From a virus, in the IMG/VR virus record IMGVR_UViG_3300023109_000023, positions 1 to 61,627 of that record: DNA of 61,627 bases; one strand, 5' to 3'. The position numbers and the translations under genes were made by a program. Below, one piece after another: positions 1 through 61,627 of the stretch. How positions within the stretch are numbered: position 1 is the first letter of the stretch; each line of letters begins with the position of its first letter. The notes beneath the pieces were generated by a model. The model saw only the letters and a list, made by a program, of their open reading frames with translations, searched no databases and was not told where the DNA came from.

Positions 1-3000
1 CTAACTAATCCACTAGTTACAGCTCCCCCAACCATCCCCATGATTTGATTGAATGTGCCCATTCTTTTTTCAAATTTTTGGTTTTTCTTACCGACATTAT
101 ATTCATGCAAATCTAGAAAATGTTGCTCATATTCTTGCAAGCCTGCATTACTTTCAGCTAATCTACCGCTAACCATTTTATCGTTAGCATCAAGGGACAC
201 ATCAAACCCCAAATCTAGAGATTGCAATTGTTTTTCATCAAATACTGGGGGTCCAGCTTCTTCAGGTTTTTCTGCTGATCGAGACGCTGCATATGACCCA
301 AATGTAGAAGCAGCTGTATTCGCTACTGCCTGAGTTCCAGACTTTAATCTCTCCTGCCAAGTAGCTTTTCCTCCATTGTTAAATTTAGACACAACATCTT
401 TTGGTATAACATACTCTCCAGCAGTAAGCATAGCGGGAACATTATCTATCCCTCCTGGGCCACTTACTAGTCCACCCTTGGCATATTTCTTAACCTTGCC
501 GCCAGTCATCAGTCCAGCAGGGCTTGGGGTGGGAGCTTTTGTGGCAATATTATTTAAAGCTGTAGGTATTTGAGATATTGCATTTTTAGCGGAATTAATA
601 GTTTCGCCTACTTTCCCTAATTGAGTGTTCGTAGCTTTAGAATTAGCATCCGTAGTTTGCACCAACTGTGATAATTCAGGTGAACCCGCTGTAGTTGTTG
701 ACTCTTGAGGATTTGCCACAGATGCTGTAGCTGGCTCAGCTAGCGGCCTTTCGTATCCAGCGGGTACAGATCTATCTGAAGCAATAAACTCATTAACTTC
801 TTTCTGCACCACTTGTTCTTTTGTGCTAGATTGGCTGAGTTTTTCTGTCCATTTTCTTACTCCCTCCTTGGCTCTTGCAAGCTCATCTGATAGCGGGCGA
901 AGAGCGTCTTCAGCTTCCTTAAGCTTCCCCTCGAACTGTTCTAACTTTTCTTTTGCTTTGTCATATTCCTCCCTATCCTCAGTTTTTGATAAGTCTGAAT
1001 TTGACACTAAGTCAGCTACCTTAGTTTTTTGCGCATCAAAATTAGACTGTGCATCATCTCTGACCTTTGACAACGAGTTAAATTCTTCAAAGTTTGCACC
1101 TTGCCTTCTTACGAGCTGATTACCACCCAGGAACATTCCTTTGTTTTCGTGCAAAGGACTATTGAATGATGAAATAGTTTTTTGAGAATGATCAATCATT
1201 GACTGAGCGCGCTCTTTGTCTGATCTAATGTAGTTTAGTTTTGATTTAGCTATATCTATATTTTTGTACTTAGTTATTTCAGACATTTTTGAATCATCGT
1301 ATCTACCTACATCCAAACCCCTTTCCTTCATAGATCTTCTTTGCATGGCTTCATTTACATATGGATTCTTGTCATAGCTTTGCTTGAATTGATCTGTTTT
1401 GTTTTTTAAAGCTATAGATTTTGCTTCATCCAGGCTCTTCGGCTTGTTAGCTTCATTTGCCTTGATTTGAGCTTCTTTTTGAACTTCTTGCACTTTATCT
1501 TTTGAGCTAGAAGATTGATCTTCCGTCAGTTGCTTTTTTTCTATAGCATTACTTAATTCTGAAATACTCCCTGCAAGTTTTTCCATCGGGCTCCCGAGAT
1601 CACCTTTAACAGTATCAAGCCATTTAGGTTTAGCCCCAAATAAAGCTTTTAATTCGTCTCTAAATTTTGCAGCAAAATCACTCGCGCCACCAGCAATTTC
1701 TGACTTTAAGTCAGCTATTAGTTTATCCGTATTAGTTAAATCAACCCCATCAGTCAACCCAGACTCAACCCTTTTAATTAAAGATTCTAGTTTAGACGAA
1801 AGCTCTTGTTCTACACCAGAAGATTGCTCAAGTTTAGTTCCCAATTCAGTGTTAGAGTCTACGACCATCTGGGCATCGCTTTTTGCAGATTCCCCAGTAA
1901 AAGCAAAAGTCAAATCTTTAATAATGTTATCTATATTAGCGTCCATCATTCTGTCCATAATGCTGTCCGCAATACCAAGCCCCACGTCAGCAAATGCCTC
2001 CCCTATATCCTTTGCTCCAGTAGCTATATCTTTAAACGCTCCCTTTAGGCCAGACCTTGCACTATCAATCCCAAGGTTAACTAAGTCTGATTTTAAGTTG
2101 GATGCCTGAGCATTCATCTCTGCCATCTTTACCTTGAGAGCATCTACTATTTCAGAGTTTTTACCAATCTCTTTGTTGTATGCCTTGTAGGCTTCAGCAA
2201 ATGCAAGGATATCATTGGGATCATCAGTAAGTGTCGCTCTTGTTGCCGACTGTCTTACCCCTCCTAGGCTTTGAAATTTTTCTGTTTGAATATCCGAGCG
2301 TACCATTAAATCCATGGTGGGTTGATCCATCAAGGCTTGCTCTTTAGCATTTCTGAGAGCTTTTAATTTATTACCAACTTCTTCTAGAGATACAGCAGCT
2401 CTCATTCTTTCTGCCATTTGGTCGTTCAGGGATAATAGTAATTCTTTTTTACCATTTATTAATGAGCTTTTTTCTGCAGATAATATTTCTTGTTCTACTT
2501 GCTCTGAAACTATTTCATTAATTTTGCCAGTTAATATTGCTCTTTGTAATTTTAATTTCTCTAACTTATTGCCTTCTTTAAGTTCGGACAATTCCTGCTC
2601 GTTTTGTTGGTCTGCAAGAATAGATCTGTAACCCATTTTATCCATTACTTCCCTGCGTATTTGCGCTGTCTTATTGGTGGTTACTAAATCTATCACCTCT
2701 CCTTGAACCGTAGATTTAATCACCTCTAAACTCTTCGCATTATTATCCAGGGCGGATAATTTCAAAACTTTCCTTTGAATATCTATAGCTAAATTGTCAG
2801 CTTCTGCAGATACTTCGTCCGCTACTATTTGACCAAGCATACCCAGATCAGACAACATACCTCTTCTGATATCAGCTTCAATAGCTGCAGATTCAGCTGA
2901 AGACGCCTCTTCGCCTATTTTGATAAGTTGATTCTTCATCAGCAACTGCTGCGTATCTAAAACCTCTTGATTCTTGGATGGGGCTGAAGATAGTAAACTG

Positions 3001-6000
3001 TTACTCATTTGAGATGACGACAGTCCTTCCATTCCAGATTTTGAAGACTCAATCGCTTGCTTCCTTAAATTTTGAAATATTAATCCTTGAAATGCGAGGC
3101 TATCTTGCTCTAATTTTAACCTTTTTGATGAGAACTTATTTTGAACAGATAACGTTGCAGCTTGACCCATAAGGTTTTCGGTTATCATTTCTTGTGTTGC
3201 TAAAGTTTTATTTAATTCTTTCTCTAAAAGCTTAGCGCCCTGAATGGTCTTAGCATCTATTAATAATTTCTTTAAAGACTGCTTGTTTTTTTCGTCTTGC
3301 CTTTTTGCCTCTAAATCTACAGACACAAGCACTTGCGAGTATTTATCAGATGCTTCGGCTAATTTCTGTAAAGTAGTTTCTTCTACAGCGAGAATACCAG
3401 CCTCTACCGCCGCAAGTGTTGCTGCCAGCTGTACCCTTGGGTCTTGTTCGTCAGCAATTTTTTTAGTTATTTCATTTAATTTTTCTTGGAACTGAGTACC
3501 TTCATCGATTTCGGCTCCTTCAAATATTTTACTGACACCATTTTTTATTTCATCATCAACATTTAAATCAGTTATCACCCTAGAGTTAAATTCAGTAAAT
3601 TCAAAATCTGCATTAGCTGCGCTTTTTAATCTTTCATTAAATGTTGAAATTGATTTAGATAAATCATCCCCTTCTCTTTTTAAATCTGGAGACAATAAAT
3701 TGGTAGTCATTATTGTTTTTGCTTGATCAAGTATAGCTGTAGATAGTTCATCTCCTGCATCTGCGCGTTTTTTATTCAACGCATCAAGTTGGCTAGCTGC
3801 ATCTCTGGATACTTTATTAAAAGCAGCGGTAGCATTACTCATCATGCCATACTCGCTGATTAAATCTTCAGATGCGGCAGCCTCTTCTCTTCTTAAGTTG
3901 TTTAATTCTAATTGATGGCCGAGGGTTATCTTTTCGTAAGATGCTCTTGTTTTAGCTAAGTTAACTAGTTTATTTAATTCTTTAGCAAATTTAGTGTCAG
4001 CCATCATTATAGCTTTCTGACCATCAGAGATATCATTCTTAGACAAGCTGTCGGCTAGTCTATTGATTAGAGCTGCAAAACCTTTGATTTCATTATCACT
4101 TAAACCACCCATGTCGTACTCAAACTCATCGGTGGTTTTCTTTAAATTATCCAACATACCCTCGATCCCAACACTACCAACCAATTCGTTGGCATCAAAA
4201 TTCAAATCATCTATCTCCATAGATGGATTAGCAGCAAGCTTTCTTAATTCTGATATATTTTTTTGTAATGACAAATCTTGCTCTGCGGCACTGGCCCCAG
4301 ATTTACCTTTCAATAAATCCTGCATAGCAAAAGCACTTCGTGAACCCTCTGCCTCTGATAATTTGATGAACTTGTCTACATCGTCTTTTCCATCTGCCTT
4401 ATCTACATTTTCTGAAAAATTAACCCTGTTTGATTCTACAGCAGTTAACATTTTAGTAACTATCAAAAGATCCTGTAATGCTTTTTTGTTTTCGGCATGA
4501 GCTTCAGTGCTTCCGCCCAAAGCTTTATTAACAGCTTTTAACCCAAACTCTCCAACTTTATTCTCATCATAAAGAGCTCCCATAGAATCCATAACTTTAG
4601 AATCAGCGTCTAAACTTTTTAACCTAAGATCATAATAATCCTGTTCTTGTTTTTGAGTTCTGCCTGAGCCTAATATTTCAAGGTCTACCATTTTTTGCTG
4701 AATCTCTTCTTTAGACCTCATGGATTCAAGTGCAGCAGAAACACTTTCTGAAGTCTTACCCAACTCTTCTATTTGTTTCCTTGCTTTAGTGGCGCTACTC
4801 GAAAGCAAATCAAATATACCTTCTCCGACAAAAAACTTTAAAGCTTCATTAACAAGGGTAAAACCTGTATACAGTTGCCCTATTATCGGTAAGAATCTAG
4901 TAAATCCTCTAGCTAATGAGCCTATCGATTTACCTAATAGTGGAATTTTTCCACCAGTCATCTTTGCAAGTCCACCACGAGCCCCACCTCTTTGTTGGTT
5001 TCTTAAATTTTTAGCCACGGCTTCCCTCTCACCCGCATTGGCTGCAGCCTTTCTTTGTGCATTGCCCCCGAATAGATCTCCCACACTTCGTTGTTCATCT
5101 GAACTTTGGCCAAGAGCTTCTGATATTTCAGGAATCAATTCTTTTTGCTGCATATACGCGGCAAAAACCTGCGATGCACCCATTCCTAACTCTGCTAAAT
5201 TTCTACTCGCACCTGACGCTGTTGATGCGAATTCCCCAAGGAATCCATTCGCCATAGAAATCATAGACTGGAAGAAGAACAATCTCTGTAATCCGTTTTC
5301 TCTTCCTTTAGATTCTGCCTCTATAGCTGCTTGAGCCTTACCAGTTTTTACAGATAGATCATTAAATACCTTAGCTACTTTATCACCTTCTTTTATGACC
5401 TCACTGTTACCCCCAGATCTTGCTTCAGCTTTTTGAAAAGCTCCAAACATTTCCTTCCTAGCAAGATCAGTGGCCCCCATTAGTGCTGGATTAACAAATG
5501 CTTCCTTATCTCCACCCTTCGCAGCTTGCTCAGCACTATTAAGCTGGGAGCTAACTTCATCAACTGTTTTTGATACCTTTTCAAACTCTACATCAGTGAG
5601 CTTGTCTTTTAAAAACTCTAAACCTTTCTCTAAATCCTTAGCCCCCTGGTGTATCGCAGAAATTACAGGTTCCAATATCTCACCCTGATTGGATCCACCA
5701 AGAGGAGCGCTGGACCCACCAAGAGGAGCGCTGGGTCCACTAACAGGAACAATAGGTTTTGTTGGAAATTTTGAATAATTATTTTTGCTGGAATCGTGGC
5801 CACCAAAGCTACCCCCTCTTGCTCCAACATAGTTAGGCACCAATCCTTTTTGTGTTCCGTGTTTTTTAGGGTCGATGTTCATCGACTGAGCTCTTTTAAT
5901 TCCTTGGTTCACACCGAGAGGTTCGTCTCTTGTGTTTGTTACAGCTAAACCTAAAGGATTTTTTCTGTCCACCAGCTGGTTACTTCTTTCTACCCTGATG

Positions 6001-9000
6001 GTTGAAGGTGGCACACCAGCAGCTTTCTCTCTTTTAATGGCTTGAATTAATGGGTCACTGAAATTGGGAACAATTCCTTTATTTGCTACATCATAATACT
6101 TATCTTCATCTCCCTTGAAATAACCTCTTAGTGAATTTTTATCAGTAACTCCTTCTGGCACCCCCTTTCTTTGGAAATTTTTTGCCTGAAGTAAAGATTC
6201 TGTATGTTTCTGCAAGAAAGACTTCATTAATTTACTTGGCTGCTCGATTCCATCTTTCTTCATGTTACGAATAACACTTGGGTTATCCATTACAGATTTA
6301 ATGTGCCTTATGTCTTCTGTGTTAGCCGATATAGAGAATGTTTCCTTATCAAGCCTGAGACCAGAAACTGGAAACTCCATTTGCATCCACTCTACAATAT
6401 CCTCAAATTGTTTGTACTCATCAGGGGTGACTCTTAAATAGTTTTTAGTATCTTCCTTTAAGCCTTTCCTAGCTTTTTCAACCCTATTACTAGCAACAAA
6501 GTTAGGGACGAGACCCTTGCTTGAGAACCCCGCCGCAGAATCACCCTTTCCTTTAACTCTCTTAGTTATTAAATCCTGAAAATTTACAGCTTCATCCATG
6601 TCGAATGGACCGCCAAATGGCTTATAAACTAAACTTGCAAGATCTGCATTTTCTGGCTTAGTGAAGTGTTTGTTAATATCACTTTTAAAACCCACAAGAC
6701 TATCAAAATCCATTACCTGCTCATCATACCCTTCTGAATAACCAAAGAGGCCTCCAGTTTGTAAGCCTTCTTGTATTCTATATTTGATTTGAGGAAACAT
6801 TGAAACAATATTAGCCCAGGGTGTTGACCCCATCCCATTTCTCTGTGGAGTTAAATACCCAGACCCCACGGATTCATTATTTTTTAATAATTTATTAAAG
6901 TTATTAAATGCACCTCCTTTTAGATCCTTATCCCCCCTAGTTGCATGTAATACTTCTGCATGTCCCGCAGGGTATTGCCTATACTTCAAGCTGGTTCCCG
7001 TTTCGGGGTCTTCCATTTCTCGAACAGACATGGCAAAGTTTGGCACAAGCCCTTTGTTTAAAACCTGCATGACCTCGCTTTCGCCTGGTAAAACTTGACG
7101 AGTGCCATTAGGGTTATAACCAATATCTGATTCTGGAACCATTTGTCTCATGGTCTTGTCGTAGAAATCATATTCTTTTCTACCATATTCCATTTTATAA
7201 TGGTCCAATAAAGACCTATCATTTCGTCTGCCGTAAACATTCAGATATAGCCCGCCATTTTCTTCAGCCCACTTTTGTATGGCTCCGTTCGCCATAGATT
7301 CTTTAAATTCGTCAACCTTAGGGTAGAGTCCTTGCTCTGGGTCAGATCCCATGCTCAGTACTCTCAACATTTTCTTTTTATCGAATACATTTTTTTCTGG
7401 GACGGTTTTCTCGAGTACATGACCTTCTTCTACTGGCTTGCCTGGTCGGATTGATCCCGCAAAATTCTTAGCAACAGTTTTTGAGGTACTAAAGGATGTC
7501 GCTCCAGAAGGTTTTTGGTTCCCAACATCTCCAACATCCCTATAACCAGCCATGGGTCCACTTGTATGAGATTTAACGAAAGCTTGTACGATGTCTACTA
7601 CAGCTTCTGGAGTATTGGCCCCTTCAAATGATGGCATATTTTTACCAATTGTAGGTTCATCAATCCCTTGTCTTGATTTATTTTGACCTCGATATAGAGT
7701 TAAGTTTGCGAAGTTAGGAACTAAGCCTTTTGAGAAATCATCTTCTCTTACTGTTTTCCCTGGTTTAGGTTGGTAAAAATTTCCAACTTTTTCTAAAGCC
7801 ATGGTTACTTCGTTATATAAGATTTCTTGACCTTGAATTTTTCCATGCCCACTAGTGTAAGAAGTTACATATCCTTCGTGGTCATCTGCTTGGGCATCTT
7901 GTATTGCGGCTATATATTTTGATGTATAGTTTTCTACCTCTTTAGAGTCCATTCCAACTTTACCTCCTTCAACTTTATTCGCATAAACCTTTCTAATAGC
8001 AGCCTTAATTTGAGACTCTGAGACATACCCATTTTTTAAATTTAGGGCATTAAAATTCGGCACTAACCCCTGGGCTGCATTCACATAATCTCTGTAAACA
8101 CTTGCTCTAACCCAGTCAGGATCCATTTTAACCCCTACTGCTTTCTTGCCTTGACTTGTGATTTCTTCGACGTCTGGGTCTGTGTTTAATCCATAATTAA
8201 TTTTATTGCCGACCATCTCGTAGCCATCCAACCCCTTACCATTAATAAACTCGGCAGCATAAGAAGGGAGAGCTACATCTAATATAGACGACCCACCAGC
8301 CCTATCCATCGTAAAGTCTAACCCAGATTTTACCATGGGGGTATTATTGGCTTTGGCTAGCATTTTTGTAGCCGTATGAGAAAGCCCAGACTTAGCCGCC
8401 TCTCCGTGTGTCACTTTTTCGATAACATGCGGATTAATTCCTGTGCTGGGGTCATATCGACCAGGACCAATATTTACATCTCCTTCTGTATTTTTCTCCC
8501 AATCAAATCTTGTGGTTGGCCCACCAGGGTCTCCCATGTAAGCCCTGTCACCAAAACTTGATTGAAAGTTTACACCCATTGTTGCTGATGTTGCAGGGAA
8601 TCCACCTCTTAATACTGTTAATGGGTCTAGTAAATCTGACATCGGCAAAGACTGACTTTTCACTGTTTTTGTGGTGGGGTCAAGTAACTCTCCATTAACT
8701 GCCCCAGCCGAAGAAACTATTTGCCCCTTATGAGGTTTAAATATTTTTCCAGAGGGTAAAGTGTATTCATTCCTTGCATTGATCGTCTTGCCATCCATAT
8801 TGAAGATATCTTGCTGAGACGCATAGTTGGGTACAAAACCAGAACTTATCCCATGCGACACAACTAAATCTTTAGACGATTGGTCTATTAATTCTGGGTT
8901 TTCTCTTAAAGTTTTTTGTAATTCGTTTTTTTGTAAAAGACTTTTAACTTGAGCCATTGACATACCAACGGGATTCCAAGACCCCATTCTCGCTAATTGA

Positions 9001-11750
9001 GCTAAACTTTCTACTAGCAAGTCTTCCTCAAGCTTGCTTATCATATAATTTAATTCGCCAGCTACATCACTATTCGTTAAACCTTTTATTGATGAATTAG
9101 GGTTAGTGTCACCAATAAAAGAGTTTGCTATGTCTGATACCTGATCCCTGAATGCGAAATTAGAATATCTCCTAATACTCTTGGACGCTATATCATTTAA
9201 ATCAATCTCTCCAGCTTTTATCTCAAAAGGCACCTCTCCTGGCTTGATTGCATCTACTACAAAATTATTCTTACCTTTCGAGCTGTCGATTGAGTAGGAG
9301 CCATATTCATCTGTAGCCTCTAATCCACCAGTAGATTTATAGCCATCGCCTTCCGCGCTTCTCAGAAATAAAGCCTCACCAACATTTCCCTTATTGTCAT
9401 TAGCACTTCCCTTATTGTTATTACCACCTTTGTTTAAGTTATTTGAAACTTTTTTATGGTAAACGTTTGGATTTTTAGCCGCCCTGGGAATATCTTCTAC
9501 ATATCCAAAAGGAATCGTGCTCTCAACCTCTGTAACACCTAATGCGTCTAAATACTCACCTAAAGATAAATCAGATTTATCTCCCCCTGTAGCTTTAAAG
9601 GCAGAGCTTTTTAATTTACTAGTTTGCGTGGTAAAAGTTATATCTATACCAGAACCCTCTAATTGTTGATCGCCATGTTCAGCCACAAATTCGTCTAATT
9701 GTTTCCTGTACGCTGAAATTTTAAACTGACCAGTTTTTAAACCCCTTAACTCCATTGCCTGAGAATTAGCTGTTAAGTCATTGTTTATGGCTGCAAAGTT
9801 TGGTACATACCCCTTGAAGGCGTACGGATCAAAACCATGCTTTTGGCTGAATTGTTTTTCGTAATTCTTTCCAGCTCTAGAAGACCTGGGAGGCATAATA
9901 GCTGGTTGATCCATTCCAGGAAACTTTTTAACTGTCTCAGCCTTGTTGTACACAACCTTTCCGACCCCAGCAATTGACATTGAAGATATACCCCCAGGAG
10001 TATACCCAGCCTCTATTGCACCTTTTCTTTCTTTTTTTCTTGAGGATGCAGGAATGAGTCCACTACTACTATTAGTGATCACCTCGTTAGTTCCACTCTT
10101 GTCTAAATCAACATATCGGTTGGTGGTTACGGTTAAGTCTGGATTAACCCCAGCTTTAAGAGCAGCTCCAGCCAAGGATGATGCTAATTGTTTTTGCTTG
10201 ACCATTGCATTGGTCTGAGCCTCAATAACCTTTAGCATGAATTTCTCTTGAGCTAACCTATCACCTTCTAGGTCATTGAGACCTTCTTGAATTTGTTTAT
10301 TCTGAGATAATGCATCAATAATTGAGTTTTCCATTTGCACTAATTTCTCTTTCCTACCCACAACACCTAAAACATCTTTCAAACTTTGTGACGCAAATTT
10401 TCCAACATTCATGAGCATTTTACCCATGACGGCAGTGAAAGCAACTAGTCCAGGCCCACTAAGAACATTCCCAATTCCTTTTACGAACCCAGTGAAAAAT
10501 GTATTACCTGCTTCCTCTCCTCCACCTAAGGCATTTTTTAAGCCATTAGCTGCGCCTTCTACATTTTCTAATATTCCCCCAATCGGACCTTTTAATGTTA
10601 AGTTACCAATAACCTCTCCAAGCTCCTCTATCGAAACTGTCGTTCTTTTAGCTAAAGCATCAAGTGTTTTATTTAGTTGCTCATTTTTTATTGCAGCATC
10701 CCCCATGGCATCACCTGCTATAGCGGTTGCTCTTTCAAAAATGTTTTGCTCTTTAGCTAGATCCCTTAATGCTGATTTAAAAATATTGGCCTGAAATATA
10801 CCTGCAGCAAACTGAGTCACATTAGATTGTTGTGACTCGGTCAAGCCATCAAAAGATTTAGCTATGTTTTGCAAAACTTTATCCGCAGGTAAAAGGTTAC
10901 CTTGTAAATTTTTTACTTGAATACCCATTTCCTCAAGCTGCCTAATTGACTCAGGCCTCCTTATTCTTGTGAATATCGTCTTAAGTCCATTACCGATTAC
11001 CGAACCACCTCTAGCTGTAGTTTGTTGTAGCGAAGTTACAATACCTATTAAATTATTCAATTTAACACCTGCGTCTATGGCGACAGCCCCTGTACGCTCT
11101 AATGCATTAATTAAATCCTCAGAACTAACTGCAAAATTAACATCTACAGCGGCCAACTTATCTATAATGTCCGTTGTCGTTACACCACTATCGCCAAACG
11201 CATTTACCGCAGCAGTTAAACCTGATACGGCCTCTTCCGCTTTTAAACTAGTCAAACGTGTTAAAATTAATGCATCATTTGTCCTCTTTAAGGTTTCCTC
11301 CATGGTCAAACCTTGTCTTGAAAATTCTAATGCGGCCTCTGCTACCTGGTTAAAAGATTGACCTGTATTTTTAGCGGTGTCAAATAACGCCATCCCAAAA
11401 GCTTCTATGCTTTGTTGCGATGAACCCATTATGACATTTATGTCAGCCATAACTTTTTGGAACTTTATAGTTTCAGCGACTAAACCTTTAAAGGCATTAC
11501 TAAAGGCGTTAATTATACCTACGGAAAGACCAAAAGCTATAACACGAGCATTTGACGCCTCTAATGATTTGGTGAATTCATTAGCCGATGCCGTAATTCT
11601 ACCTAAAGGTTGGGTAAAAGACTTTGAGTTTAGTGAAAAATTAGCCTGCCTACCAGATAGCCTAGACATCATCTTGTTGAATTGCATTTCAACAGAACGC
11701 ATCCCTTGAGCATCTAGCTCTGGTCTTATTCCTACTCTAACTCCTGCCAT
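1..11750 (-). CDS. Giant tail tape measure protein (partial, C-terminus outside window)
   Basis: The frame opens at ATG 11750, after an AAGGAACAAGGT ribosome site, and stays open for 3,916 codons to the window edge. Residues about 1-330 match the TP901-type phage tail tape measure core (a VMADINVIMGSS-like segment and a SVIGNGLKTIFTRI segment). Residues about 560-1975 are a chain of modules separated by a recurring G-[LYFI]-[VI]-P-N-[FY] motif. From about 2000 on the protein is helical and coiled-coil rich, with an SAPLGGSSAPLGGS tandem repeat near 2000 and a possible membrane-active segment (RFLPIIGQLYTGFTLVNEAL) near residue 2280. Near residue 3760 is the GGLVSGPGG...VPAMLTAGEYVI signature common near tape measure C-termini. 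Tape measures set tail length and are ejected through the tube. At about 0.15 nm per residue a fully extended protein would span up to roughly 590 nm, less if the module region is not part of the ruler. It lies downstream of the adhesin genes and has its own upstream late-type motif. Confidence 0.95.
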   Translation of the reverse strand, partial: MAGVRVGIRPELDAQGMRSVEMQFNKMMSRLSGRQANFSLNSKSFTQPLGRITASANEFTKSLEASNARVIAFGLSVGIINAFSNAFKGLVAETIKFQKVMADINVIMGSSQQSIEAFGMALFDTAKNTGQSFNQVAEAALEFSRQGLTMEETLKRTNDALILTRLTSLKAEEAVSGLTAAVNAFGDSGVTTTDIIDKLAAVDVNFAVSSEDLINALERTGAVAIDAGVKLNNLIGIVTSLQQTTARGGSVIGNGLKTIFTRIRRPESIRQLEEMGIQVKNLQGNLLPADKVLQNIAKSFDGLTESQQSNVTQFAAGIFQANIFKSALRDLAKEQNIFERATAIAGDAMGDAAIKNEQLNKTLDALAKRTTVSIEELGEVIGNLTLKGPIGGILENVEGAANGLKNALGGGEEAGNTFFTGFVKGIGNVLSGPGLVAFTAVMGKMLMNVGKFASQSLKDVLGVVGRKEKLVQMENSIIDALSQNKQIQEGLNDLEGDRLAQEKFMLKVIEAQTNAMVKQKQLASSLAGAALKAGVNPDLTVTTNRYVDLDKSGTNEVITNSSSGLIPASSRKKERKGAIEAGYTPGGISSMSIAGVGKVVYNKAETVKKFPGMDQPAIMPPRSSRAGKNYEKQFSQKHGFDPYAFKGYVPNFAAINNDLTANSQAMELRGLKTGQFKISAYRKQLDEFVAEHGDQQLEGSGIDITFTTQTSKLKSSAFKATGGDKSDLSLGEYLDALGVTEVESTIPFGYVEDIPRAAKNPNVYHKKVSNNLNKGGNNNKGSANDNKGNVGEALFLRSAEGDGYKSTGGLEATDEYGSYSIDSSKGKNNFVVDAIKPGEVPFEIKAGEIDLNDIASKSIRRYSNFAFRDQVSDIANSFIGDTNPNSSIKGLTNSDVAGELNYMISKLEEDLLVESLAQLARMGSWNPVGMSMAQVKSLLQKNELQKTLRENPELIDQSSKDLVVSHGISSGFVPNYASQQDIFNMDGKTINARNEYTLPSGKIFKPHKGQIVSSAGAVNGELLDPTTKTVKSQSLPMSDLLDPLTVLRGGFPATSATMGVNFQSSFGDRAYMGDPGGPTTRFDWEKNTEGDVNIGPGRYDPSTGINPHVIEKVTHGEAAKSGLSHTATKMLAKANNTPMVKSGLDFTMDRAGGSSILDVALPSYAAEFINGKGLDGYEMVGNKINYGLNTDPDVEEITSQGKKAVGVKMDPDWVRASVYRDYVNAAQGLVPNFNALNLKNGYVSESQIKAAIRKVYANKVEGGKVGMDSKEVENYTSKYIAAIQDAQADDHEGYVTSYTSGHGKIQGQEILYNEVTMALEKVGNFYQPKPGKTVREDDFSKGLVPNFANLTLYRGQNKSRQGIDEPTIGKNMPSFEGANTPEAVVDIVQAFVKSHTSGPMAGYRDVGDVGNQKPSGATSFSTSKTVAKNFAGSIRPGKPVEEGHVLEKTVPEKNVFDKKKMLRVLSMGSDPEQGLYPKVDEFKESMANGAIQKWAEENGGLYLNVYGRRNDRSLLDHYKMEYGRKEYDFYDKTMRQMVPESDIGYNPNGTRQVLPGESEVMQVLNKGLVPNFAMSVREMEDPETGTSLKYRQYPAGHAEVLHATRGDKDLKGGAFNNFNKLLKNNESVGSGYLTPQRNGMGSTPWANIVSMFPQIKYRIQEGLQTGGLFGYSEGYDEQVMDFDSLVGFKSDINKHFTKPENADLASLVYKPFGGPFDMDEAVNFQDLITKRVKGKGDSAAGFSSKGLVPNFVASNRVEKARKGLKEDTKNYLRVTPDEYKQFEDIVEWMQMEFPVSGLRLDKETFSISANTEDIRHIKSVMDNPSVIRNMKKDGIEQPSKLMKSFLQKHTESLLQAKNFQRKGVPEGVTDKNSLRGYFKGDEDKYYDVANKGIVPNFSDPLIQAIKREKAAGVPPSTIRVERSNQLVDRKNPLGLAVTNTRDEPLGVNQGIKRAQSMNIDPKKHGTQKGLVPNYVGARGGSFGGHDSSKNNYSKFPTKPIVPVSGPSAPLGGSSAPLGGSNQGEILEPVISAIHQGAKDLEKGLEFLKDKLTDVEFEKVSKTVDEVSSQLNSAEQAAKGGDKEAFVNPALMGATDLARKEMFGAFQKAEARSGGNSEVIKEGDKVAKVFNDLSVKTGKAQAAIEAESKGRENGLQRLFFFQSMISMANGFLGEFASTASGASRNLAELGMGASQVFAAYMQQKELIPEISEALGQSSDEQRSVGDLFGGNAQRKAAANAGEREAVAKNLRNQQRGGARGGLAKMTGGKIPLLGKSIGSLARGFTRFLPIIGQLYTGFTLVNEALKFFVGEGIFDLLSSSATKARKQIEELGKTSESVSAALESMRSKEEIQQKMVDLEILGSGRTQKQEQDYYDLRLKSLDADSKVMDSMGALYDENKVGEFGLKAVNKALGGSTEAHAENKKALQDLLIVTKMLTAVESNRVNFSENVDKADGKDDVDKFIKLSEAEGSRSAFAMQDLLKGKSGASAAEQDLSLQKNISELRKLAANPSMEIDDLNFDANELVGSVGIEGMLDNLKKTTDEFEYDMGGLSDNEIKGFAALINRLADSLSKNDISDGQKAIMMADTKFAKELNKLVNLAKTRASYEKITLGHQLELNNLRREEAAASEDLISEYGMMSNATAAFNKVSRDAASQLDALNKKRADAGDELSTAILDQAKTIMTTNLLSPDLKREGDDLSKSISTFNERLKSAANADFEFTEFNSRVITDLNVDDEIKNGVSKIFEGAEIDEGTQFQEKLNEITKKIADEQDPRVQLAATLAAVEAGILAVEETTLQKLAEASDKYSQVLVSVDLEAKRQDEKNKQSLKKLLIDAKTIQGAKLLEKELNKTLATQEMITENLMGQAATLSVQNKFSSKRLKLEQDSLAFQGLIFQNLRKQAIESSKSGMEGLSSSQMSNSLLSSAPSKNQEVLDTQQLLMKNQLIKIGEEASSAESAAIEADIRRGMLSDLGMLGQIVADEVSAEADNLAIDIQRKVLKLSALDNNAKSLEVIKSTVQGEVIDLVTTNKTAQIRREVMDKMGYRSILADQQNEQELSELKEGNKLEKLKLQRAILTGKINEIVSEQVEQEILSAEKSSLINGKKELLLSLNDQMAERMRAAVSLEEVGNKLKALRNAKEQALMDQPTMDLMVRSDIQTEKFQSLGGVRQSATRATLTDDPNDILAFAEAYKAYNKEIGKNSEIVDALKVKMAEMNAQASNLKSDLVNLGIDSARSGLKGAFKDIATGAKDIGEAFADVGLGIADSIMDRMMDANIDNIIKDLTFAFTGESAKSDAQMVVDSNTELGTKLEQSSGVEQELSSKLESLIKRVESGLTDGVDLTNTDKLIADLKSEIAGGASDFAAKFRDELKALFGAKPKWLDTVKGDLGSPMEKLAGSISELSNAIEKKQLTEDQSSSSKDKVQEVQKEAQIKANEANKPKSLDEAKSIALKNKTDQFKQSYDKNPYVNEAMQRRSMKERGLDVGRYDDSKMSEITKYKNIDIAKSKLNYIRSDKERAQSMIDHSQKTISSFNSPLHENKGMFLGGNQLVRRQGANFEEFNSLSKVRDDAQSNFDAQKTKVADLVSNSDLSKTEDREEYDKAKEKLEQFEGKLKEAEDALRPLSDELARAKEGVRKWTEKLSQSSTKEQVVQKEVNEFIASDRSVPAGYERPLAEPATASVANPQESTTTAGSPELSQLVQTTDANSKATNTQLGKVGETINSAKNAISQIPTALNNIATKAPTPSPAGLMTGGKVKKYAKGGLVSGPGGIDNVPAMLTAGEYVIPKDVVSKFNNGGKATWQERLKSGTQAVANTAASTFGSYAASRSAEKPEEAGPPVFDEKQLQSLDLGFDVSLDANDKMVSGRLAESNAGLQEYEQHFLDLHEYNVGKKNQKFEKRMGTFNQIMGMVGGAVTSGLV
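421..480 (-). other. Tape measure C-terminal glycine-rich signature
   Basis: The frame encodes AKGGLVSGPGGIDNV followed by PAMLTAGEYVIPKD at about residues 3757-3780. This motif recurs near the C-terminus of many phage tape measures, so only a short tail of the protein is probably missing beyond the window edge. Confidence 0.8.
5693..5738. repeat. Short tandem repeat in tape measure gene
   Basis: Two near-identical tandem units containing CACCAAGAGGAGCGCTGG encode the repeated peptide SAPLGGS in the tape measure, marking a flexible linker just after the last VPNY motif. Confidence 0.8.
7074..7712 (-). other. ADP-ribosyltransferase-like domain inside tape measure
   Basis: Directly after a KGLVPNFA motif the tape measure reads LTLYRGQ (Arg 1354), then ATSFSTSKTVAKNFAG (STS at 1421-1423), then LPGESEVMQVL (E1557-S-E1559), followed by the next KGLVPNFA. 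Arg, S-T-S and E-x-E in this order are the R-S-E signature of arginine-type ADP-ribosyltransferases. The 134-residue gap between STS and ExE is longer than in small toxins, so an inserted helical segment is assumed. Confidence 0.6.
9216..9377 (-). other. PD-(D/E)XK-nuclease-like motif inside tape measure
   Basis: Between the KGYVPNFA and SGFVPNYA motifs the tape measure contains GNVGEALFL (E792), NNFVVDAI (D833) and VPFEIKAG (E843-I-K845). Glu in a helix, then Asp at the end of a hydrophobic strand, then E-x-K ten residues later fits the PD-(D/E)XK nuclease core. This is motif-level evidence only. Confidence 0.4.
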
Positions 11751-11777
11751 AATTACCTTGTTCCTTTATAATCATAC

Positions 11778-11788
11778 TATTATTACAC
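11778..11788 (-). promoter_or_regulatory. Late-type promoter motif upstream of tape measure
   Basis: GTGTAATAATA on the minus strand, 28 nt before the tape measure ATG, with a purine-rich ribosome site between. It is identical to the motif at 28600-28610. No clear -35 box is present. Confidence 0.55.
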
Positions 11789-11827
11789 AAGAACTATGGA
11801 TCTTGCATATAAAATATATAAGACTTT

Positions 11828-14800
11828 TTAAACTTGACCACCGCAATCACTAGCAGTTCTTATGAAAGTATTACCTCCACCTAGTGGAGTTCCATTAGTA
11901 TGATTGGTTATTGTTAGGTTTCCGTTACTATCTGTTGTGTAATTTGATGTATTAGATACACTGGTATCATATATAACTTTTCCTTCACTGGCTGTAGCTG
12001 AAATGAACCCGTTTGGATTAATATTAGCAAACAAAGGATGGTACCCAGATGGAATATAATTAGTATTAGCTAGTATAGTGGAAATTTTATAAGCATCATT
12101 CCCAGGTGTTCTATCTATATTACCAGTAAACCTAACACCATAATAAGGTAAAATCTGGTTAACGCAAGTCTGGAAAACATCATGGTCTGTTATAACGAAC
12201 AAACCTCCGCCTTCATCAAAGTAATCCAGCAAACCCTGTATGAGGTTATTTGGCAAATACGCACCGCTCGTGTAATTAGTGCCAAGCCATACTATCACAT
12301 CGTATCCATTAAAATATGTCTTCCATGCCGACCTTGTGGTGTGCAAGGTTTGCAAATACCCACTATGAGTGGCTGCGCTCTCACTACCTATAGAAGACGG
12401 CGTCAACCCTGCAGCCCTAGCGATATCGTACACAGTAGTATTAAATACTTTTGCAGAATAATTCCCCCCTGGAGCATCATTGATATATAAAAGTTTTTTT
12501 TGTGAGCCCTCTTCTCTTTCTACGTGTTTTATGGTGTTATAAAAATAAGGGTATTGGGCTGGCAAAGAAGGATCATATATAGAAACACTACCATTGTTAA
12601 CACCTGTTCTGTACGTTTGCCAGGAGGTATTATAAAACTTAGGAAAGCCTCCATCGAATACAAGCCTACCTCCAGGGCCAGATGTCTGGGTCCTGACTTG
12701 GCCAGAACCTTCCGCTATAAACAAATTCTCAACTTGATCATTAGCTATTGGTCTAACTAACCCTCTTGTCTCTAGGCTTCCTTTTTGTTCAGATATTGTT
12801 ATTCCACTATTTGGTTCAGCCCCTGAAATCTGCAAAGTATTGTCACTATTCTTGGTCATGCTGTAATTCCCACAAGGATTTGTTACAAATTCTACAGTAT
12901 TCGAGACTCCCGTGACAGCTCCCGCGTTAATATCCCCTGTAGCCTTACACCTGCAATAATACCTGGTATAAGCTATTAATCCACTGAATATGGTAGAAGT
13001 TTGAAATGTGGTAAAAACTTTTGCTTCAACTAATTGGTTAAAAGTTGAACTCGTACTTATTTCATAAGTATAAGTAGTAGCCCCGTTATCATTTATAGGC
13101 TGCCCGTCAAGAGCCGATCTAGTCCACCTAAACTCTAATTCTTTAAATGCTTGATATGCTGTTGTGCCTACGATATTTTGACTCCTCCCCGTGAATACGA
13201 AGTTAGCGGTTATAGTATCATCCGACAATCCTACCTCAAAAGTAGTTGAGGAGCTGTTTTGGTTACTTACAATTCCCAAGCCAGTATGACTCCAACTTGA
13301 GAAACCATAGTTTGTATCTGGTGTTGCTGAAATTTGAATCGATGTTTGGTACGGATATGATCCTCCAGCTGGGGCCGCAATACCATTGCCGCCTGAAACT
13401 ATCGTGATATCATAAGGAACACTTTGGTAATTTGCTGTAACAATAGTATCTACGGCAGGCATAGAAAAAGCAGTTTCTGCATTTGATGGGTCGCTAAATG
13501 TAACAGCTTGATTACTTGTCCATCCACTAAAGAAGAACCCAGGTTGCGGTAAAGCCCTGATCGCTATAGCGCTTCGGTAATTAGCCACACCACTAGAAGC
13601 ATTAACAAGGTTTCCATCAATATTTAAAATTGTTTCTTCCCCAAAGTTTCCATCGACACTTATGTCGTAATTAATTACCTCATACTTCGGGGTAATGGTT
13701 GAGTCCCCCGCACCGACCGTAAACACTCCTGGGTTACTTGTGCTACTATCAAAAGAACCTGGCCCAGAGACCTCCCACTTAGAAAATTGCCACCCAGCAT
13801 CGGGATTAGATGTAACCGTTATGGTTTGGAATATATTATTAGGAAAAGCAGGTTTACTTGCAACTGAAGATCCATTGGACCCATCAGCAACATTAATAGT
13901 GTAATCGATAGGGCTATACACAGCCCTAACAAAAGAGTCCGCTGGACCAACAGTAAAAATCGTTCTAGCTGAAGTTGTATCATCTAGCACCCCAGTCCCT
14001 TGAATTATCATCCACCTTTCAAACTTATATCCTGGATCAGGAACAGCTAATATCTCCACTCTATTATGAATGTTATATAAGCCAGAACCTAACTCCTGAA
14101 AATCTAAAGGCCTACCTGTTGTGTCAAAACTATCAATATCGCCATCTACTGTAATTAAATAATCTATTGGGTTAATGTTTGCCTTGATTAATGTGTTAGA
14201 ATTATCAACTCTATAAACTGTTGAAGTATTTAATTCGTCCCCAATTTCACCATTACCATTAACTATCGACCATGACGCAAAAGAGTATCCAGGTCCAGGA
14301 TTAAATACTAAATTTAATACATCAAATATATTATATATTCCACTATTATCTTGCAGTGTGCCTATGTAACCATAAGGAATATTACCAGAGTCAATTCCAC
14401 CTGTTAATATATTTCTATCTGGGTACCCATTTACAATAAATTCTATTTTAATATCATAATCTATTAGCCCAAACACACCCTTGATCTGGGCATCAGCATT
14501 AAAAATTCTAAAATTTGTATACGACTGCAAGGGCTCTTCTATTATCCCAAAACCAGTTCGCTCCCAACCTATAAAATAATGCCCTCTTACATCATTAGCA
14601 TTTAATGGTATTAAAGCGTCTTGTGTGCCACTGACTTCTATATTTGCCTGTGGTAAAAGTGGGTGGGTTTCAAATTCAATACTTACATTATAAATACTAA
14701 AATATATATTTCTTGTAGCTGAGGTAAACCCATCTACATTTAAAGATTCCACAGTGAGTTCATGCTCTTGTCCTGTTGGTAAATCTAGCTCCTGGTCTAC

Positions 14801-15241
14801 AATTAAATCATCAATAGATTTATTTATATATTCAGCATCGTTTACTTTCCATCTCCATGAAAACGCATCAGTCCCTCCTATTTCCACATCAAAACTTAAT
14901 CTTCCTGGACTAAATGTTTTGTAATCAAAATTATTAACAATAAGCTCCACATCCACAAGGAAATACATATCTATTTGCCCAGGAGATATCCCCGCTTTAT
15001 TTTTAGCAAATACTGCATAGTACCACTCACCCCTCTCTTTTTCTTCATCTATAAAAGAGTATTTTTCTTTCGTAAGGTCTACGGTCCTGTATACAAGCTC
15101 CCCCTTTTCTGCGACTTCTTCCATGTCGGTGGTTAAACCCTTAAGTGGCTCAAGCCGATATCTAAAGACTACTATTTCATCAGACTCTTCTACAAACTCT
15201 GGTTGATCAAAAGACACATTTAAATCTACTTTTTTCATCAT
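11828..15241 (-). CDS. Large adhesin: InlB-type B repeats, FN3-like domain, amidotransferase-like C-terminus
   Basis: 1137 residues. The N-terminal ~110 residues resemble the N-termini of the next two upstream genes (a WYYAVFAKNKAG segment). Residues about 180-660 hold six or more ~80-residue repeats of the InlB B-repeat/Flg_new type, with the recurring pattern Y-D-I-x-V...PGYxFxxW...TxFTV...DSxIxAxY. A fibronectin-type-III-like domain follows (RSQNIVGTTAYQAFK to NTVEFVTNP). The last ~230 residues contain KKLLYINDA, YDVIVWLG, GLLDYFDEGGGLFVITD and YYGVRF segments that suggest a Rossmann-type class I amidotransferase/ThuA-like fold. Probably a virion-exposed receptor-binding or glycan-binding protein at the tail tip. 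The start overlaps the stop of the upstream gene (ATGA), so translation is coupled. Confidence 0.75.
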   Translation of the reverse strand: MMKKVDLNVSFDQPEFVEESDEIVVFRYRLEPLKGLTTDMEEVAEKGELVYRTVDLTKEKYSFIDEEKERGEWYYAVFAKNKAGISPGQIDMYFLVDVELIVNNFDYKTFSPGRLSFDVEIGGTDAFSWRWKVNDAEYINKSIDDLIVDQELDLPTGQEHELTVESLNVDGFTSATRNIYFSIYNVSIEFETHPLLPQANIEVSGTQDALIPLNANDVRGHYFIGWERTGFGIIEEPLQSYTNFRIFNADAQIKGVFGLIDYDIKIEFIVNGYPDRNILTGGIDSGNIPYGYIGTLQDNSGIYNIFDVLNLVFNPGPGYSFASWSIVNGNGEIGDELNTSTVYRVDNSNTLIKANINPIDYLITVDGDIDSFDTTGRPLDFQELGSGLYNIHNRVEILAVPDPGYKFERWMIIQGTGVLDDTTSARTIFTVGPADSFVRAVYSPIDYTINVADGSNGSSVASKPAFPNNIFQTITVTSNPDAGWQFSKWEVSGPGSFDSSTSNPGVFTVGAGDSTITPKYEVINYDISVDGNFGEETILNIDGNLVNASSGVANYRSAIAIRALPQPGFFFSGWTSNQAVTFSDPSNAETAFSMPAVDTIVTANYQSVPYDITIVSGGNGIAAPAGGSYPYQTSIQISATPDTNYGFSSWSHTGLGIVSNQNSSSTTFEVGLSDDTITANFVFTGRSQNIVGTTAYQAFKELEFRWTRSALDGQPINDNGATTYTYEISTSSTFNQLVEAKVFTTFQTSTIFSGLIAYTRYYCRCKATGDINAGAVTGVSNTVEFVTNPCGNYSMTKNSDNTLQISGAEPNSGITISEQKGSLETRGLVRPIANDQVENLFIAEGSGQVRTQTSGPGGRLVFDGGFPKFYNTSWQTYRTGVNNGSVSIYDPSLPAQYPYFYNTIKHVEREEGSQKKLLYINDAPGGNYSAKVFNTTVYDIARAAGLTPSSIGSESAATHSGYLQTLHTTRSAWKTYFNGYDVIVWLGTNYTSGAYLPNNLIQGLLDYFDEGGGLFVITDHDVFQTCVNQILPYYGVRFTGNIDRTPGNDAYKISTILANTNYIPSGYHPLFANINPNGFISATASEGKVIYDTSVSNTSNYTTDSNGNLTITNHTNGTPLGGGNTFIRTASDCGGQV

Positions 15242-15984
15242 TCTGGTCTGTAGTGAGCGATTAATTCTACATTAGACATTATTCTTACATTAGTTGTACT
15301 AGAAGTTATATCCTCAAATACAGCCGAACCCTGAGTTTCCCATGTGTCAAAAACATATCCAGGTTTTGGATCTGGAGCAACTATTTCGAAAAAATTATCC
15401 CACATTTGCTGGAAACTCATAGAATCCTCCCCATTGTACTTTAAAGAATTTCCATCTTCTAGCATGGTTACAGAAAATACATCCAAATGATATTCAACTG
15501 TTTTAGTTACAGATAGATTTTCATCTCTTCCCTCTATTATTATTTTTTGAGGGCCACTATCTATATTTACTGCTTGAGTAATATTTGTTTCTGATAGGTC
15601 ATACTGAGTTGCAACATAATCTCCATAATACCAATGCCAACTACTGACATCTAAACCGCTAATATTTAATTCTAAATATAATATTCCTTTTACATATTTT
15701 AAATTTATTATTTCGATATCAGCGTCTATTGTTAAATAATTTTTCATCGCCCCAGGACAAAGTAAACCCTTCCTGTTTTCCGCAAATATAGCATAATACC
15801 AATCCCCCCTCTCAACGGTGTCTCTGTGGTATCCAGAATATATTTCGCCTGTCTCAAATATCTTCTCTCCGCTTTGGGGCATTTCTTCTATAGATACCTC
15901 CCCGCTATGTCTATATATTAATATATTCCTAGTGTCACCACTAAATAATGGAGTCTTCCATGATAAATGTAATTCAGTATACAT
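15238..15984 (-). CDS. Small adhesin paralogue with InlB-type repeat
   Basis: 248 residues. The N-terminal ~100 residues (LHLSWKTPLF, then GDWYYAIFAENRKG) match the corresponding part of the neighbouring adhesins. The C-terminus carries one InlB B-type repeat (PGYVFDTWETQGSAVF, then AHYRPE). It is the middle gene of a three-gene adhesin cluster, stopping inside the start of the 1137-residue gene (ATGA overlap) and starting 1 nt after the stop of the 685-residue gene. It looks like a short version of the downstream adhesin. No enzymatic motif is visible. Confidence 0.7.
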   Translation of the reverse strand: MYTELHLSWKTPLFSGDTRNILIYRHSGEVSIEEMPQSGEKIFETGEIYSGYHRDTVERGDWYYAIFAENRKGLLCPGAMKNYLTIDADIEIINLKYVKGILYLELNISGLDVSSWHWYYGDYVATQYDLSETNITQAVNIDSGPQKIIIEGRDENLSVTKTVEYHLDVFSVTMLEDGNSLKYNGEDSMSFQQMWDNFFEIVAPDPKPGYVFDTWETQGSAVFEDITSSTTNVRIMSNVELIAHYRPE

Positions 15985-15985
15985 A

Positions 15986-18043
15986 TTAAAAAAATTCTAT
16001 CGCGTATAAATCCCACCCAGTTCTTGACGTAACAGCCTCGACCCTTATGAATGCTATGAATCCTGTGGTCTGTCCCTTGTCTAAAGATATAGCTACATTA
16101 CCGTCTGCTTTGTGAAGGTTCTGCATAATATCTTTATCGGCATTGATTATTGTTCTGTTTTCTACACCTATTTGACCTGGACCATTTGGGCTGGCGTTGC
16201 TCCTATTCCCAAAACTTGCTATAGCCGAATCAGCACTTGTGTTTGTTACTGTAGCCTGCGGTTGAGTTTGGAATTGGCCACCAACCGCATCTCCACCTCC
16301 ACCAGTATATAAAAACCTTGTGACTGTAAAAGTGCCTACTCCATGAGGGCTATTGCTATTTATCAATCTATCCCCAACATAAAGCGAATCTGCCACCAAA
16401 TGAGCAGGATCCCCTGGGTTAGTAGCACCGTCAGGGTTAAAATATATCTGAAACCTGTCTGGAACATTCTGAGCATCAAAATGACAAACAACTTTTACGG
16501 GATCTGTCCCTACAACTAAAGGTATATCATAAAGACCCTGAGCAGCACTAAAGTTGACGGTATCCCCCCTAGAAACCCCAACGCCTATTTCTACCGATGT
16601 TTCATTACTGTCAGACTGACCATCATTGACTTTGTACTTAAATTCATCCACCATATCAAAACTATCGTCATGTTGATATTTAATATGACTTCCATTTGGG
16701 TCAGGATTTCCGCCTGCATCTGTAATAGTTGCGGTTCCATGTGCGGGTGCCTGTGTAATTATGATTGTTAATGTATCTCCATCTGGGTCAAAGTCATTAC
16801 TCGTAACATCAATTATAACAGACCCACCTTTTCTTCCAACGGCTCTAGGGTCTTTATTGGCTATGGGTGGAAAATTGTCAAGAAAAACTCTTGCTAGTAA
16901 ATCTATTTTGTTTTCAGTTACTTCAAAGCTGTAACTATTTCCATCAACAATCTTTCCGTCAGTATCATCAATAGATTGTATTAAATATCTATCTCCAGGA
17001 TCAGGTATGGTAAATGTTGCGACATCTCCACACTTGTATGTTTGATCAAATAAAACCTGTCCATCCCTACTATCACCATAACCTATTGATTTAACTTGGA
17101 CCTGATAGCTCGGAACCTCAACAATCGCCGTAAGGTTAATATCTTCAGTCATCCTTACCTTCGTCTTATTGGAAAATTTATCTAATACAGCGGCACCAGA
17201 CCATTCAATGAATTGCAAACACGCACCCCCAGCATCAGCCTCAAATTCAACAAGATCGTTTCTTTCATAAGGTCCTGCTCCTATAAAATCTATAGTACCA
17301 GGATCTTGAAGGGAGTCTTTGTCAAGAGCACTAAGTGTTAAATCAAATGTCACTAGGCCAAAATGCCCAGTTATTACTTTGTCCCTATCCATAATTATAG
17401 TACTATGAGGATCTAGCCGATCAGTCACCTCATCTCCATCCCAATATTTAAATTCTAAATTATCGGTATCATTACCTACTCCTCTTAATTGAATTTCTCC
17501 GTCATTTGGATATATGCCAGTAAAAGCACTAGTACCATCTGCATGTCTAATGATTAATTGTCTATTGTAAAATAATGGAAAGGGATCGTCTTTATCTAGC
17601 ACACCATCATTATCATCATCAGGATCATAATCATTAGTAATTCCATCTCCATCAGTATCTAATTTTAAGTAATTTAAACCAAAATCAGCATCCTGAAGAT
17701 CGGGAATACCGTCATTGTCAAAGTCATATGGATGTATGTCTTCATCGTCAGGTATCCCATCTCCATCTGAGTCTGGGTAAACTTTAAAAGTTTCTAAAGT
17801 GCATTCTGTATAGCTAACTTTATTTCTTGCAATAGCTATGTATTTAAACTTGCCAACTGAATTCAGTTGATCAATATATGTGCCATTAGATATTCTATTG
17901 GTAACATATATGGGTTGTGTAGAGTTAACTATTCTATCGCAACTTCTCAATGCGCTACCTTTATATATTTCAATAGTATCAATATCAGATGTGTCATCTG
18001 GCGTCTCCCATGAAACCAATATATTGTAAGGCAGGTAGCTCAT
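15986..18043 (-). CDS. Adhesin with thrombospondin type-3 Ca-binding repeats and cadherin-like domain
   Basis: 685 residues. The N-terminal FN3-like segment (YNILVSWETPDDTSDIDTI) is shared with the two adhesins downstream. Residues about 90-155 contain Asp-rich repeats of thrombospondin type-3 kind (DSDGDGIPDDED, DFDNDGIPD, DTDGDGITNDYDPDDDNDG), expected to bind Ca2+. InlB-like repeats follow, then a cadherin/VCBS-like domain (VTSNDFDPDGDTLTI, then DEFKYKVNDGQSD), and a C-terminal beta-rich domain. The start codon overlaps the stop of the 477-residue tube-like gene (ATGA). Likely a Ca-stabilised distal tail fibre or receptor-binding protein. Confidence 0.75.
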   Translation of the reverse strand: MSYLPYNILVSWETPDDTSDIDTIEIYKGSALRSCDRIVNSTQPIYVTNRISNGTYIDQLNSVGKFKYIAIARNKVSYTECTLETFKVYPDSDGDGIPDDEDIHPYDFDNDGIPDLQDADFGLNYLKLDTDGDGITNDYDPDDDNDGVLDKDDPFPLFYNRQLIIRHADGTSAFTGIYPNDGEIQLRGVGNDTDNLEFKYWDGDEVTDRLDPHSTIIMDRDKVITGHFGLVTFDLTLSALDKDSLQDPGTIDFIGAGPYERNDLVEFEADAGGACLQFIEWSGAAVLDKFSNKTKVRMTEDINLTAIVEVPSYQVQVKSIGYGDSRDGQVLFDQTYKCGDVATFTIPDPGDRYLIQSIDDTDGKIVDGNSYSFEVTENKIDLLARVFLDNFPPIANKDPRAVGRKGGSVIIDVTSNDFDPDGDTLTIIITQAPAHGTATITDAGGNPDPNGSHIKYQHDDSFDMVDEFKYKVNDGQSDSNETSVEIGVGVSRGDTVNFSAAQGLYDIPLVVGTDPVKVVCHFDAQNVPDRFQIYFNPDGATNPGDPAHLVADSLYVGDRLINSNSPHGVGTFTVTRFLYTGGGGDAVGGQFQTQPQATVTNTSADSAIASFGNRSNASPNGPGQIGVENRTIINADKDIMQNLHKADGNVAISLDKGQTTGFIAFIRVEAVTSRTGWDLYAIEFF

Positions 18044-19473
18044 TTTAATCTGTCGATATCAATTTCAACAATATTTGATTCGTCAAGTACCCTTATCACT
18101 TCTAAATCTTCAGGAGCATCAACATCTTCAAGAACCCTAGTAATATCAAAATCATGCGGAGTATGCTTTTGTGAAGGAGTACATTTGTCATCTCTCCAAT
18201 TTGGGAATGAACCACTAGCAAACACTCCATGCTCAGTACCCACACAGAATGTAAAACTACAAGATACGGTAGATTGAGAACCCCCTATGCCTGCATTTAA
18301 AGAATAACTTTCAAACTTAGCATTATCAATAACAAAACGCATAAAGCTATCTTTACTCCTAGAAGGTAAACAAGATATAGTGCAACTGTTATTTAATAAT
18401 AAATCTATTTTATATTCTCTATCACTACACAACATTGGCTTAATATTTCCAGTGTTAAAAGCGCTAGATAATAGTTCAATAGTAAGGGCACCGATTTGAG
18501 GTAATTTTAATCTTCTACCATATACATGCAAAGATTCCATTCCGTATAAATCTTCCCTTTCGAAGGGAACACTCAAATCAAAAGCCTGTATATTTGCGTG
18601 GCCTCTAGAGCATTCACCGACATAATCTCCAGAGATTATTGGTCCCCCAAACTCTAAATTATCTAATTCTATTGTAATCCCACCAGGCGCTATTGCCGAT
18701 GTAGCGGATTTGTATATATTAGGGTCAAAAACATAACCAGTCCCTTCTATAATAGAAGCCCTACCTGTTAGGTCTAAAGACGGGATTGGGACTCCAGAAA
18801 CTTTTTCGATCTGCTCGTCTCCTTGCAGTGTAACCTTTCCAGCCTCTCCTTGAAGTCTTATAAAATCAAAATCATTTACATCTTCATTGTTGAGTAGGCT
18901 GGCGAGCTCTTTAAGCTCTCTCTCAAACTCAAAAGACCCAACACAAGAATAAGTCATGTTAGAGCAAGCCATAGATACATTAGCTGTAGCAAAAGAGCCT
19001 ACAGATGCACTGACCGAATAGTTTGTTATAAAACAATTACCAAACCCTGCTGCGTCTGTACCCTCGAAATTATTATCTTCCCTATAATAACTAACCAAAT
19101 CAAAAGGCTCTTCTCCTACTAAAAAATAAGCCGATTTATCTTCTTTAATTCCCTTGTGAATTGTGCCATTCATAGGGTCGTATCCAGACGCAATATTTAA
19201 ACCCATTACATGCTCTTCATGTCCGTCCGTCAAGAAGTATTGAAAACTTAGATCAATTGTCGGTTGAGAAATTACTTTTCTAGCAAGGTAGTCGTCCGAC
19301 CCTATTTGAGCTACATCTTGCCTGACAGCGGAAACATTAAAAGTTGCCGTCTGAACCCTGTTAAGAAATGTTAATACATCTGAGTCGGGTTTATGTGCTG
19401 GAGAATCTGTAAGAAATAATCCTACAGAGTTGTATCTTATAGCGTTCCGTATATGTTTAGGGGAGGTGGACAT
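18040..19473 (-). CDS. Divergent tail-tube-fold protein (third paralogue)
   Basis: 477 residues with the same two-domain arrangement as the proteins at 21017-22573 and 22608-24167: domain 1 has VISQPTIDLSFQYFLTDGHEE and GNCFITNYSVSASVGS, domain 2 has ANIQAFDLSVPFERE and a terminal VSCSFTFCVGTE strand. It is much more diverged and lacks their N-terminal block. A cap, tail-tip or specialised tube ring is plausible. Its translation start lies in a 12-bp hairpin that pairs the ribosome site with codons 2-5 (19457-19499). Confidence 0.65.
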   Translation of the reverse strand: MSTSPKHIRNAIRYNSVGLFLTDSPAHKPDSDVLTFLNRVQTATFNVSAVRQDVAQIGSDDYLARKVISQPTIDLSFQYFLTDGHEEHVMGLNIASGYDPMNGTIHKGIKEDKSAYFLVGEEPFDLVSYYREDNNFEGTDAAGFGNCFITNYSVSASVGSFATANVSMACSNMTYSCVGSFEFERELKELASLLNNEDVNDFDFIRLQGEAGKVTLQGDEQIEKVSGVPIPSLDLTGRASIIEGTGYVFDPNIYKSATSAIAPGGITIELDNLEFGGPIISGDYVGECSRGHANIQAFDLSVPFEREDLYGMESLHVYGRRLKLPQIGALTIELLSSAFNTGNIKPMLCSDREYKIDLLLNNSCTISCLPSRSKDSFMRFVIDNAKFESYSLNAGIGGSQSTVSCSFTFCVGTEHGVFASGSFPNWRDDKCTPSQKHTPHDFDITRVLEDVDAPEDLEVIRVLDESNIVEIDIDRLK

Positions 19474-19499
19474 ACATAATGTATATACACCTCCCCTAA
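19457..19499 (-). promoter_or_regulatory. Hairpin sequestering ribosome site of the 18040-19473 gene
   Basis: A perfect 12-bp inverted repeat (TTAGGGGAGGTG in the leader, CACCTCCCCTAA in codons 2-6, mRNA sense) encloses a 19-nt loop holding the ATG. The left arm is the very strong ribosome site GGGGAGGTG. There is no U tract after the stem, so it is not an intrinsic terminator. The loop also holds an out-of-frame ATG starting a 6-codon mini-ORF (MYVHLP). Confidence 0.7.
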
Positions 19500-19525
19500 G
19501 AAAGTAAGAATACTAAATTCTTATT

Positions 19526-20998
19526 TTAGTAACGATAAATAAGAGTTTGATCAGTTGTTGGAGGAAATGTTTCTCTCCACACCAAATCACTAGATCCGTT
19601 TTCTGTAGCAATGCCTCCACTACTGTAACTGATGTTAGCTCTTCCAGCTGTACTGTCGAGACGGAATTGATTATCGTTAACAACGTCAATTGTATAACTT
19701 CCATCGTATGCAACATCTACACCAGAGATTACAATCGTATCTCCATCTGTTAGTCCGTGATTTGTTACAGTTACTACGGCATCCGTAGTAGCTTGAGCAG
19801 ACGCAAAGGTTTCAATCTCTAAAGCTCTAACAGTATTGGATCCTCCTGAAGCTACATAACTTCCAGCATAATTTCCTGCTGGGTCAGCACCTGCAACACC
19901 TGCAGAACCTACTGATTGATCATAGTCTTCGATGAAGTTTTCTGAAAGAAGATTCCAGTAACCAAGGTCCGAAAGTTCGTTAGCTGTCGTGATAGTTAAT
20001 ACTGCAGCATCAGTAGCGGTAGCTGTACCAGATGAAAACTGCAAAGGAGCAGCGAGCGCTGGAATTTCTTCCCAGTATTCGTTACTTGCAGAAGGATCAG
20101 CTAAACGTGTGATCTGTGCGGCATCAAGAAGGTCAGCGACCTCTGTAGTCTCTAAAGCATAACCTGTGGAATTTGCAAGAATAACTTGAACTCCACCAGT
20201 ATTAAGTGCCCATACATAACTTGGCAAGCTTCCTGAAACGACTGCACTTTGGTCTGCAAAGATAGCGTCTGTAAATGTACTTGCAGAAGTGAAATCTACA
20301 TTGCTTCCAGTAGAGTTAAGGTAGTAACCAGCGGCGCTAGAAGCAGCTCCAGCTCCGATGTCATCACCAGCATAATAAAACCATGCTCCGCTTGGTACTA
20401 CACTAGTAGCGGAAATCTTACCGAAGTAAGGAGCTGTAAACCTCCTATGTCCACTTGTTCCAGCAAAAGTGTAATCAAGGACATCAACAGTTCCGCCACC
20501 TGTGAAGGCAGCACCTACAATATCAGATGTAAGTAAAGCAGGGATTAATGCTTTGTCTGAAACTAAAATATTCTCATCAACATAAGCATCCGCAGTGGTG
20601 GAATCATTAACTCCGCCAGTAAAGATTTCATAAGAGCGTTTAAAATATTTGTTGTTCTTCTTGTAAAGCCCATCGGCATCAAAAGCTTCCATTTCCGCAG
20701 AAGTGGTAGCTGTTGTGTCAATCGCAGCAAGATCTCCATTTTTAACTAAGTTAAAAGAAGATTGTGATTCAAGAATGGAAGTGTGTGCATCTCCAAGGTC
20801 GTCAACAGTTGTGAACCTCATAAGGTCACCTGCGACGATATTAAATCCAGCAGCTGTAGCTGGGTCATACTCTTTAGCGGCCCATCGGCACTCATAAACG
20901 AAACCTTCTGTGGCTCCACTATCTGCTGCGTCGAAGGAATTTAACACTGTTTCGCCTTTGGCGACTTGGGCTAATGCTGATTGTTTTATTAAACTCAT
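19526..20998 (-). CDS. Virion structural protein with FCCH-like beta domain
   Basis: 490 residues, Ala/Thr/Ser rich, with no recognised enzyme motif. Near the C-terminus the segment VTVTNHGLTDGDTIVISGVD followed by YDGSYTIDVVNDNQFRLDS matches a small beta domain (E1 FCCH-like) common in phage tail proteins; the protein at 24822-25511 has the same element. It lies between tail-tube paralogues in the leftward tail operon, so it is probably a tail-surface or tail-decoration protein. The start has the ribosome site AGGAAT about 7 nt upstream. Confidence 0.6.
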   Translation of the reverse strand: MSLIKQSALAQVAKGETVLNSFDAADSGATEGFVYECRWAAKEYDPATAAGFNIVAGDLMRFTTVDDLGDAHTSILESQSSFNLVKNGDLAAIDTTATTSAEMEAFDADGLYKKNNKYFKRSYEIFTGGVNDSTTADAYVDENILVSDKALIPALLTSDIVGAAFTGGGTVDVLDYTFAGTSGHRRFTAPYFGKISATSVVPSGAWFYYAGDDIGAGAASSAAGYYLNSTGSNVDFTSASTFTDAIFADQSAVVSGSLPSYVWALNTGGVQVILANSTGYALETTEVADLLDAAQITRLADPSASNEYWEEIPALAAPLQFSSGTATATDAAVLTITTANELSDLGYWNLLSENFIEDYDQSVGSAGVAGADPAGNYAGSYVASGGSNTVRALEIETFASAQATTDAVVTVTNHGLTDGDTIVISGVDVAYDGSYTIDVVNDNQFRLDSTAGRANISYSSGGIATENGSSDLVWRETFPPTTDQTLIYRY

Positions 20999-21016
20999 TT
21001 TAATTATTCCTGTCTA

Positions 21017-22573
21017 TTAGTTAATGTAGTTCATGGCAATCTTAGACTCGTAGTACTTAGTGCCTACTTGAATGACTTTGCCTGCAAGATACTGTCTTGA
21101 AATATTGAAAGGTTCCGCATCGGGCGGTACCTCAGAAAAGAAAGGAACATTTTCCTCGCCTTGTTCATTGATCCATGCTGGAGGAATGCCTGGGATAGAA
21201 GCTTTAACATTTTCTTTACCCCATAGGAATAATCCTCTATGAGCATCATCGGCTCCACCAATTTGGGTAGAAAATACCAAATCAACACTTTTATTTTCTC
21301 CGATAGAAGAACTAAAGTTCTCAGACTCAAGTCTAGCTCCCTTTAATGTAAATTTAATGGCTTCTGCATCACTCTTAACATCACATCCATAACATTCTGG
21401 ATCAAATACTGTGACAGACACTTCGTGTTCATCGCATCCGCAAAGAAGATCAATCATATTTCCTGATTGTAAATCGGAAAGTGTTGCACTAACATTGAAT
21501 GTCGCTGTTAATGGAAAGTCGATTGACTTAGAAAAACCAAATGTAGAACCAAGACGTTGCAATGTTGTTCTAGCTAAAGGAAGGTTGATAGCACAAGACT
21601 GGATGTGAGCACTTCCACGAACTGGAGCGTCAAGACTTCCTGTTACCTGCTTACTAATCAACGATTGTCCAGCTAAATCTAGAACCACATCTCCTGGTCG
21701 AAGGGCTGCAGTATCGCCGCATCCTGCGTAACCACTGTCTGCTTGAGGAAGAGAGAACAATCCAGTACAACCAGCTTCTGAAGCTGGCTTGCATTGACCA
21801 CGTACTCCATTGTGCCATGCATCACTAATTACAGCTGAATTAGCTGTATCAACAGAAGGAAGGTCCAATCCAGTGGCTCCAACGTCACTACGGATATTCA
21901 TGCCTTCAACCGTGCAGCTTACAGTAGGAATACTTCCTACGGAAATATCGATACTATAGTCGGTAAGGAAACCATTTCCAAGAGAAATGACCGTTTTCTT
22001 TTCATCTCTTCCCTCTTCGTCCAAAGTAACATCAGCACCAATTGCATCACGAGCTTCAGGAACAGTTAAGATGAAGAAGTTGTGACCAGCTTGGTAAAGC
22101 TCTGGAGACATAGCCCCACTCAAAGCATTAGTTTGGCCATTGGTTACGAATTCAAGCATACGCTCGTTGTAACCGTCTAACAAGTAATAAGAAAAATCAA
22201 GATTAACAGTCGGGGAGTCAATAACAATAGAGTCAAGCTTAGAAAGTTGACCGTATTGATTGATGTCTTGCTTGTTAATAGTGAAGCCATAGTTCGCACT
22301 CTGGATTCTTTTTAACTGTTTGATGATAGAACCGTGGCCTTCTGCATAATTAGCATCAGATCCATCTGGGTTCCACTTTGGCCATTGGTCGCCGCAGCGC
22401 CATCCAACCATTTGACCCTTTGAATTGACCCCGCCAGCAGCTTGGTCAGAATTAAGAGGAGGTGTCATTAGACCGTAACCGCCTTTACCAGTAAAATGGT
22501 ATCCAGTGGAGTCGGGGCTAATGAAGAGCGCCTCTGATTGATAAATTACTCGATTTCTGTGAATAGATGACAT
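21017..22573 (-). CDS. Tail tube protein, duplicated tube domain (paralogue A)
   Basis: 518 residues. Two copies of a tube-type beta-sandwich are visible: domain 1 (ANYGFTINKQDINQYGQLS, then PTVNLDFSYYLLDG, then GNGFLTDYSIDISVGSIPT) and domain 2 (AHIQSCAINLPLARTTLQR, then FPLTATFNVSATLSDLQ, then SVDLVFSTQIGG). Strongly similar along its whole length to the next protein upstream. Duplicated tube domains are known from phage T5 pb6, where trimers replace the usual hexameric ring. Ribosome site GAGGAAA in an ACACGAGGAAA leader shared with the decoration protein gene at 33852-34517. Probably a major or minor tube subunit. Confidence 0.75.
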   Translation of the reverse strand: MSSIHRNRVIYQSEALFISPDSTGYHFTGKGGYGLMTPPLNSDQAAGGVNSKGQMVGWRCGDQWPKWNPDGSDANYAEGHGSIIKQLKRIQSANYGFTINKQDINQYGQLSKLDSIVIDSPTVNLDFSYYLLDGYNERMLEFVTNGQTNALSGAMSPELYQAGHNFFILTVPEARDAIGADVTLDEEGRDEKKTVISLGNGFLTDYSIDISVGSIPTVSCTVEGMNIRSDVGATGLDLPSVDTANSAVISDAWHNGVRGQCKPASEAGCTGLFSLPQADSGYAGCGDTAALRPGDVVLDLAGQSLISKQVTGSLDAPVRGSAHIQSCAINLPLARTTLQRLGSTFGFSKSIDFPLTATFNVSATLSDLQSGNMIDLLCGCDEHEVSVTVFDPECYGCDVKSDAEAIKFTLKGARLESENFSSSIGENKSVDLVFSTQIGGADDAHRGLFLWGKENVKASIPGIPPAWINEQGEENVPFFSEVPPDAEPFNISRQYLAGKVIQVGTKYYESKIAMNYIN

Positions 22574-22607
22574 GATTTTTTTTCCTCGTGTATTAATGTA
22601 TTAAAGT

Positions 22608-24167
22608 TTAAGCCCTATAACCTAAGATTTGCGCATCCGTGATACCATTAGCAGCAAGATCTGCAGCGACAGCTGCAGTTAAAACTCCGTCACTTGGATG
22701 TGCTGGTATGTTTACCGCTCCTCCTCCTCCTGTCCACGCTGGAGGGATGCCGTGATGGGAGTTTTGACTAGCGCTATAGCCAGACAAAAATACTCCATTT
22801 CTTGAGTCATCTGCTCCTCCTACTTGTACTGTAAATGTCATATCTACAGTTTTATTGTCGCCGATTGTCGATGAAAAATTCTCAGACTCTAGACGACAGC
22901 CTTTAAACCCAAATTTCATAGCAGCTTCACCTGTTTTCAGGTTACAAGAAGCACACTCTGGTGGGTAAATTGTTACAGTTAAATCTACAGACCCACATTC
23001 ACATAATAGATCAGCAACATTTCCACGCTTCACATCTGCGAGAGATGCTGAAACATTCATTGTCGCTGTAATGGGTACATCGATAGATTTTGAAAATCCA
23101 AAAGTATTACCAAGTCTTTGGAGTGTGGTCCTAGACATCGGAATGTTCATTGAAACAGACTGGATATGAGCAGTACCTCTTTGAGGCACATGACTATCTC
23201 CAGAATTTGAAATTGAAATAAGGGATGAGTCTTTTAAATCTACCACAACATCTCCAGGCCTAAGTGCTGCAATATCGCCACACCCTGAAAAACCAGTCAC
23301 TGCTGCAGGTAATGAATAAAGACCCGTGCATGTGTTTGTATCACTATGCATAACTTGATTGTTATCAGTATCATACTCCCATGCGTCACTAATTTTAGAA
23401 CCGTCGGTCAACCTGATGGCTGGAAGATTTAATCCAGTTTCTCCAATGTCGCTTTGCATATTCATGCCTTCGACAGTTACATTGGCTGTAGGAATAGAGC
23501 CTACGGCTATATCAATATTGTAGTCTGTAATAAATCCGTTACCTAATGCTATTACTGTTTTCGATGTTGAACCGAATCCTGATTCAGTATCAAGTCTAAC
23601 ATCTCCAGCTACCGCGTCTCGGGCTTCAGGTACAGTTAGTAAGAAAAAGTTGTTTCCAGCTTGGTAAAGCTCAGGGGACAGTGCTCCACTCAAAGAGTTT
23701 GTTGCCCCATCAATATTAAATTCTAGTAACCTTTCGTTTTCTCCATCAATAAGGAAATAACTAAAATCCATATTTACAGTTGGCTGTTCTGTAACAATTG
23801 AGTCAAGCCTTGATAGTTGACCGAATTGATTGATATCAACCCTGTTTACAGTGAATCCATAATTGACAGACTGGATTCTTTTTAGCTGCTTAATAACTGT
23901 CCCATGGTCTTTAGCAAGGGCAGCGTCATGGTTAGGATCGTCATAAGGAAAAGCGTTCCAGTCTGGCCAAGCTACTTGCCCATCAAGGGGGTGCCATCCG
24001 CAGAGATATTCGCCCAAGGTATTGGCCCCTGCGATTTCGGTACGGTTTTTGGGAGGAGTCATTAGACCCATTCCTCCATCTCCCGTGAAGTGATAACCTG
24101 TGGCGTCTGGACTTAGAAATAAAGCTTCAGACTGGTAAATTACTCGGTTTCTGTGAATTGCAGGCAT
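22608..24167 (-). CDS. Tail tube protein, duplicated tube domain (paralogue B)
   Basis: 519 residues. Closely parallels the preceding entry: the N-terminus HRNRVIYQSEALF is nearly identical, domain 1 has VNYGFTVNRVDINQFGQLS and NGFITDYNIDIAVGSIPT, domain 2 has AHIQSVSMNIPMSRTTLQR and TVDMTFTVQVGG. Cysteine pairs (CGSVDL, CASCN) occur at matching places in both. The gene precedes its paralogue by 34 bp and both read leftward. Either the two proteins build different tail segments or one is the abundant form; the sequence does not decide. Confidence 0.75.
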   Translation of the reverse strand: MPAIHRNRVIYQSEALFLSPDATGYHFTGDGGMGLMTPPKNRTEIAGANTLGEYLCGWHPLDGQVAWPDWNAFPYDDPNHDAALAKDHGTVIKQLKRIQSVNYGFTVNRVDINQFGQLSRLDSIVTEQPTVNMDFSYFLIDGENERLLEFNIDGATNSLSGALSPELYQAGNNFFLLTVPEARDAVAGDVRLDTESGFGSTSKTVIALGNGFITDYNIDIAVGSIPTANVTVEGMNMQSDIGETGLNLPAIRLTDGSKISDAWEYDTDNNQVMHSDTNTCTGLYSLPAAVTGFSGCGDIAALRPGDVVVDLKDSSLISISNSGDSHVPQRGTAHIQSVSMNIPMSRTTLQRLGNTFGFSKSIDVPITATMNVSASLADVKRGNVADLLCECGSVDLTVTIYPPECASCNLKTGEAAMKFGFKGCRLESENFSSTIGDNKTVDMTFTVQVGGADDSRNGVFLSGYSASQNSHHGIPPAWTGGGGAVNIPAHPSDGVLTAAVAADLAANGITDAQILGYRA

Positions 24168-24238
24168 TTTATATACTATGGTTTAATTGTGTTTACTTGC
24201 TAAGAATTACATTATCTTTTTCATAATGTGAAATAAAA

Positions 24239-24820
24239 TTATTCTTGTTTATTTTGGTTATCGCAAAGATTCAAGCAGTCATCACCAATAGCTTGCCTAG
24301 GTACAGATCCATACATATTATATGCATATATCAAATCTTTTAATCTACTATCTACTACTTTTGACATGTCTTGAAACTTTGCACTAACACTCGTTTTATT
24401 TACGGCTGAATTAGAAAGAGACGCAGAACTTCTTTTTATTACTGTATCACCTTCTCTTAATTCAATCCAATCGTTATCTGCTTGAGCCGCACTTGTTGTT
24501 GTAGAGGCTGTAGCATTATTATTAGTAGCTACATTGCTATCGTATATTCCTCTAAGTATTTTTTGAGACTCTCTTCTGTTATAATCCCTTAGGTATATTA
24601 ATTGAAGTATTTCTGATTCTTCATACTGTAATCTTGGGTATGGGTTTCCATCGTCACCAGTAAAATGAAAGCTTTGATTAATCAATGCATTAAGCTCCCC
24701 TAATCTACCACTTAAGGTTCCAGAGATTGTTTGCATTTCTGCGGTTCTATTGTTGTCCCCAGTAATATAACCGAACTCGAAATCCATTAATCCGCTCGCT
24801 ATTTGTCCTATTTGATTCAT
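24239..24820 (-). CDS. Tail-module protein of unknown function
   Basis: 193 residues. Helical N-terminal half (IASGLMDFEFGYITGDNNRT, ILQLIYLRDYNRRESQKILR), a low-complexity Asn/Ala/Thr linker near residue 100, and a short C-terminal domain ending CLNLCDNQNKQE. Not recognised. It starts 1 nt after the stop of the fibre gene upstream and lies just before the tail-tube genes, so it is very likely a virion or tail assembly component. Confidence 0.5.
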   Translation of the reverse strand: MNQIGQIASGLMDFEFGYITGDNNRTAEMQTISGTLSGRLGELNALINQSFHFTGDDGNPYPRLQYEESEILQLIYLRDYNRRESQKILRGIYDSNVATNNNATASTTTSAAQADNDWIELREGDTVIKRSSASLSNSAVNKTSVSAKFQDMSKVVDSRLKDLIYAYNMYGSVPRQAIGDDCLNLCDNQNKQE

Positions 24821-24821
24821 T

Positions 24822-25511
24822 TTATAATATTCCTTCTACCCTGCCCCATGCATTTTCTCCATCTATATTTAAATAAAGAGCAGGCTTTTTATCGTAATAT
24901 ACTTCTTTAACAGTAGATAAGTTTATTGATAATCCTGATTCGAGTTTTCTTGTGTCGTATTCTTTTTGGTAAATGTCTAATCTATACCCACCTCTTTTCC
25001 AACAAAGGCCTCCTTCTCCTGGGTAAATATTAGCATGGTCTGCACTACCCCTAGTTCCTTTAAGAAAAAAAGAATCATCATCTATCACCTCTATTTCCCA
25101 TTTTTGATTAACGGTAATATCTACATTAAATATTTCTACATCATCAAAATCTAAAAAACCATGTTGCGGGCAAGTTATAATACAGTTAGCAGCATCTGTT
25201 TGGGGTATAACATCTACAATATTAATTTGGATATCAATCTCTGTAATTTCATAGTCAGCCGCACCAATTCCTTGGCCACCACAATATAGCACCTTAGACT
25301 CTGGCTCAAATACAAACGCTTTTGGTTTTTCCACAATCACTAGCTGATTACTATCTTTATCGTATGTAACTTTAGTAGTAATTATCGCATCTGAAATCGC
25401 GCACATAAATGTCTCATTAGTACCCATGTCTGTTGGACTTGCTACGGGAATCAAGTAACCAGTAGTTGGAACTATTGGTTCTAATTGTCGTATTTTTCTA
25501 AACCCTAACAT
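24822..25511 (-). CDS. Short tail fibre/attachment protein with shared N-terminal anchor
   Basis: 229 residues. The N-terminus (FRKIRQLEPIVPTTGYLIPV, then ETFMCAISD) belongs to an anchor block found on four fibre-type proteins in this window. The middle contains an FCCH-like beta domain (CPQHGFLDFDDVEIFNVD, then KWEIEVIDDDSFFLKG). It overlaps the stop of the S74-domain fibre gene by 7 nt. Probably a virion-bound fibre subunit or fibre adaptor. Confidence 0.55.
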   Translation of the reverse strand: MLGFRKIRQLEPIVPTTGYLIPVASPTDMGTNETFMCAISDAIITTKVTYDKDSNQLVIVEKPKAFVFEPESKVLYCGGQGIGAADYEITEIDIQINIVDVIPQTDAANCIITCPQHGFLDFDDVEIFNVDITVNQKWEIEVIDDDSFFLKGTRGSADHANIYPGEGGLCWKRGGYRLDIYQKEYDTRKLESGLSINLSTVKEVYYDKKPALYLNIDGENAWGRVEGIL

Positions 25512-26425
25512 AATTTTGACTCTAGTTTATTTATTCTTTCTTCTTGGTTTTTTATACACTCTATTAAAAGTGGAATTATCTTATGATAAGCTACTGTAAG
25601 TTCCCCCCTACTATTTGGCTCAACAGCTTCAGGAATTATAGATTCGATTTCTTGAGCTATAACTCCGACATCTTCTTCACCATTTTTATTGGTTTTATCA
25701 TTCCAAGTAAAAGTTACACCATTTATTGCATCTATTAAAGATATAGGGTTTTGTATTTTTTTAACATTATTTTTTAGAGATATGTCTGATGTATAAACCG
25801 CACCTTCTGATAAGGCCCCCCAATTAGTTATAGATAAAGTTCCATCCGCTGAAGCAGATAATCCTCCTCCGACTTTCACCGCCCCTAAAACATTGTTAGC
25901 GGCAATAGGGAGGCTGTCAAGAGCTGCACTTAATACACCATTACTATCTATATTCAACCCGTCTCCAACTCTTATAACTCCTATAGAACCAGCAGAAGCA
26001 ACCCTGAATGCATCGTAATTTAATGTAGTGGTTCCATCTGAAGTTACTAAAAAACCATTACCTACTTTAATTCCACCCAAAGTAGTTGCTGTCGCTTTAG
26101 GTAAAACATTGTAGGTTTCATCAAAAAATTGATTCAAAGTAAAAGAGGCTAGCTCAGCTTGGTTGCCATCTTCAAGGATTATTTTCGAGTCTTCTATAAC
26201 CCCTGTTGCAACAGGCACCCCACTTACCTTTAGAAATTCTGTGAAATCTCCTCCTCTTACATGTCCAGTAAAGTCTCTAGCTGTACCAGAAAACATATCA
26301 TCACAAGTAAACGAACGGGTTTCATATGGCATGTCTGGATGATTTATCGCAATAGCCAATAAATTCTCCCCAGTAAAGTCTTCTGGTGATCCGCTAGGTA
26401 AATTTCTAAGTTTGATTAATCCCAT
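25505..26425 (-). CDS. Tail fibre with C-terminal intramolecular chaperone (Peptidase S74)
   Basis: 306 residues. An N-terminal anchor (IKLRNLPSGSPEDFTGENLL) is followed by three beta repeats of the form GxIKVGxGLxxxxDGTxxx (residues about 115-200), then the endosialidase-type chaperone domain (residues about 212-306: YTSDISLKNNVKKI, DVGVIAQEIESIIPEAV, TVAYHKIIPLLIECIKNQEE). In the S74 family this domain trimerises the fibre and then cuts itself off at the conserved Ser-Asp; the Ser-Asp is present. The C-terminal coiled coil (INKLESKL) is typical. The late-type motif at 26437-26446 lies just upstream, and no ribosome site is seen. Confidence 0.88.
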   Translation of the reverse strand: MGLIKLRNLPSGSPEDFTGENLLAIAINHPDMPYETRSFTCDDMFSGTARDFTGHVRGGDFTEFLKVSGVPVATGVIEDSKIILEDGNQAELASFTLNQFFDETYNVLPKATATTLGGIKVGNGFLVTSDGTTTLNYDAFRVASAGSIGVIRVGDGLNIDSNGVLSAALDSLPIAANNVLGAVKVGGGLSASADGTLSITNWGALSEGAVYTSDISLKNNVKKIQNPISLIDAINGVTFTWNDKTNKNGEEDVGVIAQEIESIIPEAVEPNSRGELTVAYHKIIPLLIECIKNQEERINKLESKLC

Positions 26426-26436
26426 ATATCTTATGG

Positions 26437-26446
26437 GATATTACAC
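26437..26446 (-). promoter_or_regulatory. Late-type promoter motif upstream of S74 fibre gene
   Basis: GTGTAATATC on the minus strand. If TAATAT is the -10 box, the transcript would begin within about 5 nt of the ATG, giving a nearly leaderless mRNA. Confidence 0.45.
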
Positions 26447-26468
26447 CTATATTTATATCAGGCGAATA

Positions 26469-27455
26469 TTAAAAACCGTTTAAATCCATCAAGTCTTTCA
26501 TGGATAACCTGCCACCTTTAGCTTTGGCTGCCTCATGCATAGACTTTTGGCTCGACTGCGTTTCGACACCCATATCTTCGTAATCTTGTTTTGTGGCCCC
26601 AACTACAGAGGATACTCCGCTTTTATTACTTTTTAATTTACTCTCCATCTTTTCTCGGCTTGATTTGCCCTCTGCATAGTCCAATAATGCTAATGGGTTG
26701 GTTTTCACTCTTTCTGGGATATCTTTATTGGTTTCAAATATGTTTTTGAATATTTTTGTATAAATCAACAAGTGAAGCTGAAAATTAGTTAAATATACCA
26801 CAGGCTTACCGTAAAAATCATTTGAGGTTTCAGAAAAAGTATAGTAAGTTTTAAAAAAATCCTGAATAGCTAAATACTGTATTGACTCTTCAGAGAATCT
26901 TTCATTGAATTCATTGTATGCAGATATCATTGATTTTAATGTTTCATCATCTAAGAACTCAAATTCTTCTTCTGTATACAAGGGCTCTTTCTGCCCCACA
27001 TCTTTGTAAAAAGATTTAGTTATGTAATAATCATTAGCCCTATTAGTTGCGTATTTCTCTGCCGAGTTTGAAATGATAATTTCTTTCTTTGTCTGCAAGA
27101 CCTTAACATGGGCTTCCGCATCTTCTATTTGAGACTGCAATGTATCCTTCACCGACTTTAGGACCATTTCACTTTTAGTGGCTTTTAAATTCTTTATGAA
27201 ATGCTCTTTTTCCGCAATAACTTGATCGTCATTAGGATCCCATTCACCAGCTTCTATTTGTTCGTCTAATACATCTTTCTCTTCAGGCATACCTCTCTGA
27301 ATAGCATAATCTAGAAAGTTTTTATATACCAGGTCGTAATCTACAACATCAGATATTTTCTTGTGTTGTATGTATACTCTTTTGTGCTTAATGAATGCAC
27401 TTGAGCACCCATCAATTATTTCTACGAAATTTCTTCTGTATTCAGTCTGTTCCAC
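26469..27455 (-). CDS. Tail-module protein, possible tail assembly chaperone (second)
   Basis: 328 residues, mostly helical and highly charged, with a coiled-coil centre (KSVKDTLQSQIEDAEAH) and a disordered Lys/Ser-rich C-terminus ending in MKDLMDLNGF. No homologue recognised. Its place right after another helical protein and before the fibre and tube genes matches where G/T-type tail assembly chaperones lie. It starts 8 nt after the stop of the upstream gene in another frame; I saw no obvious slippery sequence, so frameshift fusion is not supported. Confidence 0.4.
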   Translation of the reverse strand: MEQTEYRRNFVEIIDGCSSAFIKHKRVYIQHKKISDVVDYDLVYKNFLDYAIQRGMPEEKDVLDEQIEAGEWDPNDDQVIAEKEHFIKNLKATKSEMVLKSVKDTLQSQIEDAEAHVKVLQTKKEIIISNSAEKYATNRANDYYITKSFYKDVGQKEPLYTEEEFEFLDDETLKSMISAYNEFNERFSEESIQYLAIQDFFKTYYTFSETSNDFYGKPVVYLTNFQLHLLIYTKIFKNIFETNKDIPERVKTNPLALLDYAEGKSSREKMESKLKSNKSGVSSVVGATKQDYEDMGVETQSSQKSMHEAAKAKGGRLSMKDLMDLNGF

Positions 27456-27463
27456 ATAGAGTC

Positions 27464-28225
27464 TTACACTGCTCCATCATCCATATCTTTCTCTAATTTC
27501 TTAAAATCTTCTTCGGTGGTGTTTTGACTGAAATACCAAAAACTAACAAAAGCCATAAGTTTTTCTTTTGCTAAATTATAAATAGCATCTCCATTCTCAT
27601 CTTTTTCATAATAAGAGTCGAGCTTATCATCGTAATCTTCACCCTGAAATAAAGGTCTATCAACACCATCGGGACCCTTACTAAAAGCTAGATTTACAAG
27701 GTACCATAAAATAGTTTTGTTCTGAGCTTTTGTGTCAGCGGTATGGTTGAATACTGCCTGGTAAGTTGTTTCAAGATCCACGATACTTCTTCTTACTGCA
27801 GAAAACTCTTCAGTAAGGCTCGCTACGGCATCTTGATCTTCTTTGCTTTTAGACTTTTTACTCATTAGCTTGGAAAGATTTGTTTGAATTTCCGCTAACT
27901 CAGAATAGCTTCTAACTAACTTTTGAGAATCTTCTTCGCTGAGTAGCCCCCCAGAGTCACTATATTTTTTAGCAAGCATAGCTTTGGTGAGGATACCCTT
28001 CTTAATGCACTTACTCATTTCTATGGAAAATTCCATGTCAGCATCTTCCACCTGCCTCCTGGAGGGCTGATAAATAGTCACATCATAAGATGTCGGCTTT
28101 TTCACTTTTTTTGTCTTAGTGATTTCCTCCATATCCCCAGTTTCTTTATTTTTAACTTTTGAAGTAGTACTTTCCTCTACTTCGCGCTCAACAGTAACCT
28201 TAAAGCTGTATATAACTTTTTTCAT
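27464..28225 (-). CDS. Tail-module protein, possible tail assembly chaperone (first)
   Basis: 253 residues. An N-terminal beta region (VIYSFKVTVEREVEES, SYDVTIYQPSRRQVEDADMEF) is followed by a helical part with the segment KKGILTKAMLAKKYSDSGG and a C-terminal helix ending KLEKDMDDGAV. The arrangement is consistent with a tail assembly chaperone, but that call rests mainly on gene order. The next gene downstream follows after 8 nt. Confidence 0.4.
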   Translation of the reverse strand: MKKVIYSFKVTVEREVEESTTSKVKNKETGDMEEITKTKKVKKPTSYDVTIYQPSRRQVEDADMEFSIEMSKCIKKGILTKAMLAKKYSDSGGLLSEEDSQKLVRSYSELAEIQTNLSKLMSKKSKSKEDQDAVASLTEEFSAVRRSIVDLETTYQAVFNHTADTKAQNKTILWYLVNLAFSKGPDGVDRPLFQGEDYDDKLDSYYEKDENGDAIYNLAKEKLMAFVSFWYFSQNTTEEDFKKLEKDMDDGAV

Positions 28226-28249
28226 TTATTATTCCTTGTACCTTGTGAT

Positions 28250-28540
28250 TTAATTATTAAATTTAAAACTTATCGTGAAGTGCTCTATATTATTATCATA
28301 ATCTCTCATAACTTCGTTTCCCATATCTAAGATTTTCTTTCTTAAATATTTGAGTTTACTCTCATCAAAATAATCAGCTTGCTGAATAATTGGCCCCAGC
28401 GCAGTTGGCATATTTGACTTAAGTTTACCGAAATGTATCTGGTGTTCTTGATGTAGATCTTCTACTAAAACAAGATAAGACTTAAACAAGTTCTTAATAT
28501 TTTTCTTGTTTTTCTCTAATAATATTTTTTCCGCTTCCAT
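28250..28540 (-). CDS. Small helical protein upstream of chaperone-like genes
   Basis: 96 residues from the ATG at 28540, which has an AGGAAAAAGGTG ribosome site. The longer frame reaching 28681 would overlap the rightward gene at 28617 and lacks a site. Sequence MEAEKILLEKNKKNIKNLF to IEHFTISFKFNN, mostly helical. Function not recognised. First gene of the leftward tail operon, divergent from 28617. Confidence 0.55.
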   Translation of the reverse strand: MEAEKILLEKNKKNIKNLFKSYLVLVEDLHQEHQIHFGKLKSNMPTALGPIIQQADYFDESKLKYLRKKILDMGNEVMRDYDNNIEHFTISFKFNN

Positions 28541-28599
28541 GTTGCACCTTTTTCCTTGATATATTATATTAAAAGAATTACCTGTTTTTTTCAACTCGT

Positions 28600-28610
28600 G
28601 TGTAATAATA
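28600..28610 (+). promoter_or_regulatory. Late-type promoter motif, leaderless start of 28617 gene
   Basis: GTGTAATAATA is followed by 6 nt and the ATG at 28617, with no ribosome site. It is identical to the tape-measure motif. If AATAATA is the -10 region, transcription starts at or next to the ATG. Confidence 0.55.
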
Positions 28611-28616
28611 TTTGTT

Positions 28617-29063
28617 ATGTCATATTTATCCTCCTCACAAAAGCAACTTTTTGAAAATGCTATGCAAAAAGTGCATGACACATTTGCTCGTTCAATTTTT
28701 GTCTACAAAGAATCTCTGAAAGTTATAGTTAGCACTGACCCCAACTTTAATTATTTATATAATAATGTCAAAGGGGTTAGTCAAACTGTTCGCAAATCTC
28801 AATTCAGTGTTATCACCGCTAGAATTCATTACATGAATAAACAAGACGAGATAAGCTTTGACGGAGAAGCTAATTCTCAATTAAACTTAACTCAAAATGT
28901 TGGAGAAGTTAGAATAAAAGTTGACACAGAAGGTTATAAATATTTTAAAGACGCAGAAAGAGTAGAGATAGATGGAAGAATGTTTTTTAAAGTTTCAGAC
29001 GTAAGGAAACATGGTTTATTTTCCCCTAAATATTATACATTTTATTTACAGCCAAGTGATTAA
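28617..29063 (+). CDS. Virion morphogenesis protein of unknown function (rightward island)
   Basis: 148 residues, SYLSSSQKQLFENAMQKVHD to KYYTFYLQPSD, with an N-terminal helix then mostly beta strands. Not recognised. It opens a three-gene rightward block inserted between leftward head and tail genes; neck or head-tail connector proteins would be expected at this place, but that is inferred from position only. Confidence 0.5.
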   Translation: MSYLSSSQKQLFENAMQKVHDTFARSIFVYKESLKVIVSTDPNFNYLYNNVKGVSQTVRKSQFSVITARIHYMNKQDEISFDGEANSQLNLTQNVGEVRIKVDTEGYKYFKDAERVEIDGRMFFKVSDVRKHGLFSPKYYTFYLQPSD

Positions 29064-29700
29064 TCCAAGAATAACACTACGCGTAAATCCTGCAGGTCTT
29101 AGGAAGGATATACTATCCAGCTTACCTAGGATGAATAACCATAAGGTGCTGGAGAGAAACCTAAGAGACTCTTCGGGGCAATTAATTTACAAAAAAATAT
29201 CAAGATATAAAAACGAAATGATTAAGGAGTTTCTTCAACACCCTGTTACAAAAGAGATTCTTGCTGGGGCTTCCTCTGGCAATCAGAGTGGTACATTAAG
29301 CGGCTATGGAAACCTTTTTACTTTTATTGGTTTCAATAAAGGAGACAACCCCATACAGCCAATTATACAATTATTAAATCAAACTAATTATCATTTTACT
29401 AAATTCGACAACAAGGGAAGCTTTACTGTTAATATAGAGATACCTAGTGCCGACCAAATATTTAGAGCAACACCCTTGCCTTGGGCCCCTGGAATGAGTT
29501 GGGCTCAAAGAATAGAAGTAGGCATGCCTGGATTTGGTCAATACATGAATAAAACTAGTAACACAAGTCGGTCTGGTTTAGGTATACAGACAAAAAACCC
29601 TATTAGACCTGGTGGATTTAAAAATACAAGATATATATCTGATTTTATAAATAGGTGGACGAAAAAATTTAAAACAATAGGAAGTGTAACTACGCTATAA
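29011..29700 (+). CDS. Virion morphogenesis protein of unknown function
   Basis: 229 residues from ATG 29011, which has TAAGGA 5 nt upstream and overlaps the preceding gene by 53 nt; GTG 29056 in the stop overlap is an alternative start. The C-terminal half is Gly/Pro/Ser-rich (PWAPGMSWAQRIEVGMPGFG) and ends in a basic tail. It overlaps the next start by 1 nt (TAATG). Possibly a neck or tail completion protein, by position only. Confidence 0.5.
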   Translation: MVYFPLNIIHFIYSQVINPRITLRVNPAGLRKDILSSLPRMNNHKVLERNLRDSSGQLIYKKISRYKNEMIKEFLQHPVTKEILAGASSGNQSGTLSGYGNLFTFIGFNKGDNPIQPIIQLLNQTNYHFTKFDNKGSFTVNIEIPSADQIFRATPLPWAPGMSWAQRIEVGMPGFGQYMNKTSNTSRSGLGIQTKNPIRPGGFKNTRYISDFINRWTKKFKTIGSVTTL

Positions 29701-30605
29701 TGAAACCTCAATTCCAACACGAAGCAACCACGAGCTTTTCCTTATGGCTGGACAATTATTTTGTCAAAAAAGGTGAAGCTTTTTCTAATAAAACTGGAGA
29801 GCTATTCTATAAAGAAGATTTTAGAATACCTAGCTACCCTGACGATCCAGCAGGCTACATAACCTATTCAAGTGAATACAAGCAATGGGTATACAATGCA
29901 GACATGACAGACGCAGCTATTCCTGATGGAGTTTATGTAGATAGTGGCGATGGATATAAGTTTGTTAATAGAGGTGAAAATGGATTAGTTATAGATTTTG
30001 ACAATGGTAGAGTTTTATTAAGTGGTGCATACTATGCAGGGGTTCATGATCAATTAAAAATAGAAGCAGATTTTGCGGTTAAAGATTATAATGTATATTT
30101 AGCTAGTGAAACAGAGGAAACACTAATATTAGAAAATAAATACAATACAAATAGTAGGACTATACCAGACTATGGTAAAGGTATAGGTATACCTCCTTAC
30201 GAGCCAGTTGCCCCAGCTGCTTTCATTTCTATGGAGAGTACGAACAATACTCCTTTTGCTTTGGGAGGAGAGGATTTAACAACACTTTACTTCAGGGTAG
30301 TTTTGTTTGCTGAAAATTTATACCAACTCGACGGAGCCATGTCCCTGTGTGCCGATGCGTATAATCTCGGTGTCTGCAATATAGGTTACGATGATTACCC
30401 CTTAACGGAATATGGAGATGTCAAGGATGGCAATTTTTCTTACTCCGATACAGTTAAGAATTCTACAAAAGTCCCCAAAATAATGTTTATTGAAAATGTA
30501 AATTCTTCAAAGATAAGCGATAGGGTTACGAATAAATCAAACCCTGGACTGCACTTGGGTTATGTAGATTTTACTGTTGCTCAGTCTAGGTTCCCTAGGC
30601 ATTAA
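29700..30605 (+). CDS. Virion-associated protein of unknown function
   Basis: 301 residues, MKPQFQHEATTSFSLWLDNY at the N-terminus, beta rich, no signal peptide. Last gene of the rightward island. Its stop codon overlaps the stop codon of the leftward fibre gene at 30602, so the two genes converge with a 4-nt overlap. Head-tail connector or tail terminator is a guess from the location. Confidence 0.5.
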   Translation: MKPQFQHEATTSFSLWLDNYFVKKGEAFSNKTGELFYKEDFRIPSYPDDPAGYITYSSEYKQWVYNADMTDAAIPDGVYVDSGDGYKFVNRGENGLVIDFDNGRVLLSGAYYAGVHDQLKIEADFAVKDYNVYLASETEETLILENKYNTNSRTIPDYGKGIGIPPYEPVAPAAFISMESTNNTPFALGGEDLTTLYFRVVLFAENLYQLDGAMSLCADAYNLGVCNIGYDDYPLTEYGDVKDGNFSYSDTVKNSTKVPKIMFIENVNSSKISDRVTNKSNPGLHLGYVDFTVAQSRFPRH

Positions 30606-32239
30606 GGAGCAGACCAAGCTGTATAGTTATCGTAATAGGCATCTAATTCGTGTAGAATTCCGTTAGATATTGCTGCTGCGTTTCTAACATCTACATTTTG
30701 TATAACCGCTGGGCTATAAAAAGTGGTACCTGGCCACCTATTCGTTTCCTGACCTCCGTCCTCTTTTCTTAAAGTTGTACTTGTAGCTATTGTGCAAAAA
30801 CCTTCAGCATATATTGAAAAATCGATGCCCAATGTTACGCCAAGAGCTCTAGTAACCAAAGCGTTCTGCTGAAATGTTGAGTTCCTTTTTAAAGCCACGA
30901 AATTACTTATATTATTAACATTAGACGAAAAACAAATTCTTGATGGTAGCTCTGTATTAGGATTGAATAAACCACCTTGGTATTCTATGGTTAAAATTTT
31001 TGAAGAGTCTTCTGCTAGAAACAAATTACCTACATAACTTAAGTCATCTAGATCCAATTCTAAACCTGACACAAAGCCACCTTTATTTGCAGGATCCCTT
31101 AGGTCGTCTGTAGGTGATCCGTCATTTATGTTTTGTATGTGCAATCTACTGCCATCTCTAACATCGAAAATTTGAGCTAAGCCATGCCTAGTTCCATCAC
31201 TAGTATTGTAATCCCTAATAGACCACTTGCATTGAGCAAAATAACCATCCGTTCCTTTGGTTTGTCTGTAAGCTGCAAAGACACCAAAAGTGTATGTTTC
31301 CAATACAAAATGTATACCTCTCCAATATGTATTGGTTGTAATCCAAAAAGGTAAAGTTGTAAATTGGTATAAATCTACTCCTGCTGGCAAAGTAGACATA
31401 ACTGCACCAGTTTTGCCTTGATAGACTCCTGCTTTTTGCTGGGGCACGCCATTCCACTCTGCAGATAACGCTGGATCAGATGCTAAAGTATACCCAACAC
31501 CTAGTCTTAATTTAATAACTTTTAGTGAAGACTCATTGTATTCAGAGCCATAAACATTTATTTTGTTTATAGGTAAACTCAACATATAACCATTACCATA
31601 AATAAATCCTTCGTCCGTATCAGTTTCAATAAAAATATTTATTGTAATAGAGGTGGATACAATCTCGTCATTTATATATTGGTATGCACCCCTTAAGTTA
31701 AGAAATCTCTGCGATACGGATCCATCAGAACCAACCGCAAAACCCGACTTATTGTTTAAGTAGTCTGCCCCTGTGTTATTTACATATAAAGTTAATACCT
31801 TAGATGATGCACTCTTTGCGAACGACAACTTTTTCTTTTTATATTTTACGAGCGGATTTAAGGTGCCTGGAGGGCTCTCACAGAGAATTTCTGTATACGA
31901 TGCATCATAACAGGTGCTAACGACCTCTAGGCCACTCCCTGGGTCCACAAGACTATCTAGGTTGGCAGATGTAATTGGTGTTGCGTCTACAATTACTTCC
32001 TGACCATTAACAATTTCAACTTCTGAAGCGGTATTGTTGCCTAGCGGGTTGTTAGGGTCAGCTTGCTCGTTGGCTTTTTCTTTATTATATTCACCAACGA
32101 GGTCGCTAACCTTTATCCTGAAGGTTTCTTCAACGGCGGAACCGTCAGGATTAGATGCAGCCATAAAGTAATCACTTGTCTTTACAGAAGGGTCTTTTTG
32201 AAACTCCCTAAGTTCTCTGATTAATTTATAACTACTCAT
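30602..32239 (-). CDS. Tail fibre/spike with shared N-terminal anchor
   Basis: 545 residues. N-terminal anchor (YKLIRELREFQKDP, DYFMAASNPDGSAVEETFRI) as in three other fibres here. Residues about 145-400 look like a beta-helix spike, starting with VLTLYVNNTGADYLNNKSG and RFLNLRGAYQYINDEIV, then many short beta rungs. It converges with the rightward gene at 29700, sharing four bases at the stops. Likely a receptor-binding or surface-polysaccharide-binding fibre. Confidence 0.65.
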   Translation of the reverse strand: MSSYKLIRELREFQKDPSVKTSDYFMAASNPDGSAVEETFRIKVSDLVGEYNKEKANEQADPNNPLGNNTASEVEIVNGQEVIVDATPITSANLDSLVDPGSGLEVVSTCYDASYTEILCESPPGTLNPLVKYKKKKLSFAKSASSKVLTLYVNNTGADYLNNKSGFAVGSDGSVSQRFLNLRGAYQYINDEIVSTSITINIFIETDTDEGFIYGNGYMLSLPINKINVYGSEYNESSLKVIKLRLGVGYTLASDPALSAEWNGVPQQKAGVYQGKTGAVMSTLPAGVDLYQFTTLPFWITTNTYWRGIHFVLETYTFGVFAAYRQTKGTDGYFAQCKWSIRDYNTSDGTRHGLAQIFDVRDGSRLHIQNINDGSPTDDLRDPANKGGFVSGLELDLDDLSYVGNLFLAEDSSKILTIEYQGGLFNPNTELPSRICFSSNVNNISNFVALKRNSTFQQNALVTRALGVTLGIDFSIYAEGFCTIATSTTLRKEDGGQETNRWPGTTFYSPAVIQNVDVRNAAAISNGILHELDAYYDNYTAWSAP

Positions 32240-32243
32240 CTAA

Positions 32244-32609
32244 TTAACCATTCATAATCTCTATGAATTTTTTTGCAGCATCACTGTTTGGAGAAAGAAT
32301 TGATTCACTCTTTCTCGGGGTGGGAGTTCTCCCGTTAGCTGCTACGAACTGTTTGAAAGCTTTCTTTATTTTATTTTTAAGAGAGAGCTTTGTCCCAGAA
32401 GGGAAGATACTGGCAGTTACAGCCATTGCTTGTAATTCAGATAAACTAGAGGATTCTAATTTCTTATCAAGTTCATCAGCACTAGATGTGCCGAAATGAT
32501 TTTTTTGCTTAAAACCCAAAAGATCGTTGATATCTGGTTGCTTAGTATCTTTTGCTTTTCCGTCTGAGAATTCTATTTGATTCTTTGTTTGTTTCCTTTT
32601 CCTTGGCAT
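32244..32609 (-). CDS. Small basic protein downstream of the late-type motif at 32637
   Basis: 121 residues, basic N-terminus (MPRKRKQTKNQIEF), middle helices (LSELQAMAVTASIFPSGTKL), no recognised domain. Excellent ribosome site (AAAGGAGG, 5-nt gap) just downstream of a terminator hairpin and a late-type motif, so it probably begins the transcript that includes the spike gene. Confidence 0.5.
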   Translation of the reverse strand: MPRKRKQTKNQIEFSDGKAKDTKQPDINDLLGFKQKNHFGTSSADELDKKLESSSLSELQAMAVTASIFPSGTKLSLKNKIKKAFKQFVAANGRTPTPRKSESILSPNSDAAKKFIEIMNG

Positions 32610-32636
32610 AATAACCTCCTTTTTCTAGATTTGAAA

Positions 32637-32646
32637 GAATATACAC
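32637..32646 (-). promoter_or_regulatory. Possible late-type promoter upstream of 32244-32609
   Basis: GTGTATATTC on the minus strand, 27 nt before the 121-residue gene's start and just beyond the capsid terminator. It is a weaker version of the late motif. Confidence 0.35.
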
Positions 32647-32670
32647 TATTATAGTAATATTCAGAAACAA

Positions 32671-32697
32671 AAAATCCACCCGAAGGTGGACTTTTTG
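32671..32697 (-). terminator. Intrinsic terminator after major capsid gene
   Basis: In the leftward mRNA, TCCACC-TTCG-GGTGGA is followed by a run of six U. The stem has a stable UUCG tetraloop, and the other strand also has flanking A/T runs, so it could work both ways. It sits directly after the capsid gene stop. Confidence 0.9.
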
Positions 32698-32720
32698 AAG
32701 AGTCGCTTTGTATCTTAGTA

Positions 32721-33824
32721 TTACAGATCAAGGACGATTCCAGTCAAGACCCTATTATCAAGGATCATACGACCTTCTTCCATAGAACCGTAGTAACCGA
32801 TCTTGGACTGACGAACACTGTATTGGTCGTCTGCAAGCAAGGACATTTCTGAACCAGACTCAGCGTCAAGAGCAATAGCACGGAATAAAGATTCACGGCT
32901 ACGATCAAGACCAAGTACCAATTCATCAGAAGATCCGAATGTGAAACCATGGTTAGTGTTAATCTTTCCACCCGCTGTTTCAAGAGCTGCAAAAGCTGAA
33001 TTCAACTTTTGACCAGCACCGAGCTCGTTGATTTCCATAATGGAAATACCATAGAACTCAGGAATTCCTGCATTACTGTAGATAGCATTACGCATATCAT
33101 CTGTAGCAGCGATGTCGGTTTTTGCACCAGAATGAACGGGCTGATAAGCGAGGGCACGAAGACCTTCTACCATTTCAGGGCTCATAATAAGATCAGTCAC
33201 ACCTTTGATTCGGCCACCCTCAGGAGAGGAACCAGTCCAAGCTGTGTTGATTCTTTTGGCTTTAGTAAGTAACTTATTGAAATCGTCAAGATTCAATGAT
33301 GTACCAGCAGCTTTAACAAGGTGGTCATCACCATTTGTTGCAGCATCATAAAGAGCTCCAAGAATCAAAGAAGAGGAAGTACTTTCCATCTTCAAGAGAA
33401 CTTCTTGAGCGATACGTGTAAATGTTTTTCCAACTACGTCCATACGAGATTTAGCAGCATAACGTTTATCAAAGTCAACAGAACTGTCGAGGCGATAAGT
33501 GTTAAACTTCATTTCGGAAACAGTAGGAGTAACAGTATTGGTTGGTAAACCACCAGGTACTGTAGTACTGTAAACTGTTACGTAGTCAGGAGCTGAAACA
33601 TCATAGTAAAGGTCAAGCGGAATACTTGGGCTATCCATTTCGTTGAACTGGAAGCTAGTGAACAAGTTACTAAGAACTGGTGCTTGATTAATGACTTTGA
33701 CAAGAACTGGTCCGATGAATTCTGCTAATGCCATTTGTGCTTCGTACGCAACATCTCTGTTGCGGGATGCCATAGCTTTAACAAGTTCAACTTGTTCTTC
33801 TGTGCGCTTAAGTGTAATTTTCAT
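32721..33824 (-). CDS. Major capsid protein (HK97 fold)
   Basis: 367 residues, the expected size for an HK97-type capsid protein without a long delta domain. Features: N-terminal helix (VELVKAMASRNRDVAYEAQM), a hydrophobic segment (FIGPVLVKVINQAPVLSNLF), the YYDVSAPDYVTVYSTTVPGG region, and a P-domain-like stretch with DLIMSPEMVEGLRALAYQPV. Followed by a strong terminator and preceded by the decoration and protease/scaffold genes, the usual order. GC content is slightly higher than in neighbours, fitting high expression. Confidence 0.88.
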   Translation of the reverse strand: MKITLKRTEEQVELVKAMASRNRDVAYEAQMALAEFIGPVLVKVINQAPVLSNLFTSFQFNEMDSPSIPLDLYYDVSAPDYVTVYSTTVPGGLPTNTVTPTVSEMKFNTYRLDSSVDFDKRYAAKSRMDVVGKTFTRIAQEVLLKMESTSSSLILGALYDAATNGDDHLVKAAGTSLNLDDFNKLLTKAKRINTAWTGSSPEGGRIKGVTDLIMSPEMVEGLRALAYQPVHSGAKTDIAATDDMRNAIYSNAGIPEFYGISIMEINELGAGQKLNSAFAALETAGGKINTNHGFTFGSSDELVLGLDRSRESLFRAIALDAESGSEMSLLADDQYSVRQSKIGYYGSMEEGRMILDNRVLTGIVLDL

Positions 33825-33851
33825 TGTAATATATTATGTCCTCTCTATGAA

Positions 33852-34517
33852 TTAAAGTTCCAACTTGATAACATAATAAGAACCATTACCAGTGGAGGGA
33901 GCTCCAGCGAAGTAATCGTCTTTACCATACGCTTCACGATCACCAACAGCAAGACACTTGCCGATACGGTTGGTACCTGTTCCGTCGAGTTGTCCGTTAG
34001 CTCCAGCGAAGACATCTCCACCTGCTGCAGGAGCAGTCGCTGTATCAACGAATGCGGAAGCAGCCAATGTGATAAGTCCTCGTGTAAGAACGGGTACAAC
34101 TTCACCTGGAAGGACAGCTTGCATTTCAAGTGCTTTCTGGCGATAGTAGAGAAGTTTTTCTCCATTTTCGTCGTGGGTTAAAGTCTGATTGAGAGTTACC
34201 CCCAAAATATTAGCTTCGTCTCCTGCAGGCTCAATTGTGAGTTGAGCGAAGGGATATGCGTTGCCTCCAATGTGGGGGTAGTCTGTTTTGCCGAGATAGC
34301 TGTTGTCAACATACTTGACTGGTTCCCATGGCTGGCCATTGGATCCTGTCAAGGAAGCGTTCTTAACTTTAACTAAAACTCCGTTATCGTTTACGCTGTT
34401 AGCTCCGTTAAGAACTTGGTCAGCGCTGATCGCGTCTGTAATAGTTTTGTCAAGTGCATAGAGGTTGACAACATCATGCTCGTTGTATTGCCTGAACGGT
34501 AATAATCTTAGTGCCAT
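33852..34517 (-). CDS. Capsid decoration/stabilisation protein
   Basis: 221 residues, MALRLLPFRQYNEHDVVNLY at the N-terminus and mostly beta strands after it. The position between the protease/scaffold and the capsid gene is typical of decoration proteins. The GAGGAAAC ribosome site in an ACACGAGGAAA leader is the same leader as the tail-tube gene at 21017-22573, indicating strong expression. Function inferred from place and composition. Confidence 0.6.
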   Translation of the reverse strand: MALRLLPFRQYNEHDVVNLYALDKTITDAISADQVLNGANSVNDNGVLVKVKNASLTGSNGQPWEPVKYVDNSYLGKTDYPHIGGNAYPFAQLTIEPAGDEANILGVTLNQTLTHDENGEKLLYYRQKALEMQAVLPGEVVPVLTRGLITLAASAFVDTATAPAAGGDVFAGANGQLDGTGTNRIGKCLAVGDREAYGKDDYFAGAPSTGNGSYYVIKLEL

Positions 34518-34533
34518 TTTTGTTTCCTCGTGT

Positions 34534-36108
34534 TTAGTATTGAATTGTTATGCTATCTTCTGAGAAAGCTTGTAGAAATTTTTCTCGAAGCGATTTTTCT
34601 TCTTCAGTGCTGGAACCGTTGTTGTTAGCTAATGCTTCGTCTTCGACTTCTGCATTATCAATAGCTTCTTCAACGATTTCTTCTTCGGAAGGTGTTTTTT
34701 CGGATGCTTGGCTTTGCAAAGATGCTAAGCGTTCTTGCACTCCAGCTTCGATTTTGTCCTGAAGAGCTTTTTCAGTCTCTTCAAGGTGGGCTTTATTTTT
34801 ATGTTTCCATAAAACAGACATCTTTTCTTTAAAAGATGCATAAGCCTCTTCGGAATCTAAAGATTTAATTTCATCAGCAAGTAAAGTACGATCTTCGTCT
34901 GCAAGAGCAAAAATCTCGTCAAGCTCGTTCATGCGATCATTAAATAGATCGACGGCTTTCTTAGCTTCAACTTCCGACTTGATTGTACCGAGTTCTTCTG
35001 ATGTTTCTTGAAGTTGCTGCTTGATAGTCTCTAATTCCTGAGCTGTGGATTCAGCAACTTTTTCAAGTTCTTCCTTTTGTCCTAAGAGCTGGTCTTTTTC
35101 TGAATGCCATTTTTCACTACGCTCGATAATAGCATCATGAAAAATTTTAGTCATGTTAGCAACAGCCTCTTCAGACAACTTCTTGGAAGATTTACTCTCC
35201 TCAAGAACATTTTTGAATTGGTCTAGAATTTCTTGTTCCATAATTTGTTTGTTGTGAATGTTATAAGATTGTACATTCCCTTTTTCTGTTTGGGAAATTT
35301 TTTGTTCAGTTTTTATTTCTATTTTCTTAAACTGAAAATCATCTTCTGAGGCAATTAAATCCTCAGGTATATCGTCGTGAGCCATAGTGATACCCTCTAC
35401 TGATGCAGCGGGATTGGCAGTAAAGCCTATTCCTAGAGGATAAATATCTCCTTTAATTAATCGGTAAACATTTTCTCCTTCTTCAGTTTTACCTGAACCG
35501 CCGTAGCATTTAAGGCATTTTGTGAGTTCTTCTTTTTCTTCTGAACTTGTGACTATTTTAGCTTCAGATAAATTTTCACTACCCACTGCGATGTCATATT
35601 CATTGAACCCAAGCTCCCAGCTAGCGGAAACTTTATGGTGAAACTCACTAGATTCATCGGTTGATTTTTCTATCAAATTTGCAAAATCGGGGTTAACTGA
35701 TTTATATACAACAGCTGACAGTGCAATATTAAAAGGTTGATTAGACGCAAGGAGTTCTGATGACTCTGTAATCTTACTACTCTCATAGGAAGAAAGAGAT
35801 GATCCAACTATATGACCAACAACTTTATCTCTTTGGTGCTCTATATTTGTAGGCTTATGCATGAAGTGATCCTTAATTGCAACCGCCGTTAGCCCATTTA
35901 TGCCGTCTCCATTTTTATTAAATAGGTTAGCTACTGCAGCATTAAAAGCGACTCCGATTATATCTATATTTTTCTTAAAGTCTATGTCTTGAGGTATCAG
36001 ACTTTTCAGATCTTCTAAATTCGAAGCGCTTGAAATAAAATCTTCTCCTACTTCTTGTGTCGAAATTTCACTAGCAAAAGACGCAATATACTTGAATGGT
36101 AAATTCAT
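34534..36108 (-). CDS. Prohead protease fused to scaffold
   Basis: 524 residues. The N-terminal ~250 residues have a protease-like layout (VAIKDHFMHKPTNIEHQRDK, VVGHIVGSSLSS, HHKVSASWELGFNEYDIAV), where His and Ser are candidate catalytic residues. Residues about 290-524 are a long acidic coiled coil (EELEKVAESTAQELETIKQQ, AVDLFNDRMNELDEIFALAD) like a scaffold core protein, ending in a Ser/Glu-rich tail. It lies between portal and capsid/decoration genes. An internal ATG near residue 291 could give scaffold alone, but has no ribosome site. The fusion is read directly; the protease call is inferred from layout and position. Confidence 0.65.
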   Translation of the reverse strand: MNLPFKYIASFASEISTQEVGEDFISSASNLEDLKSLIPQDIDFKKNIDIIGVAFNAAVANLFNKNGDGINGLTAVAIKDHFMHKPTNIEHQRDKVVGHIVGSSLSSYESSKITESSELLASNQPFNIALSAVVYKSVNPDFANLIEKSTDESSEFHHKVSASWELGFNEYDIAVGSENLSEAKIVTSSEEKEELTKCLKCYGGSGKTEEGENVYRLIKGDIYPLGIGFTANPAASVEGITMAHDDIPEDLIASEDDFQFKKIEIKTEQKISQTEKGNVQSYNIHNKQIMEQEILDQFKNVLEESKSSKKLSEEAVANMTKIFHDAIIERSEKWHSEKDQLLGQKEELEKVAESTAQELETIKQQLQETSEELGTIKSEVEAKKAVDLFNDRMNELDEIFALADEDRTLLADEIKSLDSEEAYASFKEKMSVLWKHKNKAHLEETEKALQDKIEAGVQERLASLQSQASEKTPSEEEIVEEAIDNAEVEDEALANNNGSSTEEEKSLREKFLQAFSEDSITIQY

Positions 36109-36132
36109 ACTTTAAGTAGATACACCTTTTTT

Positions 36133-38193
36133 TTACTTTTTACCATTTTTACTGTGATATAAAATTGCAGCAGGATAAGATACTACCTCATGTTCTACAG
36201 ATATATTAAGTATTTCAGGTAATGTATTAAGTGTTTCTATTTTATTAAAATCTTGAATGCATTCTTTTAAGGTATCACTCCAGGAAGTTTTTTCAGTTGA
36301 TACAATAACTGACTCCACTAAATTATCAAGTAAACCTTTTTGGTTCTTGGAGAGCCTTTTTTTATTATAATGAGACTTCATTAATTTTTCAGCATCTTTA
36401 GACAAAGACTCTATATCATATACTACAGACTGAATATCTTGCCTACTATATAAATTATCAGTAGATGCAATTGAATTAGTTTTGGTATTGGTTCCTGCTG
36501 GTCTGCCCGTTTCCCCAGGAGGCTTTTGTTGGGTTTCCTGAGGGGCTTCGTTTTGTTTTTGATTAGTCTCGACCTGCATATCGTGCTGCTCTTGCTTCAT
36601 ATCCTGGTCTTCTTCTGTAAGTATAGGCTGTGCGGCAGCTAGAGGGGTGTAATAACCTTTCTTCCTATCTTTTATAAGTTTCTCTTGAGCTTGTTGGAGC
36701 TCTGAAGGGTTAGGATAGACACCTTGTTTGATTGCGGTCATTCCTTGCTCAGGAGTGATTATGCCCATCTCAATTAATCTAGACGCAACTCTCTGCAGCT
36801 GGACTTCATCCTTAATATCTATTTCTACAAATTTTGCAGTCGGGAAGTTTTTAAGACCGACCAGTTTGCAAACCTCTTTTATTTGAGGCTGAAGGAAATC
36901 GTTAAGAAATGAGTTTCTTGCCTCCTTTAATCTTTCGAGGAAAATTTGGGCCTTTACTTGTGTACTTGAATAATTTTCTTTGCCGACGATGATATTCTGC
37001 AATCCTTCTTTAATATCTTCGTTTACTATTTGATATTTCTCAGGGCCAAGGACTTTATTTAAATCAGGTATCACGAAGTCAGCTTTGGTTGTATAGTCCG
37101 CAATTAACGCCCTACCAACACTTTCGTTTAAAAACAGCTGTTGCATGGCTTTTAAATTATTAGGATTAACTCCTCCTTTGTCAGGAGTGTTACCCATGGT
37201 AATTAATAATATAACATTCTCTACAGTTCTACTAATTGCTTGGTCAACTTTCTTTAACTCTATCTTCCAATTAATATCATCTAGTACAGGGAACCCAAAA
37301 GGGGTAGCAAAAGGTTCATAATCTTGTTTTTTATAAAAAGAATAAATTAACTTATCTGGGTCAAGGTCAATTAAGACACCATCATTCTCGAATGAATTTT
37401 TACTTATTTTTTCTTTTGCGTCTTGCGGTAATGAATCGTATACTTCTTTATCGTATTCGGTCTTTGGGTTCTTTAGTCTTTCGATATCGTATTCGCTTAA
37501 AAGTTTTTTATATACGCCGTTTTTTTCCTCAAATGTAATACTTCTGCTAGCTACAAAGTCATAAGGGTTAAGAAATACATACCTCATCGGGATTTTTGTG
37601 GCCGCAGCGGTTGATTTCTCTGCATATATCTTATTCAACTTAGACAAATCCGAAGATTTAAATTTTCCATCTAGCTTGTACATGAAAATATTACCAGATC
37701 TATAAAATTCCCTAAAGTATTGATCTTTGATTTTCCATCCCTGAATTTTTTCTAGCCACTTATATATAAAGTTCTTTGATTTCTCTGATCCGCCATCTAA
37801 GTATATATCTGAGTTAGAAAACTCCGCCATAACATCTACAGCATTCCTGAAAATCGGTACATTCGCATAAGCTTTTTGACAAAGTAGTATTGTATCACGA
37901 GGAGAGATGAATGAGTCCCTGTAAGAATAAGGCAGGTTCATATTCTTTATGTGAGAATACTTGTCACACGCAGGCTCCCTTGCATTTATAGATCTCCTGG
38001 ACCTACTCGAATCTGCCGAAGTTGTCTGGTTTACATTCCTTGTATACCCAGCATTACTATAAAATGTTTCTCCTGCAAATACTGGGCCAGTATTCTCTGC
38101 AGCGGATGAGCTTTCTAAAAGTTCATCAATAGACTTTTCTTCACTTTTAAACTTATTCCAATAGTCCGACTTCTTAGTGTATTTCCTGGTCAT
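36133..38193 (-). CDS. Portal protein
   Basis: 686 residues. Typical portal elements: RDTILLCQKAYANVPIFRNA, VDVMAEFSNSDIYLDGG, a wing/stem region with PMRYVFLNPYDFVASRSI, a crown helix (SSTQVKAQIFLERLKEARNS), then Pro/Gln-rich disorder and a C-terminal helical extension. Located between terminase and protease/scaffold. The likely start is immediately downstream of a GTGTATTATAA late-type motif with no ribosome site. Confidence 0.93.
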   Translation of the reverse strand: MTRKYTKKSDYWNKFKSEEKSIDELLESSSAAENTGPVFAGETFYSNAGYTRNVNQTTSADSSRSRRSINAREPACDKYSHIKNMNLPYSYRDSFISPRDTILLCQKAYANVPIFRNAVDVMAEFSNSDIYLDGGSEKSKNFIYKWLEKIQGWKIKDQYFREFYRSGNIFMYKLDGKFKSSDLSKLNKIYAEKSTAAATKIPMRYVFLNPYDFVASRSITFEEKNGVYKKLLSEYDIERLKNPKTEYDKEVYDSLPQDAKEKISKNSFENDGVLIDLDPDKLIYSFYKKQDYEPFATPFGFPVLDDINWKIELKKVDQAISRTVENVILLITMGNTPDKGGVNPNNLKAMQQLFLNESVGRALIADYTTKADFVIPDLNKVLGPEKYQIVNEDIKEGLQNIIVGKENYSSTQVKAQIFLERLKEARNSFLNDFLQPQIKEVCKLVGLKNFPTAKFVEIDIKDEVQLQRVASRLIEMGIITPEQGMTAIKQGVYPNPSELQQAQEKLIKDRKKGYYTPLAAAQPILTEEDQDMKQEQHDMQVETNQKQNEAPQETQQKPPGETGRPAGTNTKTNSIASTDNLYSRQDIQSVVYDIESLSKDAEKLMKSHYNKKRLSKNQKGLLDNLVESVIVSTEKTSWSDTLKECIQDFNKIETLNTLPEILNISVEHEVVSYPAAILYHSKNGKK

Positions 38194-38196
38194 ACA

Positions 38197-38207
38197 TTAT
38201 AATACAC
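38197..38207 (-). promoter_or_regulatory. Late-type promoter motif at portal gene start
   Basis: GTGTATTATAA on the minus strand, 3 nt before the portal ATG. With TATTAT as the -10 box, 5 nt separate it from the ATG, so the portal mRNA may be leaderless. Confidence 0.5.
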
Positions 38208-38239
38208 AAAAAAGTTAAAAGTTACAATAAAAGTTACTT

Positions 38240-40117
38240 TTAAATTAAAATAGGAACAAAGGTAGTAGCTACGTCTTCTTCCTCCACATGCATCATATCA
38301 TAATATGTCTTAATCATCCAGTTTCCGAGTACTAAGGCTGAATAGGAATCCTTCCTCGCCTTGCCTGGCCCAGTCTGTCTCCTTAGGTTGGATGGTAGGT
38401 TAAATGTTTGAGTCCCTTGTGGGGTTGATGTGACTTGTATTAATGCACATTGATTCTTTGTATAATTCATCATATCATACTGGTGGTCAACGAAATCAAT
38501 CATCATTGCCTGGCCTTTCGATTTTATTAACCCTTCCTGATTTGGTATAAAGGTTAAATCATCAACAGGTATCTTATGGCTTATTTGTTGCCTATAATCA
38601 TTGTCTAGAGCCCTAGAGCCAAACCACATTCGTTTGTGATCGAAATTAGCCTGCAACAACTCATTTGCTCGCCTAATCCAATCAGATGTGGCTTTCCTTA
38701 ATACGCAAATCCTCCTTCCTTTTAGATCGTATTGCGTTCTAGCTGTCCTTAACTGGTCTTGATAGTTTTCAAGATCATCAAAGTTGGCAGTTATTTCCTC
38801 TAGGTTAATCTTGTCATTACTGAATTGTTGACTAGCATTAGCTGCCTGCATAAACTGAACACCACCACCGTAGTCACCTACTATAGCCACAATATTAAAG
38901 CTATTTAATAAATAATGAAAATAATTTATATGGTCGTTCATTTTTAATCCAGGCATAGCATAACTATGAACTAATGTACCATTTTTAGAATTATCGTTTA
39001 ATTTAAATACATGTATTGCGAAGTCATCAGAACTTTCACTTTCAGCCCAACTAGGGTCAAATGCTAAAAGGTATTTTGAATCTTTATCTCCAGCGACTTC
39101 TACACATGGCCCTTCTCCGTCTTTTACTGTGCATGCAGCCATGGTGGATGTTTTGAAGAATCCAGAGCTGTCGTCAGTAAATACTGCACCGAACTCACGG
39201 TCAAACTGAGATTGACTCATGGTTTGCCTAGATTGATTTATCAAGTTTTGATCGTACAGAGCCTTAGGTGCTACATCATAACTAAAATGCATAATAACTC
39301 TATTAGCCTTATCCATTTCTTTCGCTTCCTTAGGGCCATGGATTATTAAGTCTTCAAAAGTTTCATATACTTTGTAAAGGTATTCAAATTTATAACTAGC
39401 AGAAGATAAAGCTATTAATTTATTGTTTGGCCATATCTTCCTTTCGTCTTCGGTCATTTTCCCAGAAGCTATTAGCTGGTTTTCCATTTTGGTGAATTTT
39501 TCTCTCTCTGTTGGGTTTTGAACAACACTCAAGAATGGGAGTATGACCTCATTGTAAACATGCTCAGGCATCAACAAGAACTCATCAATAATGATCCTGT
39601 GAAACCTAAAACCACGGAGCTTAGAACCATCTCCTAGCGGTAAAGCAATTATTTTAGATTCTCCAATCTCGAGAGTCCACTGGTCATTCTTTTTTGATTT
39701 TTTTGTAATGCACTGACCCAGAAACGCAGCCTCTGGTTTTTTAGCGATATCTTCAATCTTTTCAAAAATCATTTTAGATTGCCTAAATGTAGCAGCCAAG
39801 ATACCTATCTGTATTCCTTGGTTGAATATAGCATCCAAGAAAGCATATATAGCAGTACTGAATGACTTTGACATACCACGACTCCATATACCAAGAAAGT
39901 AATCTGCCTCTAGCATAGACTTAATAGCTAAGTGCTGAAAAGGAAACAAGTCAACTCCTGCTATGAGGTTTGAGGTGAAAGTAACATTTGACCTTAAAAA
40001 TTTATACAAATAATACTGTGCCTCCTTATCATCCAGGTATCCTTTTAGATCAAGTATTTCTTGGTTTGTTTTGTCAAACTCAAGATTGTATTTTTGTACT
40101 CCTTCTTCCCAAGTCAT
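38240..40117 (-). CDS. terL: Terminase large subunit (ATPase-nuclease)
   Basis: 625 residues. Walker A is SRGMSKS (residues 79-85), Walker B IIIDEF (175-180, catalytic Glu 179), and the coupling motif is around LIALSSAS (235-241). The nuclease domain shows LLAFDPSWAES (Asp 354), IVAIVGDYGGGVQ and MMIDFVDHQYDMM with further acidic residues. It packages DNA through the portal encoded next to it. The start overlaps the end of the ERCC4-type nuclease gene by 4 nt. Confidence 0.96.
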   Translation of the reverse strand: MTWEEGVQKYNLEFDKTNQEILDLKGYLDDKEAQYYLYKFLRSNVTFTSNLIAGVDLFPFQHLAIKSMLEADYFLGIWSRGMSKSFSTAIYAFLDAIFNQGIQIGILAATFRQSKMIFEKIEDIAKKPEAAFLGQCITKKSKKNDQWTLEIGESKIIALPLGDGSKLRGFRFHRIIIDEFLLMPEHVYNEVILPFLSVVQNPTEREKFTKMENQLIASGKMTEDERKIWPNNKLIALSSASYKFEYLYKVYETFEDLIIHGPKEAKEMDKANRVIMHFSYDVAPKALYDQNLINQSRQTMSQSQFDREFGAVFTDDSSGFFKTSTMAACTVKDGEGPCVEVAGDKDSKYLLAFDPSWAESESSDDFAIHVFKLNDNSKNGTLVHSYAMPGLKMNDHINYFHYLLNSFNIVAIVGDYGGGVQFMQAANASQQFSNDKINLEEITANFDDLENYQDQLRTARTQYDLKGRRICVLRKATSDWIRRANELLQANFDHKRMWFGSRALDNDYRQQISHKIPVDDLTFIPNQEGLIKSKGQAMMIDFVDHQYDMMNYTKNQCALIQVTSTPQGTQTFNLPSNLRRQTGPGKARKDSYSALVLGNWMIKTYYDMMHVEEEDVATTFVPILI

Positions 40118-41040
40118 GACTTATCTAGAAAATATTGCATATCTGTATTCCATAATTTTTTTCCGTGAAACAATAATCTAGGCATCAGGAACTTTGATTT
40201 TTCCCTACTACCAGAAAATATAAATTGACATGTACCCGCATAATCATGAGATATAGCCCTAACATTATGCCAAATATAGGAAAGGTTTGATTTGTGTGGA
40301 CCATAATCATTATTCTCTATAATACTATCGATACTCGATTCCGTAACAATAAAAACATAAGAAGAGAATTCCTTAGCCCTATCGAGCTCTCTACGAAACC
40401 TTTGTATACCCGTCGAAAAAGTTCCCTTAAAATCTGATTCACTTTTTCGATCTATGTAAGTATAATCATAATGAGGCTTACCTATAGCATAGTCGCCGAA
40501 ATCTAGTTTCATAAACATACTGCGCGGAAATTTCAAGGGCTGTTGTTCACGTGTGTCAACTAATATTTTAAGTTCATCAAAAAAACTATCTTCTGTAAAA
40601 AAGCCCGCCATTATATTCTTATTGAATAATGGCCTTATTTTCAATTCGTCGCAAGCCGACGAATAGGAACCAAAAAAACTTTTATATAAATCTATATCAG
40701 GTAATTTATTTAATAGAAGCTCTATATGACTAGGAGCAAACTCTAACTTCTTTTCTTCTATTCTATTCTTAAGTCGCTTAAGTAAATATAATTTAACATT
40801 ATCTGAATCAGCATATTCTACCCATTTAAGAAAATTATCATAATTAATAAAATCATTATTAAAATAATCATTCTTATTTTTAAAAGGCAAAAGTTCACCC
40901 GAATGCAAATCTTTTCTATTATAGAAATTAACATAATACTCAGCAAGAGTAATTTTATGTATTTTAGATATATGCATATGCAGGCCCTTATCGTTCTTAA
41001 AGGACTCGCCGCAAACCTTACACTTAGTAGGCATAAACAA
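40114..41040 (-). CDS. C2H2 zinc-finger ERCC4-type nuclease
   Basis: 308 residues. A C2H2 finger spans residues 7-28 (C7, C10, H23, H28). Helices follow, then an XPF/ERCC4 nuclease domain from about residue 157: ILVDTREQQPLKF, KLDFGDYAIG, YTYIDRKSESDF, where Asp, Glu and Lys match the GDx(n)ERKxxxD catalytic core. Stop-start overlap with the terminase gene (ATGA) suggests coupled expression. Resolution of branched replication intermediates before or during packaging is plausible, a job done by endonuclease VII in T4. The inference is positional; the domain call is from motifs. Confidence 0.85.
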   Translation of the reverse strand: MFMPTKCKVCGESFKNDKGLHMHISKIHKITLAEYYVNFYNRKDLHSGELLPFKNKNDYFNNDFINYDNFLKWVEYADSDNVKLYLLKRLKNRIEEKKLEFAPSHIELLLNKLPDIDLYKSFFGSYSSACDELKIRPLFNKNIMAGFFTEDSFFDELKILVDTREQQPLKFPRSMFMKLDFGDYAIGKPHYDYTYIDRKSESDFKGTFSTGIQRFRRELDRAKEFSSYVFIVTESSIDSIIENNDYGPHKSNLSYIWHNVRAISHDYAGTCQFIFSGSREKSKFLMPRLLFHGKKLWNTDMQYFLDKS

Positions 41041-41044
41041 ATAA

Positions 41045-41413
41045 TTAATAAGGCCTTACAACGCCTTCAGACAGCATGAGGTCATTGATACATACTTTTG
41101 TATCTGAATCGTCATAATATAACTCACCCAGTACACGCCCGTATTTACCACTACCTACTGAATGTAAATATATAATATGCTCCTTGCATGTTTTTGCCAA
41201 ATGTGATTTGGCTATTAGCCCCAACTTTTTTTCATGTATCCTATCATCTAGATTTTTAATTTTACTTTGTAATCTAGTCTCTGGTGCATTTATTCTATTT
41301 AATCTTATTCTTTGTCTAGTGGATACTTTAAAGCCTAAGTCTATATCTGCATCTATAGTATCTCCATCTACAATCCTTATATTGGAAAGCTTATAGTAAT
41401 ATAGTTGACTCAT
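41045..41413 (-). CDS. Staphylococcal-nuclease-like (SNase/thermonuclease) protein
   Basis: 122 residues, a minimal SNase domain without signal peptide: IRIVDGDTIDADIDLGF, RIRLNRINAPETR (catalytic Arg and Glu) and GKYGRVLGELYY (second Arg). It is expected to cut DNA or RNA inside the host cell and needs Ca2+ in the known family. Four bases separate it from the ERCC4-type gene. Confidence 0.88.
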   Translation of the reverse strand: MSQLYYYKLSNIRIVDGDTIDADIDLGFKVSTRQRIRLNRINAPETRLQSKIKNLDDRIHEKKLGLIAKSHLAKTCKEHIIYLHSVGSGKYGRVLGELYYDDSDTKVCINDLMLSEGVVRPY

Positions 41414-41668
41414 TTAGATTTTGAACTCTACATCACCAGAATCGAGACTTTTGTCTTCTGGCTCTAAGACTTTACTTACGGTTAGAGACTCGGTCTCTGC
41501 ACCACCTACATCTTCTTCCTTTAGGTTATTTGGGCTAACGATAGCCCTCATTGCCTGAATTAAGATTTTGTCTGTCTCAGTCATTGGGTTAAACTCCTCT
41601 TCGCTATCAAAGAGAGATTTGATTTGATTGTATTCGTGATCACCGATTAATAATTCTACTAATTTCAT
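41414..41668 (-). CDS. Small acidic protein of unknown function
   Basis: 84 residues, rich in Glu/Asp (SLFDSEEEFNPMTETDKILI, LEPEDKSLDSGDVEFKI). The gene abuts its neighbours: TAA-ATG junctions on both sides. No domain recognised; a partner of the adjacent terminase-associated proteins is possible. Confidence 0.45.
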   Translation of the reverse strand: MKLVELLIGDHEYNQIKSLFDSEEEFNPMTETDKILIQAMRAIVSPNNLKEEDVGGAETESLTVSKVLEPEDKSLDSGDVEFKI

Positions 41669-42724
41669 TTATATTGCATCCTTTTTTGAGATTCCTAATA
41701 TTCTAGCCTTCCAACTTTCCATGTCGTCAAGCCGTTCGACTTCTTCCTCGACTAGAGCTTTTTGCATGTCAGCTAATTGAACCATTTGCTTCCTCTGCTC
41801 CTCTAGTTGGAAATTCTTAACGAGCGATAATATACTGGCATGATCGTCACGCCGATTCTTTAGTCGCTCTGCACGGTCACCATTTAATTTCTTAATAAGT
41901 GATTCCATGCGTTTCTCACATTTATCATATTCATCAGTTTTAGATTTTAATACTTCTGCTAGTCTAACAGTCATATCTTGCTGATCCTCAACCTCATTGA
42001 ACATATTATTTAACTTTTCTGTATGAGAAGATATATTTTTTAAATTAATGTAATCTACACAGACATTAATATATAGATTTATTTCGTCTGCTGTAAGATC
42101 TGGTTTGTCCCATGTAGCCCTTATGAATTCAGCCTCAAATAATTTTCTATCTTTATCACTACTGTAGTTACTTATTACTAGGATGAATCTAGGGGAAGAA
42201 AGGTTTCTAACAAGGTTCTTGGCACATTCTATATCGTCATGTGTCATCTTATCTTCAACGAACTCTGTGTGAGCAAATTCGTTAATTTTACTTATAGCCG
42301 TTTTTGTTATTTTAGGCGGGTGGTATTGCCTGTTAATAGCTGTTTCGCTTTCATGGACAAAATTAGGCTCATATTCTCTTAAAAACTCTAATACGCAGAC
42401 ATGGTGCTTGGAGAATCTTTTAACGGTGACATCTGGGAACAGTATTTCTGAAATTTGAAATGCACTCAACCCATTCTCAGCCTGAGCCTTAATAAAATCT
42501 ACTTGAGCTTCGGTTAAATCTATATCTTCCATTTTCTCCCAAGCACTGGTTTCATATTCCAAGTTTTGACTTGCTAGAAATTTCCTAACCGCCCTGCCTT
42601 CTTTTGTGCGACCATCTAGGTCGGGATCACCAAATAGTCTTCTAGTTAAATCGATAAGACTTGGATTTTTCTTAAACTCTTCGGTTAAGAACTTTTGTTG
42701 TTCGTCAGTTAAGTCCATCGACAT
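41669..42724 (-). CDS. Putative terminase small subunit-like DNA-binding protein
   Basis: 351 residues. The N-terminal third looks like two helix-turn-helix units (LIDLTRRLFGDPDLDGRTKE, LSAFQISEILFPDVTVKRFS). The last ~130 residues are a charged coiled coil (RLAEVLKSKTDEYDKCEKRM). Position upstream of the large terminase and this architecture suggest DNA recognition for packaging. It is longer than usual small terminases, so the call is tentative. It overlaps the sigma factor gene by 20 nt. Confidence 0.4.
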   Translation of the reverse strand: MSMDLTDEQQKFLTEEFKKNPSLIDLTRRLFGDPDLDGRTKEGRAVRKFLASQNLEYETSAWEKMEDIDLTEAQVDFIKAQAENGLSAFQISEILFPDVTVKRFSKHHVCVLEFLREYEPNFVHESETAINRQYHPPKITKTAISKINEFAHTEFVEDKMTHDDIECAKNLVRNLSSPRFILVISNYSSDKDRKLFEAEFIRATWDKPDLTADEINLYINVCVDYINLKNISSHTEKLNNMFNEVEDQQDMTVRLAEVLKSKTDEYDKCEKRMESLIKKLNGDRAERLKNRRDDHASILSLVKNFQLEEQRKQMVQLADMQKALVEEEVERLDDMESWKARILGISKKDAI

Positions 42725-43448
42725 CGTCCTCCCCTTTCAGAAATGTGATACCCTTGTCTTGCAGTATTTTTACCGCTTTTTCTTTTAGTAAATTTTTAAG
42801 GTTTTTTATTTGCTTGTAGCCAGCCTTCCTTCCAGACTCACTACTTTTAAAGCCCATCTCTTTGGCTGCTTCTTCGTCTGTTAATTTTTGTACATATAGT
42901 AATTGAAATGCCTGCCACTGTCTTTTATTTAAAGCACCCTTTAATTCATGTATTAATTTACCAATAGATTTATCTATATTATGGTCATCATACTCTTCAT
43001 GATTATTTATTTCGTGATAATGATTTTCTATAGATAATGTAATCTTTACATTGTAAGCTTGTCTTTTTGTTTTTTCCCACTTAGCATATAAAGGACAGCC
43101 CCCATCTTGCTTGCCGCTAACAGTAAACTTACATTCGTTTTCTATAGAATCATTAGAGAACGGACAGTTTAAACAAGGTCTAGCATAATTACTATAATTA
43201 TTTCTTAATATATTTTTAAATTGATTACTTATTATTTTATTAAGCCAAGGCTTTATTGGTCTATCTTGATCCCATTGAGTCCATTTCTTATGTATGTGTG
43301 CACGGATAATTTGGCAGACGTCATCAAAGTCAAGCCAAGATACAGATGTTAAGAACCAGTTGTTGCGCCTTTTATTTAATTCAGCGTCAATTAGTTCTGA
43401 GAAATCTTCGTATTTGTATTCTGGGTCAGGGTCTTTCTTTGTCCTCAT
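42705..43448 (-). CDS. Phage RNA polymerase sigma factor with Cys4 insertion
   Basis: 247 residues. A sigma region 2-like segment (FDDVCQIIRAHIHKKWTQWD, IKPWLNKIISNQFKNILRNN) is followed by a four-cysteine insert (C-x2-C, C, C: RPCLNCPFSN, NECKF, GGCPLYAKW) and a region 4 helix-turn-helix (LNKRQWQAFQLLYVQKLTDE, EAAKEMGFKSSESGRKAGYK). This is a sigma-70/ECF-like layout of the kind used for phage late transcription. It probably recruits host polymerase to late promoters; the GTGTAATAATA-like motifs are candidate targets. Its start overlaps the zinc ribbon gene upstream. Confidence 0.8.
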   Translation of the reverse strand: MRTKKDPDPEYKYEDFSELIDAELNKRRNNWFLTSVSWLDFDDVCQIIRAHIHKKWTQWDQDRPIKPWLNKIISNQFKNILRNNYSNYARPCLNCPFSNDSIENECKFTVSGKQDGGCPLYAKWEKTKRQAYNVKITLSIENHYHEINNHEEYDDHNIDKSIGKLIHELKGALNKRQWQAFQLLYVQKLTDEEAAKEMGFKSSESGRKAGYKQIKNLKNLLKEKAVKILQDKGITFLKGEDDVDGLN

Positions 43449-43728
43449 GAAATATATCTGACATTTTGTGTATATTGTCTTGAGGTACGTCTAGATCATA
43501 CTCTAATTTAGCGATAGAAGGAACTTCATCGATATCCGTCTCGTCTTCCTTTAGTTGCTTGATTGGAGTTTTTTCAATTAACCCTTTTCGTTTCGTTTGT
43601 GTAGTTGATGGCGATTTACTAAACGATGCTAATGAATCGAATGGCGCACCGCAATTACTACAGAATTTTGGAGGTTGATAAGAAAATTCGTTTTTCCCTC
43701 CGCAGCTTGGACAAAATTTAGACCTCAT
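43426..43728 (-). CDS. Small zinc-ribbon protein
   Basis: 100 residues. The N-terminal 30 residues form a zinc ribbon (FCPSCGGKN and FCSNCGAPF); the rest is charged and probably disordered. Overlaps the sigma factor start by 23 nt, suggesting coupled expression. A transcription or protein-interaction role is possible. Confidence 0.6.
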   Translation of the reverse strand: MRSKFCPSCGGKNEFSYQPPKFCSNCGAPFDSLASFSKSPSTTQTKRKGLIEKTPIKQLKEDETDIDEVPSIAKLEYDLDVPQDNIHKMSDIFHEDKERP

Positions 43729-43763
43729 GTTTTATTATAAAAACAAAAGACTAAAAAATCTAA

Positions 43764-44387
43764 TTAAATTAAATAAGCCGAAAGTATTCTCCCTTGGCAG
43801 CGCATGAATTCTTTCATTTGCTCTTTACTGGTGATTTCCAACTTGTCGCATTTTGCAAATATTGGTTCAGCTTTATTTTTGACATAGTCCAACCCTAACA
43901 TCCCGATGATCTTTCCATCTAAAGTTTTTAAAGGTATATTATACAACGATATCACACCTTTTGAAAGAACGAGATTTTTTAGTGTTTCATCTTTTATTTG
44001 AGAAGTATTACTGTAATAATACTCACCATTATTAATTAATAAATGTATGTAATTATGGTAATTTGAAACTAAATGGTTTTGTGATCTTGTTGCCTCCCTA
44101 CTTGTCCCTGGGGTGCAGGACTCATGCGTACAACTAAATTTCTGTTGGCTTTTTCCAGAAACATAATAGCCACCATTATGGAACTGCAATACATACGCGC
44201 GGTCAGCCCCAGTCTGCTCGAGTATATAATCTAGGCATAATAATATATTTTCGTTAGTCTCTAGGTCGTCTCTTATTGGGTCCTTTTTAGCCTTAGCCCT
44301 TCGGCTAACAAAAAGCTTACCCAGCAGCACACTAGCGATAGTGGCTGAAGCACTTATAACTGCAACAACAATTTCTGTCCAATTCAT
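43764..44387 (-). CDS. Membrane-anchored GAF-domain protein
   Basis: 207 residues. Residues about 5-25 are a transmembrane helix (WTEIVVAVISASATIASVLL) followed by a basic stretch (SRRAKAKK), so the rest should be cytoplasmic. Residues about 45-205 form a GAF-like sensor domain (ILEQTGADRAYVLQFHNGGY, ISLYNIPLKTLDGKIIGMLG). The FHNGG segment seems typical of phage versions of this domain. The ligand is unknown. A late-type motif lies 8 nt upstream. Confidence 0.75.
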   Translation of the reverse strand: MNWTEIVVAVISASATIASVLLGKLFVSRRAKAKKDPIRDDLETNENILLCLDYILEQTGADRAYVLQFHNGGYYVSGKSQQKFSCTHESCTPGTSREATRSQNHLVSNYHNYIHLLINNGEYYYSNTSQIKDETLKNLVLSKGVISLYNIPLKTLDGKIIGMLGLDYVKNKAEPIFAKCDKLEITSKEQMKEFMRCQGRILSAYLI

Positions 44388-44395
44388 ATCTAAAA

Positions 44396-44403
44396 CATTA
44401 CAC
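44396..44403 (-). promoter_or_regulatory. Late-type promoter motif at GAF gene
   Basis: GTGTAATG on the minus strand, with TAATGT as possible -10 box and 7 nt to the ATG. There is no ribosome site, so a leaderless mRNA is likely. Confidence 0.45.
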
Positions 44404-44407
44404 AGAT

Positions 44408-45133
44408 TTAACTTTTGTGTGATTTTAGTTTTTTAATTATGAATTTTAATATTTCACTGCGCATAATATCGTTTTCTGTAAATCTAAAGCAGTATATTCC
44501 TTTTTCTTTACTTTCGTCGTCGTCGAACAGATCAATCATTGGCTTTAAGCCTGATCTTCCGTTGATATCACTTTGCATTAAGTCACCACAAATAAAGAGT
44601 TTTGAATTTTCTCCTAGCCTAGTGACCATGGTTACTAGCTCTTTAAAAGTGAAGTTCTGGGATTCATCCGCAACGACAATTTTATTTAACCAACTAGCTC
44701 CTCTGAGAAAGTTAATTGGCATAGCCTGTATCCTGTTGCTCTTGAGTAATTCTGACTTCAGTGTTGTGTTACTAGGTAAAAGTTCGGCTAACTTATCCTC
44801 GAGGGGAGCCATGTAGGGGTTGAATTTTTCCTCCAAGGTTCCTGGCAGAGCACCCAAACCTTTTTCAGCACTCTCAATTGCGGTTCGCACATAAAACAAA
44901 TCCAAGGCATCGTCTCTTTGCAAATGACGTAGAGCTGACATCACAGCCATGTAGGTCTTCGTAGAACCAGCTGGTCCTAGCACGAAAACTATCTTGGCAT
45001 CATCTCTAAGTGATAGTTCTAGAAATTTTTTCTGCTTTTCGGTTAATTTAAGGCCTTTAATTTTCACTTTAGCCTTAAGTGCGTTATCGTTTAAATTTAA
45101 ATCTTCGGGGTTGGTAGCTTTTTTTCTAGCCAT
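44408..45133 (-). CDS. phoH: PhoH-like ATPase
   Basis: 241 residues. Walker A GPAGSTKT (residues 53-60), the conserved VRTAIESAEKGLGALPGTLE segment, and Walker B IVVADESQNF followed by FICGDLMQSDI are typical of PhoH-family P-loop ATPases. PhoH is very common in marine phages; its biological role is uncertain, possibly linked to RNA metabolism. Transcribed leftward, divergent from 45205. Confidence 0.95.
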   Translation of the reverse strand: MARKKATNPEDLNLNDNALKAKVKIKGLKLTEKQKKFLELSLRDDAKIVFVLGPAGSTKTYMAVMSALRHLQRDDALDLFYVRTAIESAEKGLGALPGTLEEKFNPYMAPLEDKLAELLPSNTTLKSELLKSNRIQAMPINFLRGASWLNKIVVADESQNFTFKELVTMVTRLGENSKLFICGDLMQSDINGRSGLKPMIDLFDDDESKEKGIYCFRFTENDIMRSEILKFIIKKLKSHKS

Positions 45134-45150
45134 ATAAATTTGGTTTAACT

Positions 45151-45160
45151 GTAATTACAC
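45151..45160 (-). promoter_or_regulatory. Late-type motif upstream of phoH
   Basis: GTGTAATTAC on the minus strand, 17 nt before the PhoH start. It forms a divergent pair with the rightward motif at 45170-45184. Confidence 0.4.
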
Positions 45161-45169
45161 TTGAAATTA

Positions 45170-45184
45170 GTGTATTATATATTA
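45170..45184 (+). promoter_or_regulatory. Rightward late-type motif in phoH/45205 divergent region
   Basis: GTGTATTATATATTA on the plus strand, 20 nt before the antitoxin-like gene, directly followed by a dyad. Confidence 0.4.
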
Positions 45185-45201
45185 ATAATAACATTATTAT
45201 T
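45184..45201. promoter_or_regulatory. AT-rich dyad before antitoxin-like gene
   Basis: Inverted repeat AATAATAA-CA-TTATTATT lies just before the ATG at 45205 and just after the rightward -10-like motif. Such operators are usual for autoregulated antitoxin genes, but AT-rich dyads also arise by chance. Confidence 0.35.
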
Positions 45202-45204
45202 GAT

Positions 45205-45411
45205 ATGTCAAGAATTTCTAAATCCGAAATAATGAATCTGCTATGCAAAAACTTCACTGCATACGCATCCACTCAATGGCTAAAAAACCCAAACAAACAC
45301 ATGGATGGGTTAACACCTTCTGAGTGCATGACTAAAGACCAAAATATAAAGAAAGTCTACAATGCACTCAGCAAGGAAATAGCAGAAACGAAAAATAAAA
45401 AATGCAAATAG
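45205..45411 (+). CDS. Orphan MbcA/ParS/Xre-type antitoxin-like protein
   Basis: 68 residues. The segment STQWLKNPNKHMDGLTPSEC with following NIKKVYNALSKEI matches the C-terminal toxin-binding domain of MbcA/ParS/Xre antitoxins (W-L-x2-P-N...L-x-G-x-T-P). There is no partner toxin next to it: the following gene is structural. It overlaps that gene's start by 10 nt. An anti-toxin-antitoxin defence role is possible. Confidence 0.55.
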   Translation: MSRISKSEIMNLLCKNFTAYASTQWLKNPNKHMDGLTPSECMTKDQNIKKVYNALSKEIAETKNKKCK

Positions 45412-46550
45412 AATATTTATCAGATGAAGAGGTTGTCTCTTGGGGGACTGTGTTTGAGTACGATACACGCGATTGGTTATTTAATAATAGCAATATAGAA
45501 AACTACGTACAGTACCCCTCAGCTCAAATTATGACAGCCCAAGGTGACCCGCCCTGGAAGGGAGCTACGGCATTAATACTTGATATTGATGTAGCGGACG
45601 AATCCCCTTATACGGCCTCCAATGTTAAGGTCAAACTAAGAAAGCAGGCTACAGGAGGAGGTATACTTATTCCTGGTGGCGGAACAGTAATGAATGAAGA
45701 AATTACTGCGGTAAACCTTAGAGGTTTTGAGTCTTCTCCTAGTTGTAAGCAGGTTCAGGTCATTGTACCTCTTTCCGCACTTGGAACCTTTGAGTATGCA
45801 TACGAAGTAGAAGGAGAACTTCCTCTTCTAAGACATATCAAGGTTATAGGGAAAATTTCTGAATTTGATTTGTCCTCACTTAATAGTGGTACAAAAATAA
45901 GTGACCTTAGTTATGTGGAGGGTAGAGATGATGACCTTTTTGTTATCTCTAGATGCTCTGACACGGAAGGTGAAAGAAAATTTATTACAGATGAGAGATC
46001 TGGATCTAGAATCCCAGATTTTTCAGAAGATAGTAGGAAGTGGGTATCAACACACGCTGTCTCAATGTACCACCTAAGGCAGGGTTTAGGACTAGGAGCC
46101 TATGCAGTCATAGAGAAAGGCGGTGGGGGTGATAGTGTATTCGTTAATTGTTTCATGGTCAACCAAGGTGGTTCAGACACATATACTATCAAAACCCTAA
46201 ATGGACTTTTCCCTAATAAACAGTGTGTTGTATTAACATCCTCCACCATGAGTAAAAAAGCTGGTAACCCAAGTATGGGAGATTTAGATGGAGGATACCT
46301 CGCCGTGGGCAAAGTATCATTTCCAAGTGCAGCTGGATCTCCTGCAACTTTACCTAGTCAAAAAATGAATGAAAGTTATGATGCTCAAGTTGATGTGACT
46401 CAATGTCAGCCAAATATGAGGAAGGTTTGGGTAAGTACTGGTGGTGACGACAGAAAAGATTATGGCAAGGAAGAAGTTTGGGCCCCTGTAGACGGTAACC
46501 CACTTACATACCAACCTGGGTATATGTATATAGCATTTATAGGAAGATAA
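45402..46550 (+). CDS. Virion structural protein (rightward island)
   Basis: 382 residues, MQIEYLSDEEVVSWGTVFEY to YMYIAFIGR. Rich in Gly, Val and Ser with many beta segments (QVQVIVPLSALGTFEYAYEV). It overlaps the antitoxin-like gene. The context with a possible fibre chaperone and an oxygenase-like protein suggests a tail-surface or fibre protein, but no homologue was recognised. Confidence 0.5.
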   Translation: MQIEYLSDEEVVSWGTVFEYDTRDWLFNNSNIENYVQYPSAQIMTAQGDPPWKGATALILDIDVADESPYTASNVKVKLRKQATGGGILIPGGGTVMNEEITAVNLRGFESSPSCKQVQVIVPLSALGTFEYAYEVEGELPLLRHIKVIGKISEFDLSSLNSGTKISDLSYVEGRDDDLFVISRCSDTEGERKFITDERSGSRIPDFSEDSRKWVSTHAVSMYHLRQGLGLGAYAVIEKGGGGDSVFVNCFMVNQGGSDTYTIKTLNGLFPNKQCVVLTSSTMSKKAGNPSMGDLDGGYLAVGKVSFPSAAGSPATLPSQKMNESYDAQVDVTQCQPNMRKVWVSTGGDDRKDYGKEEVWAPVDGNPLTYQPGYMYIAFIGR

Positions 46551-46552
46551 TC

Positions 46553-46999
46553 ATGGCTACTCGAATATTTATAAAACCAGAACCAAACAAAAACTTTTCA
46601 ACTTTAGAGTTTGATGATTTAGATAACCAAGTTATGCTCAATTACGCAGCAACTAATGGTTATGTAGAGTTTCAAAAACCCCTTACCCTTGAAGACCCTG
46701 AGGGATGGTTTACTGCTGCATACGAATACGACCCAGAAGCTAAAAAAGTTACCATCAACCTAGATAAGGCTAAAAATGGTTACATGGGATTCTTAAAAGA
46801 AGCAAGGAGCGACAAACTGAAGGAGCTAGATGCCCTACAACTCCGCTACTTGGTCCAAAAAAATGAAAAAAAGGTAGAAGAAATTGAAGAAATAAAAATC
46901 GCACTCAGAGACATGCCTGAAACTATCCCTATGGATAAAATCAAAAATGTATTTGAGTTGGCTCACTTATTTCCTCCGATTTTACTACCTGATGAATAG
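46553..46999 (+). CDS. Tail fibre assembly-like protein
   Basis: 148 residues. An N-terminal beta domain (FQKPLTLEDPEGWFTAAYEY) and a C-terminal helical part with LKELDALQLRYLVQKNEKKV and IALRDMPETIPMDKI resemble tail fibre assembly chaperones, whose C-termini carry an Arg/Asp-rich helix ending in a D/E-M-P motif. Two bases separate it from the upstream gene. Medium certainty. Confidence 0.45.
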   Translation: MATRIFIKPEPNKNFSTLEFDDLDNQVMLNYAATNGYVEFQKPLTLEDPEGWFTAAYEYDPEAKKVTINLDKAKNGYMGFLKEARSDKLKELDALQLRYLVQKNEKKVEEIEEIKIALRDMPETIPMDKIKNVFELAHLFPPILLPDE

Positions 47000-47531
47000 A
47001 TTTACTCCTGAAGGAGATCTGCTTAAGGCTGTAAATGTCTTAAGTGAAAAATATGGAGAACTGCCCCCCGAAACTTACGAGGGTGGTGATGCTAAAAAAT
47101 ATATATCTGAAGAATATTATAATATTCATAAATCATCAGATATTCCCGAAGCCGAAATGAGTGTCCTTCGGAACTTGTATCTAAAGCCAAAAGAAAAATA
47201 TGATATGATCAGAGGGTTAGCGAAAGTATATAACTCTGCGTCTATAATTCAAAGCGGAGATTTCTATTACCCAGCAAAAGGGTATATGGGATGGCATACT
47301 AACTCAAACACCCCTGGTAGGAGGGTATATGTAACTTACTCCGCAAAGGCTGGAGAGAATAGTTTTTTATACATAAAAGACGGTAAAATCGTAAAAGACT
47401 ACGATGACGCAGGTTGGACTGCTAGAGAATTTATTGTAGGAGACCAGCCTAATAATTTATTCTGGCATGCAGTTGATGCTGTTATCCCAAGAATATCTAT
47501 GGGCTTTAGAGTCTTCGATAATCTTGCGTGA
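46992..47531 (+). CDS. 2-oxoglutarate/Fe(II) oxygenase-like protein
   Basis: 179 residues from ATG 46992, whose first codons overlap the preceding stop; an earlier ATG at 46947 lies in the previous gene. The C-terminal part carries GYMGWHTNSN, RRVYVTYSA, FWHAVDAV and RISMGFRVF: a double-stranded beta helix pattern with the first His, a distal His and the Arg for 2OG. The usual Asp after the first His is Asn (H-T-N). Proteins with this motif are widespread in marine phages; the substrate is unknown. It converges with the leftward gene 47532. Confidence 0.65.
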   Translation: MNRFTPEGDLLKAVNVLSEKYGELPPETYEGGDAKKYISEEYYNIHKSSDIPEAEMSVLRNLYLKPKEKYDMIRGLAKVYNSASIIQSGDFYYPAKGYMGWHTNSNTPGRRVYVTYSAKAGENSFLYIKDGKIVKDYDDAGWTAREFIVGDQPNNLFWHAVDAVIPRISMGFRVFDNLA

Positions 47532-47753
47532 TTATGTCACCTTATTGGTGAGGTCTGCAATCTTATAAATTGAACTTGTTTCGTCGGTACTTGTTTCAGT
47601 AGCTATATACATAGCGGGACTCGCTCCTGTGACAAGAAATATTTCTCCTGCTACAGCATTGCCAGTGGCGTTTAGTATATCCCCTCCAGTACAAACCTTT
47701 ATTCTGAAACTATGATTGTCCAAATATTGTCCGCTGTATCCTATATCACTCAT
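47532..47753 (-). CDS. Small virion protein of unknown function
   Basis: 73 residues (MSDIGYSGQYLDNHSFRIKV, ATGNAVAGEIFLVTGASPAM), with an AGGAGAAT ribosome site. A short beta-rich protein without a recognised domain, next to a fibre gene; possibly a fibre or capsid accessory subunit. Confidence 0.5.
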   Translation of the reverse strand: MSDIGYSGQYLDNHSFRIKVCTGGDILNATGNAVAGEIFLVTGASPAMYIATETSTDETSSIYKIADLTNKVT

Positions 47754-47827
47754 TATATAGATTCTCCTGTGTTGATTGTAAGTATTACTTGTTCCATATT
47801 AATTAGTTTTGTTTAGTTCTAGTAGTT

Positions 47828-49519
47828 TTACCCTATTAGTATTGACACCCCTGCACCATTAGCCAGCCCATTTCCGAATGCTCTGAAATTTTGTCCAGCT
47901 GGTACATTTAATGTAGTCCCAACAGCACCACCATTTAGACCTGTTGCTCCACCACTATTTATTGTTATCGCTCCTCCAGTGCAATTTAAAAATGTAGCAT
48001 GCCAGCCTTGTCCATAGCTACCATTAAATCCTACAGATGTTACTCCAGCATCTAAGCGTATGACTTGAGCTAGCATAGATCCTGACGCTGTAAAATCACT
48101 ATTCTGTACTGCGAAATCAGGCCTCTTTGAAAAAAGTGGCTGCAGGATGCCTTTTTGCTTAAAAAAGAATGTACCATTACCCAAATCGAATAAAGCTTGC
48201 CCGTCATCGACAAAATCACCTATACTAGTGCCTACTACATTCGTCCAGCTTTGAGTTGTAGAATCGTATTGAAATGTCTGATTTGTTTCAATATCAAAAA
48301 CAAGATCATTAGTTGCTGCGTCAGCAAATGCAGCTCCTTGCTGGGCAATAAATAATTCTTTCCAAGAACATGCAGCCTGAGATCTTGCAATAAGGCCCCA
48401 TCTAGTTGGTTGCTGGAATGCGGCCATCGTGGTTGCTGGAATTGGATTTAATCTTGTTGCAATATTTAAATTTGACGTAAGAGTATTAGCTGCCTGTGTT
48501 AAGTCAATCGATAAATATCCAGTCCATGCAGCATCATCATCAGGAGGAATGGTTGCCACATTAGTAGCTATCCAGACTTCCACTTGAGTAGCTGATCTTG
48601 AAATTTTCAATGCATCTCCGTTTGGATAAATACTACCCCAAGTACGTTCGTTGTTTGCACCAGTAGTTAAGGAAGCTTCAGATTCAGCAAGCCAACTTTC
48701 ATCGCTTTTTGAAAAATTATAACAAATACCATAACGGTATGCTGCCCCGTCGTTGTGGGTGGCTTTTGCGTTCGACCTAATAACTGAGAGTGATCTATCA
48801 GTTCCTGCGAGTCCATTCACCCAGTTTCCAGCCCCATCTTGGGTAGCGCCAGTATCCAGGGCTATAACAAATCCAATAGCATCATTTTCACCGTTACTTC
48901 TTAACATTACTCTTGCTTCGTAACCAGTGTAAGACTGTTGGCTAGCAAAACCCGTAGCGAATTGAGTATTCTGGTCCTGGAAAAGGTCTCCATTAGCATC
49001 TATAACCCAGGCATCCTCGCCAGTTGAAGTCGTGTCGAAGTGGTCATCTGTGTCTTTATGACTAAATCTATAAAAGCCGTCTAAGATATCTTGGTTCGAA
49101 ATGTAAATTGCACTCTGGTTGAATATAACTTCAGGAGAACCTCTCCCAGCTAAAGCTTTTTTGAGAAAAGGCTTGTTGACAACATTAGTGCCAGCTGTAC
49201 CCTCGTAAATCAAATGCTCTCCAGCATCTGTATTTGTAGGGATAGCAAACACTGGTTGACCGCCAATCAGGGGAGGATTATTCGTTGTGTATGTAACTGG
49301 GCCAGCTCCAGCCGCATTATTAATTACATTTATTGTGGCACCAAGTTGTGTCTGAACAGCTGGATCCGTAAGAGCTTCTTTTACAACTTCACCTACGGTT
49401 GCAGATAGTGTTTGGTTCGCACCGCCCGTACTTCTTGCTACAGGAAGTAAATCCCCTGGAAGTATTGTTATACCTGCTCCTGCCGCAGCGGTAAGTTGTC
49501 TTATAGTCTTAAATGACAT
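47828..49519 (-). CDS. Tail fibre with lectin-like domain and shared N-terminal anchor
   Basis: 563 residues. The N-terminal anchor (FKTIRQLTAAAGAGITILPG, DLLPVARSTGGANQTLSA) is common to three other fibres. Residues about 130-400 look like a concanavalin A/L-type lectin sandwich (DGFYRFSHKDTDDHFDTTST, YEARVMLRSNGENDAIGFVI). The C-terminus is Gly-rich (ITINSGGATGLNGGAVGTTL). A receptor-binding or host-glycan-binding fibre is likely. Confidence 0.65.
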   Translation of the reverse strand: MSFKTIRQLTAAAGAGITILPGDLLPVARSTGGANQTLSATVGEVVKEALTDPAVQTQLGATINVINNAAGAGPVTYTTNNPPLIGGQPVFAIPTNTDAGEHLIYEGTAGTNVVNKPFLKKALAGRGSPEVIFNQSAIYISNQDILDGFYRFSHKDTDDHFDTTSTGEDAWVIDANGDLFQDQNTQFATGFASQQSYTGYEARVMLRSNGENDAIGFVIALDTGATQDGAGNWVNGLAGTDRSLSVIRSNAKATHNDGAAYRYGICYNFSKSDESWLAESEASLTTGANNERTWGSIYPNGDALKISRSATQVEVWIATNVATIPPDDDAAWTGYLSIDLTQAANTLTSNLNIATRLNPIPATTMAAFQQPTRWGLIARSQAACSWKELFIAQQGAAFADAATNDLVFDIETNQTFQYDSTTQSWTNVVGTSIGDFVDDGQALFDLGNGTFFFKQKGILQPLFSKRPDFAVQNSDFTASGSMLAQVIRLDAGVTSVGFNGSYGQGWHATFLNCTGGAITINSGGATGLNGGAVGTTLNVPAGQNFRAFGNGLANGAGVSILIG

Positions 49520-49536
49520 TATTTAAAAATTCGGGG

Positions 49537-50538
49537 CTATTTAGTTTTTTTCTTCTTATATCCAGATTCTGCTGGAGTAAGAGTATAACCCATTTTTTTG
49601 TATTTCAAGTGTTCCTCTTGGCTTTTAGCTTTGTAGGCTTTTCCAGTTTTGGGATCATACATGTCATGAGGCTTGAAAGCTTTAGATTTTTCGTCCATCT
49701 CGTCATGGTCGCCACAATCACTTGCTTTACCCTTTTTTTCTAAAATCTTTTTTTGTATAGCGGGAGGTAAACTTTTTTGCTCTTTTGTTAGGCTATCTTT
49801 TTTTTCGTCGCTCTTTTTGTCTTCAGCTTTAGATTTTTTATCATCACTGGATTTTTGAGCTTTCTTTAAAGCCTTAGGGTCTGGGTAATCTTTGTCGCCT
49901 GGTTTTGCAGGTTTGTAGTTTTTACCTTCACGTTTCTTTTTGTCACGGATATTCTCCCATAAGCCTTTTTTAGCATCAGACTCTTTTTCTTCTTTTTTGG
50001 AATCTTTAGAATCTTTTGAGTCCTTAGAATCCTTTGAATCTTTTTTGTCTTTTGAACCACCCTTTTTGCTTTTTTCAATTTTTTCTTGAATAGCTGGAGG
50101 TAATTTTTTTTGCTTTTCTGAAAGTTCTGCAGCGGTCTCATCTAAAAAGTCCGCCATCTCATCTTCTAATTCAGCTTCTCCTTTAGTCACACTTTTTACA
50201 CTTTTCTTACTCCACATCTTGCAACTCCAGTATTTAGCCTTAGTCTTAGGCCCAGGATTATCGCAACCATGACGAGCACGAAAACTTCGGCGGCGTGCAG
50301 GATCATCACGTTTGATTTCCATGTTGGGGTCACCAAAGTTTACTTTTACTACATTACCCTTCTCGTTTTTCACATATACTGAAAACTTCTTTGGCCCACC
50401 TGAAGTCCTGAAAGGTTTGTTTAGTTTTTTTCCTTTTTTTTCTTCTTTTGCCCAGGATTCTTCGTTAATTTCTTCTTCATTACCCTCGCTTGCGAGCAAT
50501 TGAAGTCTAATTTGTTCTGTGAAATCTAGTTCTTCCAT
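49537..50538 (-). CDS. Lysine-rich virion-associated protein with conserved Cys domain
   Basis: 333 residues. Residues about 35-110 form a conserved phage domain (KKFSVYVKNEKGNVVKVNFG, DPNMEIKRDDPARRRSFRAR, HGCDNPGPKTKAKYWSCKMW) that I recall being attached to head-maturation proteins in other phages. The rest is disordered with KDS repeats (KDSKDSKDSKDSKDSKK) and two copies of a LSEKQKKLPPAIQEKI-like element (residues ~140, ~255). No protease catalytic residues are visible. Confidence 0.6.
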   Translation of the reverse strand: MEELDFTEQIRLQLLASEGNEEEINEESWAKEEKKGKKLNKPFRTSGGPKKFSVYVKNEKGNVVKVNFGDPNMEIKRDDPARRRSFRARHGCDNPGPKTKAKYWSCKMWSKKSVKSVTKGEAELEDEMADFLDETAAELSEKQKKLPPAIQEKIEKSKKGGSKDKKDSKDSKDSKDSKDSKKEEKESDAKKGLWENIRDKKKREGKNYKPAKPGDKDYPDPKALKKAQKSSDDKKSKAEDKKSDEKKDSLTKEQKSLPPAIQKKILEKKGKASDCGDHDEMDEKSKAFKPHDMYDPKTGKAYKAKSQEEHLKYKKMGYTLTPAESGYKKKKTK

Positions 50539-50558
50539 TTTTTTTTAATTTGGTGATT

Positions 50559-50572
50559 TATTAATATTACAC
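50559..50572 (-). promoter_or_regulatory. Late-type motif upstream of the lysine-rich protein gene
   Basis: GTGTAATATTAATA on the minus strand, 20 nt upstream of the ATG; no ribosome site in the poly-A leader. Confidence 0.4.
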
Positions 50573-50715
50573 TTATTATAAACTTTATACTAGTTATTTT
50601 TCTAGTTTTATTTTATAGCTTCCAAATTTTTTTCGATTTAGCTTTTATTTAAAAGTATACTTTGTTATTTTGAGAATGAGAAATACCACCCCCCGCCACT
50701 ATTTGAAAAGTCCTA

Positions 50716-50770
50716 TTAGTAATTTATTCAAAAAAGTGGGTGGGTACCTAGTAATAATTAATTCAAAAAA
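50716..50770. repeat. Imperfect direct repeat in late/early junction
   Basis: Two copies of TAGTAAT(AA)TTA-ATTCAAAAAA-like sequence separated by GTGGGTGGGTACC. They lie between the divergent promoters and could be a binding site. Confidence 0.5.
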
Positions 50771-50784
50771 AAATTCCAATTAGC

Positions 50785-50813
50785 TTGACTCGACCCCCCT
50801 CTTTTGCTACCTT
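50785..50813 (+). promoter_or_regulatory. Leaderless promoter of 50820 gene
   Basis: TTGACT, 17-bp spacer, TACCTT, then 6 nt to the ATG. TG lies two bases before the -10 box (extended type). Confidence 0.85.
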
Positions 50814-50819
50814 ATATAT

Positions 50820-51038
50820 ATGACAGTTAAAGATATTAAATTCGAAATTCAATCACTAAAGAGCCGACTTGATGCGCACCATGTTGACCAAGAAACCCGT
50901 CGTTGGGTTCGTGCAGAAGGCAAAGACAAAGACTCGATCTTGTCAAGCATTGACGAACTAACAAAGATGTTACCACGTGCGAGCCATGATGACGACGTGC
51001 GCCGTCACGGTTGGAAAAGTGTTGAAAGAAATGCCTAA
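50820..51038 (+). CDS. Small early protein, unknown
   Basis: 72 residues (MTVKDIKFEIQSLKSRLDAH at the start), helical and highly charged, no domain recognised. First gene of the rightward early cluster; its ATG follows a -10 box by only 6 nt, so it is probably translated from a leaderless mRNA. Confidence 0.6.
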   Translation: MTVKDIKFEIQSLKSRLDAHHVDQETRRWVRAEGKDKDSILSSIDELTKMLPRASHDDDVRRHGWKSVERNA

Positions 51039-51042
51039 AAGC

Positions 51043-51071
51043 TTGACTTGGTCACCTTAAAACGTTAAATT
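51043..51071 (+). promoter_or_regulatory. Leaderless promoter of 51080 gene
   Basis: TTGACT, 17-bp spacer, TAAATT, then 8 nt to the ATG at 51080. Confidence 0.8.
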
Positions 51072-51079
51072 ACTTATAT

Positions 51080-51271
51080 ATGAAAATAAAAAACGGATCT
51101 ATCTACCACAGTAAATCAAATAACAAAGCCGTTCGTGTAGTGCGAGCAAATCAAGAGCAATCAATTGCTTATGTAAAACACCACAAACAAACCCAAATCG
51201 AAACAGAGGTTTTTTTCTCTGATTTGATGCCTGCTACTCCTATGCAAGTCAAACTTTACTTAACTAGATAG
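51080..51271 (+). CDS. Small early protein, unknown
   Basis: 63 residues (MKIKNGSIYHSKSNNKAVRV), basic, predicted beta barrel-like start as in small nucleic-acid-binding or KOW-like proteins, but not recognised. Own leaderless promoter; the next two genes follow within a few bases and probably share the transcript. Confidence 0.55.
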   Translation: MKIKNGSIYHSKSNNKAVRVVRANQEQSIAYVKHHKQTQIETEVFFSDLMPATPMQVKLYLTR

Positions 51272-51273
51272 TC

Positions 51274-51336
51274 ATGTTAATAGCAGAATTTATCTTGGGC
51301 ATAGTGGTAACATTAATTTTAATATCAAAAGGATAA
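51274..51336 (+). CDS. Hydrophobic single-helix microprotein
   Basis: 20 residues, MLIAEFILGIVVTLILISKG: one transmembrane helix followed by a Lys. It starts 2 nt after the preceding stop, and its last codons (AAAGGATAA) supply the ribosome site of the next gene. Very short, so the evidence is composition and tight packing. Confidence 0.45.
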   Translation: MLIAEFILGIVVTLILISKG

Positions 51337-51340
51337 CAAA

Positions 51341-51649
51341 ATGAGAAAAGTAACAGAACAAATAAAACAAGCCTTTAATAAAGGCGTATCTTTAAAAGTC
51401 GGCAACACCAAGACAGACGGTCAGACCGTTTGGCTACATGGTAACGCCATTGTTAAGCGTGATCCTGACGGCTTGGTCAGGTGGTCGCTTGCAGGATGGA
51501 ATACCCCCACCACACGCGAACGCGTTAACGGTATAGCCAACGCGGGGGTTTGTCAATTCAAATTCGAGCCTGTCTTAAATGGTCAAGAGATTGACTCATC
51601 CGATTGGTTTGCCTCTAATACTGCATTGCCCGATCCTCTCATTTTCTAA
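51341..51649 (+). CDS. Conserved phage early protein with TTRERVNG motif
   Basis: 102 residues. The segments TVWLHGNAIVKRDPDG, LVRWSLAGWNTPTTRERVNG resemble a small family of phage early proteins in which a hydrophobic strand plus LHGN and a TTRxRLN motif recur; function unknown. Translated from an AAGGA site, probably on the transcript from 51080. Followed by 67-bp element 1. Confidence 0.6.
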   Translation: MRKVTEQIKQAFNKGVSLKVGNTKTDGQTVWLHGNAIVKRDPDGLVRWSLAGWNTPTTRERVNGIANAGVCQFKFEPVLNGQEIDSSDWFASNTALPDPLIF

Positions 51650-51662
51650 CAAAAGCCTTACG

Positions 51663-51729
51663 TAAGTCCTTGACTATCAGGGACTTACGCGCGGCGGCCC
51701 GCCGTAAATCGTTGGTATTCAACGACTTA
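51663..51729 (+). repeat. 67-bp triple-dyad element, copy 1
   Basis: Hairpin A arms TAAGTCCTTGA/TCAGGGACTTA, core CGCGCGGCGGCCCGCCG, hairpin B arms TAAATCGTTG/CAACGACTTA. The B loop reads GTATT, the reverse complement of the AATAC loop of copies 2-4, so this half is inverted. Lies between the 51341 and 51805 genes. Confidence 0.92.
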
Positions 51730-51769
51730 CGAAGGTAATAAAATAATTGCTAAATAATTGCTAAAAAGT

Positions 51770-51798
51770 TTGACTTCAGCTAATTTATGCCCTATATT
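51770..51798 (+). promoter_or_regulatory. Leaderless promoter of 51805 gene
   Basis: TTGACT, 17-bp spacer, TATATT, then 6 nt to the ATG at 51805. It fixes the start there rather than at the upstream ATG 51787, which lies inside the spacer. Confidence 0.88.
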
Positions 51799-51804
51799 GT
51801 ATAT

Positions 51805-52083
51805 ATGATTAAGACAATAAATAAAACATTTGTAGCAAGCGTTCACGTCTCTTCCCTTGATGGCGAGGCAATTTCTTTGTGGAATAGTAATACCAAGTCG
51901 TACATTGACATTGACAAGACACATCACGCAATCACTATACAAGCTGAAGACAAGCACGAAGTCAGACGCAAAGTCGCTCGCATGATTCGCACGCTTCAAC
52001 CAAAGTTACAATTTCAAACAAGCATTCCACGTAAGGATGGCGATAATGCCACCTACTACATCCAACAAATTCACCAAAAATAA
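51805..52083 (+). CDS. Small early protein, unknown
   Basis: 92 residues (MIKTINKTFVASVHVSSLDG to NATYYIQQIHQK), alpha/beta, charged; contains KHEVRRKVARMIRTLQPKLQ. Not recognised. Leaderless promoter; no ribosome site. Confidence 0.6.
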   Translation: MIKTINKTFVASVHVSSLDGEAISLWNSNTKSYIDIDKTHHAITIQAEDKHEVRRKVARMIRTLQPKLQFQTSIPRKDGDNATYYIQQIHQK

Positions 52084-52085
52084 CC

Positions 52086-52114
52086 TTGACATAATAGCTC
52101 AAACTCTCTAATTT
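52086..52114 (+). promoter_or_regulatory. Leaderless promoter of 52123 gene
   Basis: TTGACA, 17-bp spacer, TAATTT, then 8 nt to the ATG; directly follows the previous stop codon. Confidence 0.85.
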
Positions 52115-52122
52115 AGATACAT

Positions 52123-52344
52123 ATGACAAACACAATAGAACAAATAAAACGCGAATTAAACTTGGATCTCGACCTTGGCTTGGCACTAGCTGAAGCCGAA
52201 GGCAACTTGAACCACTTAGCCCGTGAGTCAAATTCATCCGATTGGCAAGGCACAATCACGCAAGGCATGACAATTCTCGAAGCCCTGAACGCAGTGCAAA
52301 AAGCAAGAAAAGCCTTCCAAGAAATCAAGCGAAATAAAGCTTGA
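52123..52344 (+). CDS. Small helical early protein, unknown
   Basis: 73 residues (MTNTIEQIKRELNLDLDLGL), two long helices, acidic/basic alternation; a coiled-coil-like protein. Not recognised. 67-bp copy 2 follows 15 nt after the stop. Confidence 0.6.
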   Translation: MTNTIEQIKRELNLDLDLGLALAEAEGNLNHLARESNSSDWQGTITQGMTILEALNAVQKARKAFQEIKRNKA

Positions 52345-52359
52345 CACACTAAAATCCCC

Positions 52360-52426
52360 TAAGTGCTTGACTATCAAGCACTTACGCGGGGCCGCCCGAC
52401 GTAAGTCGTTGAATACCAACTACTTA
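52360..52426 (+). repeat. 67-bp triple-dyad element, copy 2
   Basis: Hairpin A is perfect: TAAGTGCTTGA, loop CTA, TCAAGCACTTA. Core CGCGGGGCCGCCCGACG. Hairpin B TAAGTCGTTG/CAACTACTTA with one mismatch. Flanked by CC and GG, which extend an outer palindrome. Followed by the ~78-bp extension shared with copies 3 and 4. Confidence 0.93.
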
Positions 52427-52504
52427 GGTAAACTTGCCTATGGCGCAGCCCTCGGCCCGCGTCGATCTTATTTGGCTAAAAATAAATCATAATTAAGTTT
52501 GACA
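52427..52504 (+). repeat. Extension shared by copies 2, 3 and 4
   Basis: GGTAAACTTGCCTATGGCGC, a GCCCGCGT block, then CTTATTTGGCTAAAAATAAA and AATTAAGTTTGACA, ending in the -35 box of the next gene. Nearly the same sequence follows copies 3 (52946-53010) and 4 (53378-53455), so repeat plus promoter behave as one unit. Confidence 0.8.
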
Positions 52505-52527
52505 TGGGCAGCCCCATATGCGATAGT
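52499..52527 (+). promoter_or_regulatory. Leaderless promoter of 52534 gene
   Basis: TTGACA, 17-bp spacer, GATAGT, then 6 nt to the ATG at 52534; the upstream in-frame ATG at 52504 is within the promoter. Confidence 0.85.
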
Positions 52528-52533
52528 AGTAAT

Positions 52534-52869
52534 ATGAACATAACAAATATAACATTCTCGAAAATCGATCACAAGCTAATCACAGCACATCTATCCTTTG
52601 ATAGTGCTAACCATGAGCACGGCACTATACGCGCAGAAGGCGTATCTCGTAAGCAGTGCATATTCAATTTATGCAAAGAAGGCAAGTTGCCTTGGAAGTT
52701 GTTCGGTGTAGCTCGCGCATTGGCAATGCAACACAACGACCCTAGGTTTCCCAGGGTTAGCCATAGTAGAGAAGACGACAGACTCGCAGATATCTGTGAC
52801 GATCTGAATTGCTCGATTAGTGAAGCTCGCCACTTTCAGGAGACAGGCGAACACCCCGCAAATTGGTAA
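52534..52869 (+). CDS. Small early protein, unknown
   Basis: 111 residues (MNITNITFSKIDHKLITAHL), alpha/beta; contains KQCIFNLCKEGKLPWKLFGV and DDRLADICDDLNCSISEARH with HTH-like spacing. Not recognised. Followed by copy 3. Confidence 0.6.
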   Translation: MNITNITFSKIDHKLITAHLSFDSANHEHGTIRAEGVSRKQCIFNLCKEGKLPWKLFGVARALAMQHNDPRFPRVSHSREDDRLADICDDLNCSISEARHFQETGEHPANW

Positions 52870-52878
52870 GACTTCTCC

Positions 52879-52945
52879 TAAGTACTTGACTATCAGGTAC
52901 TTATGCGAGGCGGCCCGACGTAAGTCGTTGAATACCAACTACTTA
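52879..52945 (+). repeat. 67-bp triple-dyad element, copy 3
   Basis: Hairpin A TAAGTACTTGA/TCAGGTACTTA (A-U at position 6 where copy 2 has G-C), core TGCGAGGCGGCCCGACG, hairpin B identical to copy 2. It starts 9 nt after the 52534 gene's stop. Confidence 0.93.
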
Positions 52946-53027
52946 GGTAAACTTGCCTATAGCGCAGCGCGCGGCCCGCGTTAATCTTATTTGGCTAAAA
53001 ATAAATCACGATTTATTGCTTTATTGC

Positions 53028-53056
53028 TTGCTATGCACTACCATATGCCTTATGTT
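53028..53056 (+). promoter_or_regulatory. Leaderless promoter of 53063 gene
   Basis: TTGCTA, 17-bp spacer, TATGTT, then 6 nt to the ATG at 53063; upstream in-frame ATGs lie in the promoter. Confidence 0.8.
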
Positions 53057-53062
53057 GTTTAT

Positions 53063-53305
53063 ATGAACAATAATTACGATGATTCACTCGACCGACTTGC
53101 TCACCTCACAGGTATGACTGACCTAGAATATGAAGCCCAGCAAAAGGCTCTCGCTCAGATTGCCCGTTTTGACAGGCTCATCGCTGACGTTAGAAACAGC
53201 GATGAACCTGCGCCGATGACCGAGGTGCACCATAACCATGAAGAGCCCAGCATAGACGCCTATGATGACTATGACTATGGCTACCATGACCAATACGAGC
53301 AATAA
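53063..53305 (+). CDS. Small acidic early protein, unknown
   Basis: 80 residues (MNNNYDDSLDRLAHLTGMTD), helical N-terminus, very acidic Tyr/Asp-rich C-terminus (DAYDDYDYGYHDQYEQ). The charge pattern is like DNA-mimic or inhibitor proteins, but this is only composition. Copy 4 starts 5 nt after the stop. Confidence 0.6.
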   Translation: MNNNYDDSLDRLAHLTGMTDLEYEAQQKALAQIARFDRLIADVRNSDEPAPMTEVHHNHEEPSIDAYDDYDYGYHDQYEQ

Positions 53306-53310
53306 GCTCG

Positions 53311-53377
53311 TAAGTCGTTGATTATCAGGTACTTACGCGGGGCCGCCCGCCGTAAGTCGTTGAATACCAACCACTTA
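53311..53377 (+). repeat. 67-bp triple-dyad element, copy 4
   Basis: Hairpin A arms TAAGTCGTTGA/TCAGGTACTTA with internal mismatches (left arm B-like), core CGCGGGGCCGCCCGCCG, hairpin B TAAGTCGTTG/CAACCACTTA. The shared extension follows. Confidence 0.92.
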
Positions 53378-53449
53378 GGTAAACTTGCCTATGGCGCAGC
53401 CCTCGGCCCGCGTCAACCTTATTTAACCGAAAATAAAACACAATTAAGT

Positions 53450-53478
53450 TTGACATTCGCCCTCAGATATACGATAGT
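53450..53478 (+). promoter_or_regulatory. Leaderless promoter of 53484 mini-ORF
   Basis: TTGACA, 17-bp spacer, GATAGT, then 5 nt to the ATG of a 7-codon mini-ORF. Confidence 0.8.
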
Positions 53479-53483
53479 AAGGT

Positions 53484-53507
53484 ATGACAGAACAACAACC
53501 CAACTAA
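53484..53507 (+). CDS. Seven-codon leaderless mini-ORF (MTEQQPN)
   Basis: ATG ACA GAA CAA CAA CCC AAC TAA lies exactly where the leaderless start should be; the real gene begins 9 nt after its stop with no ribosome site. It probably lets ribosomes load on the leaderless end and reinitiate at 53517, perhaps with regulation by Gln/Pro codons. Confidence 0.45.
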   Translation: MTEQQPN

Positions 53508-53516
53508 TATCAACAT

Positions 53517-53702
53517 ATGATCTCAATCAAAAAAAATCAAAACTTCTCTAATTGGTTCCAAGTATTCGCTTTCGGTAAAATGATAGATGAATTCAGTCGC
53601 AAAAGTAAGGCAATACGTCGTGCTGAAGAATTAGCAGTACAATCAAACCAAAAATACATCAACGTCGAAGGACTAGCACAGAAAATCGGATATGGCAACT
53701 AA
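53517..53702 (+). CDS. Small basic early protein, unknown
   Basis: 61 residues (MISIKKNQNFSNWFQVFAFG), a small AP2/integrase-N-like beta-beta-alpha pattern (NWFQVFAFGKMIDEFSRKSK, AIRRAEELAVQSNQKYINVE), typical of DUF2188-like fragments; not assigned. Overlaps the next gene by 11 nt. Confidence 0.5.
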   Translation: MISIKKNQNFSNWFQVFAFGKMIDEFSRKSKAIRRAEELAVQSNQKYINVEGLAQKIGYGN

Positions 53703-53901
53703 AAAACTCGTACTCACTACAATATCGCAAGGCAAAATTGCCGTTGTAGAAAGCGCCGAAAAGGCAAATGACAAGAGGGGGGAAAGATACATAAGCGAAG
53801 ATTGCTTGGCTGTCAATCTTAAAAGTGGTGCATTTACTGACATTACTGCGACAGGCGCCAACCCCGAAGGTAGACTATATATGTTTACGGAAGATATGTA
53901 A
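53692..53901 (+). CDS. Small early protein, unknown
   Basis: 69 residues (MATKKLVLTTISQGKIAVVE), beta rich. The start overlaps the previous gene; the stop TAA is the first three bases of 67-bp copy 5, so the element abuts the coding end. Confidence 0.5.
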   Translation: MATKKLVLTTISQGKIAVVESAEKANDKRGERYISEDCLAVNLKSGAFTDITATGANPEGRLYMFTEDM

Positions 53902-53965
53902 GTCGTTGATTATCAAGCACTTGCGCGGGGCGGCCCGCCATAAGTCGTTGACTATAAGCGGTTTA
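53899..53965 (+). repeat. 67-bp triple-dyad element, copy 5
   Basis: Arms TAAGTCGTTGA/TCAAGCACTTG, core CGCGGGGCGGCCCGCCA, second half TAAGTCGTTG/AAGCGGTTTA (degenerate). Its first three bases are the stop of the rightward gene; its end is 5 nt from the stop of the leftward gene 53971, so it sits between convergent genes. Confidence 0.88.
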
Positions 53966-53970
53966 TGTAA

Positions 53971-54195
53971 TTAAAACTCTTCCATGAGCAACTCATCAAG
54001 AGCATAGATATCAAGGTCGGGATCGTTATAGCTTGCCCCGTCAGGAGTCCTGAATAAGCCCAATGCCTCAAATTTCTCCACAAGATCAGTATATCCCGCG
54101 CATCTGCGAGCCATCTTATAAATCGATTCGTCATTACCTAACCAAAGCGCAACATTCCAAGTTGCCCAATTCTTCCATCCTTTGTAGTTTTCCAT
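53971..54195 (-). CDS. Conserved phage protein with NWATWNVALW motif
   Basis: 74 residues. The segment GWKNWATWNVALWLGNDESI is a motif I recognise from small conserved phage proteins of unknown role. Ribosome site AGAAGGATAAG, 4 nt after the previous gene's stop, so part of the leftward small-gene cluster. Confidence 0.65.
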   Translation of the reverse strand: MENYKGWKNWATWNVALWLGNDESIYKMARRCAGYTDLVEKFEALGLFRTPDGASYNDPDLDIYALDELLMEEF

Positions 54196-54199
54196 AGTC

Positions 54200-54391
54200 T
54201 TATCCTTCTATTAATTGTTTGAATTGATCGTAAACTTTTTGCTTGCTACCTTTTAGCTCAAACTCTTCCTTGACGATAGAGTAGCAACTTCTACCCCTTG
54301 ACATCTTCAAGCCGTTAAGCTCAAGTCTTAGCCCCCGAAGTAATGTTTTATATCTGAATGCTTCAATTTGTGTTGGTTCTGTTAATATCAT
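54200..54391 (-). CDS. Small early protein, unknown
   Basis: 63 residues (MILTEPTQIEAFRYKTLLRG), helical and basic, with SRGRSCYSIVKEEFELKG; the pattern is seen in small phage proteins of unknown function. Leaderless promoter just upstream. Confidence 0.6.
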   Translation of the reverse strand: MILTEPTQIEAFRYKTLLRGLRLELNGLKMSRGRSCYSIVKEEFELKGSKQKVYDQFKQLIEG

Positions 54392-54397
54392 ATCTTT

Positions 54398-54426
54398 AAT
54401 ATAGTTTAGTTGTTATTGTTTGTAAA
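54398..54426 (-). promoter_or_regulatory. Leaderless promoter of 54200-54391 gene
   Basis: Minus strand TTTACA, 17-bp spacer, TATATT, 6 nt to ATG 54391. It overlaps the end of the upstream gene. Confidence 0.75.
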
Positions 54427-54603
54427 GTCTTCTTTTTCTAATTGTACTCTGATGTATAGGTCGCCATTCTCGTCTTCGTCCATGTCGGCATAATTGCAAT
54501 CTTTAAAATCGCCCATGTCAGCGATACCATCGTCATTTGCAAAAGTATTAATCTTGAATGAACAAATGTCATTTCCTCTGTAGTCTTCAATTTGTATTTT
54601 CAT
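54406..54603 (-). CDS. Small acidic early protein, unknown
   Basis: 65 residues (MKIQIEDYRGNDICSFKINT, then CNYADMDEDENGDLYIRVQL), a short beta-rich acidic protein. No clear ribosome site; probably on the transcript from 54890. Confidence 0.5.
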   Translation of the reverse strand: MKIQIEDYRGNDICSFKINTFANDDGIADMGDFKDCNYADMDEDENGDLYIRVQLEKEDFTNNNN

Positions 54604-54614
54604 ATTCTTATGTG

Positions 54615-54860
54615 TTAAACGATTTCTTCAACCATTTTCATTAATTGTTTTACTTCGTCTAAATTTTGTTGAAGTAAATTGAGTTGTGCAAGTATGCCTT
54701 TATAACCAACATACCCACCATTCATGTGACCCTGCCAAGTGTTGCCTACTTTCTTAAATGAAACATCCCAACCACAATGATAATCATATGCTTTTAGGAT
54801 GCCGTTTGGCAAGAGTTCAAATGTTAGTTCTTTTCCGTTTGTTTTGTCTTTTAATGTCAT
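54615..54860 (-). CDS. Small early protein, unknown
   Basis: 81 residues from the ATG at 54860 chosen by its leaderless promoter (MTLKDKTNGKELTFELLPNG); the longer frame to 54935 reads through the promoter. Beta-rich N-terminus (CGWDVSFKKVGNTWQGHMNG) and a C-terminal helix. Confidence 0.55.
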   Translation of the reverse strand: MTLKDKTNGKELTFELLPNGILKAYDYHCGWDVSFKKVGNTWQGHMNGGYVGYKGILAQLNLLQQNLDEVKQLMKMVEEIV

Positions 54861-54866
54861 AAGTAT

Positions 54867-54895
54867 AAAGTAGTTTAATTTTTGCTCTGTGTCAA
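54867..54895 (-). promoter_or_regulatory. Leaderless promoter of 54615-54860 gene
   Basis: Minus strand TTGACA, 17-bp spacer, TACTTT, 6 nt to ATG 54860; overlaps the 3' end of the upstream gene. Confidence 0.85.
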
Positions 54896-55074
54896 ACAGA
54901 AACACGAATGAATTCTGTAGTGCTGTTACCCACATCAGCGCGGATAAAATGAATTAAATCCTCCTCCAATGCTCGCTCGACTGTGCCAAGATGATCCTTA
55001 AGTTTGCTACTGTAGAGCCAAATCTCTCCGTCCTGCGTTGAATTGATAAGTTCGATTAGTTCTTTTATTGTCAT
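54892..55074 (-). CDS. Small early protein, unknown
   Basis: 60 residues (MTIKELIELINSTQDGEIWL), helix then beta strands. Not recognised. Own leaderless promoter. Confidence 0.55.
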   Translation of the reverse strand: MTIKELIELINSTQDGEIWLYSSKLKDHLGTVERALEEDLIHFIRADVGNSTTEFIRVSV

Positions 55075-55080
55075 ACCAAT

Positions 55081-55109
55081 ACACTAAGGCATCTAACTAA
55101 CTATAGCAA
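55081..55109 (-). promoter_or_regulatory. Leaderless promoter of 54892-55074 gene
   Basis: Minus strand TTGCTA, 17-bp spacer, TAGTGT, 6 nt to ATG 55074. Confidence 0.8.
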
Positions 55110-55139
55110 GAAAAAACTTCAATTAAATGCATTTTGTCG

Positions 55140-55206
55140 TAAGTCGTTGATTATCAAGCACTTGCGCGGGGCGGCCCGCCGTAAGTCGTTGATTACCAAC
55201 CACTTA
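55140..55206 (+). repeat. 67-bp triple-dyad element, copy 6
   Basis: Arms TAAGTCGTTGA/TCAAGCACTTG, core CGCGGGGCGGCCCGCCG, B TAAGTCGTTG/CAACCACTTA. It lies between two leftward genes yet keeps the same plus-strand order A-core-B. Confidence 0.92.
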
Positions 55207-55321
55207 GGAGAACTTCCTTCAACTCCGTGACTGACCACCCAGAAAGCTTGGAAAGCTCCCTGAGGGTCAATGAGATATTTACATCATATTCATTTACGAC
55301 TTTTTCTTTTGTCCACTTCAT
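55193..55321 (-). CDS. Small helical protein ending in 67-bp element
   Basis: 42 residues (MKWTKEKVVNEYDVNISLTL, then RELSKLSGWSVTELKEVLLS), with a helix-turn-helix-like spacing. Its ATG overlaps the stop of the upstream microprotein (ATGA); its stop lies inside hairpin B of copy 6. Supported by coupling, not by homology. Confidence 0.45.
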   Translation of the reverse strand: MKWTKEKVVNEYDVNISLTLRELSKLSGWSVTELKEVLLSGW

Positions 55322-55392
55322 GTCGGTATAATTAAAATTATTATGCAAGGTAGTAAAATCGTCAATCCTATTAATAAAAATATTTCAATCAT
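55318..55392 (-). CDS. Hydrophobic single-helix microprotein (second)
   Basis: 24 residues starting MIEIFLLIGLTILLPC and continuing IIILIIPT: nearly all hydrophobic, one membrane helix. Its start overlaps the stop of the 245-residue gene (ATGA) and its stop overlaps the next start (ATGA), so three genes are translationally chained. Confidence 0.5.
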   Translation of the reverse strand: MIEIFLLIGLTILLPCIIILIIPT

Positions 55393-56126
55393 GAATTTAC
55401 CCCTTCTACTACAAATCCTGTTGCGTCTTTCTTTGCCATGCCTTTTTCGATTAAGCCAACGACAACACCTTTCTTGTCAAGAAAACGCAAATCAGTTTCA
55501 TCACCATTGACGACCTCAAAACCTTTCCATGTCTTGGGTAATTGATTGCGAAATACAACGGCTACATTACCACCCATTAAAAGAACCATTTCGCATTTCT
55601 TGTCGTTATTCTCTGAACGACTAAAAGTCAAATGATAATTGGAAGGAAATTTTGCCTCGCCCTTGACAAAAGGTTTGCCGAGAAAAGAGCACATTCTCTT
55701 GAATGATTTTGTATAATCATAAAATTGAGTTGATGAATGCTTTTCGAGAATAGTTGCACCATCTTCGTTGATCTCATTTTCCCACATGATGTCGCTTGTA
55801 AGATTAGGACGAAATACAGCTTGCATACTTTTCTTTTGCGCTGACTTAATTGAAGAAGTAATCTCTTTAGATAATTTCTGAAAAAATTCGAGTTTGTTCT
55901 CGAAGAACAACTTTGTCTTGTTCACTCGCGAATCTTGGACAGATCCCATTTGACCACGACCTGCCGTATTGAGACAAGATGCCGTGCAACCCTTTGAGCG
56001 CCATTGGCAAGTTTCGTATCCTGATAAATTTGCTGGGGCAAGGTGAATGCCTTTAGTTATGTAACCTAATTTCTCGCCTTTGAGAATTTTTTGATTACCT
56101 GATGTGAGAAGTGTTGTTTTAATCAT
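55389..56126 (-). CDS. Conserved phage protein with CLNTAGRG motif
   Basis: 245 residues from ATG 56126, set by its leaderless promoter; the frame extends to 56174 without support. Motifs ANLSGYETCQWRSKGCTASC, LNTAGRGQMGSVQDSRVNKT and PNLTSDIMWENE match a conserved phage family with a Cys-rich N-terminus and CLNTAGRG; function unknown. First gene of the chain with the microprotein and 42-residue gene. Confidence 0.75.
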   Translation of the reverse strand: MIKTTLLTSGNQKILKGEKLGYITKGIHLAPANLSGYETCQWRSKGCTASCLNTAGRGQMGSVQDSRVNKTKLFFENKLEFFQKLSKEITSSIKSAQKKSMQAVFRPNLTSDIMWENEINEDGATILEKHSSTQFYDYTKSFKRMCSFLGKPFVKGEAKFPSNYHLTFSRSENNDKKCEMVLLMGGNVAVVFRNQLPKTWKGFEVVNGDETDLRFLDKKGVVVGLIEKGMAKKDATGFVVEGVNS

Positions 56127-56132
56127 AAGTAC

Positions 56133-56161
56133 ATAGTAGGGCACTTTTCCAAATACAGCAA
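56133..56161 (-). promoter_or_regulatory. Leaderless promoter of 55389-56126 gene
   Basis: Minus strand TTGCTG, 17-bp spacer, TACTAT, 6 nt to ATG 56126. Confidence 0.85.
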
Positions 56162-56191
56162 GAAAAAAGATCAATTAAATGAAAATAGTTG

Positions 56192-56258
56192 TAAGTCCTT
56201 GCGTATCAAGCACTTACGCGGGGCGGCCCGCCGTAAGTCGTTGAATATCAACGGTTTA
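56192..56258 (+). repeat. 67-bp triple-dyad element, copy 7
   Basis: Arms TAAGTCCTTG/CAAGCACTTA around CGTAT, core CGCGGGGCGGCCCGCCG, B TAAGTCGTTG/CAACGGTTTA. It sits between divergent promoters. Confidence 0.92.
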
Positions 56259-56276
56259 AAAAAGTTAAACTTCTTC

Positions 56277-56305
56277 TTGACTATCGGCCCTGGTGGAGGT
56301 AGGGT
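56277..56305 (+). promoter_or_regulatory. Leaderless promoter of 56311 gene
   Basis: TTGACT, 17-bp spacer, TAGGGT, then 5 nt to the ATG. Confidence 0.8.
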
Positions 56306-56310
56306 AAGGT

Positions 56311-56523
56311 ATGAAAAATACAATAACACCATACGAAGTGGGCCGACTACTCAGCGAAGCCCAGGAAAGAATCAACGATTCGCTCTCATGCGCAGACGAA
56401 CTAACTCCCGCAGACTATGAAGAAATCACCAGGTGGAGAGATGATGTCGAGAAGATTTTCGCTATACTGGTGGATGAGATGTCATGGGTGGCTGACGGCA
56501 AGCATATGCTAACGAACCACTAA
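56311..56523 (+). CDS. Small helical early protein, unknown
   Basis: 70 residues (MKNTITPYEVGRLLSEAQER), helical, acidic. Not recognised. A single gene between copies 7 and 8 with its own leaderless promoter, the most compact cassette here. Confidence 0.6.
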   Translation: MKNTITPYEVGRLLSEAQERINDSLSCADELTPADYEEITRWRDDVEKIFAILVDEMSWVADGKHMLTNH

Positions 56524-56528
56524 TGCCG

Positions 56529-56595
56529 TAAGTCCTTGCGTATCAAGCACTTACGCGAGGCGGCCCGCCGTAAGTCGTTGAGTATCAACGATTTA
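56529..56595 (+). repeat. 67-bp triple-dyad element, copy 8
   Basis: Same A half as copy 7, core CGCGAGGCGGCCCGCCG, B TAAGTCGTTG/CAACGATTTA. Starts 5 nt after the 56311 gene's stop. Confidence 0.92.
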
Positions 56596-56747
56596 CGAGG
56601 TTTCTTACCTAGGGCCCGCCCGCAGGGCGAAAGCTTATTTACTTAAATTCTATTTCCTCTCTGCCGTCAAACAGAGAAGTAAACATGAGAAAGAAAGCAA
56701 AGAAGGTCGGCATTAGAAAAAACAAACAAACGAAAAATTCTAATATA

Positions 56748-57023
56748 CTATCCATTGTAAACCCCCTTCATTTGATCGGATATACCCAAGTCTACGAAGT
56801 TGTCCTCTTCTTCGATGTCCTCGGCATTTGGTGAATGATGAAGCAATGAAGACTCATCTTCAATGTCTGACTTTTGCGCATCTAGTAAACCATGCTCACC
56901 CAAAACCTCTTGAGACTTAATCTCTGATACAAAATCTTCGAGAGAAGTTTTAAGACCAAGACCTTTGGAGTCTTGGACGGCGTGTTTAATGATGGCGATT
57001 CTTTGATCTTGTGTTAGTGTCAT
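56748..57023 (-). CDS. Small acidic early protein, unknown
   Basis: 91 residues (MTLTQDQRIAIIKHAVQDSK, then EDIEEEDNFVDLGISDQMKG), helical start, acidic C-terminus. Not recognised. Leaderless promoter overlaps the upstream gene's end. Between this gene and copy 8 are ~150 bp with no convincing gene. Confidence 0.55.
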   Translation of the reverse strand: MTLTQDQRIAIIKHAVQDSKGLGLKTSLEDFVSEIKSQEVLGEHGLLDAQKSDIEDESSLLHHSPNAEDIEEEDNFVDLGISDQMKGVYNG

Positions 57024-57029
57024 AATAAT

Positions 57030-57058
57030 AAGGTAATGTAGTTTTTGGTTTTATGCAA
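57030..57058 (-). promoter_or_regulatory. Leaderless promoter of 56748-57023 gene
   Basis: Minus strand TTGCAT, 17-bp spacer, TACCTT, 6 nt to ATG 57023. Confidence 0.75.
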
Positions 57059-57410
57059 ACTTTTTTTCTCTTTTTTCTTCGCACATTGCAATGAGTAAAT
57101 TCTCGTGAGCTTTTCCGTCAAGTTGAAATTGTCTCATGAGTTTAGAAATGTCAATAGGTTTTTGCCATCCTAGCACATCATCATATAAAGCAAGAGGAAC
57201 TTTCTTCCTGTCTCCGTCCTCATCAAATTGAGTGCCAAAAACTGCAACTTCAAAAGTTTCATTCTGATAAGTACCATAAGGCAAAGACCAATCATCTTCT
57301 ATGTCGCCCGCAATAACAGAAAATAAATATCCGTTGTCAAGCTCAAGTGATGCAGTCCATCTTTGAATATCTTTGTGGTGTGTGAATTTTAAATCATTAA
57401 ATGTTTTCAT
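57051..57410 (-). CDS. Small early protein, unknown
   Basis: 119 residues (MKTFNDLKFTHHKDIQRWTA), a beta-rich N-terminal domain (SLELDNGYLFSVIAGDIEDD, GTYQNETFEVAVFGTQFDED) and a basic helical C-terminus (CEEKREKKFA). Not recognised. Own leaderless promoter. Confidence 0.55.
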   Translation of the reverse strand: MKTFNDLKFTHHKDIQRWTASLELDNGYLFSVIAGDIEDDWSLPYGTYQNETFEVAVFGTQFDEDGDRKKVPLALYDDVLGWQKPIDISKLMRQFQLDGKAHENLLIAMCEEKREKKFA

Positions 57411-57417
57411 ATAATAA

Positions 57418-57446
57418 AATATATACTGTTAGTTATTGTCTGTCAA
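57418..57446 (-). promoter_or_regulatory. Leaderless promoter of 57051-57410 gene
   Basis: Minus strand TTGACA, 17-bp spacer, TATATT, 7 nt to ATG 57410. Confidence 0.85.
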
Positions 57447-57653
57447 CTAAAACTTTAATGCCTGAATAGAAGTATTCTCTCTGCACCATTTTCTCAAAGG
57501 ATGATGAGCTTTCGCACTCAAGTGAGTCAAATACTGTTTCCCATTAGTTGCCATAAGCATGAAGCCTTTAGCTGTTGCACGGATGTCTTTGATCTCAGGA
57601 CATTTACGCAGTTGTTTTAGTATCTTTAAGTTTCCACTATCTCTATGTTTCAT
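57447..57653 (-). CDS. Small basic early protein, unknown
   Basis: 68 residues (MKHRDSGNLKILKQLRKCPE, then SAKHPL-like HHPLRKWCRENTSIQ), basic with three strands and a helix. Not recognised. Leaderless promoter upstream. Confidence 0.5.
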   Translation of the reverse strand: MKHRDSGNLKILKQLRKCPEIKDIRATAKGFMLMATNGKQYLTHLSAKAHHPLRKWCRENTSIQALKF

Positions 57654-57660
57654 ACTAATA

Positions 57661-57689
57661 ATATAAGCTTGTTAGGTGGTGGTTGTCAA
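57661..57689 (-). promoter_or_regulatory. Leaderless promoter of 57447-57653 gene
   Basis: Minus strand TTGACA, 17-bp spacer, TTATAT, 7 nt to ATG 57653. Confidence 0.8.
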
Positions 57690-57709
57690 ATATAATTTAC
57701 TTAATGATG

Positions 57710-57776
57710 TAAGTCGTTGACCATCAAGCACTTACGCGGGGCGGCCTTCCGTAAGTCGTTGAATATCAATGCTTTA
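57710..57776 (+). repeat. 67-bp triple-dyad element, copy 9
   Basis: Arms TAAGTCGTTGA/TCAAGCACTTA, core CGCGGGGCGGCCTTCCG, B TAAGTCGTTG/CAATGCTTTA. Sits between divergent leaderless promoters. Confidence 0.9.
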
Positions 57777-57794
57777 AAGAAGTGAAACTTTTTC

Positions 57795-57823
57795 TTGACT
57801 TTTGCTCGGTGCAGGCGTACATT
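57795..57823 (+). promoter_or_regulatory. Leaderless promoter of 57829 gene
   Basis: TTGACT, 17-bp spacer, TACATT, then 5 nt to the ATG at 57829. Confidence 0.85.
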
Positions 57824-57828
57824 TAGGT

Positions 57829-58158
57829 ATGGAATTAATAATAAACGATATAGACCCTAGCGAAGATACATTTCTCGCATCAATCTCAAACGACGACTGC
57901 CAGGAAATGATCCTGACCTGCTCCTTCTACACAGACGAGCAGGAAGAATTGTACGGGGATCAAGTTTCCGCAATTCATGTGGTCGCCTACTTCGATTCTG
58001 TTCAGGAAATTACAGCTTTCGGGGATGATGGATTACCGATGACCCCACCTGTTGAGCTAGTAAAATCAGCCATGGATCAGCTCAAAGATCTTGAGCTAAC
58101 AATTGAATCTAGAGAATGTGATGTTGATTTTTCCCCTCGATACTACGATCTAATTTAA
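57829..58158 (+). CDS. Small acidic early protein, unknown
   Basis: 109 residues (MELIINDIDPSEDTFLASIS), acidic, with a beta layout similar to small inhibitor proteins; not recognised. Start set by the promoter, not by the earlier ATG at 57802. Copy 10 follows 5 nt after the stop. Confidence 0.6.
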   Translation: MELIINDIDPSEDTFLASISNDDCQEMILTCSFYTDEQEELYGDQVSAIHVVAYFDSVQEITAFGDDGLPMTPPVELVKSAMDQLKDLELTIESRECDVDFSPRYYDLI

Positions 58159-58163
58159 TCTCA

Positions 58164-58230
58164 TAAGTCGTTGATTATCAGGCACTTATGCGGGGCCGCC
58201 CGCTGTAAGTCGTTGAATACCAACGATTTA
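58164..58230 (+). repeat. 67-bp triple-dyad element, copy 10
   Basis: Arms TAAGTCGTTGA/TCAGGCACTTA, core TGCGGGGCCGCCCGCTG, B TAAGTCGTTG/CAACGATTTA. Between two rightward genes. Confidence 0.92.
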
Positions 58231-58247
58231 AAAAATGAAGGTTTCCC

Positions 58248-58276
58248 TTGACTTTCTGAGCGTTTGGAGGTAATTT
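58248..58276 (+). promoter_or_regulatory. Leaderless promoter of 58283 gene
   Basis: TTGACT, 17-bp spacer, TAATTT, then 6 nt to the ATG. Confidence 0.88.
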
Positions 58277-58282
58277 ATTTGT

Positions 58283-58525
58283 ATGAATACAATAAACAAT
58301 ATACAACAAATGACCGCCCAGGAACAATCAGATTATATTATGGGCATAGTGATGAACGCCGTACCAAGCATTGATGACCACGTCGGTGACATTATAGGAA
58401 TTATTGACGATTTGGTCTGTGAGGATAATTGCACAGACAGCGGGTATGATTTCCAGGCTGGAGTCAGAGACATGAGGTTTGAGAACGACGATTTCATTCT
58501 CGAAGTCGAACTACCAGTAAATTAG
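58283..58525 (+). CDS. Small acidic early protein, unknown
   Basis: 80 residues (MNTINNIQQMTAQEQSDYIM), acidic, helical start with IIDDLVCEDNCTDSGYDFQA. Not recognised. Followed by copy 11 and a bidirectional terminator. Confidence 0.6.
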   Translation: MNTINNIQQMTAQEQSDYIMGIVMNAVPSIDDHVGDIIGIIDDLVCEDNCTDSGYDFQAGVRDMRFENDDFILEVELPVN

Positions 58526-58535
58526 TAAAATCCCC

Positions 58536-58602
58536 TAAGTACTTGATTATCAGGTACTTATGCGGGGCGGCCCGCCGTAAGTCGTTGACTACCAAGGACT
58601 TA
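58536..58602 (+). repeat. 67-bp triple-dyad element, copy 11
   Basis: Arms TAAGTACTTGA/TCAGGTACTTA (perfect with one wobble), core TGCGGGGCGGCCCGCCG, B TAAGTCGTTG/CAAGGACTTA. Followed 20 nt later by a true intrinsic terminator, so the element itself is probably not the terminator. Confidence 0.92.
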
Positions 58603-58620
58603 TGAGATAAACCTTCCCAC

Positions 58621-58652
58621 AAAAAAGCCCCTCCGTTTGGAGGGGCTTTCTA
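58621..58652. terminator. Bidirectional intrinsic terminator
   Basis: AAAAAGCCCCTCC-GTTT-GGAGGGGCTTTC: eight strong pairs, U run on one side and A run on the other. Between the convergent genes ending at 58525 (rightward) and 58671 (leftward). Confidence 0.92.
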
Positions 58653-58670
58653 TATTTGTCAAGCCTTTAT

Positions 58671-59534
58671 TTAAGCTTCTACCAATTCACCTTCAACTAC
58701 TTCCATGTCAAGAACTTGCTCGACATGGTTTTTAATGTCGAAGCTGACCTCACCATCAAGAACGGAATGCAAGGCATCCGAGCGATTAGGTAAGGCAACT
58801 AAGTTTCCCTTGTATACCTCGGTGAAAGCATTGTAAAGAGAATTTACATTGCGATCCCAAAATTCGGGATGATCGGAGGATTCCCATTGATTGACAACAT
58901 CCATGATTTTAGACTTTGGCAAAGCACCTGCCTTGCAAGCTCTAATGACAAGATCATTAGCATGGGAACTTGAAAGATCGAAATCCTTGTAGGCATTGAT
59001 GCGATTGTCTTGACCATTCCAAAAGCCAAATAATTTACCCAATGCACGATTGATAGTAAAATCAAGATCTTGCAAAATGTTACGAGTATGGCGACGCGCT
59101 AATTTAATAGTATTGGTAAAAATAAGATTGTCGCAAACAAAGGGGGCATCACCTGCGCACAATCCCGCAGGAAATGTTTTGTCGTGAGAGTTGCGAAGAC
59201 CAACTACACAACCACGATCAGATGCCTTACGATTAGGGTGATCGACTGAGAATAAACCAAAATAGTGGTTATCGTTGCGAGCAAGAGAGTGAACCTCATC
59301 TTGAATGGTGAAACCATTGGTTTCTAAAAAACCTTTGGTGCGATGAACCAACGCGTCGTGAGCGATTGGCTGATAAGAGACGGCTCTCTCACCATTGGCA
59401 TTTTCTTTCTTGCGATACTCTACAGGAGGAGTAGGAACTCCGACTACTTGATCGAAATCTACGAGAGTACGATTGCCTCCGCAGATGTGAAGGTTTACTT
59501 TGGGTGAGTTGTTTGTATTTTCTGTTGTATTCAT
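58671..59534 (-). CDS. DUF932-family phage protein
   Basis: 287 residues. YQPIAHDALVHRTKGFLETN, NHYFGLFSVDHPN, VGLRNSHDKTFPAGLCAGDA and PFVCDNLIFTNT are the signature of the DUF932/phage-plasmid-like family (role unknown, often in plasmid and phage early regions). C-terminus acidic. Leaderless promoter at 59541-59569. Confidence 0.85.
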   Translation of the reverse strand: MNTTENTNNSPKVNLHICGGNRTLVDFDQVVGVPTPPVEYRKKENANGERAVSYQPIAHDALVHRTKGFLETNGFTIQDEVHSLARNDNHYFGLFSVDHPNRKASDRGCVVGLRNSHDKTFPAGLCAGDAPFVCDNLIFTNTIKLARRHTRNILQDLDFTINRALGKLFGFWNGQDNRINAYKDFDLSSSHANDLVIRACKAGALPKSKIMDVVNQWESSDHPEFWDRNVNSLYNAFTEVYKGNLVALPNRSDALHSVLDGEVSFDIKNHVEQVLDMEVVEGELVEA

Positions 59535-59540
59535 GATAGT

Positions 59541-59569
59541 AATAATATAGATGTGATTGTTTTTGTCAA
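59541..59569 (-). promoter_or_regulatory. Leaderless promoter of DUF932 gene
   Basis: Minus strand TTGACA, 17-bp spacer, ATTATT, 6 nt to ATG 59534. Confidence 0.7.
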
Positions 59570-59572
59570 TAG

Positions 59573-59818
59573 TTAATTGCGAGAAAAGTAGTCTTTATCG
59601 TCAAATTTCCCTTGTTGGGTTTTTTCGTAGGCACTTGCCTTTTCAGCGATTGATCTCAAGACTAAGCCAATGACTGTAACCATGTCAATTTGATCGGAGT
59701 CATTTTTATCAATATTGGGCATAATGAATTCATCCCAAATATATTCCATTGCATTATTCATGGCTGATTCTGAGTCTAAGATTTTATCTTCTGAGTTGTC
59801 TGAATTAGGAATAAACAT
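59573..59818 (-). CDS. Small acidic early protein, unknown
   Basis: 81 residues (MFIPNSDNSEDKILDSESAM), helical, with DMVTVIGLVLRSIAEKASAY. Strong ribosome site AAGGAGG; overlaps the upstream gene's end by 14 nt, so co-transcribed with it. Confidence 0.55.
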   Translation of the reverse strand: MFIPNSDNSEDKILDSESAMNNAMEYIWDEFIMPNIDKNDSDQIDMVTVIGLVLRSIAEKASAYEKTQQGKFDDKDYFSRN

Positions 59819-59930
59819 TTAATGCCTCCTTGTATTTTTGTTTGCGGTGTAAAGTCTTACTCTTGACTTTGTGAGGGCGACTCTTGGTAAAGACAATCGC
59901 TTTTCTTATCTTGATTTCTCTTGCTTTCAT
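59805..59930 (-). CDS. Very small basic protein
   Basis: 41 residues from ATG 59930 (MKAREIKIRKAIVFTKSRPH, then KVKSKTLHRKQKYKE), strongly basic. Its leaderless promoter defines the start; the longer frame to 60056 is repeat-derived. Possibly nucleic-acid binding. Confidence 0.5.
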   Translation of the reverse strand: MKAREIKIRKAIVFTKSRPHKVKSKTLHRKQKYKEALNVYS

Positions 59931-59936
59931 ATAAGT

Positions 59937-59965
59937 ATAGTAAGCTATATAAGTAATTATAGCAA
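59937..59965 (-). promoter_or_regulatory. Leaderless promoter of 59805-59930 gene
   Basis: Minus strand TTGCTA, 17-bp spacer, TACTAT, 6 nt to ATG 59930. Confidence 0.85.
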
Positions 59966-59996
59966 GAAAAAAGTTAAGTAAATTTGCGTTTTGTTG

Positions 59997-60063
59997 TAAG
60001 TCGTTGAATATCAACGGGTTGTGCGGGGCGGGCTGACCTAACCCCTTGATAACCAAGGAGTTA
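59997..60063 (+). repeat. 67-bp triple-dyad element, copy 12 (divergent)
   Basis: Arms TAAGTCGTTGA/TCAACGGGTTG, core TGCGGGGCGGGCTGACC, B TAACCCCTTG/CAAGGAGTTA. The B stem is largely rewritten while pairing is kept (nine of ten pairs), the clearest compensatory case. Between two leftward genes. Confidence 0.85.
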
Positions 60064-60073
60064 GGCCTTTTAC

Positions 60074-60244
60074 CTAAACTGTAATGTGGCGAGTTCTTTT
60101 CTCGGCTCTATAGAGCTGATATAGTAAATCGTGGTGGGACCTTTTTAAGTTGAAGTAATCAGGGGTGTTTTCCCCATATATTTCTCTGACGGCCAATTGG
60201 TACCCAAGTTTACGAATGTTTTCTCTGAGAGTTTTAATTTTCAT
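60074..60244 (-). CDS. Small basic early protein, unknown
   Basis: 56 residues (MKIKTLRENIRKLGYQLAVR, then YFNLKRSHHDLLYQLYRAEK), basic and helical. Follows the upstream gene's stop by 5 nt. Not recognised. Confidence 0.5.
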   Translation of the reverse strand: MKIKTLRENIRKLGYQLAVREIYGENTPDYFNLKRSHHDLLYQLYRAEKRTRHITV

Positions 60245-60249
60245 TTTTT

Positions 60250-60483
60250 TTATACTTTGTTAAGTGAGACGATGCGATCATAACGAAAGGAGCGAACGGC
60301 ACCCCTGTTGAAACAGTAGCTTCTAAAGCCTGCAACAGCGAGACCTTCTTTGGCATTACCGAATTCGTTTTCGTGTTTCGGTTTCGTGATGGTGTACATC
60401 TGCGTTTTACCGTCTTTAGTATTGTAAACAACACTGTATACGGGGCGTAATAATTTAAGCAACTTCAATAACATTTTCTTCAT
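60250..60483 (-). CDS. Small basic early protein, unknown
   Basis: 77 residues (MKKMLLKLLKLLRPVYSVVY), basic amphipathic N-terminus; then NAKEGLAVAGFRSYCFNRGA. Ribosome site AAGGATC; overlaps the upstream gene by 29 nt. Confidence 0.5.
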   Translation of the reverse strand: MKKMLLKLLKLLRPVYSVVYNTKDGKTQMYTITKPKHENEFGNAKEGLAVAGFRSYCFNRGAVRSFRYDRIVSLNKV

Positions 60484-60700
60484 GTTGATCCTTTCTTATG
60501 GGGTTTAAGTTGTAGTGATTGTAAGCATCAGTCACTTCCTGTGCTGATTCGAAACTTACAGAAATTAAATCTCTCTCTTGGCTTGGATGCCATGGTGTCT
60601 CTGATTCCTCAAAGAATAGTAACCAAAGTTCTGATTCCTCGTCCCATTCGGGCAAACCCAAAGGCTTCCCGATACAAGTTGCTTCTATGTAATTGTTCAT
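60455..60700 (-). CDS. Small acidic early protein, unknown
   Basis: 81 residues from ATG 60700 (MNNYIEATCIGKPLGLPEWD, then ESELWLLFFEESETPWHPSQ), acidic with a short aromatic stretch. Start chosen by the leaderless promoter; an earlier ATG at 60709 lies just after the -10 box. Confidence 0.5.
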   Translation of the reverse strand: MNNYIEATCIGKPLGLPEWDEESELWLLFFEESETPWHPSQERDLISVSFESAQEVTDAYNHYNLNPIRKDQHEENVIEVA

Positions 60701-60707
60701 GATTATC

Positions 60708-60736
60708 ATAATGTACTACTTAGTTGTTGGTGTCAA
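60708..60736 (-). promoter_or_regulatory. Leaderless promoter of 60455-60700 gene
   Basis: Minus strand TTGACA, 17-bp spacer, CATTAT, 7 nt to ATG 60700. Confidence 0.75.
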
Positions 60737-60744
60737 CCCCTTAA

Positions 60745-60966
60745 TTAACAAGGAATTGGTGAGTCTTCGTCTGTCTCAATGGTTATTCCAAAATGAGACG
60801 CGAGATCCGCAATAGCTGAATCTTTATTGAAGAAATTAAATGCATGAGTTAAAAGTTCCTCTTGCTCTTGGCCCGTGTGCCCATCCCTGAGCTCATCGTA
60901 TATCTCGAAGATATTCATGTTCCAATTCCATCCCTCTACTCTTGATTCTATTTGTGATTGTGTCAT
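60745..60966 (-). CDS. Small acidic early protein, unknown
   Basis: 73 residues (MTQSQIESRVEGWNWNMNIF, then EIYDELRDGHTGQEQEELLT), helical acidic. Ribosome site AAAGGACA; its ATG overlaps the previous stop by 1 nt (TAATG), so in an operon with it. Confidence 0.55.
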   Translation of the reverse strand: MTQSQIESRVEGWNWNMNIFEIYDELRDGHTGQEQEELLTHAFNFFNKDSAIADLASHFGITIETDEDSPIPC

Positions 60967-61127
60967 TATTTTGTCCTTTCGTTTAGATTGTCTGCTATCT
61001 TTGCAAGACGAAGAATTTCTGCTTGTACAAACTTTTTAGCTTGTGGTTCTGCCTTTGGGTTCTTCAGCACCTCAATCATTGGAAGAATGAGAGCTGACCA
61101 TTTTGGTGTCATATCAATTGTTTTCAT
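60966..61127 (-). CDS. Small conserved early protein
   Basis: 53 residues (MKTIDMTPKWSALILPMIEV, then LKNPKAEPQAKKFVQAEILR). A short helical protein of a type seen in other phage early regions (IDMTPxW...E..R.A..AD). Leaderless promoter inside the upstream gene. Confidence 0.6.
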   Translation of the reverse strand: MKTIDMTPKWSALILPMIEVLKNPKAEPQAKKFVQAEILRLAKIADNLNERTK

Positions 61128-61272
61128 GTTTTATAGTATGCTTTAATTCTTGGATTGTGTCAAATATAATCTTGTGAATTGCGTCAGTTAATTCAGTTGG
61201 TGCGTCTGCGTCTGATAAATAGTCTCCAACCCTGTCCTGAAGTTTTACTTGTAGTTTATGTATTGGGTTCAT
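61114..61272 (-). CDS. Small helical early protein, unknown
   Basis: 52 residues (MNPIHKLQVKLQDRVGDYLS, then DAIHKIIFDTIQELKHTIKH). Starts in an ATGA overlap with the upstream gene and its end overlaps the next gene's start by 14 nt. Not recognised. Confidence 0.5.
   Translation of the reverse strand: MNPIHKLQVKLQDRVGDYLSDADAPTELTDAIHKIIFDTIQELKHTIKHENN
61135..61163 (-). promoter_or_regulatory. Leaderless promoter of 60966-61127 gene
   Basis: Minus strand TTGACA, 17-bp spacer, CATACT, 7 nt to ATG 61127; it lies within the coding region of the 61114-61272 gene. Confidence 0.75.
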
Positions 61273-61475
61273 TTTGCTAAAGCGACATTCACCTCAATCT
61301 CATGTTTTTTTTGCTCAACTAAATCTTTTAGATCATAGCTAATACTGCAGAGAGTACTACTGATATTCTCCATCACCTTGACGAGATCCCCCATGTTTGC
61401 GTGTCTACGATTTTCTAACATCTCGTCAGCGACTCCGTCAATGGCACATCTAATTGCTTTTAATTCTTCTTTCAT
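61269..61475 (-). CDS. Small helical early protein, unknown
   Basis: 68 residues (MKEELKAIRCAIDGVADEML, then ENISSTLCSISYDLKDLVEQ), coiled-coil-like. ATG directly follows the upstream stop (TAA-ATG). Confidence 0.5.
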   Translation of the reverse strand: MKEELKAIRCAIDGVADEMLENRRHANMGDLVKVMENISSTLCSISYDLKDLVEQKKHEIEVNVALAK

Positions 61476-61627
61476 TTAATTATACTTTACTCCTTCTAAT
61501 TCTGATTCCAACCATAATATGGCTTTTTGTCTGATATCACAGTGTGATACTTCAGTAAATACATTGTCGTTGACTCGAAGATAAAGATCGTTTCCGTTCT
61601 TTTTTTCTGTCTCTAAGTCGTTTTCTT
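61476..61627 (-). CDS. Small early protein, partial (N-terminus outside window)
   Basis: The last 49 residues are inside the window (NDLYLRVNDNVFTEVSHCDI, then RQKAILWLESELEGVKYN). Frame stays open to the edge and its stop abuts the next gene's start, so it belongs to the leftward small-gene operon. Not recognised. Confidence 0.5.
   Translation of the reverse strand, partial: ENDLETEKKNGNDLYLRVNDNVFTEVSHCDIRQKAILWLESELEGVKYN

Follow-up and report, generated by a model that had tools for sequence, protein, structure and literature searches.

Large virulent phages have numerous small early genes whose presence varies, and it has long been asked how such genes are exchanged cleanly. Several described systems come close to the element reported here. 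The promoter early stem-loops (PeSLs) of T4-type phages are said to have been described by Arbiol in 2010 and by Comeau in 2014, REP/BIME sequences are extragenic palindromic repeats, CALINs are by definition without IntI, and the R'' box of attC sites reads RYYYAAC. The PeSL is presented, in second-hand descriptions (PMC4503421, PMC3950731), as an early promoter combined with a stem-loop. According to the excerpted account of phage attC sites and CALINs (PMC9892861), these are imperfect inverted repeats around a centre, located beside small genes and with GTTRRRY as the R' box, which also occur in virulent phages that lack an integrase and which point in divergent directions in one phage. In the excerpt on the T4-like phage pf16 (PMC5587285), bidirectional predicted Rho-independent terminators are placed where transcription switches strand, and in that on the cultured Stenotrophomonas phage DLP6 (PMC5349666) the authors list 25 PHIRE consensus sequences, 22 of them in groups of two, as putative promoters.

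The window, which is the whole 61,627-nucleotide stretch of virus record IMGVR_UViG_3300023109_000023, contains 12 copies of an element of 67 bp each, which align without gaps and all score best on the plus strand. They are given below with the features between them and their comparison to the related phage record G003 (percentages are flank identities).

51663..51729, plus strand: copy 1 (arm 25, spacer 17, arm 25 bp); versus G003, left flank 92%, right flank 36%
52360..52426, plus strand: copy 2; versus G003 181104, left flank 44%, right flank 72%
52879..52945, plus strand: copy 3; versus G003 180674, flanks 92.5% and 67.5%
53311..53377, plus strand: copy 4; versus G003 181104, flanks 95% and 78%
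53899..53965, plus strand: copy 5, in a convergent gap; versus G003 182064, flanks 85% and 84%
55140..55206, plus strand: copy 6; versus G003 182906, left flank 86%, right flank 45%
56192..56258, plus strand: copy 7 (model match), left edge of a cassette missing from G003
56311..56523, plus strand: small gene (ORF) of the extra copy 7-8 cassette, missing at the matching G003 place
56529..56595, plus strand: copy 8; its first base starts a 1259-bp match to G003
57710..57776, plus strand: copy 9, left edge of two cassettes missing from G003; the 1259-bp match ends inside it
57802..58158, plus strand: gene of the first extra cassette, copies 9-10 (listed ORF with TTG start; comparison with G003)
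58164..58230, plus strand: copy 10 (alignment and model match)
58283..58525, plus strand: gene of the second extra cassette, copies 10-11 (ORF; comparison with G003)
58536..58602, plus strand: copy 11; its first base starts a 1043-bp, 92% match to G003
58624..58649, plus strand: separate canonical terminator after copy 11 (pattern scan)
59997..60063, plus strand: copy 12, the lowest-scoring of the twelve; versus G003 186388, flanks 96% and 76%

A covariance model built from the 12 window copies and searched against the complete record in both orientations (E <=0.01) matched these 12 places only, with a higher plus than minus score at each and no further copy above threshold in the 61.6-kb record. 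A position-weight caller, trained in part on the same copies, recovered these 12 copies from the window and gave no call in 20 mononucleotide shuffles of the sequence. Alignment, model and caller thus agreed with the number, length and positions of the copies in the first-pass annotation. Its placement of all copies between genes holds relative to the likely genes, but some mechanically listed ORFs with TTG starts overlap copies 4, 7 and 12. It had also noted copies touching stop codons, and ORF 53692-53901 takes its stop codon from the first TAA of copy 5.

Beyond this record, the element is part of a large and predominantly phage-borne family present in dozens of uncultured phage records, and the possibility that the copies are remnants of one recent tandem duplication was rejected because the family spans so many records. 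The family layout consists of two 25-bp near-palindromic arms, TAAGTCGTTGA-N3-TCAACGACTTA, on either side of a GC-rich spacer, which is 17 bp in the window, differs between phages (about 15-35 bp) and is near-constant inside one phage; 433 of 522 elements had the modal spacer length of their own phage, in comparison to a shuffled mean of 183 and maximum of 199. A length of exactly 67 bp, which had been proposed as invariant, is therefore a trait of the window's lineage and not of the family. The proposed uniform polarity likewise holds in the window (12/12), but not in relatives such as G029 (L119), whose copies score best on one or the other strand. Our preferred reading, to which we give a probability of roughly 0.55, is that the element is a bidirectional boundary between early transcription units which doubles as a recombination seam.

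In comparison to G003, copies 7 and 8 of the window enclose one additional cassette and copies 9 and 11 enclose two, and one G003 element matches copy 7 on its left side and copy 8 on its right side, while another matches copy 9 on the left and copy 11 on the right. Relatives differed at elements by genes that had been gained, lost, permuted or inverted. After exclusion of near-identical contigs, which left 57 loci and 520 elements, both flanks matched the same element in 209 cases, two different elements in 212 and two elements with differing strands in 18, in comparison to 407, 282 and 17 before removal, all of these counts being directional and not independent. Away from called elements there were 1005 single-flank and 53 double matches, and 164 further double matches had one flank at an element. 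Reciprocal-best neighbours were still adjacent across 188 of 1042 element gaps (18%), in comparison to 138 of 347 element-free gaps of at least 60 bp (40%) and 1846 of 2882 shorter ones (64%). Per phage pair, element gaps were less conserved in 58, more conserved in 13 and equal in 109 cases against element-free gaps of at least 60 bp, and 285, 29 and 118 against the shorter gaps. The G003 cassettes, the flank matching and the gene adjacency all bear out the gene exchange suspected in the first-pass annotation, and since the elements are where gene content and gene order change in relatives, these comparisons indicate that the element marks the seams along which these phages swap genes.

Many copies in phage-specific versions would also fit a short selfish repeat, similar to MITEs or REPs, spreading between genes without benefit. 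In 10 collinear comparisons both flanks matched and no element was called. Five of these rows (three places) were armless, with 63 or about 157 bp opposite the other phage's element, as such a repeat would allow; however, none of the 10 had directly abutting flanks (an empty site), and the other five held an arm-like site, three of them high-scoring, which the caller did not report as an element there. There is also usually one copy per gap, the length is near-constant, the arms are hardly homogenised (identity 0.731 within a phage and 0.689 between phages), and a Y1-type transposase (RAYT) was found in 0/14 large records, several of them fragments, so we consider a selfish origin very improbable.

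The conserved arms around a type-specific spacer of near-constant length, and the exchange found at the elements, could also point to a dedicated cassette-exchange site, at which an unrecognised phage recombinase or nuclease would bind the arms and exchange DNA in or beside the spacer, provided that the spacer types match. In L128 and L297 a cassette flank and one arm are common (24/25 bases) and each phage keeps its own spacer type; the arm divergence is moreover too high for easy homologous recombination. Such a site would be attC-like in effect and not in ancestry. Against the exchange site stand the absence of a tyrosine recombinase (IntI-type included) from 21 records of 33.8-205.9 kb, several of which are fragments, of a serine resolvase from the 14 large records, and of the Y1 transposase; the switch points in exchanged elements, which scatter instead of falling on one base; and the copies beside convergent gene ends, which suit a transcriptional role equally. 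The integrase may be supplied by the host, but overall a dedicated site appears unlikely, and there is little probability in its extension to an integron-like platform without integron integrase in virulent phages, with arms bound by a dedicated phage protein as interchangeable slots and the phage-specific spacer as a lineage tag gating recombination. The attC family itself, which the first-pass annotation had named as a possible identity, was rejected on the recombinase result and on the R''/R' boxes, found at the ends of 0/519 elements, 0/12 in the window and 0/1038 shuffled ends. The lack of a single crossover point and the many matched flanks away from called elements also weigh on the preferred reading.

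The element had been described as a triple dyad of two hairpins and a GC-rich core, and this description was not supported. The central dyad is mostly GC content, with 0.586 paired across 49 phages in comparison to 0.567 from base content, and 0.67 in comparison to 0.71 in the window. The pairing inside the arms is imperfect, with about 28% of arm pairs not Watson-Crick. Self-pairing of the two arms in 517 elements was 0.721 and 0.724, in comparison to 0.723 and 0.723 expected from independent columns, and 127 elements chosen by a structure model showed no pairing excess. In the window's 12 copies alone, two of four pairings were slightly above permutation (10 of 500 permutations were as high for hairpin A, 39 of 500 for the inner long pairing). 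Since base-pair covariation is absent, the arms have the appearance of DNA dyads that a protein recognises rather than of maintained hairpins, which supports the DNA-level function suggested in the first-pass annotation.

These results bear on an RNA element, in which transcript-end hairpins formed from either strand would terminate or protect mRNA and shuffling would be a by-product of the repeats. All five sequences folded as DNA (four copies, one on both strands) did better than their shuffles, terminator-like hairpins occur inside spacers 33 and 35 bp long, some relatives have such a hairpin as spacer or similar repeats without arms, and a looser scan of the window copies gave only arm B of copy 8 as terminator-like. 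On the other side, besides the missing covariation, the non-Watson-Crick arm pairs and the weak spacer dyad, no Rfam family matched the window at gathering score and no T-run directly follows the window spacers, and we regard an RNA element as having a small chance only. An intrinsic terminator (GC-rich hairpin and T-run) was rejected, as a strict scan found canonical terminators inside only 3/522 elements. The terminator after copy 11, from which it had been argued that the element is not simply a terminator, is real by pattern; given the few internal terminators, the missing T-run and this separate terminator, a terminator function of the element is only what we infer. Canonical terminators were present in 67/380 element gaps of at least 60 bp, leaving most without another visible terminator, in comparison to 20/319 element-free gaps; this higher share can mean that the element is not doing that job, which counts against the preferred reading. 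No promoter-like match was located wholly inside a window copy; two on the minus strand reach into copies 5 and 7 at their edges.

The half-site occurs 24 times in exact form in DLP6, in comparison to 0.05 expected, always between annotated genes, with seven plus-strand pairs spaced 25-26 bp and no full arm at a score of at least 12. Five of the terminators printed in the excerpt (PMC5349666) begin within a few bases of a half-site, and 21 of the 24 half-sites are co-oriented with their neighbouring genes, which would suit the RNA element. The other three point against both neighbouring genes, an observation that sits against the preferred reading. The PHIRE consensus of that excerpt is probably the same motif, so that the earlier statement that no described relative exists is not quite correct.

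Copies are dense in gene-shuffling early regions, all nine G003 places lying within 179.7-189.0 kb of 200 kb. This clustering, seen in the window as well, the dyads with conserved half-sites, and the occurrence of the same 25-mer upstream of genes in some bacterial chromosomes would agree with an operator, replication or packaging site at which many early-region copies would be bound by a regulator or a replication protein of the phage. However, the distance to gene starts varies, and convergent gaps are occupied (236 co-directional, 81 convergent and 78 divergent gaps with elements, in comparison to 866, 215 and 192 without). By itself such a site explains neither the exchange at elements nor the spacer, and we hold it to be quite improbable.

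Under the preferred reading of a boundary and seam, a phage or host protein would bind the four half-sites (TAAGTCGTTGA), probably as dimers, and the bound arms with the GC-rich spacer would stop or isolate transcription from both sides, so that a cassette with its own promoter could occupy a slot in any order or orientation. Because one layout is common to the boundaries of one genome, the copies could recombine, most simply through the phage's own RecA/UvsX-type pathway, and the cassette between them could be deleted, inserted or swapped; selection or conversion would keep the spacer length uniform inside a phage. In favour of this reading are the occupied gaps of every gene orientation, the lack of another visible terminator in most element gaps, the terminator-like hairpins in the longest spacers (33 and 35 bp), the DLP6 half-sites beside terminators, the absence of a known site-specific recombinase from the records searched, and the pair L119 and L296, in which one arm is kept along with the two flanks (92% and 95%) and the spacer is wholly replaced. 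Arms about 73% identical within a phage and a short spacer are a poor substrate for homologous recombination, and across phages the arm spacing has no single helical phase, both points against this reading. A RecA-type protein was found in 8/14 large element-bearing records (6 above cut-off), which would suit such a pathway. It was also found in 2/2 element-free relatives; with no match in 6/14 of the former, where fragments cannot show absence, and presence in both of the latter, RecA does not track the element, which is a further point against this reading.

As the element combines a conserved recognition unit with a spacer specific to each lineage, exchange seams would be readable directly from the DNA of dozens of uncultured phage records, and the element could be a simple flag for the hypervariable early regions of metagenomic phages, in which anti-host and counter-defence genes may sit. 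The half-site in cultured DLP6 offers a laboratory entry point, making the question of clean early-gene exchange testable through insulation, protein binding and spacer length versus exchange.

Among the known systems, REP/BIME sequences are likewise extragenic, palindromic and repeated, but the element is mainly phage-borne, has arms paired at fixed spacing and shows no tie to a REP-type transposase (0/14 large records), so REP/BIME with RAYT was rejected. The pf16 boundaries, as excerpted, are similarly bidirectional, but they are terminators, in contrast to the 3/522 elements with one inside. With the excerpted attC/CALIN sites the element has in common the inverted-repeat layout beside small genes, the virulent phages without integrase and the mixed directions in one phage, and differs in lacking R''/R' boxes and in its near-uniform length within a phage. 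DLP6 has the exact 11-bp half-site TCAACGACTTA with the 25-26 bp period, intergenic and in some cases beside terminator hairpins, but there as direct repeats. PeSLs, as far as the second-hand descriptions go, include an early promoter in the repeated unit, whereas the window copies do not and convergent gaps are also occupied; the element is moreover a two-dyad unit with phage-specific spacer length and pairing without covariation. Both are repeated elements, dense among small early genes and tied to modular shuffling between related phages, and with exchange occurring in the regions where it is dense, possibly mediated by it, the element can be seen by analogy as resembling the T4 PeSLs in what it does.

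The first-pass annotation had described twelve 67-bp copies of the element in the window, all of one polarity, and the same twelve were recovered in a gap-free alignment (mean column identity 89%), by a covariance model built from the copies, and by a position-weight caller with the arm length fixed at 25 bp and the spacer allowed to range over 5-40 bp, which called exactly these twelve in the window and none in 20 mononucleotide shuffles of it. The covariance model, run over the whole record as the profile search that the annotation had proposed, matched at these places only (E up to 0.01), and each copy scored better on the plus than on the minus strand.

67-bp copies of the element in the window, by start position and strand
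51663, plus strand: copy 1
52360, plus strand: copy 2
52879, plus strand: copy 3
53311, plus strand: copy 4
53899, plus strand: copy 5
55140, plus strand: copy 6
56192, plus strand: copy 7
56529, plus strand: copy 8
57710, plus strand: copy 9
58164, plus strand: copy 10
58536, plus strand: copy 11
59997, plus strand: copy 12

The window covers a complete virus record (61,627 bp, GC content 38%), which IMG/VR lists as linear. Its gene content is that of a tailed phage, with a large terminase (phrog_2), a PhoH-like protein, matches to structural proteins and, slightly under the cut-off, a match to sigma-70 region 2. The element region is adjoined by a Kyanoviridae Gp96-like gene and contains a GP88-like gene. 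Elsewhere in the record, positions 1-11760 read by eye as a single long coding region on the minus strand, apparently continuing past the record end, whose product is possibly a tape-measure-like protein; 40114-41040, adjoining the terminase, carries an ERCC4-type nuclease match (PHROGs) with a weakly C2H2 zinc-finger-like N-terminus; and 42705-43448, a possible phage sigma factor, matches sigma-70 regions 2 and 4 under the Pfam cut-offs.

In each element a spacer separates two 25-bp arms, and the length of the spacer is near-constant inside one phage and variable among phages, being 16-17 bp in the window lineage and about 15, 21-23, 24-25, 28, 33 or 35 bp in others. Across 57 loci, 433 of 522 elements had the modal spacer length of their own phage and 487 of 522 were within 1 bp of it; when spacer lengths were assigned at random (1000 trials), 183 elements on average, and never more than 199, were at the mode. 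Spacer GC averages 83%. The identity comparison, for which 49 of 59 loci were kept, gave within-phage values of 0.731 for arms and 0.712 for spacers, and between-phage values of 0.689 and 0.585, respectively, the last for spacers of equal length in the better orientation (49 phages). A helical phasing of the arms across phages was not borne out, as spacers of 17 and 28 bp fit it and those of 22 and 25 bp do not.

The element had been regarded as a triple dyad, and this held for the two arms, which are dyadic by consensus; the central GC dyad is weak, its symmetry of 0.586 vs 0.567 (2 of 200 permutations as high) being mostly a matter of base content. In 517 distinct elements, the Watson-Crick share was 0.721 inside arm A (0.723 expected), 0.724 inside arm B (0.723 expected), 0.705 for the outer halves (0.719 expected) and 0.733 for the inner halves (0.740 expected), and there was no pairing excess either in an element set that a structure model, with its bias to paired sequences, had selected. 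In the window's twelve copies taken alone, pairing slightly exceeded chance for arm A, where 10 of 500 permutations reached the observed value, and for the inner long pairing, where 39 of 500 did. The dyad symmetry of the arms lies in the consensus and not in pairing, and pairing at the expected level argues for half-sites, i.e., the conserved 11-bp halves of the near-palindromic arm, being read by a protein, and against selection of the arms for forming a hairpin, be it in RNA or as a cruciform. Both one long attC-like hairpin, which RNAalifold proposed, and three stable hairpins per element were rejected or weakened, covariation being absent. Similar repeats were seen in relatives, at a locus with no called elements (L310), where one arm half is degenerate (CAATTATATGATATTCAACGACTTA), and at three loci with no recognised arms (L327, L330 and L331), where they are of the AAAATCG-CCCGC-CGATTTT type; these are possible intermediates.

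The element is a family present in many phage records and not a curiosity of one genome. The window terminase led to 80 related viral contigs, and the element occurred in 15 of the 50 of these that were searched as whole records, several of the others being short fragments. The one-arm pattern was found in at least 119 stretches of viral contigs, and bacterial and archaeal genomes, 257 billion bases in all, yielded only 13. Of these 13, a 4.7-kb contig binned as Flavobacteriaceae (L145) has six element matches and L138 a single weak two-arm match; a stricter earlier element pattern had no match in viral contigs. From the arm-pattern viral set of at least 80 loci, subsets of 66 and 50 were used in two later steps, and the element model matched in 45 of the latter 50 records, which is not an independent rate, all having been picked for having the arm. 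The DUF932-like early protein gave 51 loci, part of them on contigs already in the set, and among the 25 searched as whole records the element model matched 15 and not 10, the latter including two of about 200 kb. From 252 covariance-model rows (both strands, overlapping stretches), 130 element places were chosen by hand, one per place; another 72 places, from two other searches, were a hand selection, and some extracted stretches were likewise chosen around known matches.

Isolate phages yielded no DNA match to the element region and no convincing match to three element queries. Two Aeromonas phage matches, inspected in sequence, have one exact half-site and one loose look-alike, and a match was also obtained in a Bordetella phage. 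The terminase matched isolate phages at 21.6-27.6% among the matches listed (30 of 66 records), and the DUF932-like protein at 27.1% in 5 Salinibacter phage records. That the arm generally stems from the chromosomes of one host clade was rejected or weakened: of 387 Verrucomicrobiota genomes 4 had a match (at most 2 mismatches), and of 26 genomes of the genus Akkermansia one did (at most 3 mismatches), that one being the centre genome itself. An Akkermansia MAG has 14 single arm palindromes (at most 3 mismatches), and a second genome from this phylum has 7; in both genomes one lies upstream of argS, there adjoining a TGTTCC-N4-GGAACA palindrome which we take to be parS-like. Within the stretches inspected, the bacterial arm palindromes had no second arm at element spacing.

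Single arm palindromes in bacterial genomes
L343-L354: loci in genomes G129 and G130
L355-L357 and L360: loci in Fibrobacter MAGs

In a Prevotella MAG (L358, around 2040), as read by eye, an apparent tRNA 3' end is followed immediately by a longer hairpin that encloses the palindrome and has a T-rich tail.

Gain or loss of genes at the elements, for which the first-pass annotation had suggested comparing relatives, was seen against G003, a related phage record of 200 kb. Window 56119-56253, spanning copy 7, aligns to G003 183699-183833, and window 56529-57769 aligns from the first base of copy 8 to G003 183772-185001, the window having two elements and the intervening gene where G003 has one element. 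Similarly, window 58536-59578 aligns from the first base of copy 11 to G003 184942-185984, the preceding matching block ends within copy 9, and the three elements and two intervening genes of copies 9-11 correspond to one element in G003. The 100-bp flanks at these two places matched at 71% and 92% on the right sides and at a weaker 62% and 58% on the left, other pairings giving 34-49%, and the left case rests on the longer alignments. Both flanks match G003 at copies 3 (right side 67.5%), 4, 5 and 12, the left only at copies 1 and 6, and the right only at copy 2.

Flank matching was extended to 57 loci and 520 elements with near-identical contigs removed, and its counts are directional and not independent. 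Both flanks were found at one element in 209 cases, at two different elements in 212 (permutations included), at two elements with differing strands in 18, with one of the two flanks at an element in 164 and with neither in 53; single-flank matches fell at an element in 2161 cases and elsewhere in 1005. Before the near-identical contigs were removed, the counts were 407 for one element, 282 for two elements and 17 for differing strands; the earlier flank and switch-point runs dropped 12 duplicate-contig loci and kept some near-identical contigs, which inflated the counts, and 22 duplicate or near-identical loci were left out of the adjacency, phage-pair, terminator, spacer-length and final flank runs. 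Ten of the 53 matches at no called element were collinear and close, of which 5 have an arm-like site previously uncalled as an element and the other 5, from three places, show a stretch of 63 or about 157 bp in which no arm occurs; simply abutting flanks, i.e., an empty site, occurred in none of the ten.

With genes taken by a greedy ORF choice, as also for the terminator counts, gene adjacency was retained at 188 of 1042 element gaps; among element-free gaps it was retained at 138 of 347 that measured at least 60 bp and at 1846 of 2882 that were shorter. When phage pairs were compared one by one, conservation at element gaps was below that at the longer element-free gaps (at least 60 bp) in 58 pairs, above it in 13 and equal in 109. 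For convergent gaps the retained adjacency was 13/94 with the element vs 12/12 (at least 60 bp) and 25/32 (shorter) without it, and for divergent gaps 14/35 vs 15/24 and 15/20, respectively. A role of the element as a seam for the exchange of gene cassettes is well supported.

As to the route of exchange, a tyrosine recombinase was found in none of 21 distinct records (none in either of the sets of 17 and 14), and a serine resolvase and a Y1 transposase each in none of 14, many of the records being fragments in which absence is no proof. Open frames of 366-385 codons gave a RecA-family match in 10 of 16 large records, and since this match occurs in 8 of 14 element-bearing records (6 over the family cut-off) and in 2 of 2 element-free records, RecA is available yet does not follow the element. 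The switch point within exchanged elements varies, and mapping gave no single place: between loci L128 and L297 the arm beside the shared flank is also common (24 of 25 bases), with spacers of 17 and 22 bp, and between L273 and L277 the flank is 100% identical and the change begins inside the adjoining arm. The exchange may be homologous or of some site-specific kind.

A canonical terminator was found in 67 of 380 element gaps in comparison to 20 of 319 element-free gaps, and a strict scan placed one inside 3 of 522 elements, so in most cases the element is no canonical terminator; under a looser scan, arm B of copy 8 passes as one. On these counts, either the element halts transcription by other means or nothing halts there. 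The lineages with 33- and 35-bp spacers have terminator-like hairpins between the arms. Loci L119 and L296 have the flanks on both sides (92% and 95%) and one entire arm in common, and in place of a 17-bp GC spacer there is one of 28 bp that contains a 7-base A/T tract.

In a cultured phage of Stenotrophomonas, DLP6 (KU682439.2), the exact half-site occurs 24 times (0.05 expected). Every copy lies between annotated genes, seven plus-strand pairs have a distance of 25-26 bp, and some copies precede terminator hairpins; 21 half-sites share the direction of the genes beside them, and the other 3, all in a single gap, run against both. The full arm is absent from the DLP6 sequence, and no plasmid matched a DLP6 stretch. 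In the DLP6 paper (PMC5349666), five rows of the terminator table start within a few bases of a half-site, and 25 PHIRE consensus sequences, 22 of them in groups of two, are reported as promoters; these are probably the half-site motif, as judged from number and placement. Six papers print the half-site letters, among them the DLP6 paper and one in which they belong to an ICEclc primer, and 34 papers contain four overlapping 11-12-mers. In general, the placement of the elements, the spacer variants and DLP6 lead us to reason that the element, besides being the seam for gene cassettes, may be a transcription-unit boundary.

Among known systems, identity with attC, which the first-pass annotation had named as a possible refutation, was ruled out by R''/R' boxes in none of 519 elements, and the window search in Rfam matched the element to no known RNA family. 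The best-ranked matches in the open-licence PMC literature held no description of the two-arm element. By the second-hand descriptions available (PMC4503421, PMC3950731), the closest described idea would be the promoter early stem-loop (PeSL) of T4-type phages; unlike it, the element has no promoter and is built of two dyads with a fixed spacer.
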